Below are positions 1 to 64,000 of a stretch of 64,000 nt of DNA, piece by piece. The DNA is from Chlorops oryzae. Its lineage: Eukaryota; Arthropoda; Insecta; Diptera; Chloropidae. Location: positions 161,008,879 to 161,072,878 of the forward strand of contig CM035806.1 in the NCBI GenBank assembly GCA_020466095.1, written 5' to 3'. The notes below the pieces were generated by a model, which saw only the letters and a list, made by a program, of their open reading frames with translations, searched no databases and was not told where the DNA came from. Each line of letters opens with the position of its first letter. The stretch's first letter is position 1. The position numbers were made by a program, and so were the translations under genes.

Positions 1-460
1 TAAGTTGGCCCAGCTCGAATGAAATTTCCTTTCCGTGGCGCCTGTGTTCTTTACGAAATTTTGTATTTTTTTTTTTTTTTGTGTTTAACATTTCTATCTA
101 AATGGCGGCCCATGCCCATGCCCCGGTCCCTGCCCTCAACGTCCGACAGCAGGCTCCACATTCGACCCATTTTCTTAGGCGATTTCGTTCTCAAGCGTCA
201 TCAAGTCTCAAGCCGCCAATGGTATTGGCCTTGGTGTCATCTGGAGCAACAGCAGCCAGCAGCCGGCAGCCGGTAGCCAGCAGTCAGGAGTCAGCAGCCA
301 AGAGTCAACTGCAGCAGCAAACCGAGTGATTACTGTCCGAACAGTTGAAAGCTGATTGTGATGCCCCTGCTCGAATAAGTCGTGCGTCCGAATGTTCTTC
401 GGGATGTGTGTATGCATGTACGGTATGTGAGTGTGAAAACGATTAAAGGCTATCCTTATG

Positions 461-507
461 TCTCTTTCTCTCGCTCTCTCTCTCTCTCTTTCTTTCTCTC
501 TCTCTCA
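461..507. repeat. CT-rich microsatellite
   Basis: Near-pure CT/TCTT tract of about 45 bp. Confidence 0.85.
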
Positions 508-663
508 CTCATTGCATACATTTTGATACAATTTAAAAACGTTTTCAGCTGCATTGTATGCGCCTGCAACGTCTTCCGCTCAGTTGATTATTCTTCAGTT
601 TCGCTTCGTTGCTCTATTTAAGCAGGAATTTTTGTGGAAAATCCAAAAACAACAACAAAATCG

Positions 664-696
664 AGTATATATATCTATATATCTATAGGTATATGA

Positions 697-742
<46 letters not shown>
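664..742. repeat. (TA)n microsatellite
   Basis: Mostly alternating TA with a few C/G interruptions; a self-complementary tract able to form cruciforms. Confidence 0.9.
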
Positions 743-3031
743 ATGGCGGTAAAGAAAAGCGCACTTGATATGCAGCACTCGAGCGCTATCCTTTCGATGG
801 CACACAAGAGGACACTCAACTGCATTTTACAGCACTCGACAGCACAGCACAGCACTGCAGCATATTATGAGTGGCTTTTGTTTTTGTTTTGTGTTCATTT
901 TTTTTTTATTCTTTTCCATGTCCTTTTCTGTTTTGTTTCGCCCAGTGGCTTTAAAGCTACTATTGTTAAATGGCACCTGACGACAAGCCTTTTCTTATCC
1001 ACTCCCAATCCCAATCGCATTCTGAGTGCCAGTGCCACCGCCACCGCTTGGTATTCTTTTCATTACTGCTTTGTTTTGCGCTACTTGTTGTTCTCCGGCC
1101 GTATCCAGCCTCAAGCCATCATTCGTCACCGGTTTGCCACTTGCAACATTGTTCATATAAAGCCTGACATTCGATTGTTCGCCGAAAAGATGATACTGGA
1201 AAGCGTCCCTGACGGTCTGTCGGTCGGTCGAACTTTGCGCCCTCACGTTTTCCATTTCTAACCAGCAGCAGCGGCAGCAACAGCAGCATAAAAGATGAAT
1301 GCGAGCCAGCAGCCATCAAAGGGGCACATTTATTCATGGCAACATTGCAATCAATGAATATTTCCTTTTAAGTGGAATCGAAATTTTTAAATTATCAAAA
1401 AAAAAAAAAAAAAGAAAAGAAAATAAATAAATTAATTAAAAATCCATCCACCCGTCGATTCCATAGCTTTTTTGAGCCACTGTGTTTAGCAATGAATTGG
1501 GAGAGGGGAAAAAAACCAGTTAAGGGCGTCATAGTCAGTCGATTTTGACATATTTATATACTTAGAATATGTCACTTTTTTCGGGTTGGTTTTGGAAGTT
1601 CAAACCTTTACTGGAAAAGTTCACAACTTATAGCTTTCCTTATAGCCTATGATCTCTTTCGAAGTAATTTCCTGACCACGCCTTTACTTATAAAGCTCTG
1701 TTTACACTGGAAAATCAGATTAACATTTTCTGAAAGTGGACTCACCTACTAAATCCAATTTTCGAAAGCATGTTCGTGAACACATGATAGACATTCAGGG
1801 GTCCAGCTGTCAATGGTTTCGGCAAATTAGGCATTTTAGGTTGTCAGAGTCCAGGAAGTTATGCAGAAAATTACTTCAACGTGGTTTTTTTTTTTTTTAT
1901 TTTCTCTTCCTCGATATCCGGAGGGCATTTAAGCCTATTTCGGCCCAAAAACTACGCCGTGAAAATGACCTTGCCAGACGCACACTTCCATTTATTGCGC
2001 TAAAATTTCTAACAATTCTCATTTAAGATACCCCAATGGCGATTGTCAGGCGCGTTCGTAAGAAAAAAAAAAAATAATATAATAATTTCGGCATAGGGTT
2101 TTGAGGCATTAAAAAGCTATAAATCATGACCATTTGCTCTTGTTCCTTTGTGATTCCTCGACTTTTTGGTGCTCCAAGTCTATCCAAGTCTACTGCAAAC
2201 CATCAAGTCCCTCCCCCTTTAAAACGATTGTCTCCACCCAAATGTGCCACCAAATCGAACCAACGAATGAAGTTCTGAACGTTACATACATACGTATGCA
2301 CAAACGCAATGTACTCTTTATCTCTCCTGCTCTGCATAAAAAGCTTATCGCGTATAAAAGGCATTAAGAACGAGTTTTTCCTTTCCACAAACGGTTTGTG
2401 TCCTACTTGCACGACAATTCACGAAATGCGACACGTTGTAACACTGACCAATCGCCAGCAAGTCATTTAACAAAGCACAGTTAAGAATTCCCTCCCCCAA
2501 AGTCACCTGTTTGCCGTCTCATATCCCACATCTCCCGCCGCCAACTCCCTCGTCTACCATAATAGCCAGCGCTCATCGTTTGCTGAATTCCGTCAAAGAC
2601 TTTTGGACTTTTTTCTTTTTTTTTTTTTTTTGCTTGCAAGTAATCGAATTGCATGCAACACTTCAAACCGAAACATGTTCTAAAACAAATAGGATCTCAG
2701 CAGGAAATGACATGACATATGGAAAGCGTAATAATCGCTTTGAGGGGTTACTCTTATGTGAACACTTTTGAAAATCGATTTATTTCCCTTTGATATTTCG
2801 AGAGTAAAAAAATCTATTGAGAATATGCTGTAAAAAAAAACAGACCGAAATTCCAAGTATTTAAAAAGTTCCAGCTCATAATCGCCGACGCCGAAACCCC
2901 GAACGACTTGTTTTGCTCTTAAAACTTTGAAGGCGTTTTTCTCGAAATAACATTTTATAACACGGTCAATTTCTTACAAACAAAACTATTCAACTGCTTT
3001 GAAATTAATATTTGCTATTCTACTCACTATG

Positions 3032-3506
3032 GCTGAGAACACACCGGATCAAACGAAACGAAACAAAACAAAACGTTTTCGTTTCGTCAGTCAAGAGAAA
3101 ACCTTTTCTTTCTTAGTCTTAGTCATTTCGTTTTGACTAATCTGGTATATTTGCTCTCATAAGCAGGGCTCGGATTTTGTTGACTTTTACAAATTTAAAG
3201 CATACTTTATGGAGTTCAAATTTTGTTCATCTCACATAAAGTTTAGATTCAAATCGATGTTGAACTTCAATATGCATTTTTTTAAAGTAAGAAAAGCGGT
3301 TGGAAGTTCAACTTCGCCAAACTTATTCGCAAAATGTTGGTTAGAAAAATTTTTGCTCCATAAAGTATGCTTTAAATTTATAAAAGTCAACAAAATCCGA
3401 GCCCTACTCATAAGGCACAATGGACTGTTGTTTTTGAAAACGTTTTGTTTCGGTTTCGGTTTCGTTTCGTTTCGTAACGTTTCGCTTGATCTGGTGTGTT
3501 CTCAGC
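3032..3506. mobile_element. MITE-like element with long terminal inverted repeats (outer, interrupted)
   Basis: The left end GGCTGAGAACACACCGGATC (3031 onward) is mirrored at the right by the inverted form ending GGTGTGTTCTCAGCC near 3507. Both arms continue into inverted GAAACGAAAC-type repeats. No protein is encoded. A second MITE (3164-3406) sits inside, so this element is the older insertion. No clean target duplication was found, so the superfamily is not assigned. Confidence 0.65.
3164..3406. mobile_element. hAT-type MITE, copy 1
   Basis: A 243-bp non-coding element with terminal inverted repeats starting CAGGGCTCGGATTTTGTTGA, extending about 48 bp with few mismatches. It is flanked by a perfect 8-bp duplication CTCATAAG (3156-3163 and 3407-3414). 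The 8-bp target duplication and CAGGG-type ends are the hAT superfamily signature. A second copy lies at 55878-56118. Confidence 0.85.
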
Positions 3507-3538
3507 CTGATAGCTCTCGTAGGTACCAGAACTGTTTA

Positions 3539-3706
3539 CAGTAGAGTACGGATAAATGCAACACGTTTTTTGCTCGAATTCTTGTGCACTAACGCGTTCT
3601 TTGCATTAAACCGTGCATATTTTCATGCATAAAAAAAGGATTCAAAGCACCTTGCACTTATAAGATTTTTGCATTTATCCGTGTTGCATTTATCCGTAGT
3701 TCACTG
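3539..3706. mobile_element. Tc1/mariner (pogo-like) MITE
   Basis: A 168-bp element. The left end CAGTAGAGTACGGATAAATG matches the inverted right end, which begins CAGTGAACTACGGATAAATG when reversed. It is flanked by TA on both sides (3537-3538, 3707-3708). The right arm carries a tandem duplication of TTGCATTTATCCGT. TA duplication and CAGT ends fit pogo/Tigger-type Tc1/mariner elements. No coding capacity. Confidence 0.8.
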
Positions 3707-3789
3707 TATATAAATAAACGTTTCGATACCACGAAAAATGGTAGAAAGCAAAGAAGAGACACAGAAAAAACGACATAACTAACATCCAC

Positions 3790-3866
3790 GCCCGAGCTGG
3801 GAATTGAATCCAGAGCTTCTTGCATCGTAAGTTGTTGGCATCTCAACCAACTACGCCACGGAGGCC
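3790..3866 (-). pseudogene. tRNA-like sequence (tRNA pseudogene or SINE head)
   Basis: On the minus strand, GGCCTCCGTGGCGTAGTTGG resembles a tRNA 5' end with a D-arm (GGC...GCC). GGATTCAATTCC resembles the T-arm/B box with a mostly paired CTGG/CCAG stem. The anticodon stem does not pair properly, so it is not a functional tRNA. A tRNA-derived SINE fragment is the main alternative. Confidence 0.4.
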
Positions 3867-4899
3867 GACTTTATGCAGTTTATAATACTAGAACTAGAGA
3901 TACTAAGAAAAGAAAAAGTTTAAAATTATGATTTTTATTGTCACAGAAAAAAAAAAAAAAATAAAAGATCCCAAAAGAGGTAAAATTTGTGCGTTTATTT
4001 ACATAATAATAATACACTGAGCCTTGCAAATTTCAAGATTTAATGGGCAAACCGAAGAGCTGGCCCTCTCAAGCGAAATAATTCTCTTCTAGAAAGCAAT
4101 GAAATAAAAATTCGACATATGTTAAATTTATCGGCGGAAAGACTAGTCGATTATGCAAAGTATAAAATAATTCTTCGGCTAAGTTTCTGGGTTATTACTT
4201 TTGTATACCTTTCATATTGCAGCGTGTTTGAGCTTTCTTGTGGATTGAATGGGCCTAGGGTGGACTTAAAAAGGTGATTGCGACTCATTACAGAGGCCTG
4301 CAGATTGAAGTGACTAAGTTCAAAAGAGTTATTCATTGGCGATGTCATTTCCTGCTGAGGGCATTTTTAACAGCCTACACATACAAATGAGAATAACGTT
4401 TGAATGGAGTGACTCAAGAGGCGTAGCAAGCGATAAATACGACACAAGAAAACCGGAGGGTATCGTAGCGGCAGGACGAACAATTCGAAACGAAAGGACT
4501 GAAGGCGAGGATAGTTGGAAAATACAGTGATTTCCGTCGTGCCGGGAAAAAACTTGCTCACTTACCACATCACATGGTGTGATGCGGGGGGGATGTGGGC
4601 CACGAATATCAGACTACATACCTTGTAAAGTATACCTACTTGTACAAACGATAGAGCAAGAATGGGGTCCCATATAGCTGAGCAATTATCAAGATGGCGC
4701 GCCGTAAGAACTTGGATTGCATGCAGTGAATGTTATCGACAAAGAAGAAGTGTTTAGAAGAGAGCTGAAAGAGCAGGACGATCCGGAATGAGTTTGCACA
4801 GCGGTGAACCGAACGGTTAGGGAGTATTGCCATTCCGAAAGCGCCGGGGCTTTGAGGAGTGAACAGTGGTAATATGCTCGACTGAATTCGAGCCAAACT
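3867..4899. other. Non-coding stretch, nothing specific seen
   Basis: AT-rich DNA with a poly-A run near 3948-3963. The open frames on both strands (about 60-86 codons) overlap one another and match no recognised protein. No repeat ends were recognised. Confidence 0.5.
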
Positions 4900-6259
4900 G
4901 AACTGAATCGAAGTGAAGTGAAGTGAAGTGAAGTTAAGCGAATTGGTGCGCGTCGACGGCGACGGTGACGTCGATTATTGGTCGGTCAAAAGGACTACTC
5001 GCTCTCGCACGCTCAAAGGCGGATAGGCACAAGAAACGCGATTCACAAAGATTTCGACCGGCAAAGTCACAAGACGGAATTTGCAGTGTTAAGCGCGCAC
5101 ACAAAGGAATGCAATCTCTGCATCGAAATTGAAATCTCGCCTCGTCGATCGGCGTTCGGCAGACAAGGAGACAAAAAATAAAAGAAAGTGCAAACAAACA
5201 CACGCACAGAGTTGAAAAAAAAAAAAAAAGAAATAAGAAAAAAAAAAAGGAAAACTCATCGTGATTGGGATAACGGATACTCTACGCTACGGAGGAAGTA
5301 CGGCAACGTGCATTGAATACTCAATCGGAATTTTGACGAAGACTCTTTGGGCAACGGATGCCGAAATCATAGGCGGAACTTAGGCTGCACTTGAACTTAG
5401 AGGTGGAGTGGATGCTGAACCTGGTTTCTCCTTCATAAGTCCGCCGCTGATGAATTCGATTCAGGATTCACGTAATTGTTGAAAGCGGGCGCACACCGAT
5501 GATAAGTCTGTAAGTAAATGTCAAAGATACTGGGATTCAAGCTGTGGAATACAACGAAAGGTACTGCCTGCCGAGTGCTTAAAGTGTCGTTGACCCAAAT
5601 AGAGGAAAGCCACTGCAACGACGTGTTGCAATTGTGAATCAAACGAATGAGTTGAAAACCAAAACACACCAAAACAAAACGAAGCAAAACAAAACAAAAC
5701 AAAACAAAGCAGAAAAAAAAAACAAACCAAAACAAAGAGGCAAAAACATTAGAGAGGGTTTTTTTGGTGAGTGGGTCAAAGCATTCATTGGATTGAGGGG
5801 AATTTCCAAGTGACCATATACACTCGATACGAGGTGCCGTTTGTCCGCTGAAGTTTCGTTATTGAAGCTTGAACCGAAGAGGGCAACTGGCAGTTTGGCA
5901 CGAACCGAATCGGCCCAATCAACGAAAGCAAAAGTGATTTAGCGACTTAAGAATAACGCTGCCATCTTGAACGTTAACGTCAACGTCAACGCCGACGTAA
6001 CCGTAATCGTAAACGTAGACGCTGACGTCAACGTCGACGTTGGCGTTGGCATCGACGTCTATTTCGATGTCGCTGTCGCTGTCGCTATAGAAAGGTGTAA
6101 AAGTAACGAGCACAACAACAAATACAAGAACTTAAGAAAAGGAAAAAGGAAAACAAGAAGGAGAAAGAACAACAAAACAAAACAAAAAAAAAAAAACCGA
6201 ACGAGTTAGCGTCGACTGCTCGCTGAGACGTACGAGCGAGAAGTTATTACATTGGGCTA
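4900..6259 (+). promoter_or_regulatory. Probable 5' leader/promoter region of DCX-EMAP
   Basis: This stretch is richer in CpG than the flanking DNA, runs without recognised transposons into the start codon, and contains a GTGAA tandem repeat (4909-4934), A-rich stretches and CAAAA repeats, all common in long fly 5' UTRs. Several upstream ATGs are present (for example near 5358, 5411, 5448, 5518, 5645 and 6069). The leader is therefore either spliced or translationally restrictive. No TATA box or initiator could be fixed, so its left edge is approximate. Confidence 0.4.
5968..6090 (+). repeat. Degenerate hexamer repeat (AACGTC/GACGTC type) in the leader
   Basis: Tandem variants of AACGTC, GACGTA and GTCGCT occupy about 120 bp shortly before the DCX-EMAP start codon. 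Read in frame they give alternating Asn-Val/Asp-Val, but this frame has no ATG start and is probably untranslated. Confidence 0.7.
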
Positions 6260-7507
6260 ATGTCCAATCAAGAGGCCGCGGCTACAAACGTTTTGGTTTT
6301 GGCTAACCAGCAACCGGCAGCATTCTCCGTGGGCAGTATGGCCGCACAGCTCGAGGGAAACGTTTCGCCAACACCGACGACAACGCCGAACCATATCGAG
6401 GACGGTTCGAAGAATCTGAATAGCAATAGCAATAATAACAACAACAACAACAACAATAATAATAATAACAATAATAGCAATAAAACAAGCAACAATAAAA
6501 ACAACAACGACCCCAAAGAAAATAATAATAATAGCCACGAGAACTACAATAACAACATCAACACCAACAATGATTTAAATCAAAGTAACAGCACGAGCAA
6601 CCGTAGCAGTCCTTTAAAGAGCCCGGTCAGTCGTCAGCATCCCCATCCGCACCAGCTGCAGAATCATAATAGACATCAACGTCAACGGCGCAACACTGTA
6701 GATTACAGTGATAACGAAGAAGAAGGAGAAGACGACGACGACGACGACGACAACCGAAACGACAACCTTAACAATAACAATAACAATAATAACAACGACG
6801 ATAACGAAGACGACGACGACGACGACGACGCCGAAATTGTTCAGCACGGCCGTGTCCACGGCCACGACAATTCTCGTTACGATGATGGACTGCATCATTT
6901 TGGCAGCGCATCGGGTTTGAATGTTGTTGGTGTTGGTGGAATTGTTGGTGCAAACAATAGCAACAACAACAACAACGGCAACGGCAACAGCAACAACCAC
7001 AATCCTACACCCGATTATTGGACACAACGAAACGGTGGCCTGCCGCCAACGTCATCGTCAGCGATATCGGGCGGACGCGGCAGTCGTAACCGCGCCAATT
7101 TGCGTGCCGTTAGTCCCAGTAATTACGCTGGGCCACCAGATAATATGAGCGAGAATTCCGAGCAACCGCCTGTGGCGCCACTGGTACGTTCCAAATCCCG
7201 ACCCGAATTCTCATCGAATGCACAGCTCAATAGTGCCGCCAGCCGTTATTCGAATCTATCGTATTGGAAGGCTCGACGTGTCGTCTTCTATCGAAATGGT
7301 GATCCATTCTTTCCGGGCGTCGAATTGCGCTATCGACCAGGACGCGATATCACATCGCTGGACAGTTTGCTTGATAAAATTTCACCTAAAATGGACCTGC
7401 CACGCGGAGCACGCTATGTCTTCTCCATGGACGGCGATCGGAAGTATCATCTGGACGAGCTGGAAGATGGCGCTTCCTACGTGCTGTCATCGTTCAAAAT
7501 GTTCAAG
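6260..7507 (+). CDS. DCX-EMAP coding exon 1: disordered N-terminus and DCX domain 1
   Basis: 416 codons ending AAG|GTAAGT, phase 0. Residues about 54-90 are an Asn-rich run, about 150-190 alternate Asp/Glu and Asn blocks, and about 230-245 form another Asn run. The DCX domain begins near residue 335 ([19 protein letters not shown]), with [11 protein letters not shown], the central [10 protein letters not shown] helix and the [11 protein letters not shown] motif. The domain finishes in exon 2. I chose the ATG at 6260 because it is the first in frame; its context has C at -3. The second in-frame ATG at 6338 (residue 27) has A at -3 and G at +4, so initiation there is possible. Reading through the donor adds 36 codons and a stop at 7616. 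Confidence 0.93.
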
Positions 7508-10500
7508 GTAAGTTTTACGATAACATTATTCCGATCGATGGATCGATCGATCGATCGATTACACAAACAAAAAACACACATTTCGAAAAGTAATTTAAAC
7601 CATTGGAAGCTGGGTTAACTCATCCAGGTAGGAGTTTCGAATTATTATTAATTTTTCATCATCATTTTCACTGCATCAATAATTTATCGATTAAAGTTTA
7701 TCATTTGAAGATCTTCTTATTGGAATATTCTCGTTGGCTTCAAGATTGATACTGGCTGCGTTTTTGAGCCTTTTTTTTTGGCAATAATAAAAATATCATA
7801 CAAATATATAAAACTATATCTATGTATGTATATATATATGTATCCATGTGTATAAGTCTATATACATAAGTATATCGGTATAGACCCCCGGAAAGGTAAT
7901 TTTTGAGGTTTAAATTCTATTGAGTACATAGGTACGTTAAAGAAAGATGTTTAGTCGAAAATTCGAAAATTTTGATGGATGAAAAATCGTCCTCGATTAA
8001 AAAGGAAGTCTTTTCCCATTAGTTCCTGTAATTTCCCATTAGTTCCTGTAATTTCCCATTATTTCGAAGTAATTATTCGAATATCCTTAAAAGCTTACAA
8101 CACTCACAATCAATAAAGAAATGCTTTTTTTCGATAGGGCCTCGTGGCCTTCAAGGTCGAACCGAACCGAACCGCATCGAATCGAGTCGAATTGAATTGA
8201 ATTAAATTGAATGAATTCAATTTTCGTAAATTACAGATTTCCCTCTCTCCCAGCCACACTATTCCTTTTTCCCCTCTCACTCTTGCTTTACTGCTCACAC
8301 TTTGTTTCTCCCTCTTTCTTTTTCGATGGCGCATTTCGCTTTCGTTCGAAAATTGGCACATGAAACTCGGGGTCAAATTGACCAAAATGTGTTTCGCGGC
8401 TTACTCGTTAATATGGTAGCATAAATAACCGTTCTGTACCCTGCTCTGCCCCCATCCTATCCTCTGATTTAAGAACAAGCTTTCGAACCTTATCAGCGAA
8501 TTTTCTTACGTCGGTATTCCGTAAAAAATCGGCAAAGTACGTCTTTTCACGAATTTCATGTTTCGTTTTTCAATCGATAAAATTTGAATATATTTTTTTC
8601 TTTGTTCTGATTTTCTTTACTTTTCTTGCTTTTTCTTTATCGTGGCGCGCTAGGGCGCCCATCCCATTGGACTTGACTGATTCGGACTGAACTGAACTGA
8701 ACTGAACTGAACTGGACTGGACTGGACTGGTCTGGACTTAACTGAACTGGACTCGAACAGTGTCAGTTTCAGTTTCGGTTTCGCTTTCGGTTTCAATTCT
8801 GCACACATCGTCAAGAAGGTCGGTTGGTCGGTAGGATGGTCCACCTGCTCCTACTTCCCCATTCTTCAAATTCTTTGCCGTCTTGTTGAGCTATTACTTT
8901 TTACCCTTTTTTTTTTTTTTTGCTTGCTTCAAAAACTATGCCAACTGAGCTCACTCACAACTGTCCCCTACTCCATCGCAGTTTTTCTGCCATTACCGTT
9001 GGGTGCTTTTGTTTTATTATTTTTTTATTGCTGTAATGGTCACATTTGTTGTATTTTTTTTTTTTTTTTTTTCACTACATTCACTTCACTTTTCACCACA
9101 ATTTCACCCACATTCGGGGTTTTGTTGTTCCTGTTTTTTATTTTGCGCTTTGCTTTCTTCTGCTCCTGTAAGGGGGTCTTGAGCAATAACTTCTGTTGTT
9201 TTTGGGTTGCCTCGTTACACACATACAAATCTGCATACATATGTACATATGCATATGGATATGTATATATATATACACACACACGCACACACACAGAGAC
9301 AACGCAACCACTCGAGGGATTTCAGTTTATGGTCTTAAGCGAACGGTCATGCTACCTGTAGCAGTTATCCTTTGCGCCTTGCATGCAATGTCGCGAACCG
9401 AAAGAAAAAAAAAAAAAAAACGGCAACGATTGCCACGATTTTTTGTAGCTCTTTTCGCTTTACATACTGTTAGCTTCGGAAAAGTGCTTCAATGAAAGTT
9501 AACTTAGTTTTTTTCCGCCTTTTTCGCCTTTTATGGTTTTTGCTTTTCTTTTATTTTCTTTTAAACGTAGCTTTTTGTACGATCGGGTTGTAGGGGTGTG
9601 CCCGAACAAGCGATGGGAATAATTCAATTCATCCCGAGTAAAAAAAAAATAAAAAAAATAAAAAAAAACAATTTTCATATTGAGATCTTTTTCAATGTGA
9701 GTTAGTGCCATATGGCATAGGAGTGAGCTGTCTGAGATTCCATAGTCAACGATAAATTAATTAATTAATCATTTTCAGAATTAAACAAAAATACAAAAAA
9801 TAAAAAAAATTAGAACAAATCCGTTTTTACCTTCGAAAATGGGGTTTGATCATGTCAGAAGAGTTATCAAAGAGAGCCATTTTATTTATATATCTGAAAG
9901 CAGCTCTTAAGAATGGATAAAATAACTGCCAAAGTTCCTATGCTTCGCCCATTTTCCTAGTTTTCAAGGGGCGAAAATCCCATTAACATTGATTTTGAAA
10001 TCATTTCAAAACAAATTTTTCCATCTAAGCCTCCGCTAAGGACAAGAAATTTCCCTTAACTAAGCGGAGATGTTTTTTAATTAGAAACAGTGGTGTATAT
10101 TTTTAAGCCTTTATCATTGGAGCTCAGTTTAGGCTCTAAGAATATGCATACACACTCATAGTCCCGTCCCATCGCAAGTTGTATTTAAATGGGCATACCC
10201 TGAAGTCAATCTTACTGCTCTCCAATTACAACTTGACGAGTCATAAAAAATGTCTCGACTACTCCCTTTAAATTTTCCAACCAATACCGTAGACTGTCTT
10301 TCGTAACATTGAACTTTCATTGACAAAAAACCACTCCCACCGTTAACTGCTCCACGAGTAGATCCCCTGCGGTCAATTAGAGGTTAATTGTCCCATTTGT
10401 ACCAGGTGATCTTATGTTTTAACTACACTTTTTCTAGACAACTTAATTCTCCCCAAGGTCTAGTCAATTCTAATATATAATGTACCGTACATTTTGACTA

Positions 10501-11116
10501 GTCAAATTCTAATTACCTCAGAGACCTCCGTTTCGGTACATTGACTTTGTCATTACCGCAGGGTCTTCTTCTTTTTCTAGCGTGTTCTTTCCCGGCTTAT
10601 ACCCGGGTCCGCATGTTTTGAATTTTTTCTCCATATTCTTCTTTCCACTGCATCCTCGATTCTTAAATCAGTCGCTTGGAAGTCCCTTTTCAAAATGTCT
10701 AGCCATCTTTGTTTTGGTCGTCCTATTGGCCGAACACCTGTCACTTCAAGCCTCAAACTTCTCTTTGCCAAAGTGTTCTCACCAGCACGCAGTACGTGTC
10801 CATACCAACGTAATCTTGCTTCGCGAATTTTATCAGCTATTGGAGCAACTCCATATCGGTTTCTGATCGTGTCGTTTGGTATCCGATCAAGACGTGTCAG
10901 CCCGGAAATCCAGCGAAGCATCTTTGTTTCCATGACACTGAGACAACGTTCCGCTTTTTTTGCAGGGTACCTACAAGAAAAAAAAAAAAGATTTTTCATC
11001 ATTATATATATTCCAAAAATTGATATGTATACTTTTGGGAGTAAAATTTAAATAATTTTAAGTCCAAGATCAGTTCTGTTCCACAAAATAGATCGTGTTT
11101 AAACGGACAACACACT

Positions 11117-11158
<42 letters not shown>

Positions 11159-14100
11159 ACAGAAGAAGACGAAGAAGAAGAAGCAACGGCTTCAATTCGG
11201 GTAAAAACAGCGAACTCAATAGAAAAAAACTTCCCGAAGATCAGGCATAGCCCGCGGTAAAAAGATTTTCCTTTGTTTTACCATATGTCTTGCAGAGGTT
11301 CCATTTGAAGATGACCCACTGACCAGCAGTTTGACTAAATATCCCTTCTCCCCCAGATAACGAAAGCTTACTCAAATTCCGCAGATTGGCTGCAGGCATC
11401 CATACACATTGGTTACACAATTCTATTTGAGGATATTTAGCCCCGTCGAGATAAATGAGCGGTTTCATTTTTCTGCATTTCTGCAGACATGTGAGAAAAT
11501 ATAAAAGGGTGTCGGTGATTAAGCAACCGCGACACAAAAAAAAAATGTGCAATCAATAGGGGAACAGAAAAAATATAAATTCAGCGCCTAAAAGTATGTA
11601 TTTGAATATTTAATAACCAATTAATATCATTAATAAGCCTTTATAAATGGAGTTTAATTGATGTTTTAAAGACATCCGCACAACATTCAAATCCCTTCGT
11701 CAAGACGTGCCTAAATGGGCAAACCTGCAAGACTAACCAGATTTGTCACTATCGGGAATATTCGGAATATTTAAATGCATACTTTTGGGTGGCGAATTCA
11801 AATATTTTTTGATAAAAAAGAAAAACACAAAATCAATCTGCTTGCGAAAGAGTGTCTTGGTAGCTGAGGTCCGCTTTCTGTCGGAACGAGGGGACGGGTT
11901 CAATGGCGGCTCCTGGAAGAAAACAAACGAATTGCAAAGAGTTTCCGACAGCGTCTTGTCAGTTCGGGAAGGCTATCGAGGGATTACAAAGATTTGTTTA
12001 TTTTTGAAAAGGTACTACCTCGATTTTCAGGTTCCTATTGCGCCTATAGGTCCCTGAAATTTCATAGGATAATCGCTGCGTGAGCTCCAAGGGGCCGCTG
12101 TCGGTTATGTCCTTTTTTTTTGCCCATTTAAAGCAAAATCAATCTTCATGAGAAAAGCATTCCGAAAGAGCTCAGAGTACTAATTCTTCATTAAAAAAAA
12201 AAAACCAAGGATTATGATGCTCATTGAATAAAGGAAAAAAGAACAAAAAGGACAACAAGCGTAAATACCCACAGAACAATTTTCAACTCTGCTCAGCGTG
12301 AAAATTGCATTAAACTTGTCAAAAGGAATTGAATACGTTTCGAGAATTTATTGAATTATACGAGTGCCGGCATATTTCAAAATTATTAATTGCAACGCCC
12401 GACAGGAAATAACATGTCAAACGAACATGACAAAGGAAAAAAAGACAGAAATGGAGAGAATTACAGATAGCCATACCGAAGTGCAAGCCGAAAAGAAAGA
12501 GATAGAGAGAGAGAGAGAGAAAGAGAGAAATGCGGCATGATGCTGCTTGTCTGTCTGGCTCTATGAATTCAAGCAGAAGGACTGGATGGTCGCATGGACG
12601 ACATGGAACGGAATGAACACACAGTTATAAATGATGCAACACGAATGACAATAGGAAATGAGAGAAAATTGCAAAAATGACGAATGCGGTTGCAGTAATT
12701 GAGCATTGAGGTCAGGATAAACGCACGTATCAAGCGAAATGCAGAAAAGTATCAATTGAAAATTGAAAAAAAGAAAAATAAGTTTATAAATAAAAAATAA
12801 AAAATATTCCCAAAAGGACATCATAGCGTGCATATTCCACTGCATTGATATTTTCAATGCAAGAATAGCAATTAAGAAATCATTTGAAATGTAAAACCGC
12901 ACGAAATATCAAAGTGAAGTTTTGATAGGCATAAAAAGCGACACACCAGGCCAATAACAACAAAAAAAAAAAAAAAAATAATACATTTTTTTGTTTTTTG
13001 TATGAGAAATGGGAACATAAATACCGATTGCCAGCATGCAAGGTTTTTCGGCACAAGAACTGCACCCAAAAAATAATAAAAGAAAATCAAAAAATATTGC
13101 AACAACGACAACAATGAGGACAACAGAAGCCAAGCAACAACGACAAAAATAACGATTACCTTTTGTTTTTAATGACTTCCAATATGGACGAAAATTAAGG
13201 CGAACCTAATTTTCGTTCGCCATTTTTTTTCAAAATATGCATTTATATATTTTATTATATAAACTGCCCAACCTTACGATGCCGTGACGTGAAGCGACGT
13301 TCTATACCGTGCCTTGCTTTGGCTTTGGCTGTGGCTTTGGCTTACCTTGCCCTGCCTTGCCTTGCCGTGCCGTGCCTTTTCAATCCACTCGACCTTGCAT
13401 CCTTGCATTCATGCAATATTTAATTTGCCATTTCGGATGCAGTGACGTATGGCAGCAATTTTAAAATGCATAATTTGCATAAAGACAAAAAAAAAAAAAT
13501 TTTATATTTTTTTTTTGTAAATTTTCCACAGAAATTGCACCACCATCCACCATCGCAGTATTGACCTTTCCGCCTTTTTGTGATTTTCCCGCAAAATTGC
13601 AAGAAAGAAAAAACAAAAAAAATTCGTTATCGCTTCTAACGAGGGCGGAAGAATGAGGCAAATTCAATTCAAAATTAGAAGAAAAAAAATATATATACAT
13701 ATGGTATATAAAAAAAAATTACATTTTCTATTAAAAATGCAATTTTATGAAAGTGAAAATGCATAATAGCGCCTAAAAGCACACCACGCGCACAAAATGC
13801 AAAACGTGCAAAGAAAATCGAAAAGCGAACGCAAACAATCGCCAGGGAAAAACTTGAAAGCGCCCCTGAAAACAAGCCTACTGCTAATTAACCTGCTAGG
13901 CTCGACAAACTGATATGATTTAATTAAGCTTCAGCTGAAGAAAATTAGAATAACAAAAAACACAGAAGGGCAAACCAAAAAAAAAAACGAAAACAAAATA
14001 AAGCAAAACTTTTTCGAAATGTGCACGGAAAAGAAAATAATGGAAAACGCATGTAGAAAGCGACTGAAAACCCGAAGGAGCTAATAAAGAAAGTTGGCGC

Positions 14101-17100
14101 TTCATTGAGACACGATTGAACTTCGCCTCCTTCTCTGCAAAGAGCACAAAAAATAAATAAAATTAAAAAAAATAAAAATCTTTCATTTCTTTCATTTTCC
14201 TCACTAATTGCGGGCGTCATCTTTACTCTCCCATTTCTCTAGCTCGCTTTCTTTTGCTGCTGCTCCTTAAACTTAAACTTAACTTCTTGATTTCATCGCG
14301 TGCCTCTGGGCTTTCGTCACGTCGCGAGAATTTTAAATGCATTCAGAATAAAATGGAACGGAATGAGAATGAATGAATGTGCAGAGTGCAAGCAATTTAC
14401 CATTGCCGTCAATTCACATTTTACAGTAGGCAGGATTGAGAATGCAATTAGGTAAATTGAATATGGCCAGTTCGACAAAGCAAAAACACCCAAAATTGTT
14501 CCAATCATTGTTGATTGTTCTCGTTCTAGTCAATATGCATAATTTCTTAACCCTTTAACGCATAATGGTGCTCACAATCCAATAAATCCTCAAAAATTAC
14601 GTTTGCTCATAAATTTGTCCTTTTTGTGTCAAAAGGTTACAAAAATTAGAAAAGACAATAAATAAATAATTGAGGTGAGACGGATCAATACACACATTTG
14701 GCTTAAATCTATAACATTTACAGCATAAAAGACCAATAAGCAACGGCAGGTAGGAGAGCGAAAGAGAGAGAGAGAGAGAGCCCCAGTGGGCTTAACCGAA
14801 ATTCCCACAATTGAAAGCTAACAGTTGAAGCCGGGGCCTTTTGCGTCTACCCGTAATCTACATTCATGTTCATCGATGTCATTTCAAATAATCGTACACT
14901 CATTTCCAATGATATTGAAGCATACATTGTGGCGGCTACCTCTGTTACGCCACACTTTCCACATTTTGACCCGATACATTTCAACCTCATTACACTTAAA
15001 GGCCGTTTCATTTATCGCGTTTAAGAACAAAAAAAAAAAGGTTTTTTTTTTCGAGTGCATTTCTCCATTCATCATTTCCGAGCTACACTGAGAAATGAGT
15101 TCAGAAATTCCCGCACGTGTTTTTCCGCAATTACGGACATACAATTTGTCGTCAATGGGGAATTCCTGCACGCAACGAAGCATTTCAGTGCATACACTTC
15201 ACTTTATTGCACACGGCTTCACTTGCCCCGCAAATCTCAATTCCTTTGTCCCTCTCTCAATCTGTCTCTCTCTGTCTCTCTCGGTCTCTCTCGGTCTCTC
15301 TCTGTCTCTAGCTTTTGTCCCGTAATAGTCTAATAGTGTTGCTCCAGCCACAGAATTGACAAGTTAATTTATTGCATTATCGTAATGCATTTCCAATGAC
15401 CGACAGCTAGAGACAGCCGCATTCGGAAGTTCGAGACGACAGAGTCACGTCCTCGCTAGTGCCATCTCCACATCCATGGCTCGCCTCTCCGGTTTTCGCT
15501 TGCCCTAACATCATTATGCTGTCGGTCAGCATACTAGGCATTGTCAGCATTTGTATTCATTTTTGTCAATGTCATGATTTCCTTATTGGTATTGTTTTTG
15601 TTTTTATTTTTTGTATTTTTTTGTTTTCCTTATTTATTTATTTAACTGCGTTTTAACACCTGTTCTATCTGATTAAGATCCGTATCCAACGAGCATGCTA
15701 TTAATTAGTGACCTAGTTGCCAAGCTTTCACAACACGTTGTGCATGCACACGCCTACATAAAAACATCAGAAGTGTGTGCATACGTGTCTGTATGAACGC
15801 ATGTACGTACCTATGTATGTACTTATTAATGTAAGTATGGGTGTTTGTGATCACAAGAGCTGTGTTAATTTATGGGTACACATGAGAAGATAAATTTTGT
15901 GCAGAAAATGCTTCAATCATACCAAATCTCCACAGCTATTAGATCCTCAGCTGGCATATGAATTAACTTAATTTTTTTTTTTTTTTTTTTGGTTGCCTAG
16001 CCCAAGGCGCAATAAAACATAAAGGTCGATTGTGACTTCAAGAATAAATAATGTAAGCCACATAAAAATCAAATTACGCTCTTCGACAACCGGCTAAGTG
16101 AGCTCGATGAACATAAAATTTTAAAGCGATAAATCAATAATTTATAAATGAAGCTACGAATACTATTTAAACGCCCATACATACATAATACATATATTGT
16201 ATGCACGATGAAATTGTGGGCACATAGCTCAGAAAATATGCAACAAAGAAAATTCTTTTGTTTTCAAAAAATTCAAAGATTTTTCACATACAAGGTGCAA
16301 CACAGGGCGAAAAAATACATGTTCCGCATGGCAAAGTATTTGGTTATGTCATTGATGACAGCGAAGTGACAATGTCATCAATGAACGTTTGAGAGAAATC
16401 TCATTGTTACATTTGTTTTTTAAATTATTTTTTGCCCGTTTCTTTTGATTCGTTATTCAGTGGCGTTCGCGAGTGACCGTAATCCAAGCGGAAATGTAAG
16501 GCCCATCGCTGGAGAGAGACATTTTGAATTTAGCGTTTTGAATTTAAAACCCGTAAATCGACAATGGAATGAGCAGAGGATGTGGTTCACCCTCCGAAAT
16601 GCAAGGAATCAAGAAAGGATAGTCGCAAAACAAAGTCAGCATGGAACAGTCGAAAGACCCTGCCGAAATGAACTTCAGCGTTCACGCGCCTGTCTCGATT
16701 TAATGGAATATTTCATCAGGAAATCAGTCGAAGCCTTTCGTATTCCAGGAGGCATGCTGTGCGCTTTCACTTCGGCGAATCGAATTCAATTTGTTGCTTA
16801 ACAATCCACAATTGCACAGAGCAAAATCAATAAATGCAAAAATAAATGATAAAAAAAAATCCTCCTTTTTCCGATTTTCAGTGATGACATCACAGTCCGA
16901 TTTGTATAGAAATGCTATCGAAAAGGGCATTGAAAATGTCATGATTCTCATCTCCGATACCGTTATACCAGTGCCCATTGATTTCAGAATGAAAAATTTC
17001 CAATCATCTTGGCTAATCGATATCAGCTAATCAGTATGCAGTTTCCAGTCGGATTAAATCCATACATTTCTCAAAAATATAATTTTTATAACCGACACAC

Positions 17101-20100
17101 TATGTGTCGAGGGTTTTATTGCATTTGTGTGTAACACTCACAATCAGTCGAGATATACCATAGAAAATATATATAGAAATGATCAGCGTCGCCAGGTGAT
17201 TCGATTTAGGCATCCGTCCGTTCGTCCGTCTATCCGTCTGTCTGTCTGTATATAGTTCTCTTATCTAAGGAGTTGAGCTATCTTGAAGAAATTTGGTATG
17301 CGCGCTCACTGGGACATGAGTAAGAACAGGTTCAAGGAATGGACCCGATTGGCCCATTTTTAGGCGTACCTTCAGCATTAGGGTCTGTTATGAAAATCAC
17401 AAAAACGAAGTTTTTCAAGATATTTTGATGAAATTTGATATTTTAACATGTTTAAAGGCAATTAATGTGATTTCTAAAAATTATTAAAATGGGCGTGGCA
17501 GAAGGGAGTTTTTCGAAAATTGTCTCCTACACCCGGGAAATTCAAATGCGATGTAAATGAAAGTTGGCACGTATGTTTATTTTGTAGCCATAAACATCAT
17601 GCCCAAAAATGTTCTTGATCGGTCCATGATTAGGGGTACCTCCGGTACTAAGGTCTGTCACAAAAATCCCAAAACTGCCCCCAAAATCGGACTTTTTCGA
17701 AGTATTTGAATGAAGTTTAGAATTTGAGCATACATATATTTAATCCTCCGATTAGAATTTAAAAAAATTCGAAGTATTGGGCACATCAAAAGTCGGTATA
17801 TAGGGCCCCCTATGTGCCGGGTATTTAATTGTCAGGCTCGCCTGACTATAACACCCTTACTTGTTTTCTTTTGTTTAATTGTGAAAATTTAACAAACAAA
17901 CAATGGACGCAATGACCGATATGCCCTCGAACAGATACAGTGCACATATATTTGTTTTCAAATTAATCCCGCTGAAGCTAACAATACAAAAAAAAAAAAA
18001 TACAAAAAACAAAAAAGAGAAGAAATTTTTCATAGCATACTCATAGGCTATAGTTTTATTATCATTTCTATTCATTTGCATTCTTTTGTCTGGCTTCATT
18101 TTTTGCGCAACAATTCCTTATCCTTTCAGCGAAGTCAATTTTGCTGCAGTCTTTTGACCGAAAACATTCAATTCGCTTCCAATGTAGATTGAAAATTTGC
18201 CTTCTTTTCGTTCGCATGCATGCTCATCCATGCATACAAAGGCTTTTGTCCTTTATACGTCGACCAAAGGAAGAATAGATGAAAATACTTGTAAAAATTG
18301 AAATTGAATAAATTTTTAGTTTCATTTGAATGTAAAAAATTTTTCCCATAGTTTTTTTTCTCTCTGATTTTTCTCTGTTTTTTATTTTGTTTGTTATTGT
18401 TTTTTTTTAAGTTTTTTTATTTTTATTTTCTGTCCTCTATTCTTTTCGTTCTTTTTCGGAATAAAACTTTGCGACAAATGCCACAATGGAATGCATGGCA
18501 GTTTTAAAAGGAGGAAAAAAATGGCTTAAATATTTTGCGGCTCTTACAGTTTTCCCGTACATATCTGTGTGTGTGTGTGTGTGTGTGCGTATTCATATGA
18601 GCATTCCCAGTAAAGCTTTCTGGATTCGAAAGAAAGCGCAAAACAAAGTAAAAAAAGAAACACAATGAAAAACAATTCCACAAACTGTCTGCCACTCTCG
18701 GCAGTGTTCCACTGACGTAAAGGAATTCTCATAAATGCAACGGAGTCGTCAACCGTCGACATCCCGTTTTATGAGAACTATAGGGCTATAGTTTTTCCCC
18801 ACACAACACATACCTACACACACGCACACACATAAGCAAACAAACATACACACGGTCGAACTAACCATTTTGCTAAGTACGCTTTAACTCATACAAAAGT
18901 GTCGCTATTCGTATGTTTCAACATGCATGAATGACCCTCTAATACGTACGAGTAGTACTACGAGGGTTTATTAAATAGTTTAGAACTTAGAAATCTATGG
19001 TGGCATATTTTCAGGGATTAAAAAATATATGACGGATATTAAAAAATAAAAACAATTTAAGTGCAAGGAAAAAGGCGAGCTCTTGTTATATTGAAGAGAA
19101 ATTACAATTTCTTAACTTAGCCCTGGATGGCTCCTCTTCCTCGAAACGACGAAGCACTTTCATTTTTTCCCGCATAAGGATAGAAAACAGTGCTCTTAAA
19201 ATCTTCATTTTTCAGAGAATAATTATTTTTTTTTTTAATTTTTTTATTTTTTTTTTGTTCTAAAATTGTCAATAAATAATTTCGCAAAAGTCGGTATTTT
19301 TTTTACTCAAAAGAGTTTTGCCTCGCAAGCTTCTGAAAATGATGTTTGTCGATTCGACGAAGTGTAGCCAAAACGTAATACTTAAAAATAAGCCAGGGTT
19401 AACGGCTTTTTTTAGGGCTATGTTATCGATAGAAATGCAAATAATTTGAAGGCCAGCTCCAATTCACATAAACATCAAACGGTCACTTTCTCGTTCGTTT
19501 CTAGAAGCAAACAAAAAGATTAACTGACCATACCATGGTAGTAGCCAATCAAACTTGATTGCCTACGTGTTCTTCTTGAAATTTTATACAACGTCTATGG
19601 ATTATAATTGAACTTGGCCTGGCTTATCTTCTTCTTCTTCTTCTTGCGTATTCAAATGTCCCGGCCTATCCGAGGTGAGTCCTACAGCATCGAGGCTCTC
19701 GTTGTCTGCAACCTTGAATTTTCGAAGCAGGACTCATTTATTTATTGTTATTTTCTTGTTCATTGAGATTTTTTTTTTATTTTGTTTTTTTTTTGTGAAC
19801 TTTGGGTGTTCATTGGGAGGCTTACTGCTACCTTCATAACATGGTACTTAATTTTTTCTCACTAAGATATACAAGTATTTCTGCCTTAAAAAAAAATTGA
19901 GATATTATTTATTTTACAGATATTCGAATCATTCGATTTGAGCATATTTCCAGGGAATTTTTCAATAGGGGTCTTCCCTTAAACGTGTATTTGCCTCGAA
20001 AACTTCGAAAAATCGTAAATCAAGAAGGCTTAGAAATTAATGAACGAAATTTTGTATGAAAAATTTTACACTTTTACGATTTTTCAATCTTTTCACTTTT

Positions 20101-23100
20101 AAGGGAATACCCTAAATGTTTTTAAAATTCTCGTAAAAATATTCCTTTAATTCGAATGATTTACTGTTCCTTATACTTAATTATAAATGGCCTTGTCTGA
20201 ATAAATCATTCAACGAGAAACAGAGAAATCGAGCCTCGTAGCTTCAAAAAATTGCATCGTTTGTCGCTTTACTTTTTACTCTCGCAATCAAACCCGACGC
20301 ATACAAGTGCTTACAAATATCAACGACGGACAGTCGGACAGTCGGACGACGGCAGTGCAATGCCTGAAGACAAAAGCAAAAACTTTTGCGCTCAAAAGTA
20401 GGCTTCAATATTTTATGACGATCATAAATTGAAAGAATAAAGTCTTTTCGCTCAGTATTTTGACATTTTGGCATTTTGGCAGTTGACGTTGGTTGTAACT
20501 GTCAACTGAAAAGTTGTTGACTCGAAAACTTTTCTTTTTTGTTGTTGTTTTATTACATTTTGTTTTGTTCTCGCTTGTTTTGTTCGAAGGCAGCACAACA
20601 GAGGTACAAAGGAACACAAAAGCAAAATAGAATAAAACAATATGCAAAGCAAATGAAAAGAAAAAAAGAAAAAAAAAAAAACGGAACGGAACAAAGCGAT
20701 TGACGATTGCGGAAGAGCAAAGGAACAAAATACATAGAAATGCCTCTTGCCTGGCCGTATCTTTTTTGTCTTTGTCTATTCGGAAAAAGTGCAACATGAA
20801 GAAGAATAAGCCTTACAGAACCATAGACACATGTAAGTGAGCAAGCTGCCTATAAACAAAATGTCCGTCCATTTCCGTTAACAAAGTGAAAGTTTTTCGA
20901 AATTCAAATTGCCTCAAACACACACAGACACACTTACGCAAACGGGCAGAAGGACAGACGGAAAAGCAGGCAAACAGACACGGACGGCCAGACACAAACA
21001 TAAACAACAATCTGCTCCCGCACAATACAATGGAATAGAAATGAAAACGTACGAAAGTGGTACAAACGGAAATGCAAAATGCAATCACATAACGGAATAC
21101 GGTCTGTCGTCAGTTGTCCCCAACGTTTCAATATCCACCATCGTGCATAGTGATCAATGCATGCATGTGCATATTAGTATATGTACATATATATGTGTAT
21201 GTGTGCACGTCTAAAGGTATTTGGCAAACGATTTTGTTATGCCCGTCGAGCTAGGTGGTAAGGTTAGTTTAGCTTACTTCATATTATCGTATCACCACTT
21301 TATAACGAGTTTTAAATACACATACACATAGTTGCACAACGTACAAGCACACAAACACACACACACTCACACGCACACACACACAAAAGTATACACATTT
21401 GTACACACAATAAAAAGCAAGAGTGTTCATTTTCTTTTATTGTTATTATTTTTTTTTTTTTTTTTTTTTTACTTACTTCCACTGGACTGTAAGGGACAAG
21501 AAAGTATCTTTTATGGTAGCCGTGTGAATGCCAGGGACGGTTGTCTATGCTGAGTGGCCTGATGTTAAGGGAAAAATAATGGCTTAAGCAGTTAGGGCTA
21601 AGCCGAAGAGTAATTGATTTCTTCTTCTAGATTTTATTCGAATGTCCTTTTGCTCGCTGCGATTGAACCGGACCTGGTTTGTATGCATAAACGATTGTTG
21701 TTCGAGCGTGAAATTCATATGCGACATTCGATCTATATTGCATCAAAGCCATGCTCATATCGTTTAGTCTTCAGCAAAATTGTCGCGCAATCGAAAGTGA
21801 AATTTTGCAAAATTTTCCGCTATCGAAGCAACGAAGGTACAGTTCACAAAATAAATAAAAAAGTAAACATCGTAGATTCGTCAATAAGAAGAAGTGCGTG
21901 CTACAAAATTATTAAGAATCATTGCCATTTATTTTCGGTTAAAGCAGTGTAAATATAGTGAGCCCAAAAAAGAAATCTCATCGTTTGTTCAATTCGTTAT
22001 CCCGATATCGTGCAATTGGGCCTGAAAACGTCAACATAGCATGTAGCAACCTAGTCGTCATTGTCGTTATTCGTTCGTTGTCCGAACGTTCAAATGTTTA
22101 AGGCCATTAATTATATTCTTTATGGCTGCTGTCGTTATTTGTTGTGAAATGAAATTAATAAATAGTAAAAACTCAAAAGCAAAACGACCAAAATATAACA
22201 AAAACGATTCATAAAAAGCGAACAAATTAAAATAAATCACAATAAAGCCACAAAACAATAAATATTCAAATAAACTGAAAACAACCGAGAATAAAGAAAA
22301 AGAGCCAAGAAAGAGGTTACAATTTATCCTTAGCCGTAATCTAAAAAATTTTCTTTAATAAACGGCCAATGTACTTAGGATTCGAGCACTTAAACTTGTC
22401 TACATATAAGTTTTTGTATGAAAAAATTAAGTAAACTGCAAAAAATCAACACAAATAAAATCTCTATAAATAAAAATAAATAAATCCGAAAATAAATATT
22501 TGCTGAAAAAGTTTTAATAATTAAAAAAGAAAAAAAACAACAAAAAATACAGAACAAAAAACGAATAGATGATTTCACATCAAACATATATGTAAAATTA
22601 AAAATCTCTTTAGTACTCAAAAATACCAACATACATACATATAAAGCGTACTGCTATACACTTTATATAGAGAATATATATAGAAACATTAAGGGTGGTA
22701 AAATATGGACAACATGACTGCGTTCCAACAGGAAAAGCCATCACTGCGTGATTATTGGGCGAAGGAGGCAGCACTGAATGCGTTTATACAAACAAACGTA
22801 AGCGGAATGGAATGAAAAGCAAATAGCAAAAAATAAAAAAAAATTTTGTCTGTAAAGTCAATTTACGGACGATAGTTTTACGTGATAACGTCATAAGAAA
22901 ACACTCGTTATGTACATAAAAAGGAGCATTCAAGTATTACGTACACTATTTTTGACGATTTTTGAAACTCCCTCCCCTTAGACTTATTAATTTAAAAGTT
23001 AGACATTAAGTCTCATTTTGTAATTTTTTTTTGTGGTTTTTAATATAAGTATAAAATAGAAAACAATAATTATACTTCAATTTTTAAATTAAAATTGCTT

Positions 23101-26100
23101 ACCTATTAAATTTTCGAACTCTGTCAGTGCTCGGACTTCTACCACTTTGATGATAAATCTACCACTATTTTCACTTTCTACCACTTCTACCACGCTAGGT
23201 CCAAATCTAACGTTTTTTTTTTTACTTATTTATGCCTTTTTTTTATATTTATTTTATGATCATTTAGAATAATTGAGAGCATAAAAAATGTGCTTCAATG
23301 TTATGTATTATTGAAAAATATGTTGGCAGCTTCATTTTGTCAAGAATGTTATCAAGAATGGCAGTATTGGCGCTTAACGACATCCAATAAATATTGACAC
23401 ATTTTTTATAATAAGATAAAATTCCTAAAAACATTTAAGTTTCCCAATTTTCTACATGATCAGATGTGATATATTGTAAAACTATTTTAAAGAACTTTAT
23501 ATCTACAAATTTTTATACGAAAATAAGAAAGGTTTTAAAATTCGGCTTCTTGTATATTACCACGTGATATTAAATGAGGAGGGATACTTACACTGAGCGA
23601 ACGTAACCATGATTTTTTTAAAAGGGCGCATTGTTATTCACAGTCCTTTTGATTTTCGAGCAGAACAAAAATTTCAAAAGAAAAATGGTTGAGTCAACAA
23701 CATTTTTGGTTGAATTGAAAGGAAATATGTTTAATTACATTTCTTTTCGTTCGGTATAATTCTCATTTGTTTTATAAAATAAGACATATAAGATATGTAT
23801 TCATCTTAAAACTTTTTAAGCATTGCGAAAGCAGTCACCAAAACGGAGTGACGAAATCGGATGAAGTCCATCCGATGGCTATTTTTTGGGTCATGTTCAG
23901 CAGAGTGCTGTGCTCTATGGCCATTTGCTTTGAACGTTTATTAAATTTTTTTGACATTTCTTCTTGTATAGGTATTTTTTTGGAATTTTTTTAAAAAATA
24001 TCTTGTCATTTCAACTATGTCCTTGGTTGGTTCAACAATTTAAATTTAAATCCATTTTTGAAAATTATAATTTCAATTCAACCTGAAATATGGTTGATTC
24101 AAAAGGAAAATTTTTTATTTTTTCAACAAGAAAAATTGTTAAAATTAAAAATATTCCTTGTTGAAGCCGTTTTGTATGTTTTTCCTTTTGATTTAACCAG
24201 TTTTCTGGTTGATTTTTTTCTCTGTGTATGCACGGTATTTTATTAAATTGTTATAGTACCACCATTCATTTTTTAAATTTAAAACTTTCAAATGATTGAT
24301 ATTTAAATGTTAAACAGCTAAAACATGCTTGATTGAAATCACTAGCAATTTTCCAATAAAATACGTTTACATTTTAAAATATATCTTCCGATAGTACTAT
24401 CGATACTGTCGATATTTCAGACTATCGACTATCGAGACTATCGATGGTCGCAACTATCGATATTTCTCCAGCTGTATTGAGGAGTGGTTTTCATTCTGAT
24501 TGTTTTTCGGCAGTCCCGCGCTTGTCTGTCAATTGCGTGACATGTGTTAATTTGTGTGTGCGTTCATAGCCATACGTAAATTTGTATTTGGACGTTGTGT
24601 ACCTTTTGTATATTTTCGCTTTGTCTGCTTGTGAAGAGACGATTGATACGATTGGCTTTCTCATGAGGACGAACTCTCTATTCTTAACCGGTTTGTACGT
24701 TTGTGTAATTGCGTAGTTTGTTGGGGAGGGATGTTCGGGGATGTGGTATGGAAGAGTTTTTTTTTATTTTCTCCGTCCGTCCCTCTCCAATAAACCAACT
24801 TTGTTGTCGCGTAAAATGAACGATGAACATGTTGAACGCACATTAAATTCGCTGTCGGCAGATTCTCGCTATTTGAGTGTCCTATCATCGGTTTAATAGA
24901 CGTTATCACGTCAAAAAAAACAAAAAAACCTAGAAAAATCAAAGCGATTTATCCTTCAAAACATATCAATCAAAATTTTCTGCCCATTCGATATTTTATA
25001 CTTTGCCAAAATAATTTATTTTCCCCACTAAAACACATAATTGCGTGTCGATAATCAGCTCGAACTGAAGATTTGTTTCAACCATTTAAAATAATTATCT
25101 TCTTCTTCCTATTTTTCGATTGCCTTTTAAGCAAAAATGCTTATAAGAATTACTAACCGTTCAATGTACATGGCGACGTATGAGCAATGTGCCATTAATT
25201 CGTACTGAAAGCATTACTCATACGCAGCGCATACCGTTGAGTAGTTTTAAGTGCGTGGCTGAATATTTGTTTTGCGTGCGCTCTCAACATCTACAAAAAA
25301 TCATAGTATGAATGTGTGCATATATAAAACTAATTTTGATTTAGCAAAAGGTACATTTAAGTCGTTATGTACACCTGCTGGTCTGTTTCTGTTATTTAAA
25401 TTTCAGTTCAGTTTCGAAATGCGATAAATTCGAGTGATGTTTTCGTTTTCATTTCGATGTTTGTTTCCATTTAGGTTTCAATCGAATAAATATGAAATAT
25501 AGTGAGATTTATGTCCGATTACTTTAATTAAGTTTCAGTTTTGTTTGTTTATTTCTTCTTTTTTTTTATCCATCTATGTATACTCCTTATCAGCACACAT
25601 GTAGCAGTTTGGTTTTCATTGAATGAATAACTTCATTCAAAATGAAAATAATTTCGTTAAATGCCTTTATGATGTGATATTCGATCTTTAACATTCTGAA
25701 AAGCGATTCCTGAATTCTCAGAAGATAATTCATTGTGTTTCATTTTGAAAGCGAAACAAACAATACACACAGATACATATGTATATTTTGTGAAAACTCT
25801 CGCACTAAATTTATTCAAATGTAAACCGACAGAAAATTACATTAACTTTTTCGAAATCAACACGGAATACATAATCGCTTTTTACTTATCTCTTCCATCG
25901 CGCCAGTAATACATTTAGTGAATATACGTACGCGCGTGTTAGTGTGTGTGTGTGTATGCGCGTTTTTGTCGAAAGAAAATGAAGGAAGGAAATACTTCGA
26001 GAGCACAAAATCACATTTAATCTTCTTATCGTACTTTTCACATCTTTTTGTTTATGTATGTATATTTAAATCATGTTTTAAAAACTTTTCAAAGCTGTAA

Positions 26101-29100
26101 ACAAATTATGCACTCAAGAGAAAAGTGCACACATTCAGAGAGTTGATTGCGAGGTGCGTTCAAAATATTTATCGCCCATGAAAATCAAAATAAAATACCT
26201 TATGTTGGAGCGCACTGAATTCTTCAAATTCAATTTTGCCACTAAGGAAGTCTTGATACTTTAAGCCATTACCCTATTTGAATTCATCAATAAAAAAAAA
26301 CTAAAATAAAAAACTTCAACTAGAAGCAATTTTTAATCACTATCTTTGAAATAACATCAATTATTTTTCCCATTTTCATATGAAGCTTAGAAAGCATGAA
26401 GCCTCCATTTTGAAAATTTCCCAAAAAATTTAATTTATGACGCCTAAATGAGCAATAAAATAAGAAAAAATTACACTGTGTGACATTTTTGAGGTCATCG
26501 CATGTGCCCTAAGATTTAATTCTTGGCCCCACTTTTTGAGACCGATTTAAAAACGCGAAAGAGACAACTTGAATAAACTAAGTATGTATGAGGCGTTGCT
26601 ATCAGAGTGAGTACTATTAGAATCTGCAGTCAAATTTTAGCGCACAATTTGGTGGTTGCATAGTGTGTTAATTGATATGATACTTCAATAAAAATTTGGA
26701 TATTTTCTTCCGAGAAATGCCTTAATGTGTCGAAAAATTTTACTTATAGATGGATAAACCTTCACTTACAACTCAAAATATTTCTAATACTTTAACTCAC
26801 AAGGTTTGAACCAAATAGATGTGAGACAATGAAGCTGGTAAAAAAAAAAAAAAAATTGTTTTAAGACACTCTAGTTACCCTGGATATGTTGGGTTCGGTC
26901 ACTATTCACCTTCGCTTGGCAACGATTTTATTTTTGCTTAATTTCGTTGAATTATTGACTAATCCTTGTATGGTTACTCCAATTGAAATCTCAAGCGTTC
27001 ATATGTTAATTAGCTTCTAATATGTTCCTAGCTGACGTTTCCGGATCTGAATAATATGGAATATTGCTTTCGAATTCGCATAAAGACTTGTGCGCTTTTC
27101 GCGCTTTTTGTTTTAATTTATTTGTAGAAGAGTAAATCTCTTTTGCCGAATGACCTTAATGGCTTCATTCAGTTAAGCTGACGTTTTCTAATTTTCTCTC
27201 TAATTAAATTTACCTGAGTGTGCGTTTATGAATTTTGTCCGTTAATTTGTGTATACAGTCGAACTTCAATTGGTCAAGTCAAAGAATTCTGGATAGAAAA
27301 TGTTTCTAAATGATTTTGCCACCATCATTCATGGCGATTTATGGAAGTTCTAGTTACGGACGTTCGACTGTACTGTAATGTGAAAATAAAATATGTGAAA
27401 AGGCACATATTTACGCATTTATGAGTATGTGTTCATTGGTATGAAGGCATTTTGTCTGATTTATTGCATTCGTGCGCCAGATTCAAATGTACAATGAATT
27501 TTAATAGTCATGTGCGATATGGCACAGCATGCAATACATATAATGACAATTATACATTCATAGAAAAATGTGTAAATGTATAGATATGTACAGCAGAGCA
27601 GAGCAGCTACAGAGTGCCCGTTACGCAATCATATAGGTACACATACACCCAGAGAAAAAACCACATAAAATCAATAAAAACCACATTGATTCGATGTGAA
27701 ACGTTAACGAAAGTCTAGTAACGTAGAAAAATTTTGATTCAATATGGAACACCATTGAATTAAGGTGGCGCAATATCGACGATTTTAATATAGAAACCAT
27801 ATTAAAATGATATTTTTCGGTATTGAATTAATATTAGATTCTACTTAATTGTGATATGAATTCTTGTAAAAAACCAGGTCGGTGGGTTCGATCCCTGCTC
27901 CAGCGAGCGTCGATTTTTTTTTTTTTTTTTTTTGGGAAAAGTAGATAATTTAACATTTACATTATTTGAAAAACTGAGAAATAAAACATTTTACAAAATT
28001 TTTATGCTTAAAAAATTAAAAAAAAGATTCTATAGGAATTTCTTGAACGTGCTTGTGCGTGACTTTTGGAAGACCCGACGAAAGCAACTTGTTTTATTGG
28101 TTCGCGTCCAACTTACTTTCTGCTCCCCGTAATTTTTCCTTAAAATTTACTTGCCTGTTTTTTATTCTCCATTTTTCCACAAATTCTTTGGCCTGCGGCA
28201 GGGTTCGAACTCGGGCCTTCCAGATTACAAGTCTAGCACACTTCAACTACGCCATCGCGCGATATGATTTAAGCTTGCTAGATTGATTATATCAATGTAA
28301 GTACAAAAAAAACTGTTCAATAAGGGGATCTTATGTGTGAAGAGTTTCCATATTAATTTAATAACGTTTCTTATTGATTCAATAGGTAGCAACGTAAATT
28401 TCAACGCAATTCATGAATTAATATGAAAACAAACTCACATTAATATGGTGCAACTTCAAATCAATGCAACTTTAACATACTCCACGAAATATATGGAAAC
28501 TACATCAAATGAAAGTTGAAATTTACTTTAATATGTTTCGGTATTATTTTTCTTCTATATTGAAACATATTGAATTAATATGGCTCGGATTTGATTTTAA
28601 GTTGCAGTTTTTCCCTCAGTGTACATTTATTTATTCAGGTATATATCTATGCATGTTTGTGTATACATATATGTATATTTTTGTATGTATGCTCCTTCTT
28701 ATTTAAAAATATTCGAGCTTCTTTCTAAAATGGTGTGGACATATGTGCCGGAATAACTTATTTCCGTAATGACTTGCGAGCTGCCAAAAAAGACGTTTTA
28801 CCTTATTTATGCACATAAAATTTAATCATACACATTCGCACGCACGCAGGCATACCTACACATGCAAACTTTTTTAGATTAGTTCTTTTGTTTTTGTTTT
28901 TAATTGAAATTTATGCGGAATATTCTCTTCAAGAACAAAATTATAACAATAACAATAACAACAACAAACGACAATTAAAATGTGAAAGACCTTATTTATC
29001 GAGAGAGGTTGGAGAAACGAATTGAAAAGGAATTTATAAAGAAGTAGAACGGAAAAGGAATTTTGTTTCATCCTTTTTGGGAAGGGGGAAAATTTTGTTT

Positions 29101-32100
29101 CTTTGTTATTTAGCTTTCGCCTTTTTGAACATAAGGGGATATCTGCAGCTCTGTCAGAAATGAAAAACTTCATATAAAAAAACGCTTCAGAAATGAATCA
29201 CAAATTTTCTGAAGTGTTTATTTTTTTTGTTGTATTAAGTTTTTATTTCTGTTTCATTTCTGACAAAACTGGACATTGCCCGTAAGAAGGGAAGTTATTT
29301 CAGATGTTTTAATTAAGGTCTTGAGATCTCATTTGAAATTATTTTCGAAGATCTGAAGTCATCACATGGATAAGCTAAATTCGTTCGCATAATCTTGTGG
29401 GGGAATTTTCGCATGCAGTATACAAAAAGGAATAATGAGTGCTCGGGGTTCATTCAAAATGGAATAATTTTGTTTAACAGTACAAGTAGTAAAGACGATG
29501 AGGAAAATTAAAAATAAATAAAATATACCCACAGATTGATGAAAAATGAACGCGCGACATACAAATTAAAAACTCGATCCAGAAAATACATTTTAAGAGT
29601 GTCCGAAATGAGTCTGAAATTTATACCAAATATTAGCCACACACATAAATATGACTCCGAAATGAGAGTCAAATCTTTGAGACATGAGAGGCTAAGAGAT
29701 ATGACTCCGAAATGAGTGCAAAATGTGCGAGACATAATAGGCCAAAAAAAATGAGTCCGAAATTCGTCCGAAAAACGTGAAATATGAGGGGCTCAGAAAT
29801 ATGACTCCGAAATATGTCCGATATATGTATGTACATGCATACATACATACATACATATGTTGTATATGCGAAATAAAAGTCATAGAAGTATGACTCCGAA
29901 ACGAGTGCGAAAAACGGGAACTGTAAGAGACTCAGAAATACCATTCCGAAATAAGTCCGAAATGGGCCCGAAAAATGTGAGAAATAAAATGCTGAAAAAT
30001 GTGACTCCGAAATGTGTCTGAAAAATGTGGCACATCAGACGTTATGTAATACGACTCCGAAATATTACTCCGAAATGAGTCCGAAAAATGTGAAAAATAA
30101 AATTCTCAAAAATGTGACTCCGAAATGGAATAGAAGGCGTTATATGACTCCGAAATATATCCGAAAAAGATGAGAAATAAAAAGCTTTAGAAATATGACT
30201 CCGAAATAAGCCCGAAACGATTCCGAAAGATGTGAGAAATATGAGCCACAAATATGTATTCTTGATTCCGCATTAAATACTCCAAGGATTTCCGCAGCTA
30301 AAGTCATTGGTAAAAGCTATAAGTTTTAATGATGTTTGAAAGACTCTCAAGCAAAATAATATTTTTAAAGCAGCATCTCAGTTTTCATCATGAAAATTGC
30401 TGAGCAAAACATCTCAAAGCTCAAATAAGAAAAATAAAATAGGGGTGCAGAAAACTTTTTAATTATACTCTCAAGTTTGAAGTTTTCATCCCAATTCAAG
30501 GGAGCATTTTACATTGAAAAAGGCTTACTTCAAAAGGCATATATGCATTGGCATTGAATTTCTTGAAGTTATTGAACAAAAGCAGCTTCAAAACTCAATA
30601 TGAAAAGCGAAAGATTACAAGAAACTCTTAAAACATTCTCTTTGCACATCCTCTAACTATTAATACCCTAAAGTTTAACAATGCAAATTTCTTTGAACAA
30701 AATCGAAAGTCAAAGAGAACGAATTAAATGCTTTCTGAGAGAATAAATAGAGTAGAATATATAGAATATATAGAATAGAAATAAAAATTTTTAATAAAAA
30801 GTCACAAGCGCGCCTAACTTCTGATAAAATTTTACTTTCACATTCGTTTTCGCCTTTTTAGCAAAGTTAATTTTCCCGCCTATTAGGGTGTCCCGAAATA
30901 TATTTTGATTTCCAAAACTTTGAATGTAAGAAATGAAAGTTAGAAATCTAATTCCAAAATTAGGTATTCAACGTATTTGGCCGTTAATGTTTTTAAGTTC
31001 ACAAGGACATAGCTTTTGAGCCGCAAGAGTAAAAAGCTATTTTATTTATATCAAATTTTAAAGGGCTGTGCTATCTTTGAAACCGCAACATAACTTTTTT
31101 CTATTTTCATATAAAATTTAGAAATTATGAAGCCTTCTTTTCGAGTCCTCGAAATTGTACAAAACAAAGTGTAATCGATGACGCCTAAAATATCAATTAA
31201 ATAGGTAAAATTTTTAGTTAACGTTAACGGAAGAAAAGCTTGGATACAGTTAAAATCGATTCAAACAGACCCGTTTATAACAGACTTTGACATACAGTAG
31301 ACAAAGCCTCCGGTTCCTCCGAGTCTAATGGGAATAATGCATAGGAATTCGTATATAACAGACATCGCTTGTAGTAGACACATCGCTTATGAAATACGCG
31401 TTTGGAAGTCCACGGCTCGATATATCGTTTGTAAGAAACAAATTACTGATTCGTTTTTTTTTTTTTGTTACAAAAATGTTTCTCGGGCATTACTGCCAAT
31501 AACAGAATGTCTACTATAGATGATATATGTATCGTATACACCAGGCTGTCTAACTATACGCGAAATATTTTTATAACAGAAATCGTATACAAAAAACAGA
31601 TCCTCCGGTCTCTTGAAGTCTGTATTAAACGGTTTTTTGTATATGTACATATTACTTCCGGATACTGCTTCAATATCTCGAAAAATGGTTATGGAAGAAC
31701 ATTCACTTAAGACCAAAAAACATATCTCAGAAAATCTGAATTTATTTTGGACAAACTAGCTTGTCGCAACCTAACACCTTTTCAAAAAACAAATCGGAAT
31801 AAATTCTCAAAAAAGTGAAAGCTTTTTTTTTTTGGGACACCCTTATGTCCATAGTCCATAGCCGTTGTGTTACAGCATGCGTCAACGAATCTTGTTTTTT
31901 GCACATCAGCCTTTTGCACAGCCAGACTCACTTTCAATTCTCATTCACTTTTCAATTCGCATGCCTTTCTGACTTGAACGGGGATATCATGTCAAAAACA
32001 TGTTCAAATATTAATTTCCTTCGGAAGTTATATGCGCTCGTAGCACAAACACCATCAGGTCAAAGAATATGAGCCGGCAAACACACAAACACTCGCCGCA

Positions 32101-35100
32101 ATCAATGAAACCGCTTTTGGTGGTCAACCTACGCCACAACAATAGTCACTACTAGTTTATGGGGGCAGTAGTACTTTATACGGGCTATAGGGCACGCGTT
32201 CGGCTTAGCCTGTCGAACCGTCCCATCGACAGTCGGTCGGTCGGTCGGTCGGTTCGTGGCATGCCTAGAAATAATTAAGCAATTCGTACCTCGACCTCTT
32301 TTCTTCTTAAAGTGAGTTAATTTCTGGTTCAGATTTTCCTTTTCCCTGTAGTGTGCTCGAGCACAAACAAACACACACAGCCAGCGCGTTGGAACCGGTT
32401 CACGCACACAAAGCCACATGCACTCCGAGTCTATCTGTGAGTGTGATCGGCCAGCCGAATAGTTCAAACCACAAAAACCGCAAAGCAATGCCCGAGGAAA
32501 AACTTAAATTAAAAACAAAAACCAAAAAAAAAAAAAACAAGAAAAAGAAAAAGAAGAAAAAAGCAAGTGGAAAAACCGCGACAAGGTCTTAGTAGAAAAT
32601 CCAATCAGGAAGCTTCAGCTGCTGCTGCTGCTGCTGTTTCTGTTGGTGCTGCTGCCACTCTCAAACCTATTAAAGCTTTCACTACGGCCAATGTGTCACG
32701 CAAAGTGAAGGGACAAATGAACCAAATATCCAAGCAATGGGCACTAAGAAATATCACACCCCGCGACCACCCTGAGATGGCCTTCAAACGCTCTCTTACA
32801 TCGCGCTAAGTTAAAACACGAAGCGGAAATTGTAAGCGTATTATATGGATTTTCATTACTTCTTCTGTTTTTGCTTCTTATTCGTTTTCTTTGCCTTTAC
32901 GTACTCTACGTCTTTCTTCCATTCGTTCTGGTAATAAACGATCGCGCACGAGAAGCAAATAAATATAAAATGAAACAGTAAAACACGAAGAAGACGAAGA
33001 AGTGAAAACTCATAAAGGTTGCTCTAAGCAACAAAGCGCACAAAAGGACTCTCCCCTTCTGGTTGCTTCTTTTCGCCTTTCTCATAATTCACTTTCTTTT
33101 CCTTTTTTCGCATACAATTTCGCAATAAACCTTTCTACATCGTACATTTCCGCATTCGCACGTACGAATTTTTCGCACATCACATTTCGCTCGCAATAAG
33201 AAACGTCTTGAGCTCCCTCTCTCGCTCTCGCTCTCGCTCTTTTCCTCTCCCTCTTGGTCGCTTCGCTGGTCGTCGCATTTCGCCCACGCATATTTGATTG
33301 AGCGTATTGACTCAGCGACTGGACGATTAAGCATAATCCTTGAAATTGAAATTGGTCGGAGTTACACACACGAGGAGTTAAGTCAACTTCACGCTTTATT
33401 TCGCCTTCACTCGGCGAGTTGAATTGCATTTGTAAACATCACGGACTGCGGGGACCTCCGAACGACGGTTCCGGGAACGTAATTTCAATATTTCGTCGCA
33501 CTCGCCGCTGAGCCGTATCGTAACGTTTCGTATTTTGTCATTTATTGACAAAAATCTCTGTGCTCCAGTCAATATCGAGCCGTTTGGTGAGCGAAGTGGA
33601 GGAAATTCGGTGCATATATACATACATATATTTATGATTGCAAAATAAAGCTTACGTATGTAGTGAACGTGAATATCAACTGTTGTCCTCTTGTGCCAAA
33701 GGAGTTGTCAAAAAAAAAAAAAAAAAAAAAACACTATTTTTTTTAATAAAGTGAAAGAAATATGTATGTCAAAGTTTTGAGTTCTCATTTTTATATCTCC
33801 GTGATAAACCGTAGACTCAATCAACCTAACCAGACAACAACTAATCGGCGGATGTTCCTTTTTAGTGTTTGCCTTTGTCCATCCTTCTTCATTCATCGTA
33901 CTCCTAATTTCCACTTCCTACCTCCCTCTTCTTTTCTCTTCTTTTCTCTTCCCCTCGCTTCCTCTCGCTTCCTCTCGCTTCTTCTCGCTTCCTCTCGCTT
34001 CCTCTCTCTTCCTCTCGCTTCCTCTCGCTTCCTCTCGCTTCCTCTCTCTTCCTCTCTCTTCCTCTCTCTTCCTCTCTCTTCCTCTCTCTTCCTCTCTCTT
34101 CCTCTCTCTTCCTCTCTCTTCCTCTCTCTTCCTCTCTCTTCCTCTCTCTTCCTCTCTCTTCCTCTCTCTTCCTCTCTCTTCCTCTCTCTTCTCTCTCTCT
34201 TCCTCTCTCTTCCTCTCTCTTCCTCTCTCTTCCTCTCTCTCCTCTCTCTTCCTCTCTCTTCCTCTCTCTTCCTCTCTCTTCCTCTCTCTTCCTCTCTCTT
34301 CCTCTCTCTTCCTCTCTCTTCCTCTCTCTTCCTCTCTCTTCCTCTCTCTTCCTCTCTCTTCCTCTCTCTTCCTCTCTCTTCCTCTCTCTTCCTCTCTCTT
34401 CCTCTCTCTTCCTCTCTCTTCCTCTCTCTTCCTCTCTCTTCCTCTCTCTTCCTCTCTCTTCCTCTCTTTTCCTCTCTCTTCCTCTCTCTTCCTCTCTCTT
34501 CCTCTCTCTTCCTCTCTCTTCCTCTCTCTTCCTCTCTCTTCCTCTCTCTTCCTCTCTCTTCCTCTCTCTTCCTCTCTCTTCCTCTCTCTTCCTCTCTCTT
34601 CCTCTCTCTTCCTCTCTCTTCCTATCTCTTCCTCTCTCTTCCTCTATACTCAGTACCCTTCCTCACTCTTTTTCTCTCTTCCACTCTCTTTTGGTCTCTC
34701 TTTCTCCATTTTCATCTCTTCGTTTCTCATATTTTCTCTTGGTCTCTACTCCTCCTCTCGCTTCCTCCTGTCTACCTGTTTTCTTTTACCGACAATTTGT
34801 AAAATTCTTTACATTCTTTTCTTTCTCTCTGTACTCGTGAGGCTCGCATCTAACCTCTCTATCATAGAATATAGTTAAATTTTGAAATAAAATTCTCAAA
34901 ATATGTAAAAAAAAATTTTAGAAATTTTTCATTGTATTTACTATGCATATATGCATAGATAAATATTGTACATGCATGCGTATTTTCTAATAATGCCTTA
35001 AGATATGCTTCAATAATTTGCTTTCATAACTAACTATGGTATATAATACTTATTATCTCTCCCGCTCAGGCATTTAAGCCATAGTTTTCCCTCCTGCTGC

Positions 35101-35815
35101 ATTCATAAATCAAATTTCGAAAGAGATGAGGGTAAATCGAGTGCAACAAAAATTTGTGTGCAGTTTTTTTTTTTTTTTAATTCATCCATGCTCCTCGTGC
35201 TTTTAATTTTTTGTTTGTTAATATTTCTGTGCTTTTTGATTTTCGTTTTTTTTCTCTATTTGGGTATTTTCTTGTTTTCCCTTGCTTTTTTCTTTGTTAA
35301 CTATAAATTGTCTTTGGGAAAGTAACTTTTGCTGTTTCCCCGACATTTCACATTACGGCTTTTCGCCTTTCCAAGTACTCTTCTCCTTCTTCGTCTTCTT
35401 CTTGGCCTCCGTTTTCATCATCTGCTCCTCCTATCGGTATTGCTATATACATAGCTATCTCCGATAGTTGCCTTGCACGTGACTTAAGACACTTGCAGTT
35501 ACTGTCGTCCTTTTTGTTGTTGCTGCTGGCTTTGTTGTAGCTGCTACTGCTGTTTGTGCGGTGAAAACTTGAAGTGGTCAGTAGGTCGTTGAAAATGCGA
35601 AAACTTTCGAAACGTTTCAGTTCATAAATGTGAGTGGTTACTTCTACGTGACTTCGTTCGCTTAAATATGAGCCTCCTCTTTCTTCATGCACGTATGCAT
35701 GCATGTATGTATGTATGTGCGTGCGCTCTGTGAATCTTGGAGTGTATTAAGTCTGATTTAGATCAACGTTCTTACGTCCTAGGTGAACGCATTCTCATAT
35801 TTAAGTATATGGCTG

Positions 35816-35854
<39 letters not shown>

Positions 35855-38800
35855 TCACCTAACTTCTTCTACGTGGATTGGCTCGTCAATGCTTGGAATA
35901 CCATTATCATTTTTCCCGAAGACTCGACTGATACGCTCATACATAAATACGCACATGCGGACATACAAATATGTTTATACATACATATGCATACACGTAT
36001 GCATGTGCGAGTTGACTATGCACCGCACAGCACGTCGTATACGTATGCGATATATTATTACTTTCATATTCCTAATGCGATTGCTGCTTAAAAATGGTAG
36101 CTGCATGAGGATATGGATATGACTTGAAATCCATTCTCATTGTTTTTGGTTTCGTTTTTGTCTTTGTTTTTGAATTTTAATATTTTTTTTTTTTTGTCTT
36201 TCTTTCAAGTAGGAAGTCACTTTCTGTCATATTAAGCCTTTCTGTACGGACACAAAAGCGAAAAACAAAACAAACAGCAAAGATACAAGACCACAGACAA
36301 AAAAAAAAAAAAACTACATAGACCGTTTCCAACGGTATCATTGTTACTGTTGGATGTGTCTTGCATTTTTGTTGTTTTTGTTTTTACTGTAGTTGTTTTG
36401 TTTGTTTTTTGTGTGTGTTTTTTTTTTTGAATTGTGTCGACTTTGGCGCTTAGGAAAGTTTCTCCTTTGCTTGTTCATTTGTTCGTTCGTGCATTCCTTC
36501 GTTCGTTTGTTTGTTTGTTTGCTGTTTGGAATTGTTTCCTCTCGTTCAGGCACTAATATGCGCATAATATGCTTGCACACGACACACACACACACACACA
36601 CACACAGGCAGACATACAGACACGCAGACAGAGAGATACGCGAACCCATGTGCATATAACGAGTGTGTGTACAATTATTTGTTTATTGGCTTTTTTAAAA
36701 ACTCTTATTCTTCTTTATTCCCATGCACCGCAGCAACTCCCTACTCCTTCTCCCTCTCTTTCATCGACTCAACATCAGTGAAACTTTAAGGAATGATGAT
36801 TTTCCACTGTATGAATGCACGAATGAAGTTTTCAATATTTTTCTGTTGTTTTCTTTATTTTTTTTTTTTTTGTTTTTGATTTGAATTTTCTCATTTTCTT
36901 TGCATGGAACTTTTGATTAGCTTCGGTTCAAACTTCTCTGTCACCATTATAAAAGTGCTGAGTACTTTAGGATGTGCATATTCTTAACCCACACACACGA
37001 ACAAACACATACACATTTACCACATTATTGTATGTGCTTGTGTTCTTCGAACTTTTCCTCATTTGAAAGCATTCTAATGTGTACTGATTAAGTTTTTTCC
37101 GTTGATTTCTTAAGAAATCACTCTTGGTGCGTAATTTTTGTTATTATAATTCATACAGTGGTTAAAAAAAAAAAAAAAAACACAAAAATACAAACAAAAC
37201 TTTTGCCGATGAGGAACCAAAGAAAACGAGGAAATATAAAAAAATACTCCATGGAACTTTCACGCTTGAGTTATTTGAGATTTTCGTTCACTTTCTTCTC
37301 ATTCGATTGTTCTTTACTTTTATTATTATGATTATTATTTTGTCGGTTATTAATGCACACATGCGTACAGTGCACATGTGTATGTTAATATTTATTTGTT
37401 TTGGTTAATGAGTCTCAGCATGGATGTGTGTGCCTGTGTGTGTTCTTCCACGGAAATGTGTCAAGCCATCGAGGTATTTCCTTAATATTAACCTAAAAAC
37501 GTTATCGCATACAGAAAAAAAAACAAAAAAAAAAATGGTATAAATGTTTTTCGCACTTATGAACAAAAAGAAGGTAAATAGGGAATGAATAAAACTTATG
37601 CGAAGTTAATGTCGAATATTGACGAGTTCGTATGTATATCAATAACTTCCGTAATTCTCAAAGAATTGGAAAAGTTAAATGTTCCGAAATATCTGATTTC
37701 ATGTGGCTTAAACAATGGACCAGTGTGCATGAAGATGAGGTCAAATCTTTTTCTTGAGTTCTTGGAGCATAAGTTTGATATGCGTGAAGCATAATTGACC
37801 TATGACAATTGACAAACTACTTTGAGAAAAAAAAAAAATTGTCTGTAAAGTCAATTTACGGACGATAGTTTTACGTGATAACGTCATAAGAAAACACTCA
37901 TTATGTACATAAAAAGGAGCATTCAAGTATAACGTACGCTATTTTCAAGTCCGAGCATGATGTTGGTGATGATGATGATGATTATGATGTTGATAATGAT
38001 GATGGTGATGATGGTGATGATAATAGTGAGGTTCGTGATGATGAAGTTGATGGTGATGATGATGGTGAGGTTGGTGATGATGGTGATGATGAGGATGATG
38101 GTGATAATGATGGTGATGGTGATGATGATGATAATGATGGTGATGATGAGGTTGATGATGATGGTGAGGTTAGTGGTGATGATGGTGAAGATGATGATGA
38201 TAGTGATGACGATGTTGTTGATGATGATGATGATGGTGAGGTTGGTGATGATGATGGTGAGGTTGGTGATGATGATGGTGAGCTTGGTGATGATGGTGAT
38301 GGTGGAGACGATGGTGGTGATGATGGTGAGGTTGGTGATGATGACGGTGATGATTATGGTGTTGATGGTGATGATGATGGAGACGATGATGGTGATGATG
38401 ATGATGGTGTGACAATGATGATGATGGTGATAATGGAGTTGATGGTGATGATGGTGAGATGAGATGATGTGATGAGATGTTGTTGATGTGATGATGGTGA
38501 GTGTGATGATGATGGTGAGTGTATGGTGATGATGATGTGATGGTGATGGTGGATGATGATGTGTGATGTTGGTGAGGTGGTGATGATGAGTGATGATATG
38601 GTGTGATGGTGATGATGATGGGAGATGATGTGATGATGATGATGTGTGAAATGATGATGATGGTGATGATGATGTTGATGGTGATGATGGTGTTGATGGT
38701 GATGATGATGTTGTTTAAATTTTAAAATGTACCTTCCGATAGTTCACCAGCTCTACTGAGATGACTGAGAATTTCTTCGATTCATGTCTTTATATACGTT

Positions 38801-41728
38801 TCCGAAATCATGAATTCAGTGAGAATTGTAGGAATTTTTTGAAAAAAAGTACAATTTCTCGGGGTAGTTTTGCATTTGGAGGGAAATAATGATTGGAAAT
38901 TTGTTTTCAGGACGAATACTATCAAAGGGACCTATGAGCGTATTCGGAGGGTGATTTTGGGGGTTCAAGCCCCCTCGAAATGCGCAGAATTACAAAGGCG
39001 ATTGAGAAAATGATCTCGGTGGATAGTTTTGTTATGCCTTAAACTTCTTCCGAAATAATTTTCTGCGTCGGTGCGTTTTGGTGCGTTTCCATGTCCCCAC
39101 GAACCCCACCATGGCCTGTTTTAAATCAGCCCTCGGACTTAACGAGCCATAGATCTAAGCAGTGATGCCAAATTAGCGCTTTTCGCGCTAGATCTAGCGC
39201 TTTTCGAAGGCCCGAGGCGCGAAAACTTCTTTTTAGCGCTAAGCTATTTTTGCTCGAAATCTAACGCTTTTTCGTTGCGTTCATTAAAGTTTTCAAGGTA
39301 GTTTTTCCTTCAATTTTTAACATTGTAATAACGTAAGTCAAGTATTGCTTTCTAACACAACAGCTGTAAGATGAACCAATAGAAATTGGGAATCATTGAT
39401 TTCCGGTACTTTTTAGCGCGTTTTCAATATTAATAATCGCTTTTTCCATCTGAGGAGTTGGCAACACTGGTGAGGTTGGTGATGATGACGGTCATGGTGG
39501 TGATGATTATGACTTACGCACGTTCTTGCTTCATCACGTCTCGAAAAATCTTCAGAAATTCTGCGAGTCTTAAGTGTCCCATTTTACAAACCAAATGATA
39601 ATTATAGGCGCCATTCTTACAATTTATTCTATGCACTGATGCCAGAACGATGGGTTTTTTCCGTTTTTATGTAATTTTTCGATTTTACCTTTAACCAAAA
39701 ATCACTTCAAATGATTACGAGGGATTTTTACAATCACTTCCTAAAGACAACAGAAATAGAGATTTTTTTTTCAATATCCAAGGGAAAGAGACACCAAAAT
39801 ACTGCCTAGCATCAGTGCTGGTTACAAAGTATGGAGAATTGAGTAAGAAAGGTTTTAAAATTCGGGTTCTTGTATATTACCACGTGATATTAAATGAGGA
39901 GGGATACTTATGCACGGTATTTTATTAAATTATTATAGGACCACCATTCATTTTTTAAATTTAAAACTTTCAAATGGTTGATATTTAAATGTTAAACAGC
40001 TCCAACATGCTTAATTGAAATTGAAATGAGAGTAGGTGCTCAAGCTTTATTTCGATGGACTCAAGTCAGATTGCCATCTCATTTATACGCCAATGGACTC
40101 AAGATAACTCTAATGTTTTTTATTCGTAAGTTAAATACATACATCACGAGTTCAAAGACGATTACAAGAAAACTGATAAAGGATAGGAATTTAAATTCAT
40201 CTAAAGCAATTCTAGAAAATTTCAACGATTTCATAACGTTTTAAATGTAAAGGTGATCTTTGGACTTATTGCCTGCCATTTTCCTTTGTATAGAGGAATA
40301 ATTTCTTGAAATTCCTTCTTATTTTTATTTGAAATGTGATATGTCATTTAAAGTCCGAAGGTTGACCGATTCAATGGACAGGACTGAATATACTACTCCT
40401 ACAAAGGAGAACTACAATGCATTAATATTAAACGAGTCAATTAAAAATTAAGCTTTCAATATAATTAAATTACAAAGCTCATTGAACTCAAAGTCGATTT
40501 ATTGCATTTGCATTTGAATTTTCCATTCATAAATAATTGTTTGATGGCAAATAAATTGCAATATTTTCTATCGCTTTACCATAACATTCATTGAGCAAAG
40601 CTTCATTAAATCCTATCAAAGTTACCACAATTCACACCTAATTCACTTTTCATCAAACTCTTCATATTATCCTCTTTTCAACTGCAATCAATCAATTGAA
40701 TCATAACGGAGCAACAACTTGAACCTCCTCCACTTACAGCGTCAGCACACCAACACTTACACCAACAGCTACAATAGTTTATGTTGGAAAAACCTCAAAC
40801 CAAAACGTTACGCTTGCATACCTTGCTCTAAATACACACATACACACAAACACACAAAAAACAAGCTCTCACACACACGTAGGTACACACAAGCTCACAC
40901 ACAAACACTATCGATATACGAAAGAAGCTTTACAAAACCCGACTATAGCAGAACAGGCCACGACCACAAGAGCTCTCAGACCGCAAATACTTGAACGTAT
41001 TGAAATATTTTGCAAGCATTTCCTTCAATCTGGTTCACTTAACCCAAGGCAACTAGCTCTACAAACTTTTACTTTTCGTTTAACTTTTACTTTTTTGAGA
41101 ATGAAACATGCTTACGCTACGATTACAGGTAGTTATGTGCACATACTCCTATGGACACACACACACACACACACATACACACGCGCACACTGTGATCCCG
41201 ATGTGTGCGTGAGTCGGCGTGTGAGTTTCGACTTTTGATGTCGACAAATATTTCGTTTCAGCACAAAGGCGAACATTCCGCATACGAATTGCGAAATGTG
41301 ATTATAACAACGACAAAAGTCGCTGGGACAGCACGTCGTATACGTAACGAATTTCAGTATGCCAAATAGTGTAATTCATAATACGCCATGGTGGACGCTG
41401 TGGGCACTTTTCAAGACTTATATCAATTGCTACGAAATATTGTATGATATAGCGGACTTTTCCATTGTAATTGCGAGTGTATTGTGCTTGTATTATGCTA
41501 AACTAACAGCAGAAGCAACAACAACAACAACAACAACAAGCTGAATAGCAATTTTGATAGAAACACGTGCGAGTAATGCGCTTGGAATAAAGGGAAACCC
41601 TTTTTGCTTTTCCTTTCATAACTTTCTTGCTATGTTTCAACTTGCAATTTCATTTGTGATTTTCTTCGTAGTTGTTTGACGGTCCTTTGTTCGTGTTTTT
41701 GAATAAGTTTTTGCTTTCTCGATTCTTT

Positions 41729-41759
<31 letters not shown>

Positions 41760-42313
41760 GTTTCTTTCAATGGCCACTTTCATGTTGATTTACAATTTTG
41801 GCAGCAACGTTTCGGTTGCGGCGACTTCGACTGCGATAGCGGCTGCGACAGCGACGCAAGCAGCTCCTTAGGTTGAAAGCAGATCCTACAATAACAATAT
41901 GAACCGAGCGCAACAAAGCAGCAACAACAAAAACGAAAACAGTAAAAGAGCGCGTCGTGGTACGAAATTCATATGCAAAAAGGCACTTATGGTACGGGTA
42001 AAAGCGTGAAGGACGCAAATCGTTGTTCGGCATTTTGTTCGACTTCAGTACAGAGTAGTGGAGTGAGAAACGCCACCATTAAGAAGTAGACAAAGTAGCC
42101 ATATATGCTTTTTTCGAAAGTTTTTTTTCTTTTCTTTTCGTTTTATTTTTTTTGTTTTTTATTATTTTTTTTTTTTGCTTTGCTTTGCTTTCTCCTCTTT
42201 GCACCGTGAAAAGGCGTTGTATGGAGTCTTTTTGAGCAATTACAACGACAACAAATAGCCTTCGATAGCAGCAATCGGCACACAGTCGTCTGTCGAGAAG
42301 CTCTTTTGGACAA

Positions 42314-42352
<39 letters not shown>

Positions 42353-44662
42353 GCTTAAGTCGTTTTCTATACTTCAAAAGAATGGCAGTCGATTGGCGGC
42401 AGCCACTGCGGGACGCCATTTTCACGCTATAACTTTCAAATTATACAATAAATATTAGTAATCGAAAAGTGAAGTATTGACTTGAGATATAAACAAAAAT
42501 TAAAACAAATATAAGAACGTCATTGCCAATAGAAATTTAATAGATACCGTTTATATTTCGAAAGAAGAGTTAACCTATTTTCGCATGCGCTTTGAGTTAC
42601 ACTCATCGAATGTCCCCGAGCCAAAATTTGAAAAAAATTCATTGCATTAGTGAAAGTGTTGAAATTTCGAAGAAAATTTCATTTGATTTAAACAAAGCGA
42701 AATTCAAATAAAATGAAAATAATTTAAACGCCATTCCAAGAAGTTAATGTGCGCTGGCTCTCAATGGTGCTTCTACTGTTTTAAGCAACTTTTACTTTTA
42801 CTGCCACTTATGCGTCGCATGGCTGCACGCTCTATGATGCCAGATTTATTCATGGGACCCCGAAATTTCACTCAAATTTTAATGTGCGCAATGAAGTGCT
42901 CAAGTGATTTTAATTAAGTCATCTTAAGATCGTTGAAATTTCACTTTCAAAACATTCTCAGACTGACGCTTCGTCAATTTGACTAACTTTGAACATAGCC
43001 CGATTTCCATAATTTAAACAGTAAAGCTTTTTTTTTTCATGATGCCAGGCTGAATCGATCATCGATCGATCGTCAATCTCGTCAATCTCGTCAATGTCAA
43101 TAAAGGCTATGAACGATTGTGATTACACTCAGGGACGTAGATAGAGAAAGAGTGTTTTAGTAGTGCTGATATTGGGCACAGTGGCATATTGAACAATTAT
43201 GAGACATTAGCCAAAAAAATTTTGGGGGGAACAGAGGAAGTTTAGAGAGTTGTTTCAAAAAAAAAAAAAAACCTTATTTCTTCATCGAAAACGATCTATA
43301 ATTCTTTTTTAAGCCACTTGATTGCAAAAACACAAAAAAAAAAAAAAAACGATCTGCTGTTTTTATGATGTATCATGCATAAAGGGTTAATAAAACCATT
43401 CCATTCGAAAACAATTCTTTCCCGCTTATTTAATATATCATGCAATAGAGTGTTAAATTCAAGTTAATATGTAATTTACCACCGCTGATCATTACTTTGA
43501 TGGGCATATATCCCCTGAACGTCTCCAAAATAGGGCCAAAATTCGTATAGATTTTATTTTGAAATCAAAACAATGATATGGTCCCATAAAAATTGCCCCC
43601 CAAAGACTTTTCTCTCCTAAGTCTCCCTAGAACGGAGCAAAACTTCCCTTTAATTGAGACGCAGTTCCCCAAAACTGGCAACAATGCTATTTACTTTCCA
43701 TGATCGTTACTCAATTTTCGAATCTAATAACCCCACTCTGGCAGCATTATATTGGCAATTCAGGGTTGTATTTTGAGCGGATATTATTAAAGAGCGCATC
43801 GCATCGCATCGAATCGTGGAATCAATCTTCTGTGTAGCCTTTCAATAAAGTATTTCGAAAAGAAATCACAACTTTAAAATATAAAAAAATTTCTAATTAA
43901 ATAGCTGTGCTTGTAACTTACTCGGCATCTTTTGCATTCACCGTTTTCGCTGTGCTCTCACGTCGACATTTTAAATAACTTTTTCGAAAGTTAAAACGTT
44001 AAAAGCAATAGCAAAGGACAAAAAGAAAAAGTTTCAAACGCAAAGAAGAGAAAGAAAACAACATAAAAAGAAGAAGGAAACGAAGAGGCGGAGGAAAAAT
44101 AAAACCGGCAAAGCAACTGAAATTTCCAATTTCCCCACAAACTTCCGCAAACATTTTCTTTTTCCAAACACATTTCCGTCGTCGCAAAGAGCCAAAGTAA
44201 TAAAACTTCAAGTCTTAAATGTACGAGAACGAAAGCGACGAAAGTTCCCCGTTTGTGATGCTGTCATCGCCCACTAAGTCTTGGGTGCGTAAAATGGAAA
44301 ATGAAAAAAAAAAAACATTTTTTTTTTTGGAAAATTTTTTTAAATTCAAAAAAAATATGGCAAAAAATGAAACAAGAACACTTTGAAGAGTCCACATTAA
44401 AATAAAAATTAAAATCTAACTTCCAATTTGAAAAAGCACACCTACACACGCACACACAGTTGCACATTATTATTGGCTGCAGTTTCTGGTGCCGCTGGTG
44501 CCGGTGCTGGTGCTTCACATCTCTGCTGCTCCACTCCACTTCTCTCTCCCTATCTGGCCGCTTAACTTTTTTGCCCCAAGACTGTTTTTTGCTGCTGTTA
44601 ACTTTTCGAAAAATTCAAATATTCTTTTCCTTTTGGGAAAAACGCTTAAATGTTCATAAATT

Positions 44663-44696
<34 letters not shown>

Positions 44697-44918
44697 AATC
44701 AACGCACAGCTTGACGTAACCCGTTCGCTCTCTTTCTAACTCATTCAAATGCACTTAAACGCTATGCATATGCAAATCACTATGACTTGTAAATCATTTT
44801 ACGTTGATGTTTTGCCATTTTTTCCATTCAGTTCAGAAGTCCAATCAAGAAGCATTCAATAAAGTTTGCATATCCTCTTTTTTCCATAATAATTTTCTTT
44901 GAAGCTCCCAAACATAAG

Positions 44919-44956
<38 letters not shown>

Positions 44957-47900
44957 GCTGAGCGGAGGGTAGGAAATGCTCTGCGACTGTGTGCCACGAT
45001 ATAAATTCAACTGACGCAGAATCTGACATTCTAGGAGAACCAAAATGAATAAAATTTTTAAATTGAAATAAAAGAATTTTGATGATTTTATTAATGATGA
45101 TCTTAAAAAAAAGCCATTGTTTGCATGAAAACAAACGAATTAAATAAAATTCAATCAAATTAAACTAATATAGTCCGGTGAGCCTGACAATGCAATACCC
45201 GACACAGACACACATCGCACACCCTCTTCTAAGGTGAGGTAAGGGTTTCTTCCTTTGATTTGCACTGCGACGCATTTTATTTTTTTGCGTTTTCTAAAAA
45301 AAAATGAGACATTTTGAGTTGTGTCTCCTTAGAAGAGGCTGTGCGACATGTTTAAATAATTTTCAAAACGCGCACAGAAACAGAACCATTAAGAAAGAAT
45401 ATTCAAGAGATTTTTAAGGCCATAAGGTTAAATTTCTTAATGAAAACCGCCCCTTTGCTACGCCCACTTTTCTAAAAAAAATTTTACTCTAGTCGGAGGC
45501 TTAATTTGTGGATTTTTGTGACAGACCCTGGTACTGGAGGTACCCATAAAAATGGACCATTCTCGAATTTGATCTTACTCATGTCTTACATGACCAACTG
45601 TACCGATTTTTTCGGTATTGTACCGAATTTTGAGGCAAGATACCGGTGTACCGAAACTTAACGATTTTGCCAATTTGTACCGGATTTTTTTTTTACCGAT
45701 TTTTACTACTAGCAAAATGAATGAAAACTCAACCGAAATTAGTAGAAAAATCGGTTCAACTGAAATATATACATTCAAAAATCAAAATAGGAAATAATGA
45801 TTTTAATTGAATGAAAAAATCATTTTTAATTTTTTTGTTTTTAAGAGAAGAATATTCGAAATTGCTACGGTTTTTGAGATCAAAAATTGAGGACCTGTTT
45901 TTTTTTTTTTTTTTTGCTCTTAAATTTTGAGGAAAATTCAGGTAAAATGAAAAAAATTATTAGTCGAATAAATAAAATACACATTTGATGGTATTGTTTT
46001 CTTTCTTTTATGTGTACCAATTTTTCACATGCAATTAAGGTACTTGTACCGGTTTTTTATAAAAAAAAAAAAAAAAAAAGTTGGTCACGTAACTCATGTC
46101 CCTTCCAATACGCATAGCAAATTTCGTTACGAAAGCTCAACTCCTTCGATAAGAAAAATGACTGACGGACCGACACACAGACACACGGACGGCCATGGGT
46201 TAATTGTATCTCCTGGTGACGCTGATAATTTCTATATACGTTTTGTATGATCTATCCCGTCTGGGTCTGGGTATTACACACGTACGCACAAATGAAATAC
46301 ACTCTCGACACACGAGTGTGTCGGGTATAAAAAAAAAACTACCACATTCAATCGTAAAATAGCATTCCCCGATTTTCATTGAATTAACGGCTTTTCATTA
46401 AAATGCATTTGCTTTTCATCTCCCATTCTCTCCATTTCTTTCTTTTTTTTTTTTGTGTGGAATTCCAATTGAGTCCCTTAAATCACCTACTGTCAGTCAG
46501 TTGACAGAAATCACTGGAAATGTCCAAGAATCCGATTTCATTTAAATTGGGGTAAAATTGTTGGGACAAATAAGTCGCATACAATGCCATCAGTCATACA
46601 ATTGCACAAACAGACAAATGAACGACCCTTGAGGAATATAAACTGGTCCAAAGTTTGTCCCGATTCGTATTAAATTATTACGTTCTCATGAATTCAATTA
46701 AAACTCTTTATGGGGGCTCCGTCTCCAAATTTGGACACATATACTGTTGCTTGAGAACTCATAATGTTTACTGGGTATGTAAAATCCCAAAGGGCTTTTA
46801 TCTGTTTCAAAACAATTCGTTTAAAGGAGAGGGAAATACATTTGAGAATAAGGATATAACGGAAAAGCTGCACAGAGAGTCACTACCCATATTTTCAACG
46901 ACTCTATGGATTTTATATGTGTGAGGCATTTCCGAAAGCTGTAAAAACATTTCAATTTTATAACAGTTCTTATGATTTGTATAATAGACGCGAATACTGG
47001 ACTTACCTCTTAAATGACACGATCAAGTCTACTGTCAAACCTATATTTTTTTGCATCGCAATAGCGTCGATACATCTCTATTTCTGCGCAAAATAAACTG
47101 TCCACGGACAGGTAGACGGACAGGCAGAAGGACTCTATCTAAGCTGGTCATTTCTGTCTTAAATTTATTCGGTCTATCCCGAACGTTTCTAGACGTAAGT
47201 CTTCAATAACAGCAAAAAAAACAATAAATTCTAGTCTACTTTGTAGCTACTTCCAATAGGACTAGTCTCTTAATTGAACCTTTCTACGCTTTAGTTGAAG
47301 TTAATACTTGTCCCTGCATTTACATTTACCAGTCTTTTAGGTACTGTAGGTGTATATACAGTGAAACCTCCATATGCGAATTCTCACGGTTAGCGTATTT
47401 TTCCCCCATCTTAAAGAAGCAAGTTTTCTCGTTATAACGAAACCCAATACAAGACGGTGGCCATTCATTTGAATGCCGCCGCACAGAAGCGGATTTTCTG
47501 TGATAGAATATTCCGGCCACTACCAGAACAATATCACGTCAACATCGTGGAAAAGCCTTGAAGCGTTTCCTTTAATTTGGTGTTTTACAAAAATTTTAAT
47601 GGTTACATAGCAATGACATGGCAAGCACAGAAATTTCCTTCATCGAAAATGGCGGGCTGTAAGTGCTTTCGGGGGCAAAAACAAATTTCCACACCGTACC
47701 AAAAAAAAAAAAAAAATCACAAAAACCCACCAAAAAAGTCAAAATAAAAGAGGAAACAAAAAATTTGATAGAAAAAAGGAAAGTGTAATTAAAACAAACA
47801 CCACCGAAAGCATTTCATGAAAAAGTAATCAAAAGAAATTTATTTGTACATGCCGGGGCAATAATTTAATTATTGCCGATTTGCCCATGAGATATTTGCT

Positions 47901-50900
47901 TTATTTTACTGTTGAATTCAAGTCCGCTGCGAAATTTCCGTTGTCTGAAACGTACTGAAATCGCAAGGCATTCAAGCACACTATGAATTCGTATTGCAAA
48001 CAGTTGTGGACATATGAATAGTTAAGGCTTGATGGTACGCTGTAATTGCCTGTTTGTGGGGGGATCCCGAGAAGTGTAAGTGAGAATAGAGTTTTGACTG
48101 CATACACGTATAACTTAACTCGACTTAACGTAGCATAACTGAATGTTACAAAGAATAGCATAACATAACATAACATAACATAACATAACATAACATAACA
48201 TAACATAACATAACATAACATAACATAACATAACATAACATAACATAACATAACATAACATAACATAACATAACATAACATAACATAACATAACATAACA
48301 TAACATAACATAACAACATAACATAACATAACATAACATAACATAACATAACATAACATAACATAACATAACATAACATAACATAACATAACATAACATA
48401 ACATAACAACATAACATAACATAACATAACATAAACATAACATAACATAACATAACATAACATAACATAACATAACATAACATAACATAACATAACATAA
48501 CATAACATAACATAACATAACATAACATAACATAACATAACATAACATAACATAACATAACATAACATAACATAACATAACATAACATAACATAACATAA
48601 CATAACATAACATAACATAACATAACATAACATAACATAACATAACATAACATAACATAACATAACATAACATAACATAACATAACATAACAAACATAAC
48701 ATACAAACATAACATAACATAACATAACATAACATAACATAACATAACATAACATAACATAACATAACATAACATAACATAACATAACATAACATAACAT
48801 AACATAACATAACATAACATAACATAACATAACATAACATAACATAACATAACATAACATAACATAACATAACATAACATAACATAACATAACATAACAT
48901 AACAAAATAACATAACATAACATAACATAACATAACATAACATAACATAACATAACATAACATAACATAACATAACATAACATAACATAACATAACATAA
49001 CATAACATAACACAATAACATAACATAACATAACAAATAACATAAATAAAAAAAAAAAAAAAAAAAAAAAAAATAAAAAAATCAAACACAATCTACTATA
49101 CAATCTAACACAATCTTATGAAAATATAATACACACATAATATAAAATACTACTATATATAAAATAAAAAAAATAAACAAATACTAAAAATACAAAACAA
49201 ATACAAAAAAAAAAAAATAAAACTAAAAAAAAAAAAAAAAAAAATAAAAATAATAAAAAACAACAAATAATAAAAATACAAAAATACTACATAATAATAC
49301 ATACAAAATACTAATAACTAAATATACAAATAACATAAAATAACTACAAACATACTAATACTACTACATAATATAATAATACTAACTAAAACATAATACA
49401 AATACAACATACTAAAAATAAAACAAACAACATAATAACAAAACATAACTACAACATACATATAAATAAAAAATACATACATAAATAACATAAAACATAC
49501 TACATAATACATAAAAATAATAAAAATAACATAACAAAAACATATACAACTAACATAACATACATAATAAAACTACATAACAAATAACATAAACATACAT
49601 ACATAATAACATAAAAAAAAATACATAAAACAACATAACATAACAATAACATACAAACATAACATAACATAATAATAAAATACAACATACAAACATAACA
49701 TACAACTAAATAAAACATAACATAACAATAACATAAATAACATAACATAACATAACAACATAACATAACATAACATAACATAACATAACATAACATAACA
49801 TAACATAACATACATAACATAATAACATAACATAACATAACATAACATAACATAACATAACATAAATAATCAAAACATAATCGATAATATAGACATGTCT
49901 AACATACTAATCGTCGTCTGTCCAGTCGTCTGTCCAGTCACGTCCTCGTCCGTGGTCGGATTCCTCCGAAACGGTGGACCAATCAAGTGAAATTTGGCAA
50001 CAGGTATATCGGGATCCGATATGATCCTAAGTAAAAATGGGAGACATCCGCCCACTGCCACGCCCACAATGAATATAATGTGTTTTCAGTAAAATGCTTG
50101 TAACTTGCGACCTACCTTCCTGATATTTGGTGTGCTGGTAAACTACGAAAAATGACATATCCTGGAAAAATTGGACGCCTTCGGAGCCACTAATAAGCCA
50201 CAAATAAGGGTTTATCGTAATTTGTGAAGTAAAAGATGTAGAAGCTTCAAATTCGCAACATAGGTTCACCAAGGCGAATGAAAGGTGTAGAAAAAAAATT
50301 TATATGGCCCGCCAACTGCCACGCTCACAAATGGAGATTTTTCGTAACATAGAGCGCCAATAATGTGGGAACGCTGGGTATTTCAAAGTCGGGCTTGACC
50401 GACTTTAGCTTTCTTACTTGTTTTTTCTAGTTTCATGAGGTCAATTAAAGTTTTCAGAAAATGTTTTTCAAAATATGCTGAACACAACCAATCAACCTTC
50501 AACAATGTTGCTTTTCCCCATGATGAACCTCACTTAAGGAAAGAAAAATCTAAGGTTGGAAAGAAATTCGGTTTGTTTCGCATTTAAAAAAAGCGAATGT
50601 GAAATTTATGCCTTTGAGTACTATTTTTTTCAACCACACTGTACTTGTAAAACTCTGAGCTTGATGTGCGAAGCGGTGGAGAAGTGAAGCGAGGGACTGA
50701 GAGCCCGAAAGGAAGTAATCGAAATTGAGAAATAGGCTTATTGTTTCACTGTCAGCATTTTAAATAAAATTTTACGCTTGCAACCTTATACATACATACA
50801 TACACACACAGATATAAGTAAGTATGTATATGCATAAGATAACAAGACACATGCATACACCATATACAAGCAAACACATGCACAGTTTGGATAAAAGCGT

Positions 50901-53719
50901 TTCTGATGGGAAATTTTTCACTCTTTTATTGAAACGTTTCTTTTTTTCTCTGCTCTTGTTCTCTGGCTCTTTCCAGCCGGCTAGCTACGGTAAAAAGAAC
51001 GGCATGTGGTACGCCTCGCCCGGCAATCAGGGCTGGGGTTCAAAGCCTGCAAGTCGAAAGCCATCGATAATGGAAGCGGATTTGGGCACATTATCGACCA
51101 CATCGGGCTCAATAAAGCGCAGCGCCGGACGCGTGATACGCATCATCAATAATTTGGATCATTCCGTTCAGGTGAGTAGCGACTGTATGTGCGTGTGTGT
51201 GTGTGTGTGTGTGGCGTATTTGTGTGACTGTTGCTGTTGTCGTTGGCAGATATTGGACATGGCTTTCGACAACCTTCATTCGATCGAACCGGATTGCTGC
51301 ACTTTGCATCGATTTCATTTTGGAGCTGATTGTGTCGGCGCTGCCGATAGGAAATCGAATCGCGCATATAGTGTATATACATATATAAATATGTGTATGC
51401 CCATGTGTGTGTATGTTTGTGTGTGTGACAACTGGTGATAAAATGAATAAGGAGGCTAGCAAAAACTACAACAGAACGCACGAAATCGCGCTTAATATAA
51501 TTGAAAATGGTAGCAGATGTTCTTAAAAGATTCCTCTTTCCCGGTCGTTCCGTCCATCTCGTGTCCTTTAATGCGCTCATACATTTTTTGACGCTTTGTC
51601 CTTTCATCATTATTACTAACTATCTTTTTATTGGATTTATTCCTTTCAATTATTTATTCAATAAATTAAGTCAAAGTTATCAGTTCTGTCATCGATGGCT
51701 ACGGTGACCATAAATTGAAATTGAAAAAAACAGAACAAAAAATTTTTTTTTTTTTTAGTCTTCAACTTAGTTTATTTAAATCTTTTACGAGGTTATCACA
51801 GAACGGACCTTTCAATCGGTCCAAGGATAATGACGATCGAATTTGCACATTTCGCTATTTTCCACTAAAAAAAAAAACGCAGAAGAAGCGCCTAAAAAAC
51901 AGAACACCTCTGCTAAAAACAGATATGATGGTCACCGTATCGATGACACATAAGTGACAATATCATGAACGATATTTTATGGCCAGTTTTATTCTTTAGT
52001 ATCTCTATTCATGGAATAGATAGTCACCTTAAAAAAGGCCGCCCGTTCGGGCCCCTAGGAAAGCAATAAACAAGTGAAGTTCCTCAAAAAAAAAATTTTT
52101 TTTCTATCGCATCCCCCAGGACTGGTGCTCTCATTCGAGCCATAACTGATTGCTCTTTCAGTTTCCTTACAAGGTGACACTATCACGGATCATGAACTTT
52201 TTCCGCTAGGGTAATACTTAACTTTATTTTATATTTTCCTGACCATGTTTAATATATATGTAGTAATTGCATTAAATTCAAATTACGAACTTATGCCATT
52301 TATTATGTCCATTAATTACGTAAGATTTTTATTACTTTTTTCACGTTCGCGTTTTCAGTCTTTGCGCAGACAGTTCTGTTGTAAAAAGCCAGAGTGATAG
52401 AGCAAAGACTTAAGACGCGAACGTGAAAAAAGTAATAAAAATCTTACGTTATTAATGGACATAATAAATGGCATAAGTTCGGGTGAATTTGAAAATTTAA
52501 ATTGCAATTATTACTACATATATTATTATTTCTATTGCTTGTATGGTCAGGAGGTTGCAGGGATTAGAGGGGGAAAAGAAAACTTAAAACAAATTTCATT
52601 TTGCAAATTGGCAGTTCGAACGGAATTTTTGGCGTGTTCAAGGCCGTAGTGCAGCGTTTGATATGAATATATTCCCATTTCAAATATGTATTGCCAATAT
52701 TCGAAATGGCGAGCCTGAAAGCATGCTGTCTTTTATGCACGTCATAGCTGCAATTTATTTCCTTTCGCGTGGGCTTTCGAAAGGTGCAAATTATTTTTTC
52801 GCTTGCATAAATTTTACCGCAACGGAATGAATTGCCAAAAAAACAAAAAAAAAAAAAAAAAAAAGAGAGGAAAGTATGCCTTTCCTCGCGCCCTCAGTCC
52901 ACGTTTTGCACTTCTACGCCCGCGCTCCATCACTCTTCTCACTGCACTGCGGTGGTGATGTTCGTCAAAAGCGGCGCTTAACGAATCCGGAGCAGGTCTC
53001 CGTCAATCGACTACGGCACGATGGAGAGCTTTCGATTTTAGTTGACTTTTGTTGTTGTTGTTGTTATTGTTTCTTTCGCTTTCACACGAAGAGAATTGCT
53101 AATATTGCTGTTGTTGTAATTATTAGTGCCGACAAACGTTCGCACCTTATAGATTAGCTTTGAACGAGTGAAATTGCCTTCTTCGAAGTCTCTGTGGAGT
53201 TCATGATGATGGCTCGAGTCGGATCGTATCTCTTAATGTCAGCACACACACGCAAACACACAAACGCGCGCGCACACACACATGTACGTACACGCAAATA
53301 CACATGACTATGTAGAAATGTGCATGCCGGAATTTTGGAATGTCGGAAATTACCAAATTGGCCGTGACTCCAATTACGTTTGGTGTGAAATAAAAAGAAA
53401 AAACAGCAACAAGGTAGCACAAAGAGCAAGCGCTGCAACAGTATGTGTGTTTATGAGCGCATTTGTGTGCATTTGTGCTTTTAAACCATTTTGCGTCTAG
53501 GTTTGACTGCCGGCATGTTCGTTTACTCTACGCTTGCATTTAAATATAAATAAAATGCAGCCAATTCATTTTATATGTAGCATACATTTTGGCGCCCTTT
53601 TTGTTTTTTTTTTCTCTCATTTTTCGATCGTTGAAAATCTTACCTGAGGAAAGGTTAAATTGCATTTGAAACCTTCAATAAAGTCATTCAAAAGAACACT
53701 GATTCAAACGAGTTAACAA

Positions 53720-53752
<33 letters not shown>

Positions 53753-56700
53753 CATACACGTACACAGGCACACATACAGACACAGTATTCCAATCAATAC
53801 GCTTTCGACATTTTGGGTGTGTAAAGAAATTGGAGCATACTTTGAATGTCAAAGTGAAATTAGCTTTAAACTTGAACTTCAGATAATGACGAAGCCATTT
53901 TGTAGAGAATGATTATTATGAATGGAAATGTTATTGTTGGGGGAATGTTTTGTACTTCTTCTTCTCCTTCTCTTCTACTTTTTCTTATTTGATTTTGTGC
54001 AATGACGTGCAAAATGGATATGAAATAATAAGACAGCCGCTAACAATGGTGTGCCAGCTAATGGCTTCGAATTTGCACCTAAATTTGTGCAAAGAAATTT
54101 TCAATTTCATTTATTTCTATCTTGCTTTAATGTTTTCGATGAGGTATAGATGAGGTAACCGAAAAGTGAGCAAGGCTTTTAAATAACGTAACTTTTACTT
54201 TCGCACAAACTGAACAGCGACCAAAAAATAATCTTAAAGCTAAGTAAGGAAAGCAGAGGCTTACACTAAAGTGTTTTTTTTTTTTAAGCAAACAAATGAT
54301 TTTCCTATAGAAAGAACTAAGTTACGCTTAAAAATACATCGAGGAAGTTCGAATTTTCCGACATCAGCCGGGCCCATGTGAAAGCTTGCAGAAAAATTAT
54401 TTGTGGGAAAAGAATATTGGAGAAAAAAATCTCGAAATGGTCACGCGGCTCAGAAATGTGCGACATTGAACAGATTCAAAAAAAAAAAAAAAACCAAATA
54501 TGTGGAATATGATATTTGACTGAAAATATTCGAATAGCCGCACAGTGGAATTTGAGTGGCAAAACTGGGATCTTTTTAACATCCTATGGTTTATCATTTA
54601 GTGAATTCATCTAATAGAGCGATATCTTGAAATCAATTCCCTTTTTTCCAAAAATCTCATGTTCTTTATATAAACAAGTAAGGGTGTTATAGTCAGGCGA
54701 GCCTGACACACATGTTTAAATAGTTTTTAAGCCACGCCCAAAAACCAGAACCACTAAGAAAGAATATTCAACAGGTTTTTAAGGCCATAAGGGGCCCCAT
54801 CTAAGTTTCATTGAAATATTGCGAAAATGCCAGATTTTAAGGCAGTTTTTGTGGATTCCGGTGACAGACCCTAGTACTGGCGGTACCCCTAAAAATGGTC
54901 CGATTGGGTCCATTCTCGAACTTGTTCTTACTCATTTCCCCGTGAGTACGCATGCCGAATTTTGTCAAGATAGCTCAACTCCTTGGATAAGAAAACTACG
55001 GAGAGACGGACATGTCTAAATCGTATCTCCTGGTGACGCTGATCATTTCTATATATATTTTGTATTGTCTATCTCGACTGGTTCTAGGTGTTACACACAA
55101 CCACACAGAGTGTGACGGGTATAAAAACACTGCGGATACTTGCGCTTGTCTCGATAAAGTTCATTTTGATCTCAAAAATCGTCACGAAAATGTTTGTGGA
55201 AAAAAGCATTGCCTATTCTAAGGGTGTTGTAACTTTCGATCCATACATAATGCCAATAAAAAAAAAAAAAAAAAAAAAAAACTACAGAATCAGCTTCCAT
55301 TGTTAAGTCAATGCAATTTGATATGAAAAAGTTCAGTCTTAAAAAAAATTTTCACCGATCGAGGACACGCAACCCTGGGTACAGTCAGATTTGAACCATT
55401 TTTTGCACACGTTCATTTTTGAGCATAAAAAATATTCGGACAAAGTTTGATTTATATCGGTTGCGATTAAGATGTACCTGCCATTCAAATCGGAAAGGAG
55501 GGGTTTATGGGCGGGGTACCCCAGGGTAAGGATCAATTTGGATGAATTTTGGATTATATCTTAATAACTTCAATTAAACTATATCAATTTTCATTGTGAT
55601 AGGACCACTCCTACTATTTTTTCCCTTGATATGGTTTATTATTCTGACTCACAACAGTATGGAGCGATCCCACTGTTTGCCGTGTTAACTTACTGAATGA
55701 CGCGTTATTTGATAAAATGCTTAAAGCAAAAAAAAAATTATGTCCGCTTTTAAAAGAATTCACTTGAATTCAGATTTCCCCATTTGAAATTGAGATTCCT
55801 TACTAAATTCATGGGCATAGCGAACACAGTGGCTGTAGCCAGCCGTTAATTATGCTACAATTTTAATTCCTTATATTCAGGGCTCGGATTATGTTGCTTT
55901 TATAAATTTAAAGCATACTTTATGGGGTCAAAAAATGTTCATACACACATATTGCGAATAAGTTTAGCAGAGTTATACTTCAAACCGGTTTTCTTACTTC
56001 AAAAAATTCATATTGAAGTTAAAAATCGATTTAAATCTTAACTTTATGTGAGTTGAACAAAACTTTTACTCCATAAAGTATGCTTGAAATTTATAAACGC
56101 AACAAAATCCGAGCCCTGCATATATTAATTTTCCCCAACGATTGGCATTAAATGCATGTGAATCATATGACGAATCAACGGGAAAATACGTTTTAGATGA
56201 ACTTTGTAATTTAATGATTCATTTATAAATTCAAAGAAGTTGAAATAAGCATTACCAGGTTATCGGAATTGTAAGGAGTAGAAGATTTTAGTTATTTTTT
56301 TTTTTTTCTGCCAATAACAACCAAACATGTTAAATGTGCTTACAATTTCAATTACATACAATGGTAATGCACGATTTTCCTAGGACATCTCGCTGTACAA
56401 AAATTCATTGCTAACGTTATGGGTAATGATGTTGAATGTTTAACTTACTTTGCTTACCTTTTCCGGTTGGGACTTCAACTGTTCGGAGACGGAGTATAAC
56501 CTGTCTGCTCTCCTTAATTTCGCGAAGAGGACTGGCATGCTGCGGTAATCATGCACCCGCAAAACCTCAACTCAACGACATCCCGTTTAAAAATTTACAC
56601 TGGCATGGCTATGGAACCGTTGGTTCTATGCCTGGTCTTATTGACCTTCCAGTTCTACCTAACCTAACCTTTTCCCGTTGGGGAGCTCGTCAGAATTAAA

Positions 56701-59043
56701 ATGAACTCAATTTTGAAGAACTAAAGCTGATTATAGCAGCTAAAATCAAAATTTTCTTCCTCATTTATTTCTCGAAACGAATGAAGAGTAAATCTCTAGC
56801 TTATGTGAGCTTTTGTCTGATTTCATTTATATCTGATTTCAAGATATTTCTGGAATTCTCACAATTAGTATCGAAACGTTCTTGCTTCCATGAATTTTGA
56901 TTTTTGTTGAATTAATTAATTAATTTTTTATTTTTTTTTTTTTTTGGTTCGCTCAATTCACACATTTTATGGCATGTTTTGTTATGTCTGCCCGATTTAA
57001 TTTTATACTTATAATGTCTTTTAACTGCAATCTGTTGACTTTTTATAACAAAGTTTGTTTGTTTGTTGCTTCTCGCTGTGTGTACAGATACATTCGAAAG
57101 ACATAGCATTTTGAATTTAATTGCAACGTCAGCAATAATATGAGACAAATGGTTTATTCTTGTGCAATGAAACGTAAATTTGAAAAGCGCTTGTTATGTT
57201 TCTGCTCATATTTCGAAGACTAATTGGTAAGAGAACAGAAAATATTTCATTTCAACATATTATTCGATGCATTTGAATATTTAAGAAACAATTTATATCA
57301 ATTTATAGAGCTTAATTAAGGCATTAAGATGTGTCTTAAATACCTAAAAGACATCTATCACTATCGCAAAAAATCCAAATATTTATACCCGACACACTCT
57401 GTGTCGAGGGTATATTGCGTTTGTGTGGTTGTGTGTAACACCCAGAACCAGTCGAGATAGACCATACAAAATATATATAGAAATGATCAGTGTCACCAGG
57501 AGATTCGATTTAGACATGTCCGTCCGTCTGTCCGTCTGTCCGTCTGTTTGTATACAGTTATCTTATCGAAGGAGTTGAGATATCTCGACAAAATTTGGTA
57601 TGCGTGCTCACGGGGACATGAGTAAGAACAAGTTCGAGAATGGACCCGATCGGACCATTTTTAGGGGTACCTCTAGTACTAGGGTCTGTTACGAAAATCA
57701 CAAAAACTGCTCTAAAAGCGAAGTCCTTCAAGATATTTTGATGAAATTTGATATTTGATCATATTTAAAGGCCAGTAATATTATTTCCAAAAATTGAAAA
57801 AGTGGGCGTGGCAGAAGGGCGGTTTTCGAAAATTGTCTCCTACACCCAAAATTCAAATGGGACTTGAACGAAATTTGGCACTTATGCTTCCTTTGTAGCC
57901 TTTAACATCCTCCCAAAAAATTTCCTTGATCGGGCCATTTTAAAGGGTACCTCCAGTACTAGGGTCTGTCACAAAAATCCCAAAATTGCCTTAAAATCGG
58001 ACTTTTTCGCAATATTTCAATGAAACTTAGAATTCGAGCGTATATTTGAGCCTCCGATAAGAATTCAAAAAAATTGGAAAAGTGGGCGTGACAAAGGGGC
58101 GGTTTTCATAAAGAAATCTAAGAAAAGTCGGTATATGAGGCCCCTTATGGTCTTAAACACCTCTTGATATTAAAACTTATTTGAACATGTGAGTCTGTGT
58201 CGGGTATTCTATTGTCAGGCTCGCCTGACTATAACACCCTTACTTGTTTTAATTGCATTTTATTGGGTACTGAAGTTACTAGGGCGTTTCAGACGTGAAA
58301 AAAAGACTTCAATTTCGAAGACGGCGGGGTCTCAAACGAAAGATAATGTAAATCGAAAAATTTGGGCATCATTTCAAATTTCTTAAATTGAGGTTTAGAG
58401 GTCGCTCAGAGGACTTGAATTTTCGTCAAATAACGCCTTAAAGAGAGCTACAAAACTTTTATTTAGTTTTTGTAAATATAGAATTTTCAATTTGACAGAT
58501 TTTCAACTTTTTCTGTATACTTTTAGGGGCAGAAAACACAAAAATTGATTTCATTTAATGGTTTTTCCAGGAACAGTTCAATGTTTTACCGATCAATTGA
58601 TTCATAATATGTTTAAGCGATTCGTAAACATATATTTGAATATAAATTTGTTTATGTAACAGACTTGCATTTAGGCTTTATATTATACCAAAAATGTTAC
58701 ATTTCAACTTAAACCCATTTTAGCTACCTCTAAACCTCAATGAAAAATATTGAAAATCGTGCCCAAATTTTTCTTTTTGCCTAATGCCCTACCCACTAAT
58801 AAGCAGAAATCGTTCGACCAAGAATATGAGGGAAAAAGGCGAGAAGAAGAACAGGACGATGAAGCGACATATTAGCGTCGATACTCAAAGTAAAGCCAAT
58901 TATATATCGTTTCCATGCCAATAACGGAATATGCGATTTCGCATTTCATTGCATACCTTTTGGCGTTATTTGTTTGCTCACTCTAAATGTATAACTTCAA
59001 ATGCATTCGAAGTTACAGCAATAACGATATGGAAGAGACATGT

Positions 59044-59074
<31 letters not shown>

Positions 59075-62000
59075 AAATAACAATTTTGAACCCTTAACCC
59101 CTCGAAACCTCCTCGTCAACAAATTTTATAACCGCATGTTCGTTTCCTGCCTTGGATTTTCTCTTGATTGTCGTCATAGAGTGGATTGTTCAAGGCCAAG
59201 GTTATGCCGGGTAGTACGAGTATGTCTTGTGCTTTCTTTTTCTTTTTCCTTTCAATTTCTTTTCATTATTTTTCTTTTTATTCTCCTCGTTCTTTTCGTT
59301 TTATTTCGTTTTGCACTTTAAGTGGCATTACATATTGCATTTCAGCAAACGAATACAAATTCGCTAAGTAGAAGTTAATTGGCTCAAGAAGCCTGACCTG
59401 TCTTTACTCAATAAGAGAGTCTTTGGAGTGTGTGTAAATACATATCTGTGAATGTGTGTGTGTGTGTTTACATTCACTTCCGGGCATACTTTGACGCTAG
59501 TCATTTAAGAGCGCTTGCTGACACGGAAAAGTTTCCATTCAAATTTTTCAAAGCCCTTTACGGAAGTCGGAAAACTGCGAAAGAATGATTGGTTTAGGGG
59601 GAGGGGGGAAGTTGGTGAATAAGTAATGAGAAAATCGACAAGGAATGACGAAGTTGAATTTATAATCATGATAAGATTTGATTGAAAGAAAATTGTTTAT
59701 AAAATTTTGAATTCCTTTTAATGTGTTCATCAGTTATCCGGAAGCTCCGACCCAAAATAATACATTTCGTCTAATTAAAAGGAAGAAAAAAAAAACTGAT
59801 TGAGGAGGCACTTTATGAACGAAATACTTAGTATGTACTTCATACTCAGCCAACTATATTTGGAGTGCTCCAAGAAGCAGTGTAAACGGGCTTCTTTTAA
59901 GGCACCCTGACCAAGTGTTTTCGGAGTGCTCCACATAAGAGTATGAAAGCACTACTAAGGGAACTTTCCAAAGCAGCCTCAAGAAAACACCGCCTAGAAG
60001 CATTTAGGGGGCTAAACGAGTAATTTTTTTTTTTTAATTTTTTTAACTGAAAGAGAGTCCCAACAGACTCTCCATATTCGGCTCCGTGCACTTTTCTCTT
60101 GAAAAATCGCTCAAATAGAGCTCCTGTCGGAGCGTTTTAAAAGCATTTGCGCTCCGGAAGAGGAGCCGTGCGAACTTTTCTGGTTGGCTGGGTAGACATA
60201 ATCTAAGGAATTAATGCAATTTCCTCCCCTTCAGCAAAACTCGTCATCACTTCGTTCATTGATTTATTTCACAAAGCATGAATAGCTTTTGATCTGGAGG
60301 GAAGAATAAAATAAAATCAAGAAAATAGGATACGGTGGGAGGCGATTCTTTTTTAACGTAACGAGCTTAGAGCTGGTAAAGCCGAACGATGGTTGGAGGT
60401 TGTGATGCGCTGCGGTTGCTTGTTTGATATGATTATAGTTGGCTTAATTTTTGCCCTGCTACGTTCCTTTTCGGTCTGCTCCATTCCGCTCGACTCGGAT
60501 TTTCTCTTCTTTGTTTTGCAGGACAAGCAGAGTAAATACTTTTCAAAAGAATTTTTCATAGAATACCTTCAGGAGGTGTTGAAATTTTAATTCAACTGTA
60601 ACATTGTGGTGTTCCGGAAGGGTCCATTCGCACAAACGAAGCCAAAGGAAACGAGAGAAAGAGGAGAAGAAAATGAAAATGAAACGAAATTTAAAGTAAT
60701 AAAACGTAGCGTTACGTAACGTAACGCGACTTAACGAAGTTAAGCGAAGATGGAGTTTAAGTTAAAGTTAAAGTTGGAGACGGAGACGGAGACGAAGACG
60801 AAGACGGAAATGGCGAAGGCTTCGCACGTGCAATAACAAAATGATACGAAACGAACGGAAAAGAAGAGCTTCACTTGAGTGGGCGTAATTGCCTTCATTT
60901 TTGTGTTTGCTTAAGGTCCCGTGATTACCTCCGCAGCAGTAGTGCAATTATTTGGACAAGCAATTCTAGCAAGCGACTCTCTGTGTGTCTTCTTTTTTTT
61001 TAAAGTTTTTCTTTGGTTTTTTTGGTTAGTTTTCCTTTTTTGTGCAGGCAAACCACTAGCTCTCTCCAGTCGAGAGCGAAGATGGCTGTGCTTTGATAGT
61101 ATTCGCACAATATCGTTGGTTTGGATAATAGCCTTCTAAAGTCGTCCAACGGCGTTGTCTTCGTCTCTGACTCCGTCTCTGACACCACAAAGAGCCAGCC
61201 ATATGACCGAGCATACGGCAATTGTTTGCAATTTTCTTGAATAATTTGGATTCCTTTGAAGCATACCTTTGGGAGACTTTGGCACGGCTAGGGAGCTTTA
61301 TTAAATTTATTTTCCCTTATATTTCAATTTCCTATAGTAAAACAAAAAAAATATAAAAAATAAAAATTTTAAAAATAAAAATTCTCTCTCACAGTCAAAG
61401 AATACCTAAAAATACTTTTAAAAAAAGGAATAAAATTTAAGAAGGACACCATCCTCGATTTTTTGCTTTTGATCATAATAGATGCGCATTTACGTTCTAA
61501 ATTGGCCATCAAAAAAGCCAAAAAAAAAAACAAGGCTCGAGGTTCAAGGTTTTTTCCTCCTTCGCCTTTATTAAACGAAAAATAAATAAGTATACTTTCA
61601 GGCTGATCAATGAAATAAACTGTCACTATAATAACATTAAATCATCATTTCAATTTAATACAATTGTATCCCACAATCGGTTCTTAATCTACATCATCGA
61701 GGAATTTGAGTGAGAGCTTCAAATTAACATGAAAAATAACAAATAAACAAACAAAACAAAAAAATATAAAGAAAAATTATAATAATTATGAAACCGCATC
61801 ATGCTAGAAAATAGGTCACAGACTTCATAATTACAGACCATAAAATTGCACATTTGCTACAACACGGGTGGGCCCTTTGATTCGGAGTCAATCGCATATC
61901 TAGAGTCAAAGCTCAAAAGCGTGTCAAGACCGAATGCGATTGCGAAGGCAAGGGACGGCAAGGAGGGACGGTAATGGGGATAGGGATGGGGATAAATTGA

Positions 62001-63961
62001 AGCTCTCAACATGTAATGTAGGAAAAAGGAATTGCGGGTTGGATGCCCCGTTGTTTCGCTTGCTTGCTTGTTGAGTTGATTTTCTGTTTTTCAACCGAGC
62101 ACAGGAAGTCGTTAGAAAGGAAGCCCGCAATATTCGAATGAAAAATAAATAAAATTAAAGGATTTAACCTAAATATGGTGCACCATGACTTACTTATTTG
62201 CTTCTTAAATCGACTGTTGCTTTTAACCCCTTTATTTCGAAATTTGCAAAAGAACAATTTCTAAGAAAGCATACCGTAAGCGTAGGAACCAACAAAATAT
62301 ATTTATGTATTGTCGTCGTAATGGAGGAACTCCTTTGGATGTTCCTACTCGAAAGTTCTTGAATTCGATAAGTAGTCTTTTGACTATTTGAGGCAGAAAC
62401 GGTTGTTTAATGCTTGCCGAACTCTCTGCTTGCCGTGTTTCTTTCAGTGTCGTGTTCTCTTAAATTTACGCACCTCTCAGCCATTTGAAGATGTTCTCGA
62501 AGATTTGGGTCAAGTTTTAAAGATCAATGGAGCTAAAAAAATGTACACAGGCACAGGACAAGAGGTACGTACTAAATTGTTTTACTTTCAGTTAAACTCT
62601 TCTCGAATTTATCTCCATCTTTTTCACTCGTTCTCCTTTTTTGTCTTCCACTCTTTTCATCCCTTTTTGTCTCTCTCATTCTCTATCACTCTCTTTCTCT
62701 CGCATTCTATCTATTTATCTTCCTCTCTCTTTATCTTTCTCTGTCTTTCTTTATCTTTCTATCTCTCTTTCTTTCTTTTTCTCTATCTCTCTCTTTTTGT
62801 CATTATCTTTTTCTCTCTCTTTCTTTCTCTTTTTCTCTCTCTATATATATATCTCTCTCTCTCTCTTTCTGTATCTTTCTCTCCCTTTCTCCCCATTTTC
62901 TCTCTATCTCTATATTTTCATAGGTTCGTAGCTTCTCACAATTGCGCAATGAATTCGCCGATGTTGATACCTTCTACTTGGCCACGGGCACTGCCTTAAT
63001 TGCTGGATCGCCGATTCGTCGTTCTCGCTCACGTCCATCCGTGGTCGCTGCTGCACCAATTTTGCCAAACGAAGAGCTACCCAAGGTTCCACTTCGTGGC
63101 GCTCGTCCGCGCAGTAAAAGCCGTCCTCGTATACTCTATGCGCCCGAGAGCGAAATCCTCCGATCGAATGGAGAATACACAATGCTGGACATTATGAAAG
63201 AAGAACCGACCAAAGTGACCATACGTGGCCTGCGACGAACATTCTATCCGCCGGTTCATCATGCTCCCGCAGATAATTCACCGCCCGACAAAAAACTCCA
63301 ACTTCAGTGGGTGTAAGTCCAAAATTAAAAAAAAAAAAAAAATATAAAAAAATATTTATGTCGAATGAGAGCAGAAGAGAATTTAATTGGGCTATCCTTG
63401 CGTTTCAGTCACGGCTATCGCGGCATTGATGCGCGTCGTAATCTTTGGGTTCTGCCTTCTGGTGAGCTTCTATATTATGTAGCCGCCGTCGCTGTTCTAC
63501 TTGATCGCGAGGAGGATGCACAACGTCATTACATCGGTCATACCGAGGACATTATGTGGTGAGTGGAACCAAACGGTGTATAAAGAAGCCCGATAATTCT
63601 GCCCGTCTTTTTTGCACTCCCATTAGCATGGACGTCCATCCGTCGAGGGAATTGGTCGCTTCAGGTCAGAAGGCTGGTAGAGATCGAAAGTCACAGGCTC
63701 ATGTACGCATATGGAGTACCGAATCGCTTCAGACCCTCTACGTATTCGGAATGGGCGAATTGGATAGCGGAGTTACGGCAGTTGCATTCTCGCAATTGGT
63801 ACGTCTCAACATGGGTACATATGATCATTCGAAAAAACTTACTCCTCTCGTTTTCTCGTTCGCAGAATGGTGGAAGCTATATTTTAGCAGTGGACAGTGG
63901 ACGTGAGAGTATACTATCGGTATGGCAATGGCAATGGGGACACCTGCTGGGAAAAGTGGCG
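6260..63961 (+). CDS. DCX-EMAP gene: doublecortin/EMAP-like microtubule-associated protein (3' end outside window)
   Basis: Join of exons 6260-7507, 50977-51171, 62448-62564, 62924-63312, 63409-63558, 63627-63798 and 63866-63961. All junctions use GT/AG and keep frame, giving 789 codons before the window ends. Domain order: disordered Asn/Asp-rich N-terminus (about 1-330), DCX1 (about 335-420), Lys/Ser linker, DCX2 (about 465-542), Arg/Ser-rich linker, HELP region with [14 protein letters not shown] (about 649 onward), then the first WD40 blades. EML proteins bind microtubules. In Drosophila, DCX-EMAP is needed in mechanosensory (chordotonal and campaniform) neurons; that role is family knowledge, not visible here. 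The remaining WD40 repeats must lie to the right. A candidate alternative start exon is at 22705. Confidence 0.93.
7508..10560 (+). other. Intron 1, left part: simple repeats only
   Basis: Start of a 43.5-kb intron (7508-50976). After the donor comes a GATC-repeat (about 7534-7560). Further on are AATTG/ATCGA pentamers (8160-8215), an (ACTGA/ACTGG)n tract (about 8680-8755), poly-T runs and a CA repeat near 9275. No exon-like or protein-coding segment was recognised. Confidence 0.6.
10561..10957 (-). mobile_element. RTE-type non-LTR retrotransposon fragment (reverse transcriptase C-terminus)
   Basis: On the minus strand about 125 codons read through to a stop at 10577, with motifs [38 protein letters not shown] and a C-terminal HADP. 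This pattern is typical of the extreme C-terminus of RTE-clade LINE reverse transcriptases. Only this end is present and the catalytic core is missing, as in 5'-truncated insertions. The 3' end carries a short AAGAAG-type tail, usual for RTE elements. Not functional. The first residues of the longer open frame (11002-10958) look like flanking DNA. Confidence 0.8.
11119..11157. repeat. Poly-A homopolymer, about 39 bp
   Basis: Uninterrupted A run followed by AC and GAAGAAG repeats. Its length may be unreliable in the assembly. Confidence 0.85.
11241..11540 (-). pseudogene. Possible leucine-rich-repeat-like coding fragment
   Basis: A minus-strand open frame has a coding-like pattern: [26 protein letters not shown], then [14 protein letters not shown]. 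The spacing of Leu and Cys recalls leucine-rich repeats of fly F-box proteins. No ATG opens it and no splice sites or repeats of the unit are evident, so a decayed gene fragment or chance are both possible. I do not recognise the gene. Confidence 0.22.
11553..17085. other. Intron 1 stretch, no genes seen
   Basis: AT-rich intronic DNA with poly-A/T runs, a GA tract (12506-12530), CCTTG/CCGTG pentamers (13340-13378), a GA tract (14764-14781) and CTCT/GTCTCT repeats (15250-15310). The A-rich, G-poor half around 12900-14200 yields only Phe-rich minus-strand frames. One 118-codon frame at 16445-16801 lacks an ATG start and resembles no family. Confidence 0.5.
17086..17867 (+). mobile_element. Hairpin-ended non-coding repeat, copy A
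   Basis: Starts TTATAACCGACACACTATGT, then has GTCCGTCCGT/CTGTCTGTCTG repeats. It ends with the perfect hairpin GTCAGGCTCGCCTGAC followed by TATAACACCCTTACTTG. Three related copies lie in this window (45165-46336, 54672-55126, 57383-58250). There is no coding capacity. The 3' hairpin close to the end resembles Helitron/Helentron-type non-autonomous elements, but that class is inference. Confidence 0.75.
17868..19967. other. Intron 1 stretch, no genes seen
   Basis: AT-rich DNA with a GT repeat (18565-18587), a CA-rich stretch near 18810-18850 and T-rich runs. A (TTC)n run at 19628-19645 followed by a GC-richer segment to about 19735 could be the 3' end of a reversed LINE, but no coding part supports it. 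Confidence 0.45.
19968..20112. mobile_element. Short fold-back MITE with TA flanks
   Basis: 145 bp. Left end GGGGTCTTCCCTTAAACGTG and inverted right end GGGTATTCCCTTAAAAGTG match with few changes. TA lies on both sides (19966-19967, 20113-20114). Inner arms also pair (CGAAAAATCGTAAA with TTTACGATTTTTC). A Tc1/mariner-type MITE is likely. Confidence 0.55.
20113..22639. other. Intron 1 stretch upstream of the alternative exon
   Basis: Contains CA repeats (20905-20940, 21354-21388), a long T run (21450-21470) and a G-poor, A-rich segment (22140-22620). No conserved coding region was seen. The last part may include regulatory DNA for the candidate alternative promoter. Confidence 0.4.
22640..22646 (+). 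promoter_or_regulatory. Possible TATA box for the alternative first exon
   Basis: TATAAAG lies 65 bp before the ATG at 22705, which would leave a leader of about 30-35 nt with no upstream ATG. The surrounding DNA is AT-rich, so chance occurrence is quite possible. Confidence 0.3.
22705..22797 (+). CDS. Candidate alternative first coding exon of DCX-EMAP
   Basis: 31 codons from an ATG with A at -3 and G at +4 ([20 protein letters not shown], then [11 protein letters not shown]), ending AAC|GTAAGC in phase 0. Exon 2 also begins in phase 0, so splicing 22797 to 50977 would give a protein starting with these 31 residues. That protein would lack the disordered N-terminus and DCX1 but keep DCX2, HELP and WD40. 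Many third positions are G or C (GAC, AAC, GCG, TTC, CAG, CTG, AAG), unlike the AT-rich surroundings, which supports coding. Read-through stops five codons past the donor. A first exon of some other nested gene is the alternative; transcript evidence is lacking. Confidence 0.62.
23591..24226. mobile_element. TA-flanked MITE inserted in R1 copy 1
   Basis: 636 bp with short inverted ends CACTGAG / CTCTGTG and TA on both sides. The R1 copy near 39900 reads straight through this site (GGGATACTTATGCACGG) without the insertion, so both boundaries and the TA duplication are confirmed inside the window. AT-rich, with repeated GGTTGA/TCAACA motifs and no coding capacity. Tc1/mariner-like by its TA target. 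Confidence 0.8.
24392..24464. repeat. Cluster of ATCGA motifs with two TATCGATA sites
   Basis: About eight ATCGA/TCGAT units lie in 75 bp, including perfect palindromes TATCGATA at 24398-24405 and 24455-24462. TATCGATA is the Drosophila DREF-binding element. The cluster sits inside repeat R1, so it may be a transposon-borne feature rather than an enhancer of the host gene. Confidence 0.5.
24481..27255. other. Intron 1 stretch, no genes seen
   Basis: Unique-looking AT-rich DNA with a GT repeat at 25939-25955 and a poly-A run at 26840-26855. Open frames are short and without recognisable domains. Confidence 0.45.
27256..27370. mobile_element. 115-bp Tc1/mariner-type MITE
   Basis: Ends CAGTCGAACTTC and, inverted, CAGTCGAACGTC, flanked by TA on both sides (27254-27255, 27371-27372). 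Non-coding. Confidence 0.7.
27646..28621. mobile_element. TA-flanked MITE carrying tRNA-like segments
   Basis: 976 bp between TA dinucleotides. The left end CACCCAGAGAAAAAACC and inverted right end CACTGAGGGAAAAACTGC resemble the ends of the 23591-24226 element, with gaps. Inside are a T-arm-like segment on the plus strand (GGTGGGTTCGATCCCTG near 27880) and a fuller tRNA-like segment on the minus strand (28197-28264). The ends are less exact than in the other MITEs here. Confidence 0.55.
28197..28264 (-). pseudogene. tRNA-Thr(TGT)-like pseudogene
   Basis: On the minus strand, a five-pair anticodon stem CTAGA/TCTGG encloses the loop CTTGTAA (anticodon TGT). GAGTTCGAACCC forms a B-box/T-loop and GGCGTAGTTGAAG resembles an A box. 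The acceptor and T stems do not pair well, so this is a degenerate tRNA-derived sequence rather than a working gene. Confidence 0.5.
28624..29595. other. Intron 1 stretch, no genes seen
   Basis: AT-rich DNA with TATG-type runs near 28630-28690 and an (AAC/AAT)n stretch near 28940-28970. No coding evidence. Confidence 0.45.
29596..30245. repeat. Degenerate minisatellite, about 51-bp unit
   Basis: The core ATGACTCCGAAATGAGTCCG returns at about 29653, 29702, 29752, 29803, 29891, 29943, 30002, 30053, 30116, 30148 and 30199, mostly 49-52 bp apart. Units differ by point changes. One spacer is expanded by a TACATACA microsatellite (29825-29865). Minus-strand open frames here are a by-product of the periodicity. 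Confidence 0.85.
30886..31842. mobile_element. Candidate PIF/Harbinger-type non-autonomous element
   Basis: Perfect 9-bp inverted ends GGGTGTCCC / GGGACACCC are flanked by TTA on both sides (30883-30885, 31843-31845). A TTA/TAA duplication is characteristic of PIF/Harbinger. No transposase is visible. Inside, segments such as ATAACAGA and CCTCCGGT recur, suggesting internal duplication. The short ends make chance pairing possible. Confidence 0.5.
32488..32809 (+). CDS. Possible small lysine/alanine-rich ORF, apparently frameshifted
   Basis: An ATG at 32488 opens [16 protein letters not shown]... and stops at 32592. A second frame open across 32567-32809 continues without its own ATG: an Ala run, then [20 protein letters not shown] and [11 protein letters not shown] before a stop. 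The later part uses mixed, coding-like codons. The two frames could be joined by a 1-bp length error in the A-rich tract (32523-32565). Product unrecognised. A decayed retrocopy or chance is equally plausible. Confidence 0.25.
32810..33925. other. Intron 1 stretch, locally CpG-rich
   Basis: 33200-33600 is richer in C, G and CpG than its neighbours and free of recognised repeats apart from a CTCGCT run at 33220-33240. A donor-like GTTTG|GTGAGC occurs at about 33583. It could be a non-coding first exon or an enhancer. Poly-A (33711-33731) follows. Confidence 0.3.
33926..34650. repeat. Homopyrimidine tandem array, 10-bp unit CCTCTCTCTT
   Basis: About 70 units in tandem. The leftmost units are CCTCTCGCTT or CTTCTCGCTT variants and the core is nearly pure CCTCTCTCTT, with two register shifts near 34190 and 34240. 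All bases are pyrimidine except the G variants at the left edge. The long Ser/Leu/Phe/Pro open frames across it are artefacts of the missing stop codons. Confidence 0.95.
34651..37845. other. Intron 1 stretch with CA/GT repeats
   Basis: GT repeat at 35817-35851, CA repeat at 36582-36606, GTTT runs (36500-36520) and several poly-T tracts. A 69-codon ATG frame at 37585-37794 just before repeat R1 has no recognisable domain. Nothing else supports a gene. Confidence 0.45.
37846..37945 (+). repeat. Repeat family R1, copy 2, first block
   Basis: Near-identical to 22847-22951 (same start, three or four differences over 100 bp). It abuts the trinucleotide array that follows. Confidence 0.85.
37953..38713. 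repeat. (GATGATGGT)n trinucleotide array
   Basis: About 760 bp of GAT/GGT/GTT triplets. The first 450 bp keep a three-base register, giving Met/Val-rich and, on the other strand, His-rich frames. From about 38410 single-base indels break the register repeatedly. A short remnant of the same array lies at 39470-39515, so intervening DNA (38714-39469) separates the two parts. Confidence 0.95.
39160..39469. mobile_element. Candidate hAT-type MITE beside the GAT array
   Basis: Ends CAGTGATGCCAAATTAG and, inverted, CAGTGTTGCCAACTCC share the CAGTG.TGCCAA motif common at hAT ends. 310 bp, non-coding, with the 16-bp palindrome GCGCTAGATCTAGCGC inside. No 8-bp duplication was found. The right end abuts the array remnant, so the left flank may have been rearranged. 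Confidence 0.55.
39633..39818. mobile_element. Small inverted-repeat element
   Basis: Ends GCACTGATGCCAG and, inverted, GCACTGATGCTAG (12 of 13). 186 bp, non-coding. No clear target duplication, so the class is uncertain. Confidence 0.45.
39842..40020 (+). repeat. Repeat family R1, copy 2, last block
   Basis: Matches 23522-23590 followed directly by 24227-24345, showing the state without the 636-bp MITE present in copy 1. Confidence 0.8.
40021..41358. other. Intron 1 stretch, no recognised feature besides CA repeats
   Basis: CA-rich repeats near 40830-40910 and 41157-41190. The last 150 bp before 41359 are CpG-richer and could be a leader for the small ORF that follows. Confidence 0.4.
41359..41544 (+). 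CDS. Candidate small membrane-protein ORF (61 codons)
   Basis: The ATG has A at -3. The product starts [20 protein letters not shown], has a hydrophobic stretch (about 35-48, [14 protein letters not shown]) that could span a membrane, and ends in a Thr run encoded by an ACA repeat. The upstream 150 bp is relatively CpG-rich. No family was recognised. It lies in the same orientation as the host intron. Chance is a real alternative for an ORF of this size. Confidence 0.28.
   Translation: MPNSVIHNTPWWTLWALFKTYINCYEILYDIADFSIVIASVLCLYYAKLTAEATTTTTTTS
41767..42033 (-). CDS. Candidate small ORF with hydrophobic core and Arg-rich tail (88 codons)
   Basis: The minus-strand ATG sits in an excellent fly start context (AACAAAATG). 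The product has a hydrophobic segment (about 30-50, [12 protein letters not shown]) followed by an Arg/Ser-rich tail ([15 protein letters not shown]). It is convergent with the ORF at 41359-41544. No homologous family was recognised. The Arg-rich part comes from a GCGAC-type repeat, so the frame may be repeat-driven. Confidence 0.25.
   Translation of the reverse strand: MPNNDLRPSRFYPYHKCLFAYEFRTTTRSFTVFVFVVAALLRSVHIVIVGSAFNLRSCLRRCRSRYRSRSRRNRNVAAKIVNQHESGH
42034..45164. other. Intron 1 stretch, no genes seen
   Basis: Poly-A of about 37 bp (42315-42350), ATCGATCGATC (43057-43067), GTCAATCTC repeats, GCATC repeats (43797-43815), and two CA repeats (44668-44693, 44921-44954). Open frames are repeat-derived. 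Confidence 0.45.
45215..45346. mobile_element. 132-bp fold-back MITE inside copy D
   Basis: Ends TCGCACACCCTCTTCTAAGG and, inverted, TCGCACAGCCTCTTCTAAGG differ at one position. The related copy at 54672 reads through this site (GACACACATGTTTAAAT), confirming the insertion and a short CA duplication. Confidence 0.75.
45586..46091. mobile_element. 506-bp inverted-repeat element inside copy D
   Basis: Ends TTACATGACCAACT and, inverted, TACGTGACCAACT. It is flanked by a 9-bp direct repeat ACTCATGTC (45577-45585, 46092-46100) that is single in other copies. The interior has repeated TACCGATTTT/GTACCG motifs. A target duplication of 8-9 bp suggests hAT or a related superfamily. Confidence 0.75.
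46337..48157. other. Intron 1 stretch, no genes seen
   Basis: A single pogo-like end, ATACAGTGAAACCTCCATAT, occurs at 47357 without a partner. Poly-A near 47700. No coding evidence. Confidence 0.45.
48158..49866. repeat. (AACAT)n pentanucleotide satellite with a degraded middle
   Basis: 48158-49044 is almost pure AACAT with a handful of single-unit indels. 49045-49735 is degraded A/C/T sequence with only one G (near 49114) and long A runs. 49735-49866 returns to pure AACAT. The huge minus-strand Leu-Cys-Tyr-Val-Met frames are artefacts of the repeat. Confidence 0.95.
49890..50425 (+). mobile_element. Second hairpin-ended non-coding repeat
   Basis: Begins with CGTCTGTCCAGTCGTCTGTC runs and ends with the hairpin GTCGGGCTTGACCGAC followed by TTTAGCTTTCTTACTTG. 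The plan matches copies A-D (CTGTC repeats at the head, hairpin and CTTACTTG at the tail), but the interior differs and contains CCGCCCACTGCCACGCCCAC. The left boundary is uncertain. Confidence 0.6.
50977..51171 (+). CDS. DCX-EMAP coding exon 2: linker and start of DCX domain 2
   Basis: 65 codons, phase 0 at both ends. It is preceded by a strong pyrimidine tract ending TCTTTCCAG and followed by CAG|GTGAGT. It encodes [20 protein letters not shown] (end of DCX1 and linker), a Lys/Ser linker, and [15 protein letters not shown], the first strand of DCX2. Any transcript starting at 6260 or at 22705 would enter here. A GT microsatellite starts 18 bp after the donor. Confidence 0.92.
51172..52254 (+). 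other. Intron 2, left part
   Basis: Start of an 11.3-kb intron (51172-62447). GT repeats at 51189-51212 and about 51403-51427, poly-A/T tracts near 51725-51756. Open frames are repeat-derived. Confidence 0.6.
52255..52522. repeat. Long inverted repeat (hairpin arms of about 115 bp)
   Basis: The arm 52255-52370 (TATATGTAGTAATTGCATTA onward, through TTTTTTCACGTTCGCG) is mirrored by 52404-52522 with few mismatches, with a loop of about 30 bp. If transcribed in the intron it would fold into a long hairpin. A fold-back or MITE insertion is the likely origin; no clear duplication was identified. Confidence 0.8.
52523..54671. other. Intron 2 stretch, no genes seen
   Basis: Poly-A (52847-52864), a GC-richer stretch (52880-53040) without a convincing exon, CA/CG repeats (53243-53285) and a CA repeat (53722-53750). 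Confidence 0.45.
54672..55126 (-). mobile_element. Hairpin-ended repeat, copy C (internally deleted)
   Basis: Reverse orientation: AACAAGTAAGGGTGTTATAG and the hairpin GTCAGGCGAGCCTGAC at the left, GTGTGACGGGTATAAA at the right. At 455 bp it is about half the length of copy B, with the middle missing. It supplies the empty site for the 132-bp MITE in copy D. Confidence 0.75.
55127..55877. other. Intron 2 stretch, nothing specific seen
   Basis: Poly-A (55258-55280) and AT-rich unique DNA. Confidence 0.4.
55878..56118. mobile_element. hAT-type MITE, copy 2
   Basis: 241 bp, same family as 3164-3406. The ends CAGGGCTCGGATTATGTTG and, inverted, CAGGGCTCGGATTTTGTTG are flanked by CTTATATT and CATATATT (7 of 8). 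Confidence 0.8.
56119..57382. other. Intron 2 stretch
   Basis: A GC-richer segment (56440-56700) containing CCTAACCTAACC and two CCTTTTCC.GTTGG motifs may be the remnant of a transposon, but no coding motif identifies it. The rest is AT-rich. Confidence 0.35.
57383..58250 (+). mobile_element. Hairpin-ended repeat, copy B (most complete)
   Basis: Starts TTTATACCCGACACACTCTG, contains GTCCGTCTGTCCGTCTG repeats and two tandem-like halves each with AGTACTAGGGTCTGT and GTGGGCGTG motifs. It ends with the perfect hairpin GTCAGGCTCGCCTGAC, then TATAACACCCTTACTTG. 868 bp, non-coding. Confidence 0.8.
58251..59842. other. Intron 2 stretch, no genes seen
   Basis: An AAC repeat (59046-59074) and a short GT repeat (59451-59467). 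A TTCTTTT-rich stretch (59230-59310). No coding evidence. Confidence 0.45.
59843..60194. mobile_element. Candidate MITE
   Basis: Inverted ends TACTCAGCCAACTA and TACCCAGCCAACCA (12 of 14) enclose 352 bp of non-coding DNA with repeated GGAGTGCTCCA and GAGCTCC-like motifs. No target duplication was confirmed. Confidence 0.45.
60195..62447. other. Intron 2, right part
   Basis: Tandem TAACG (60710-60735) and TTAAAG/GGAGAC/GAAGAC hexamers (60755-60805). GC-richer patches at 60900-61200 show no convincing exon. The intron ends with TGTTTCTTTCAG. Confidence 0.5.
62448..62564 (+). CDS. DCX-EMAP coding exon 3: core of DCX domain 2
   Basis: 39 codons, phase 0 both sides (TTTCAG|TGT...GAG|GTACGT). It encodes [20 protein letters not shown], then [19 protein letters not shown], the central helix and strand of DCX2. 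The following 359-bp intron is strongly CT-rich (62590-62910), giving the next acceptor an unusually long pyrimidine tract. Confidence 0.92.
62924..63312 (+). CDS. DCX-EMAP coding exon 4: end of DCX2, Arg/Ser linker, start of HELP
   Basis: Acceptor TTTTCATAG, donor GT|GTAAGT, ending in phase 2 (129 codons plus 2 nt). It encodes the last part of DCX2 ([20 protein letters not shown]), a linker rich in Arg/Ser/Pro ([17 protein letters not shown]), then [20 protein letters not shown] and LQLQW, which lead into the HELP motif. Confidence 0.92.
63409..63558 (+). CDS. DCX-EMAP coding exon 5: HELP core
   Basis: Completes the split Val codon, then [20 protein letters not shown], a hydrophobic [13 protein letters not shown] segment and [22 protein letters not shown], a hydrophobic stretch and QRHY.GHT is the hallmark of EMAP/EML proteins. 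Ends in phase 2. The flanking introns are 96 and 68 bp, typical minimal fly introns. Confidence 0.93.
63627..63798 (+). CDS. DCX-EMAP coding exon 6: first WD40 blade
   Basis: Acceptor CCCATTAG. Completes a Cys codon, then [37 protein letters not shown] and VTAVAFSQL, the pattern of EML WD40 repeats (CxxxHP...ASGQ.AG). Ends TTG|GTACGT, phase 0. Confidence 0.92.
63866..63961 (+). CDS. DCX-EMAP coding exon 7: WD40 continuation, last exon in window
   Basis: 32 codons ([32 protein letters not shown]) ending GCG|GTAGGC, phase 0. It continues the blade begun in exon 6. The next intron starts at 63962 and leaves the window, so the remaining propeller and the stop codon are not seen. Confidence 0.9.
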
Positions 63962-64000
63962 GTAGGCAAATCACTTTTCTTTTTTTTTTCGTAAAATTTT

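What the first reader, a model, noticed from the sequence alone, without database searches (positions are those of the whole stretch)
22705..22797. Hidden 31-codon alternative first exon inside the giant intron
Seen: an ATG in good context, 31 codons with GC-rich third positions in AT-rich surroundings, a consensus-like donor (AAC|GTAAGC) in phase 0, and a possible TATA box 65 bp upstream with no intervening ATG. Exon 2 starts in phase 0, so the frame would be kept. Inferred: a second promoter makes an isoform without the Asn/Asp-rich tail and DCX1, leaving a single DCX domain plus HELP/WD40. Such an isoform could bind microtubules differently.
Basis: partly seen in the sequence, partly recalled or inferred. 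Interest (0 to 1): 0.8.

Follow-up and report, generated by a model that had tools for sequence, protein, structure and literature searches.

The report
Wrong exon; real alternative start elsewhere
The proposed hidden exon looks like a chance reading frame, but the idea behind it holds up: the same giant intron of this fly microtubule-binding gene contains, further along, a different short starting exon that other insects share.

Summary
The 31-codon frame at 22705-22797, its phase-0 GT donor and the upstream TATAAAG are in the sequence, but no result shows it to be an exon. The 43.5-kb intron holds 3 such frame-plus-donor combinations against about 1.5 expected under a simple model. GC3 is 52%, rank 34 of 298 intronic ORFs; its codon score is better, rank 10 of 298. 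None of 122 DCX-EMAP relatives held shares a 5-residue word with the peptide. It is single-copy in its own genome. A relative hidden inside a protein cluster cannot be excluded.

The idea is supported at another place. Window 44219-44284 (+) encodes [22 protein letters not shown], ends at a phase-0 donor and could join exon 2 at 50977. It matches the start of a DCX1-less Drosophila palustris protein (E=1e-7). Similar starts occur in gene models of seven insect orders. Such short isoforms are already in public gene models; their first exon had not been located in this window. The shared pattern, usually acidic residues then F-x-x-[VIL], resembles an Atg8/LC3-binding motif, which is untested. 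The DCX domain retained scores below Pfam's cut-off.

The parts
22705..22797 (+).
6260..7507 (+). Exon 1 coding part of DCX-EMAP: Asn/Asp-rich tail and DCX1, donor AAG|GTAAGT, phase 0
44219..44284 (+). Conserved alternative first exon, [22 protein letters not shown], donor TGG|GTGCGT, phase 0
50977..51171 (+). Exon 2 ([12 protein letters not shown]...), the shared acceptor exon
62448..62564 (+). Exon 3, part of the divergent second DCX domain
62924..63312 (+). Exon 4, end of the DCX2 region and the HELP motif up to its last residues
63409..63961 (+). Exons 5-7 (63409-63558, 63627-63798, 63866-63961), start of the first EML propeller; the gene goes on about 3.2 kb past the window

Best explanation
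The 22705 frame is most likely a chance open frame in intron 1 of the fly DCX-EMAP gene. Shown: that exon's sequence, its place between exons 1 and 2, its phase-0 donor, and its match to the start of a DCX1-less protein model of Drosophila palustris. Inferred: transcription from a promoter upstream of 44.2 kb, splicing of 44284 to 50977, and a product of 22 residues followed by the divergent DCX2, HELP and the WD40 propellers. Also inferred: loss of DCX1 weakens microtubule bundling, and the new N-terminus adds a short linear docking motif.
For:: of 11 insect alternative N-termini searched against the window, 5 list a hit at 44219-44284 in the 60 rows printed (D. palustris E=1e-7, 70% over 20 residues; the others E 0.015-0.12); exon plus exon 2 finds D. 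palustris first, 92% over 100% of the query, 167 bits against 138 for the next; phase-0 GT donor; no ATG in the 318 bases upstream; the only place lying wholly inside intron 1 hit at E<=1e-3 by the 120 relatives (hit by 1 of them); 24 of 36 models that enter exon 2 from something other than DCX1 carry this kind of start. Against 22705 as an exon.
Against: No transcript evidence. Only one higher-fly representative (D. palustris) shows the exon; the profile without Drosophila gives it only E 0.16-0.18, and in one of two settings another segment scores higher. Six of the 11 peptides had their best printed hit elsewhere. Codon scores do not separate the two: 22705 ranks 10 of 298 and the 44219 ORF 15 of 298, and another frame of 44219 scores higher than its own. 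The 22705 frame has mild positives (codon rank, TATA box).
Confidence: 0.8

Rival explanations
1. The 22705 frame is a genuine, lineage-restricted additional first exon of DCX-EMAP, used from its own TATA promoter beside the conserved one at 44219.
For: Open frame, phase-0 donor, TATAAAG at 22640, codon log-odds rank 10 of 298, single-copy sequence, A-rich UTR-like upstream stretch.
Against: Such frames are expected by chance in an intron this long; no relative among 122 proteins; donor lacks G at -1. The protein database shows only cluster representatives, so absence is not proof.
Confidence: 0.1
2. The frame is part of something else: a 36-codon small open reading frame (22705-22815) or an exon of another transcript nested in the intron.
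For: The frame closes with TGA at 22813-22815, soon followed by A-rich sequence with AATAAA-like words.
Against: No Pfam match; eight ATGs upstream in 21901-22704. Proteins shorter than 451 residues were not searched with this peptide.
Confidence: 0.05
3. The 44219 exon is a relic in this species, and DCX1-less forms, if any, start at Met codons in exon 2.
For: Several models start at or just before exon 2 (for example P0011, P0023, P0054, P0064).
Against: 44219 keeps peptide, frame and donor relative to D. palustris, which an unused exon would not be expected to keep.
Confidence: 0.05

Closest known systems
DCX-EMAP / CG42247 (EMAL_DROME), the Drosophila doublecortin-domain EMAP
   Same: Same gene by order and identity of exons: 95% identity with the D. 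simulans protein over 91% of a 265-residue query; DCX1, HELP and the first EML propeller above Pfam cut-offs.
   Different: Not a different kind of gene. Here intron 1 is 43.5 kb and the alternative exon sits at 44219-44284.
Annotated short DCX-EMAP isoforms of other insects (e.g. P0004 Drosophila palustris, P0015 Agrilus, P0041 Culex)
   Same: A short N-terminal peptide with F-x-x-[VIL] joined directly to [18 protein letters not shown] of exon 2, no DCX1.
   Different: Only D. palustris is close along the whole peptide (blastp-short E=1e-13). The models outside flies share mainly the core; most are computer predictions, so use in vivo is unknown to me.
EMAP-like proteins (EML1-5 of mammals, ELP-1 of worms)
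   Same: HELP motif and EML propellers.
   Different: Of the EMAP-like family compared in PMC2642796, the passage seen predicts an additional DCX domain in the fly protein.

Membership tests
DCX-EMAP (CG42247) gene | Doublecortin domain (PF03607) in exon 1 | tested here: met
   62.3 bits against a cut-off of 22, residues 361-415 of the joined protein
DCX-EMAP (CG42247) gene | HELP motif and EML-type beta-propeller | tested here: met
   69.8 bits (cut-off 27) and 130.4 bits (cut-off 88.2); the propellers' remainder lies past the window
DCX-EMAP (CG42247) gene | Second DCX domain | tested here: inconclusive
   18.6 bits, below the cut-off of 22; profile comparison with DCX1 no better than column-shuffled controls, alignments very shallow; fitting strand/helix order at residues 75-147 in a model of mean pLDDT 47
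Alternative first exon of DCX-EMAP, for 22705-22797 | Peptide matches alternative N-termini of other insects | tested here: not met
   No shared 5-residue word with 122 proteins; rank 883 of 2716
Alternative first exon of DCX-EMAP, for 22705-22797 | Phase-0 donor compatible with exon 2 | tested here: met
   AAC|GTAAGC, phase 0
Alternative first exon of DCX-EMAP, for 44219-44284 | Peptide matches alternative N-termini of other insects | tested here: met
   D. palustris E=1e-7, 92% with exon 2 included; rank 1 or 2 of 2716 with a non-Drosophila profile at E 0.16-0.18
Alternative first exon of DCX-EMAP, for 44219-44284 | Phase-0 donor compatible with exon 2 | tested here: met
   TGG|GTGCGT, phase 0
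Alternative first exon of DCX-EMAP, for 44219-44284 | Transcripts that start there and join exon 2 | not testable with these tools
   No RNA data held
LIR/AIM (Atg8/LC3-interacting) motif, for the 44219 peptide | [FWY]xx[LIV] core with acidic or Ser/Thr residues before it (definition recalled) | tested here: met
   FVML after SDESSP; 25 of 25 compared peptides have the core, 22 of 25 an acidic residue in the six before; the set was largely chosen by a similar pattern, so this is partly circular
LIR/AIM (Atg8/LC3-interacting) motif, for the 44219 peptide | Binds an Atg8-family protein | not testable with these tools
   Needs a binding assay or complex prediction

The most novel reading that the evidence does not exclude
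An ancient alternative promoter of insect DCX-EMAP, shared by gene models of seven orders, swaps the DCX1 microtubule-binding domain for a short Atg8/LC3-docking-like motif (acidic or Ser/Thr, then F-x-x-[VIL]), so that one gene makes a tandem-DCX form and a form that links microtubules or ciliary structures to autophagy or other Atg8-coated membranes. In this fly that exon is 44219-44284.
Probability: 0.12. Interest if true: 0.55.

Novelty: new member of a known kind. Interest (0 to 1): 0.3.

Why it matters
DCX-EMAP is reported as needed for fly hearing, coordination and mechanosensation, and for noxious heat responses (PMC12117425, passages). Knowing which exon starts the DCX1-less form says which isoform a given mutant, RNAi line or tag hits. 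The shared N-terminus gives a concrete docking motif to test. For genome reading it is a caution: in a 43-kb intron an ATG frame with a fitting donor is expected by chance, while a search with relatives' N-termini finds the conserved exon directly.

Tried and rejected
Rejected: 22705 as part of a transposon; the nearby repeat starts at about 22835, after the frame's stop, and 22600-22834 has one match in the own genome (that search skips very common words). Rejected as evidence: GC-rich third positions. Not informative: the bacterial promoter scan. Led nowhere: DCX1-DCX2 profile comparison; Rfam (0 matches at gathering scores); Pfam on five window ORFs (0 of 5 with a match at E<=1). Literature, open-access library only: DCX-EMAP with 'first exon' (0 papers); 'LIR motif' with doublecortin (2 papers) and 'LC3-interacting' with EMAP and Drosophila (2 papers), seen as listings, none about this gene by title. 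Bechstedt et al. 2010 is not held; what it shows is known to me only through other papers' passages and recall.

Limits: the donor matrix is from memory. The 23 peptides are 20 picked by a pattern (21 picked, D. palustris left out) and 3 added by eye, out of 36 non-DCX1 models; the other 12 of the 36 were not used (7 have starts of 11 residues or fewer, 5 have other starts). Four peptides (P0058, P0069, P0098, P0118) were cut by hand to a Met. In one search the exon-2 words PASYGKK, expected as a positive control, returned nothing, so its negative is weak. One search found 154 relatives and listed 120; saw those (one search also the two added). BLASTP coverage reached into the peptide for some (63 of 122), with at most 5 identities. 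Database entries are cluster representatives. The 22-residue exon is too short to appear in the whole-genome protein search (one search does not list it). Order names of the insects are recalled from their genus names.

Full report
The gene. The + strand carries the orthologue of Drosophila DCX-EMAP (CG42247). I placed coding exon 1 at 6260-7507 and exons 2-7 at 50977-51171, 62448-62564, 62924-63312, 63409-63558, 63627-63798 and 63866-63961 by reading splice sites and frame and by translated search with 120 relatives. Pfam finds DCX, HELP and the first EML propeller above cut-off. In the own genome (442 Mb, 1044 contigs) the gene runs about 3.2 kb past the window; 7 of 10 matches to the D. palustris protein lie at this locus and the other 3 are weak (21-25% identity). 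Intron 1 is 43,469 bases.

The observation. The frame at 22705-22797 reads [31 protein letters not shown] and is followed by GTAAGC in phase 0, with TATAAAG at 22640 and no ATG between. The anatomy is as described, with two corrections: GC by codon position is 0.52/0.35/0.52, which is not third-position rich, and the donor lacks G at -1. Unspliced, the frame ends at a TGA at 22813-22815.

Chance. With an approximate donor matrix (recalled), 3 ATG frames of at least 31 codons with an equal or better phase-0 donor lie on the + strand of the intron and none on the other. First-order Markov sequences give 1.54 on average and locally composed ones 1.46, with at least one in 78%. A second-order model with repeats masked gives about half the observed count in all four settings tried (5 seen against a mean of 2.60 for GT[AG]AG and 31 codons); the excess is spread over many places. 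On codon usage trained on 533 codons of this gene, the frame ranks 10 of 298 intronic ORFs, and by GC3 34 of 298; the ORF at 44219 ranks 15, so this measure does not separate the two. TATAWA lies 40-100 bases before 52 of 873 intronic ATGs. These mild positives were looked for after the fact; with them I keep the rival at about 10%.

Relatives. A search of 5.8 billion clustered proteins with the 22705 peptide plus exons 2-4 found 154 relatives, 120 listed. Of the 122 proteins held in the end, none shares a 5-residue word with the peptide; local alignments run into it in 63, with at most 5 identities in 23 residues. A focused search found no candidate, but its built-in control words also found none, so it is weak. 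The frame matches only itself in the own genome, as protein and as DNA. Because the database shows only cluster representatives, a hidden relative cannot be excluded.

What the relatives show instead. Of the 120 listed, 79 enter exon 2 from DCX1, 36 from something else, and 5 have no recognisable exon-2 start. In 24 of the 36 (21 by a pattern, 3 by eye) the start is a short peptide with F-x-x-[VIL] or Y-x-x-[VIL], usually after acidic residues: D. palustris [23 protein letters not shown], Topomyia MFDSEEESAFVILTPPM..., Atheta MIDFEIDEDTPFAVVTVPSM, Choristoneura MLDSDEDAPFVVVSLP..., Temnothorax MSDSFEVISLPADMMQ, and others from bugs, Timema and Schistocerca. A Dendroctonus model (P0058) holds DCX1, then this peptide, then exon 2, consistent with the exon lying between exons 1 and 2 there. 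The other 12 start at or near exon 2 (7) or have other starts (5).

The exon in this window. Eleven such peptides were searched against the window. The best hit of all is 44219-44284 with D. palustris, E=1e-7, 70% identity over 20 residues; four others also list it (E 0.015-0.12), and six have their best printed hit elsewhere. It reads [22 protein letters not shown], then GTGCGT in phase 0, and the 318 bases before it hold no ATG. Searching exon plus exon 2 ranks D. palustris first, 92% over 100%. A profile built without any Drosophila sequence ranks this segment 2nd of 2716 under one build setting and 1st under another, at E of only 0.16-0.18, and the 22705 segment 883rd. It is the only place wholly inside intron 1 hit at E<=1e-3 by the 120 relatives, and only by D. 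palustris.

How it most likely works (inferred). A promoter near 44 kb would make a transcript that skips exon 1 and joins 44284 to 50977, giving 22 residues plus exon 2 onward, without the Asn/Asp tail and DCX1. What remains of the tandem is a divergent DCX2: 18.6 bits against a cut-off of 22, not detected in a profile comparison with DCX1 on shallow alignments, but with a fitting strand-strand-helix-strand-helix-strand order at residues 75-147 of an otherwise poor model of P0004 (mean pLDDT 47; blocks there 48-77). Passages of Coquelle et al. 2006 (PMC1550402) say that one DCX repeat assists polymerisation while two promote bundling, put single-DCX proteins of fruit flies, honeybees and mosquitoes in the DCLK3 group, and name EMAL_DROME with HELP and WD repeats in a branch close to DCLK3. 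This suggests that a single-DCX product of the gene was in print by 2006 as a gene model.

The docking motif. All 25 peptides compared (23, P0004 and the window's) have [FWY]xx[LIV], and 22 have an acidic residue in the six before; shuffled peptides average 9.8 (maximum 19) and 6.5 (maximum 14). The set was largely chosen by a similar pattern, so the count is partly circular; that the pattern sits at the same place in gene models of seven orders is not. It resembles the LIR/AIM motif that binds Atg8 proteins (recalled). Two literature searches listed no paper on this gene with such a motif. The 22705 peptide has no such core.

Verdict. The idea of a DCX1-less isoform from a second promoter is supported at 44219-44284. 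Such isoforms are already in public gene models, so this is a new location of a known kind, with one testable motif idea.

Noticed in passing
22835-24339 and 37828-40021: Three collinear segments of 67-118 bases shared at 95-99% identity (22835-22952/37828-37945, 23524-23590/39844-39910, 24227-24339/39909-40021), probably two copies of a young mobile element, one starting about 20 bases after the 22705 frame's stop.
   Followed up: partly
10577-11047 (-): An ORF of 156 codons that reminds me (recalled) of the tail of a non-LTR retrotransposon reverse transcriptase; no Pfam match at E<=1.
   Followed up: partly
52250-52525: An imperfect palindrome that matches its own reverse complement at 84%, in the intron after exon 2, perhaps a small inverted-repeat element.
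   Followed up: no
17081-17773, 46092-46331, 54835-55107, 57378-58079: A dispersed repeat family in the introns, 73-84% identical between copies.
   Followed up: no
33921-34690, 37957-38710, 48155-49880: Long tandem arrays with units of 10 (CCTCTCTCTT), 3 (ATG) and 5 (ATAAC) bases inside intron 1.
   Followed up: no
P0058 (Dendroctonus ponderosae protein model): The model carries DCX1 and the alternative N-terminal peptide in one chain, probably an annotation fusion of two alternative first exons.
   Followed up: no
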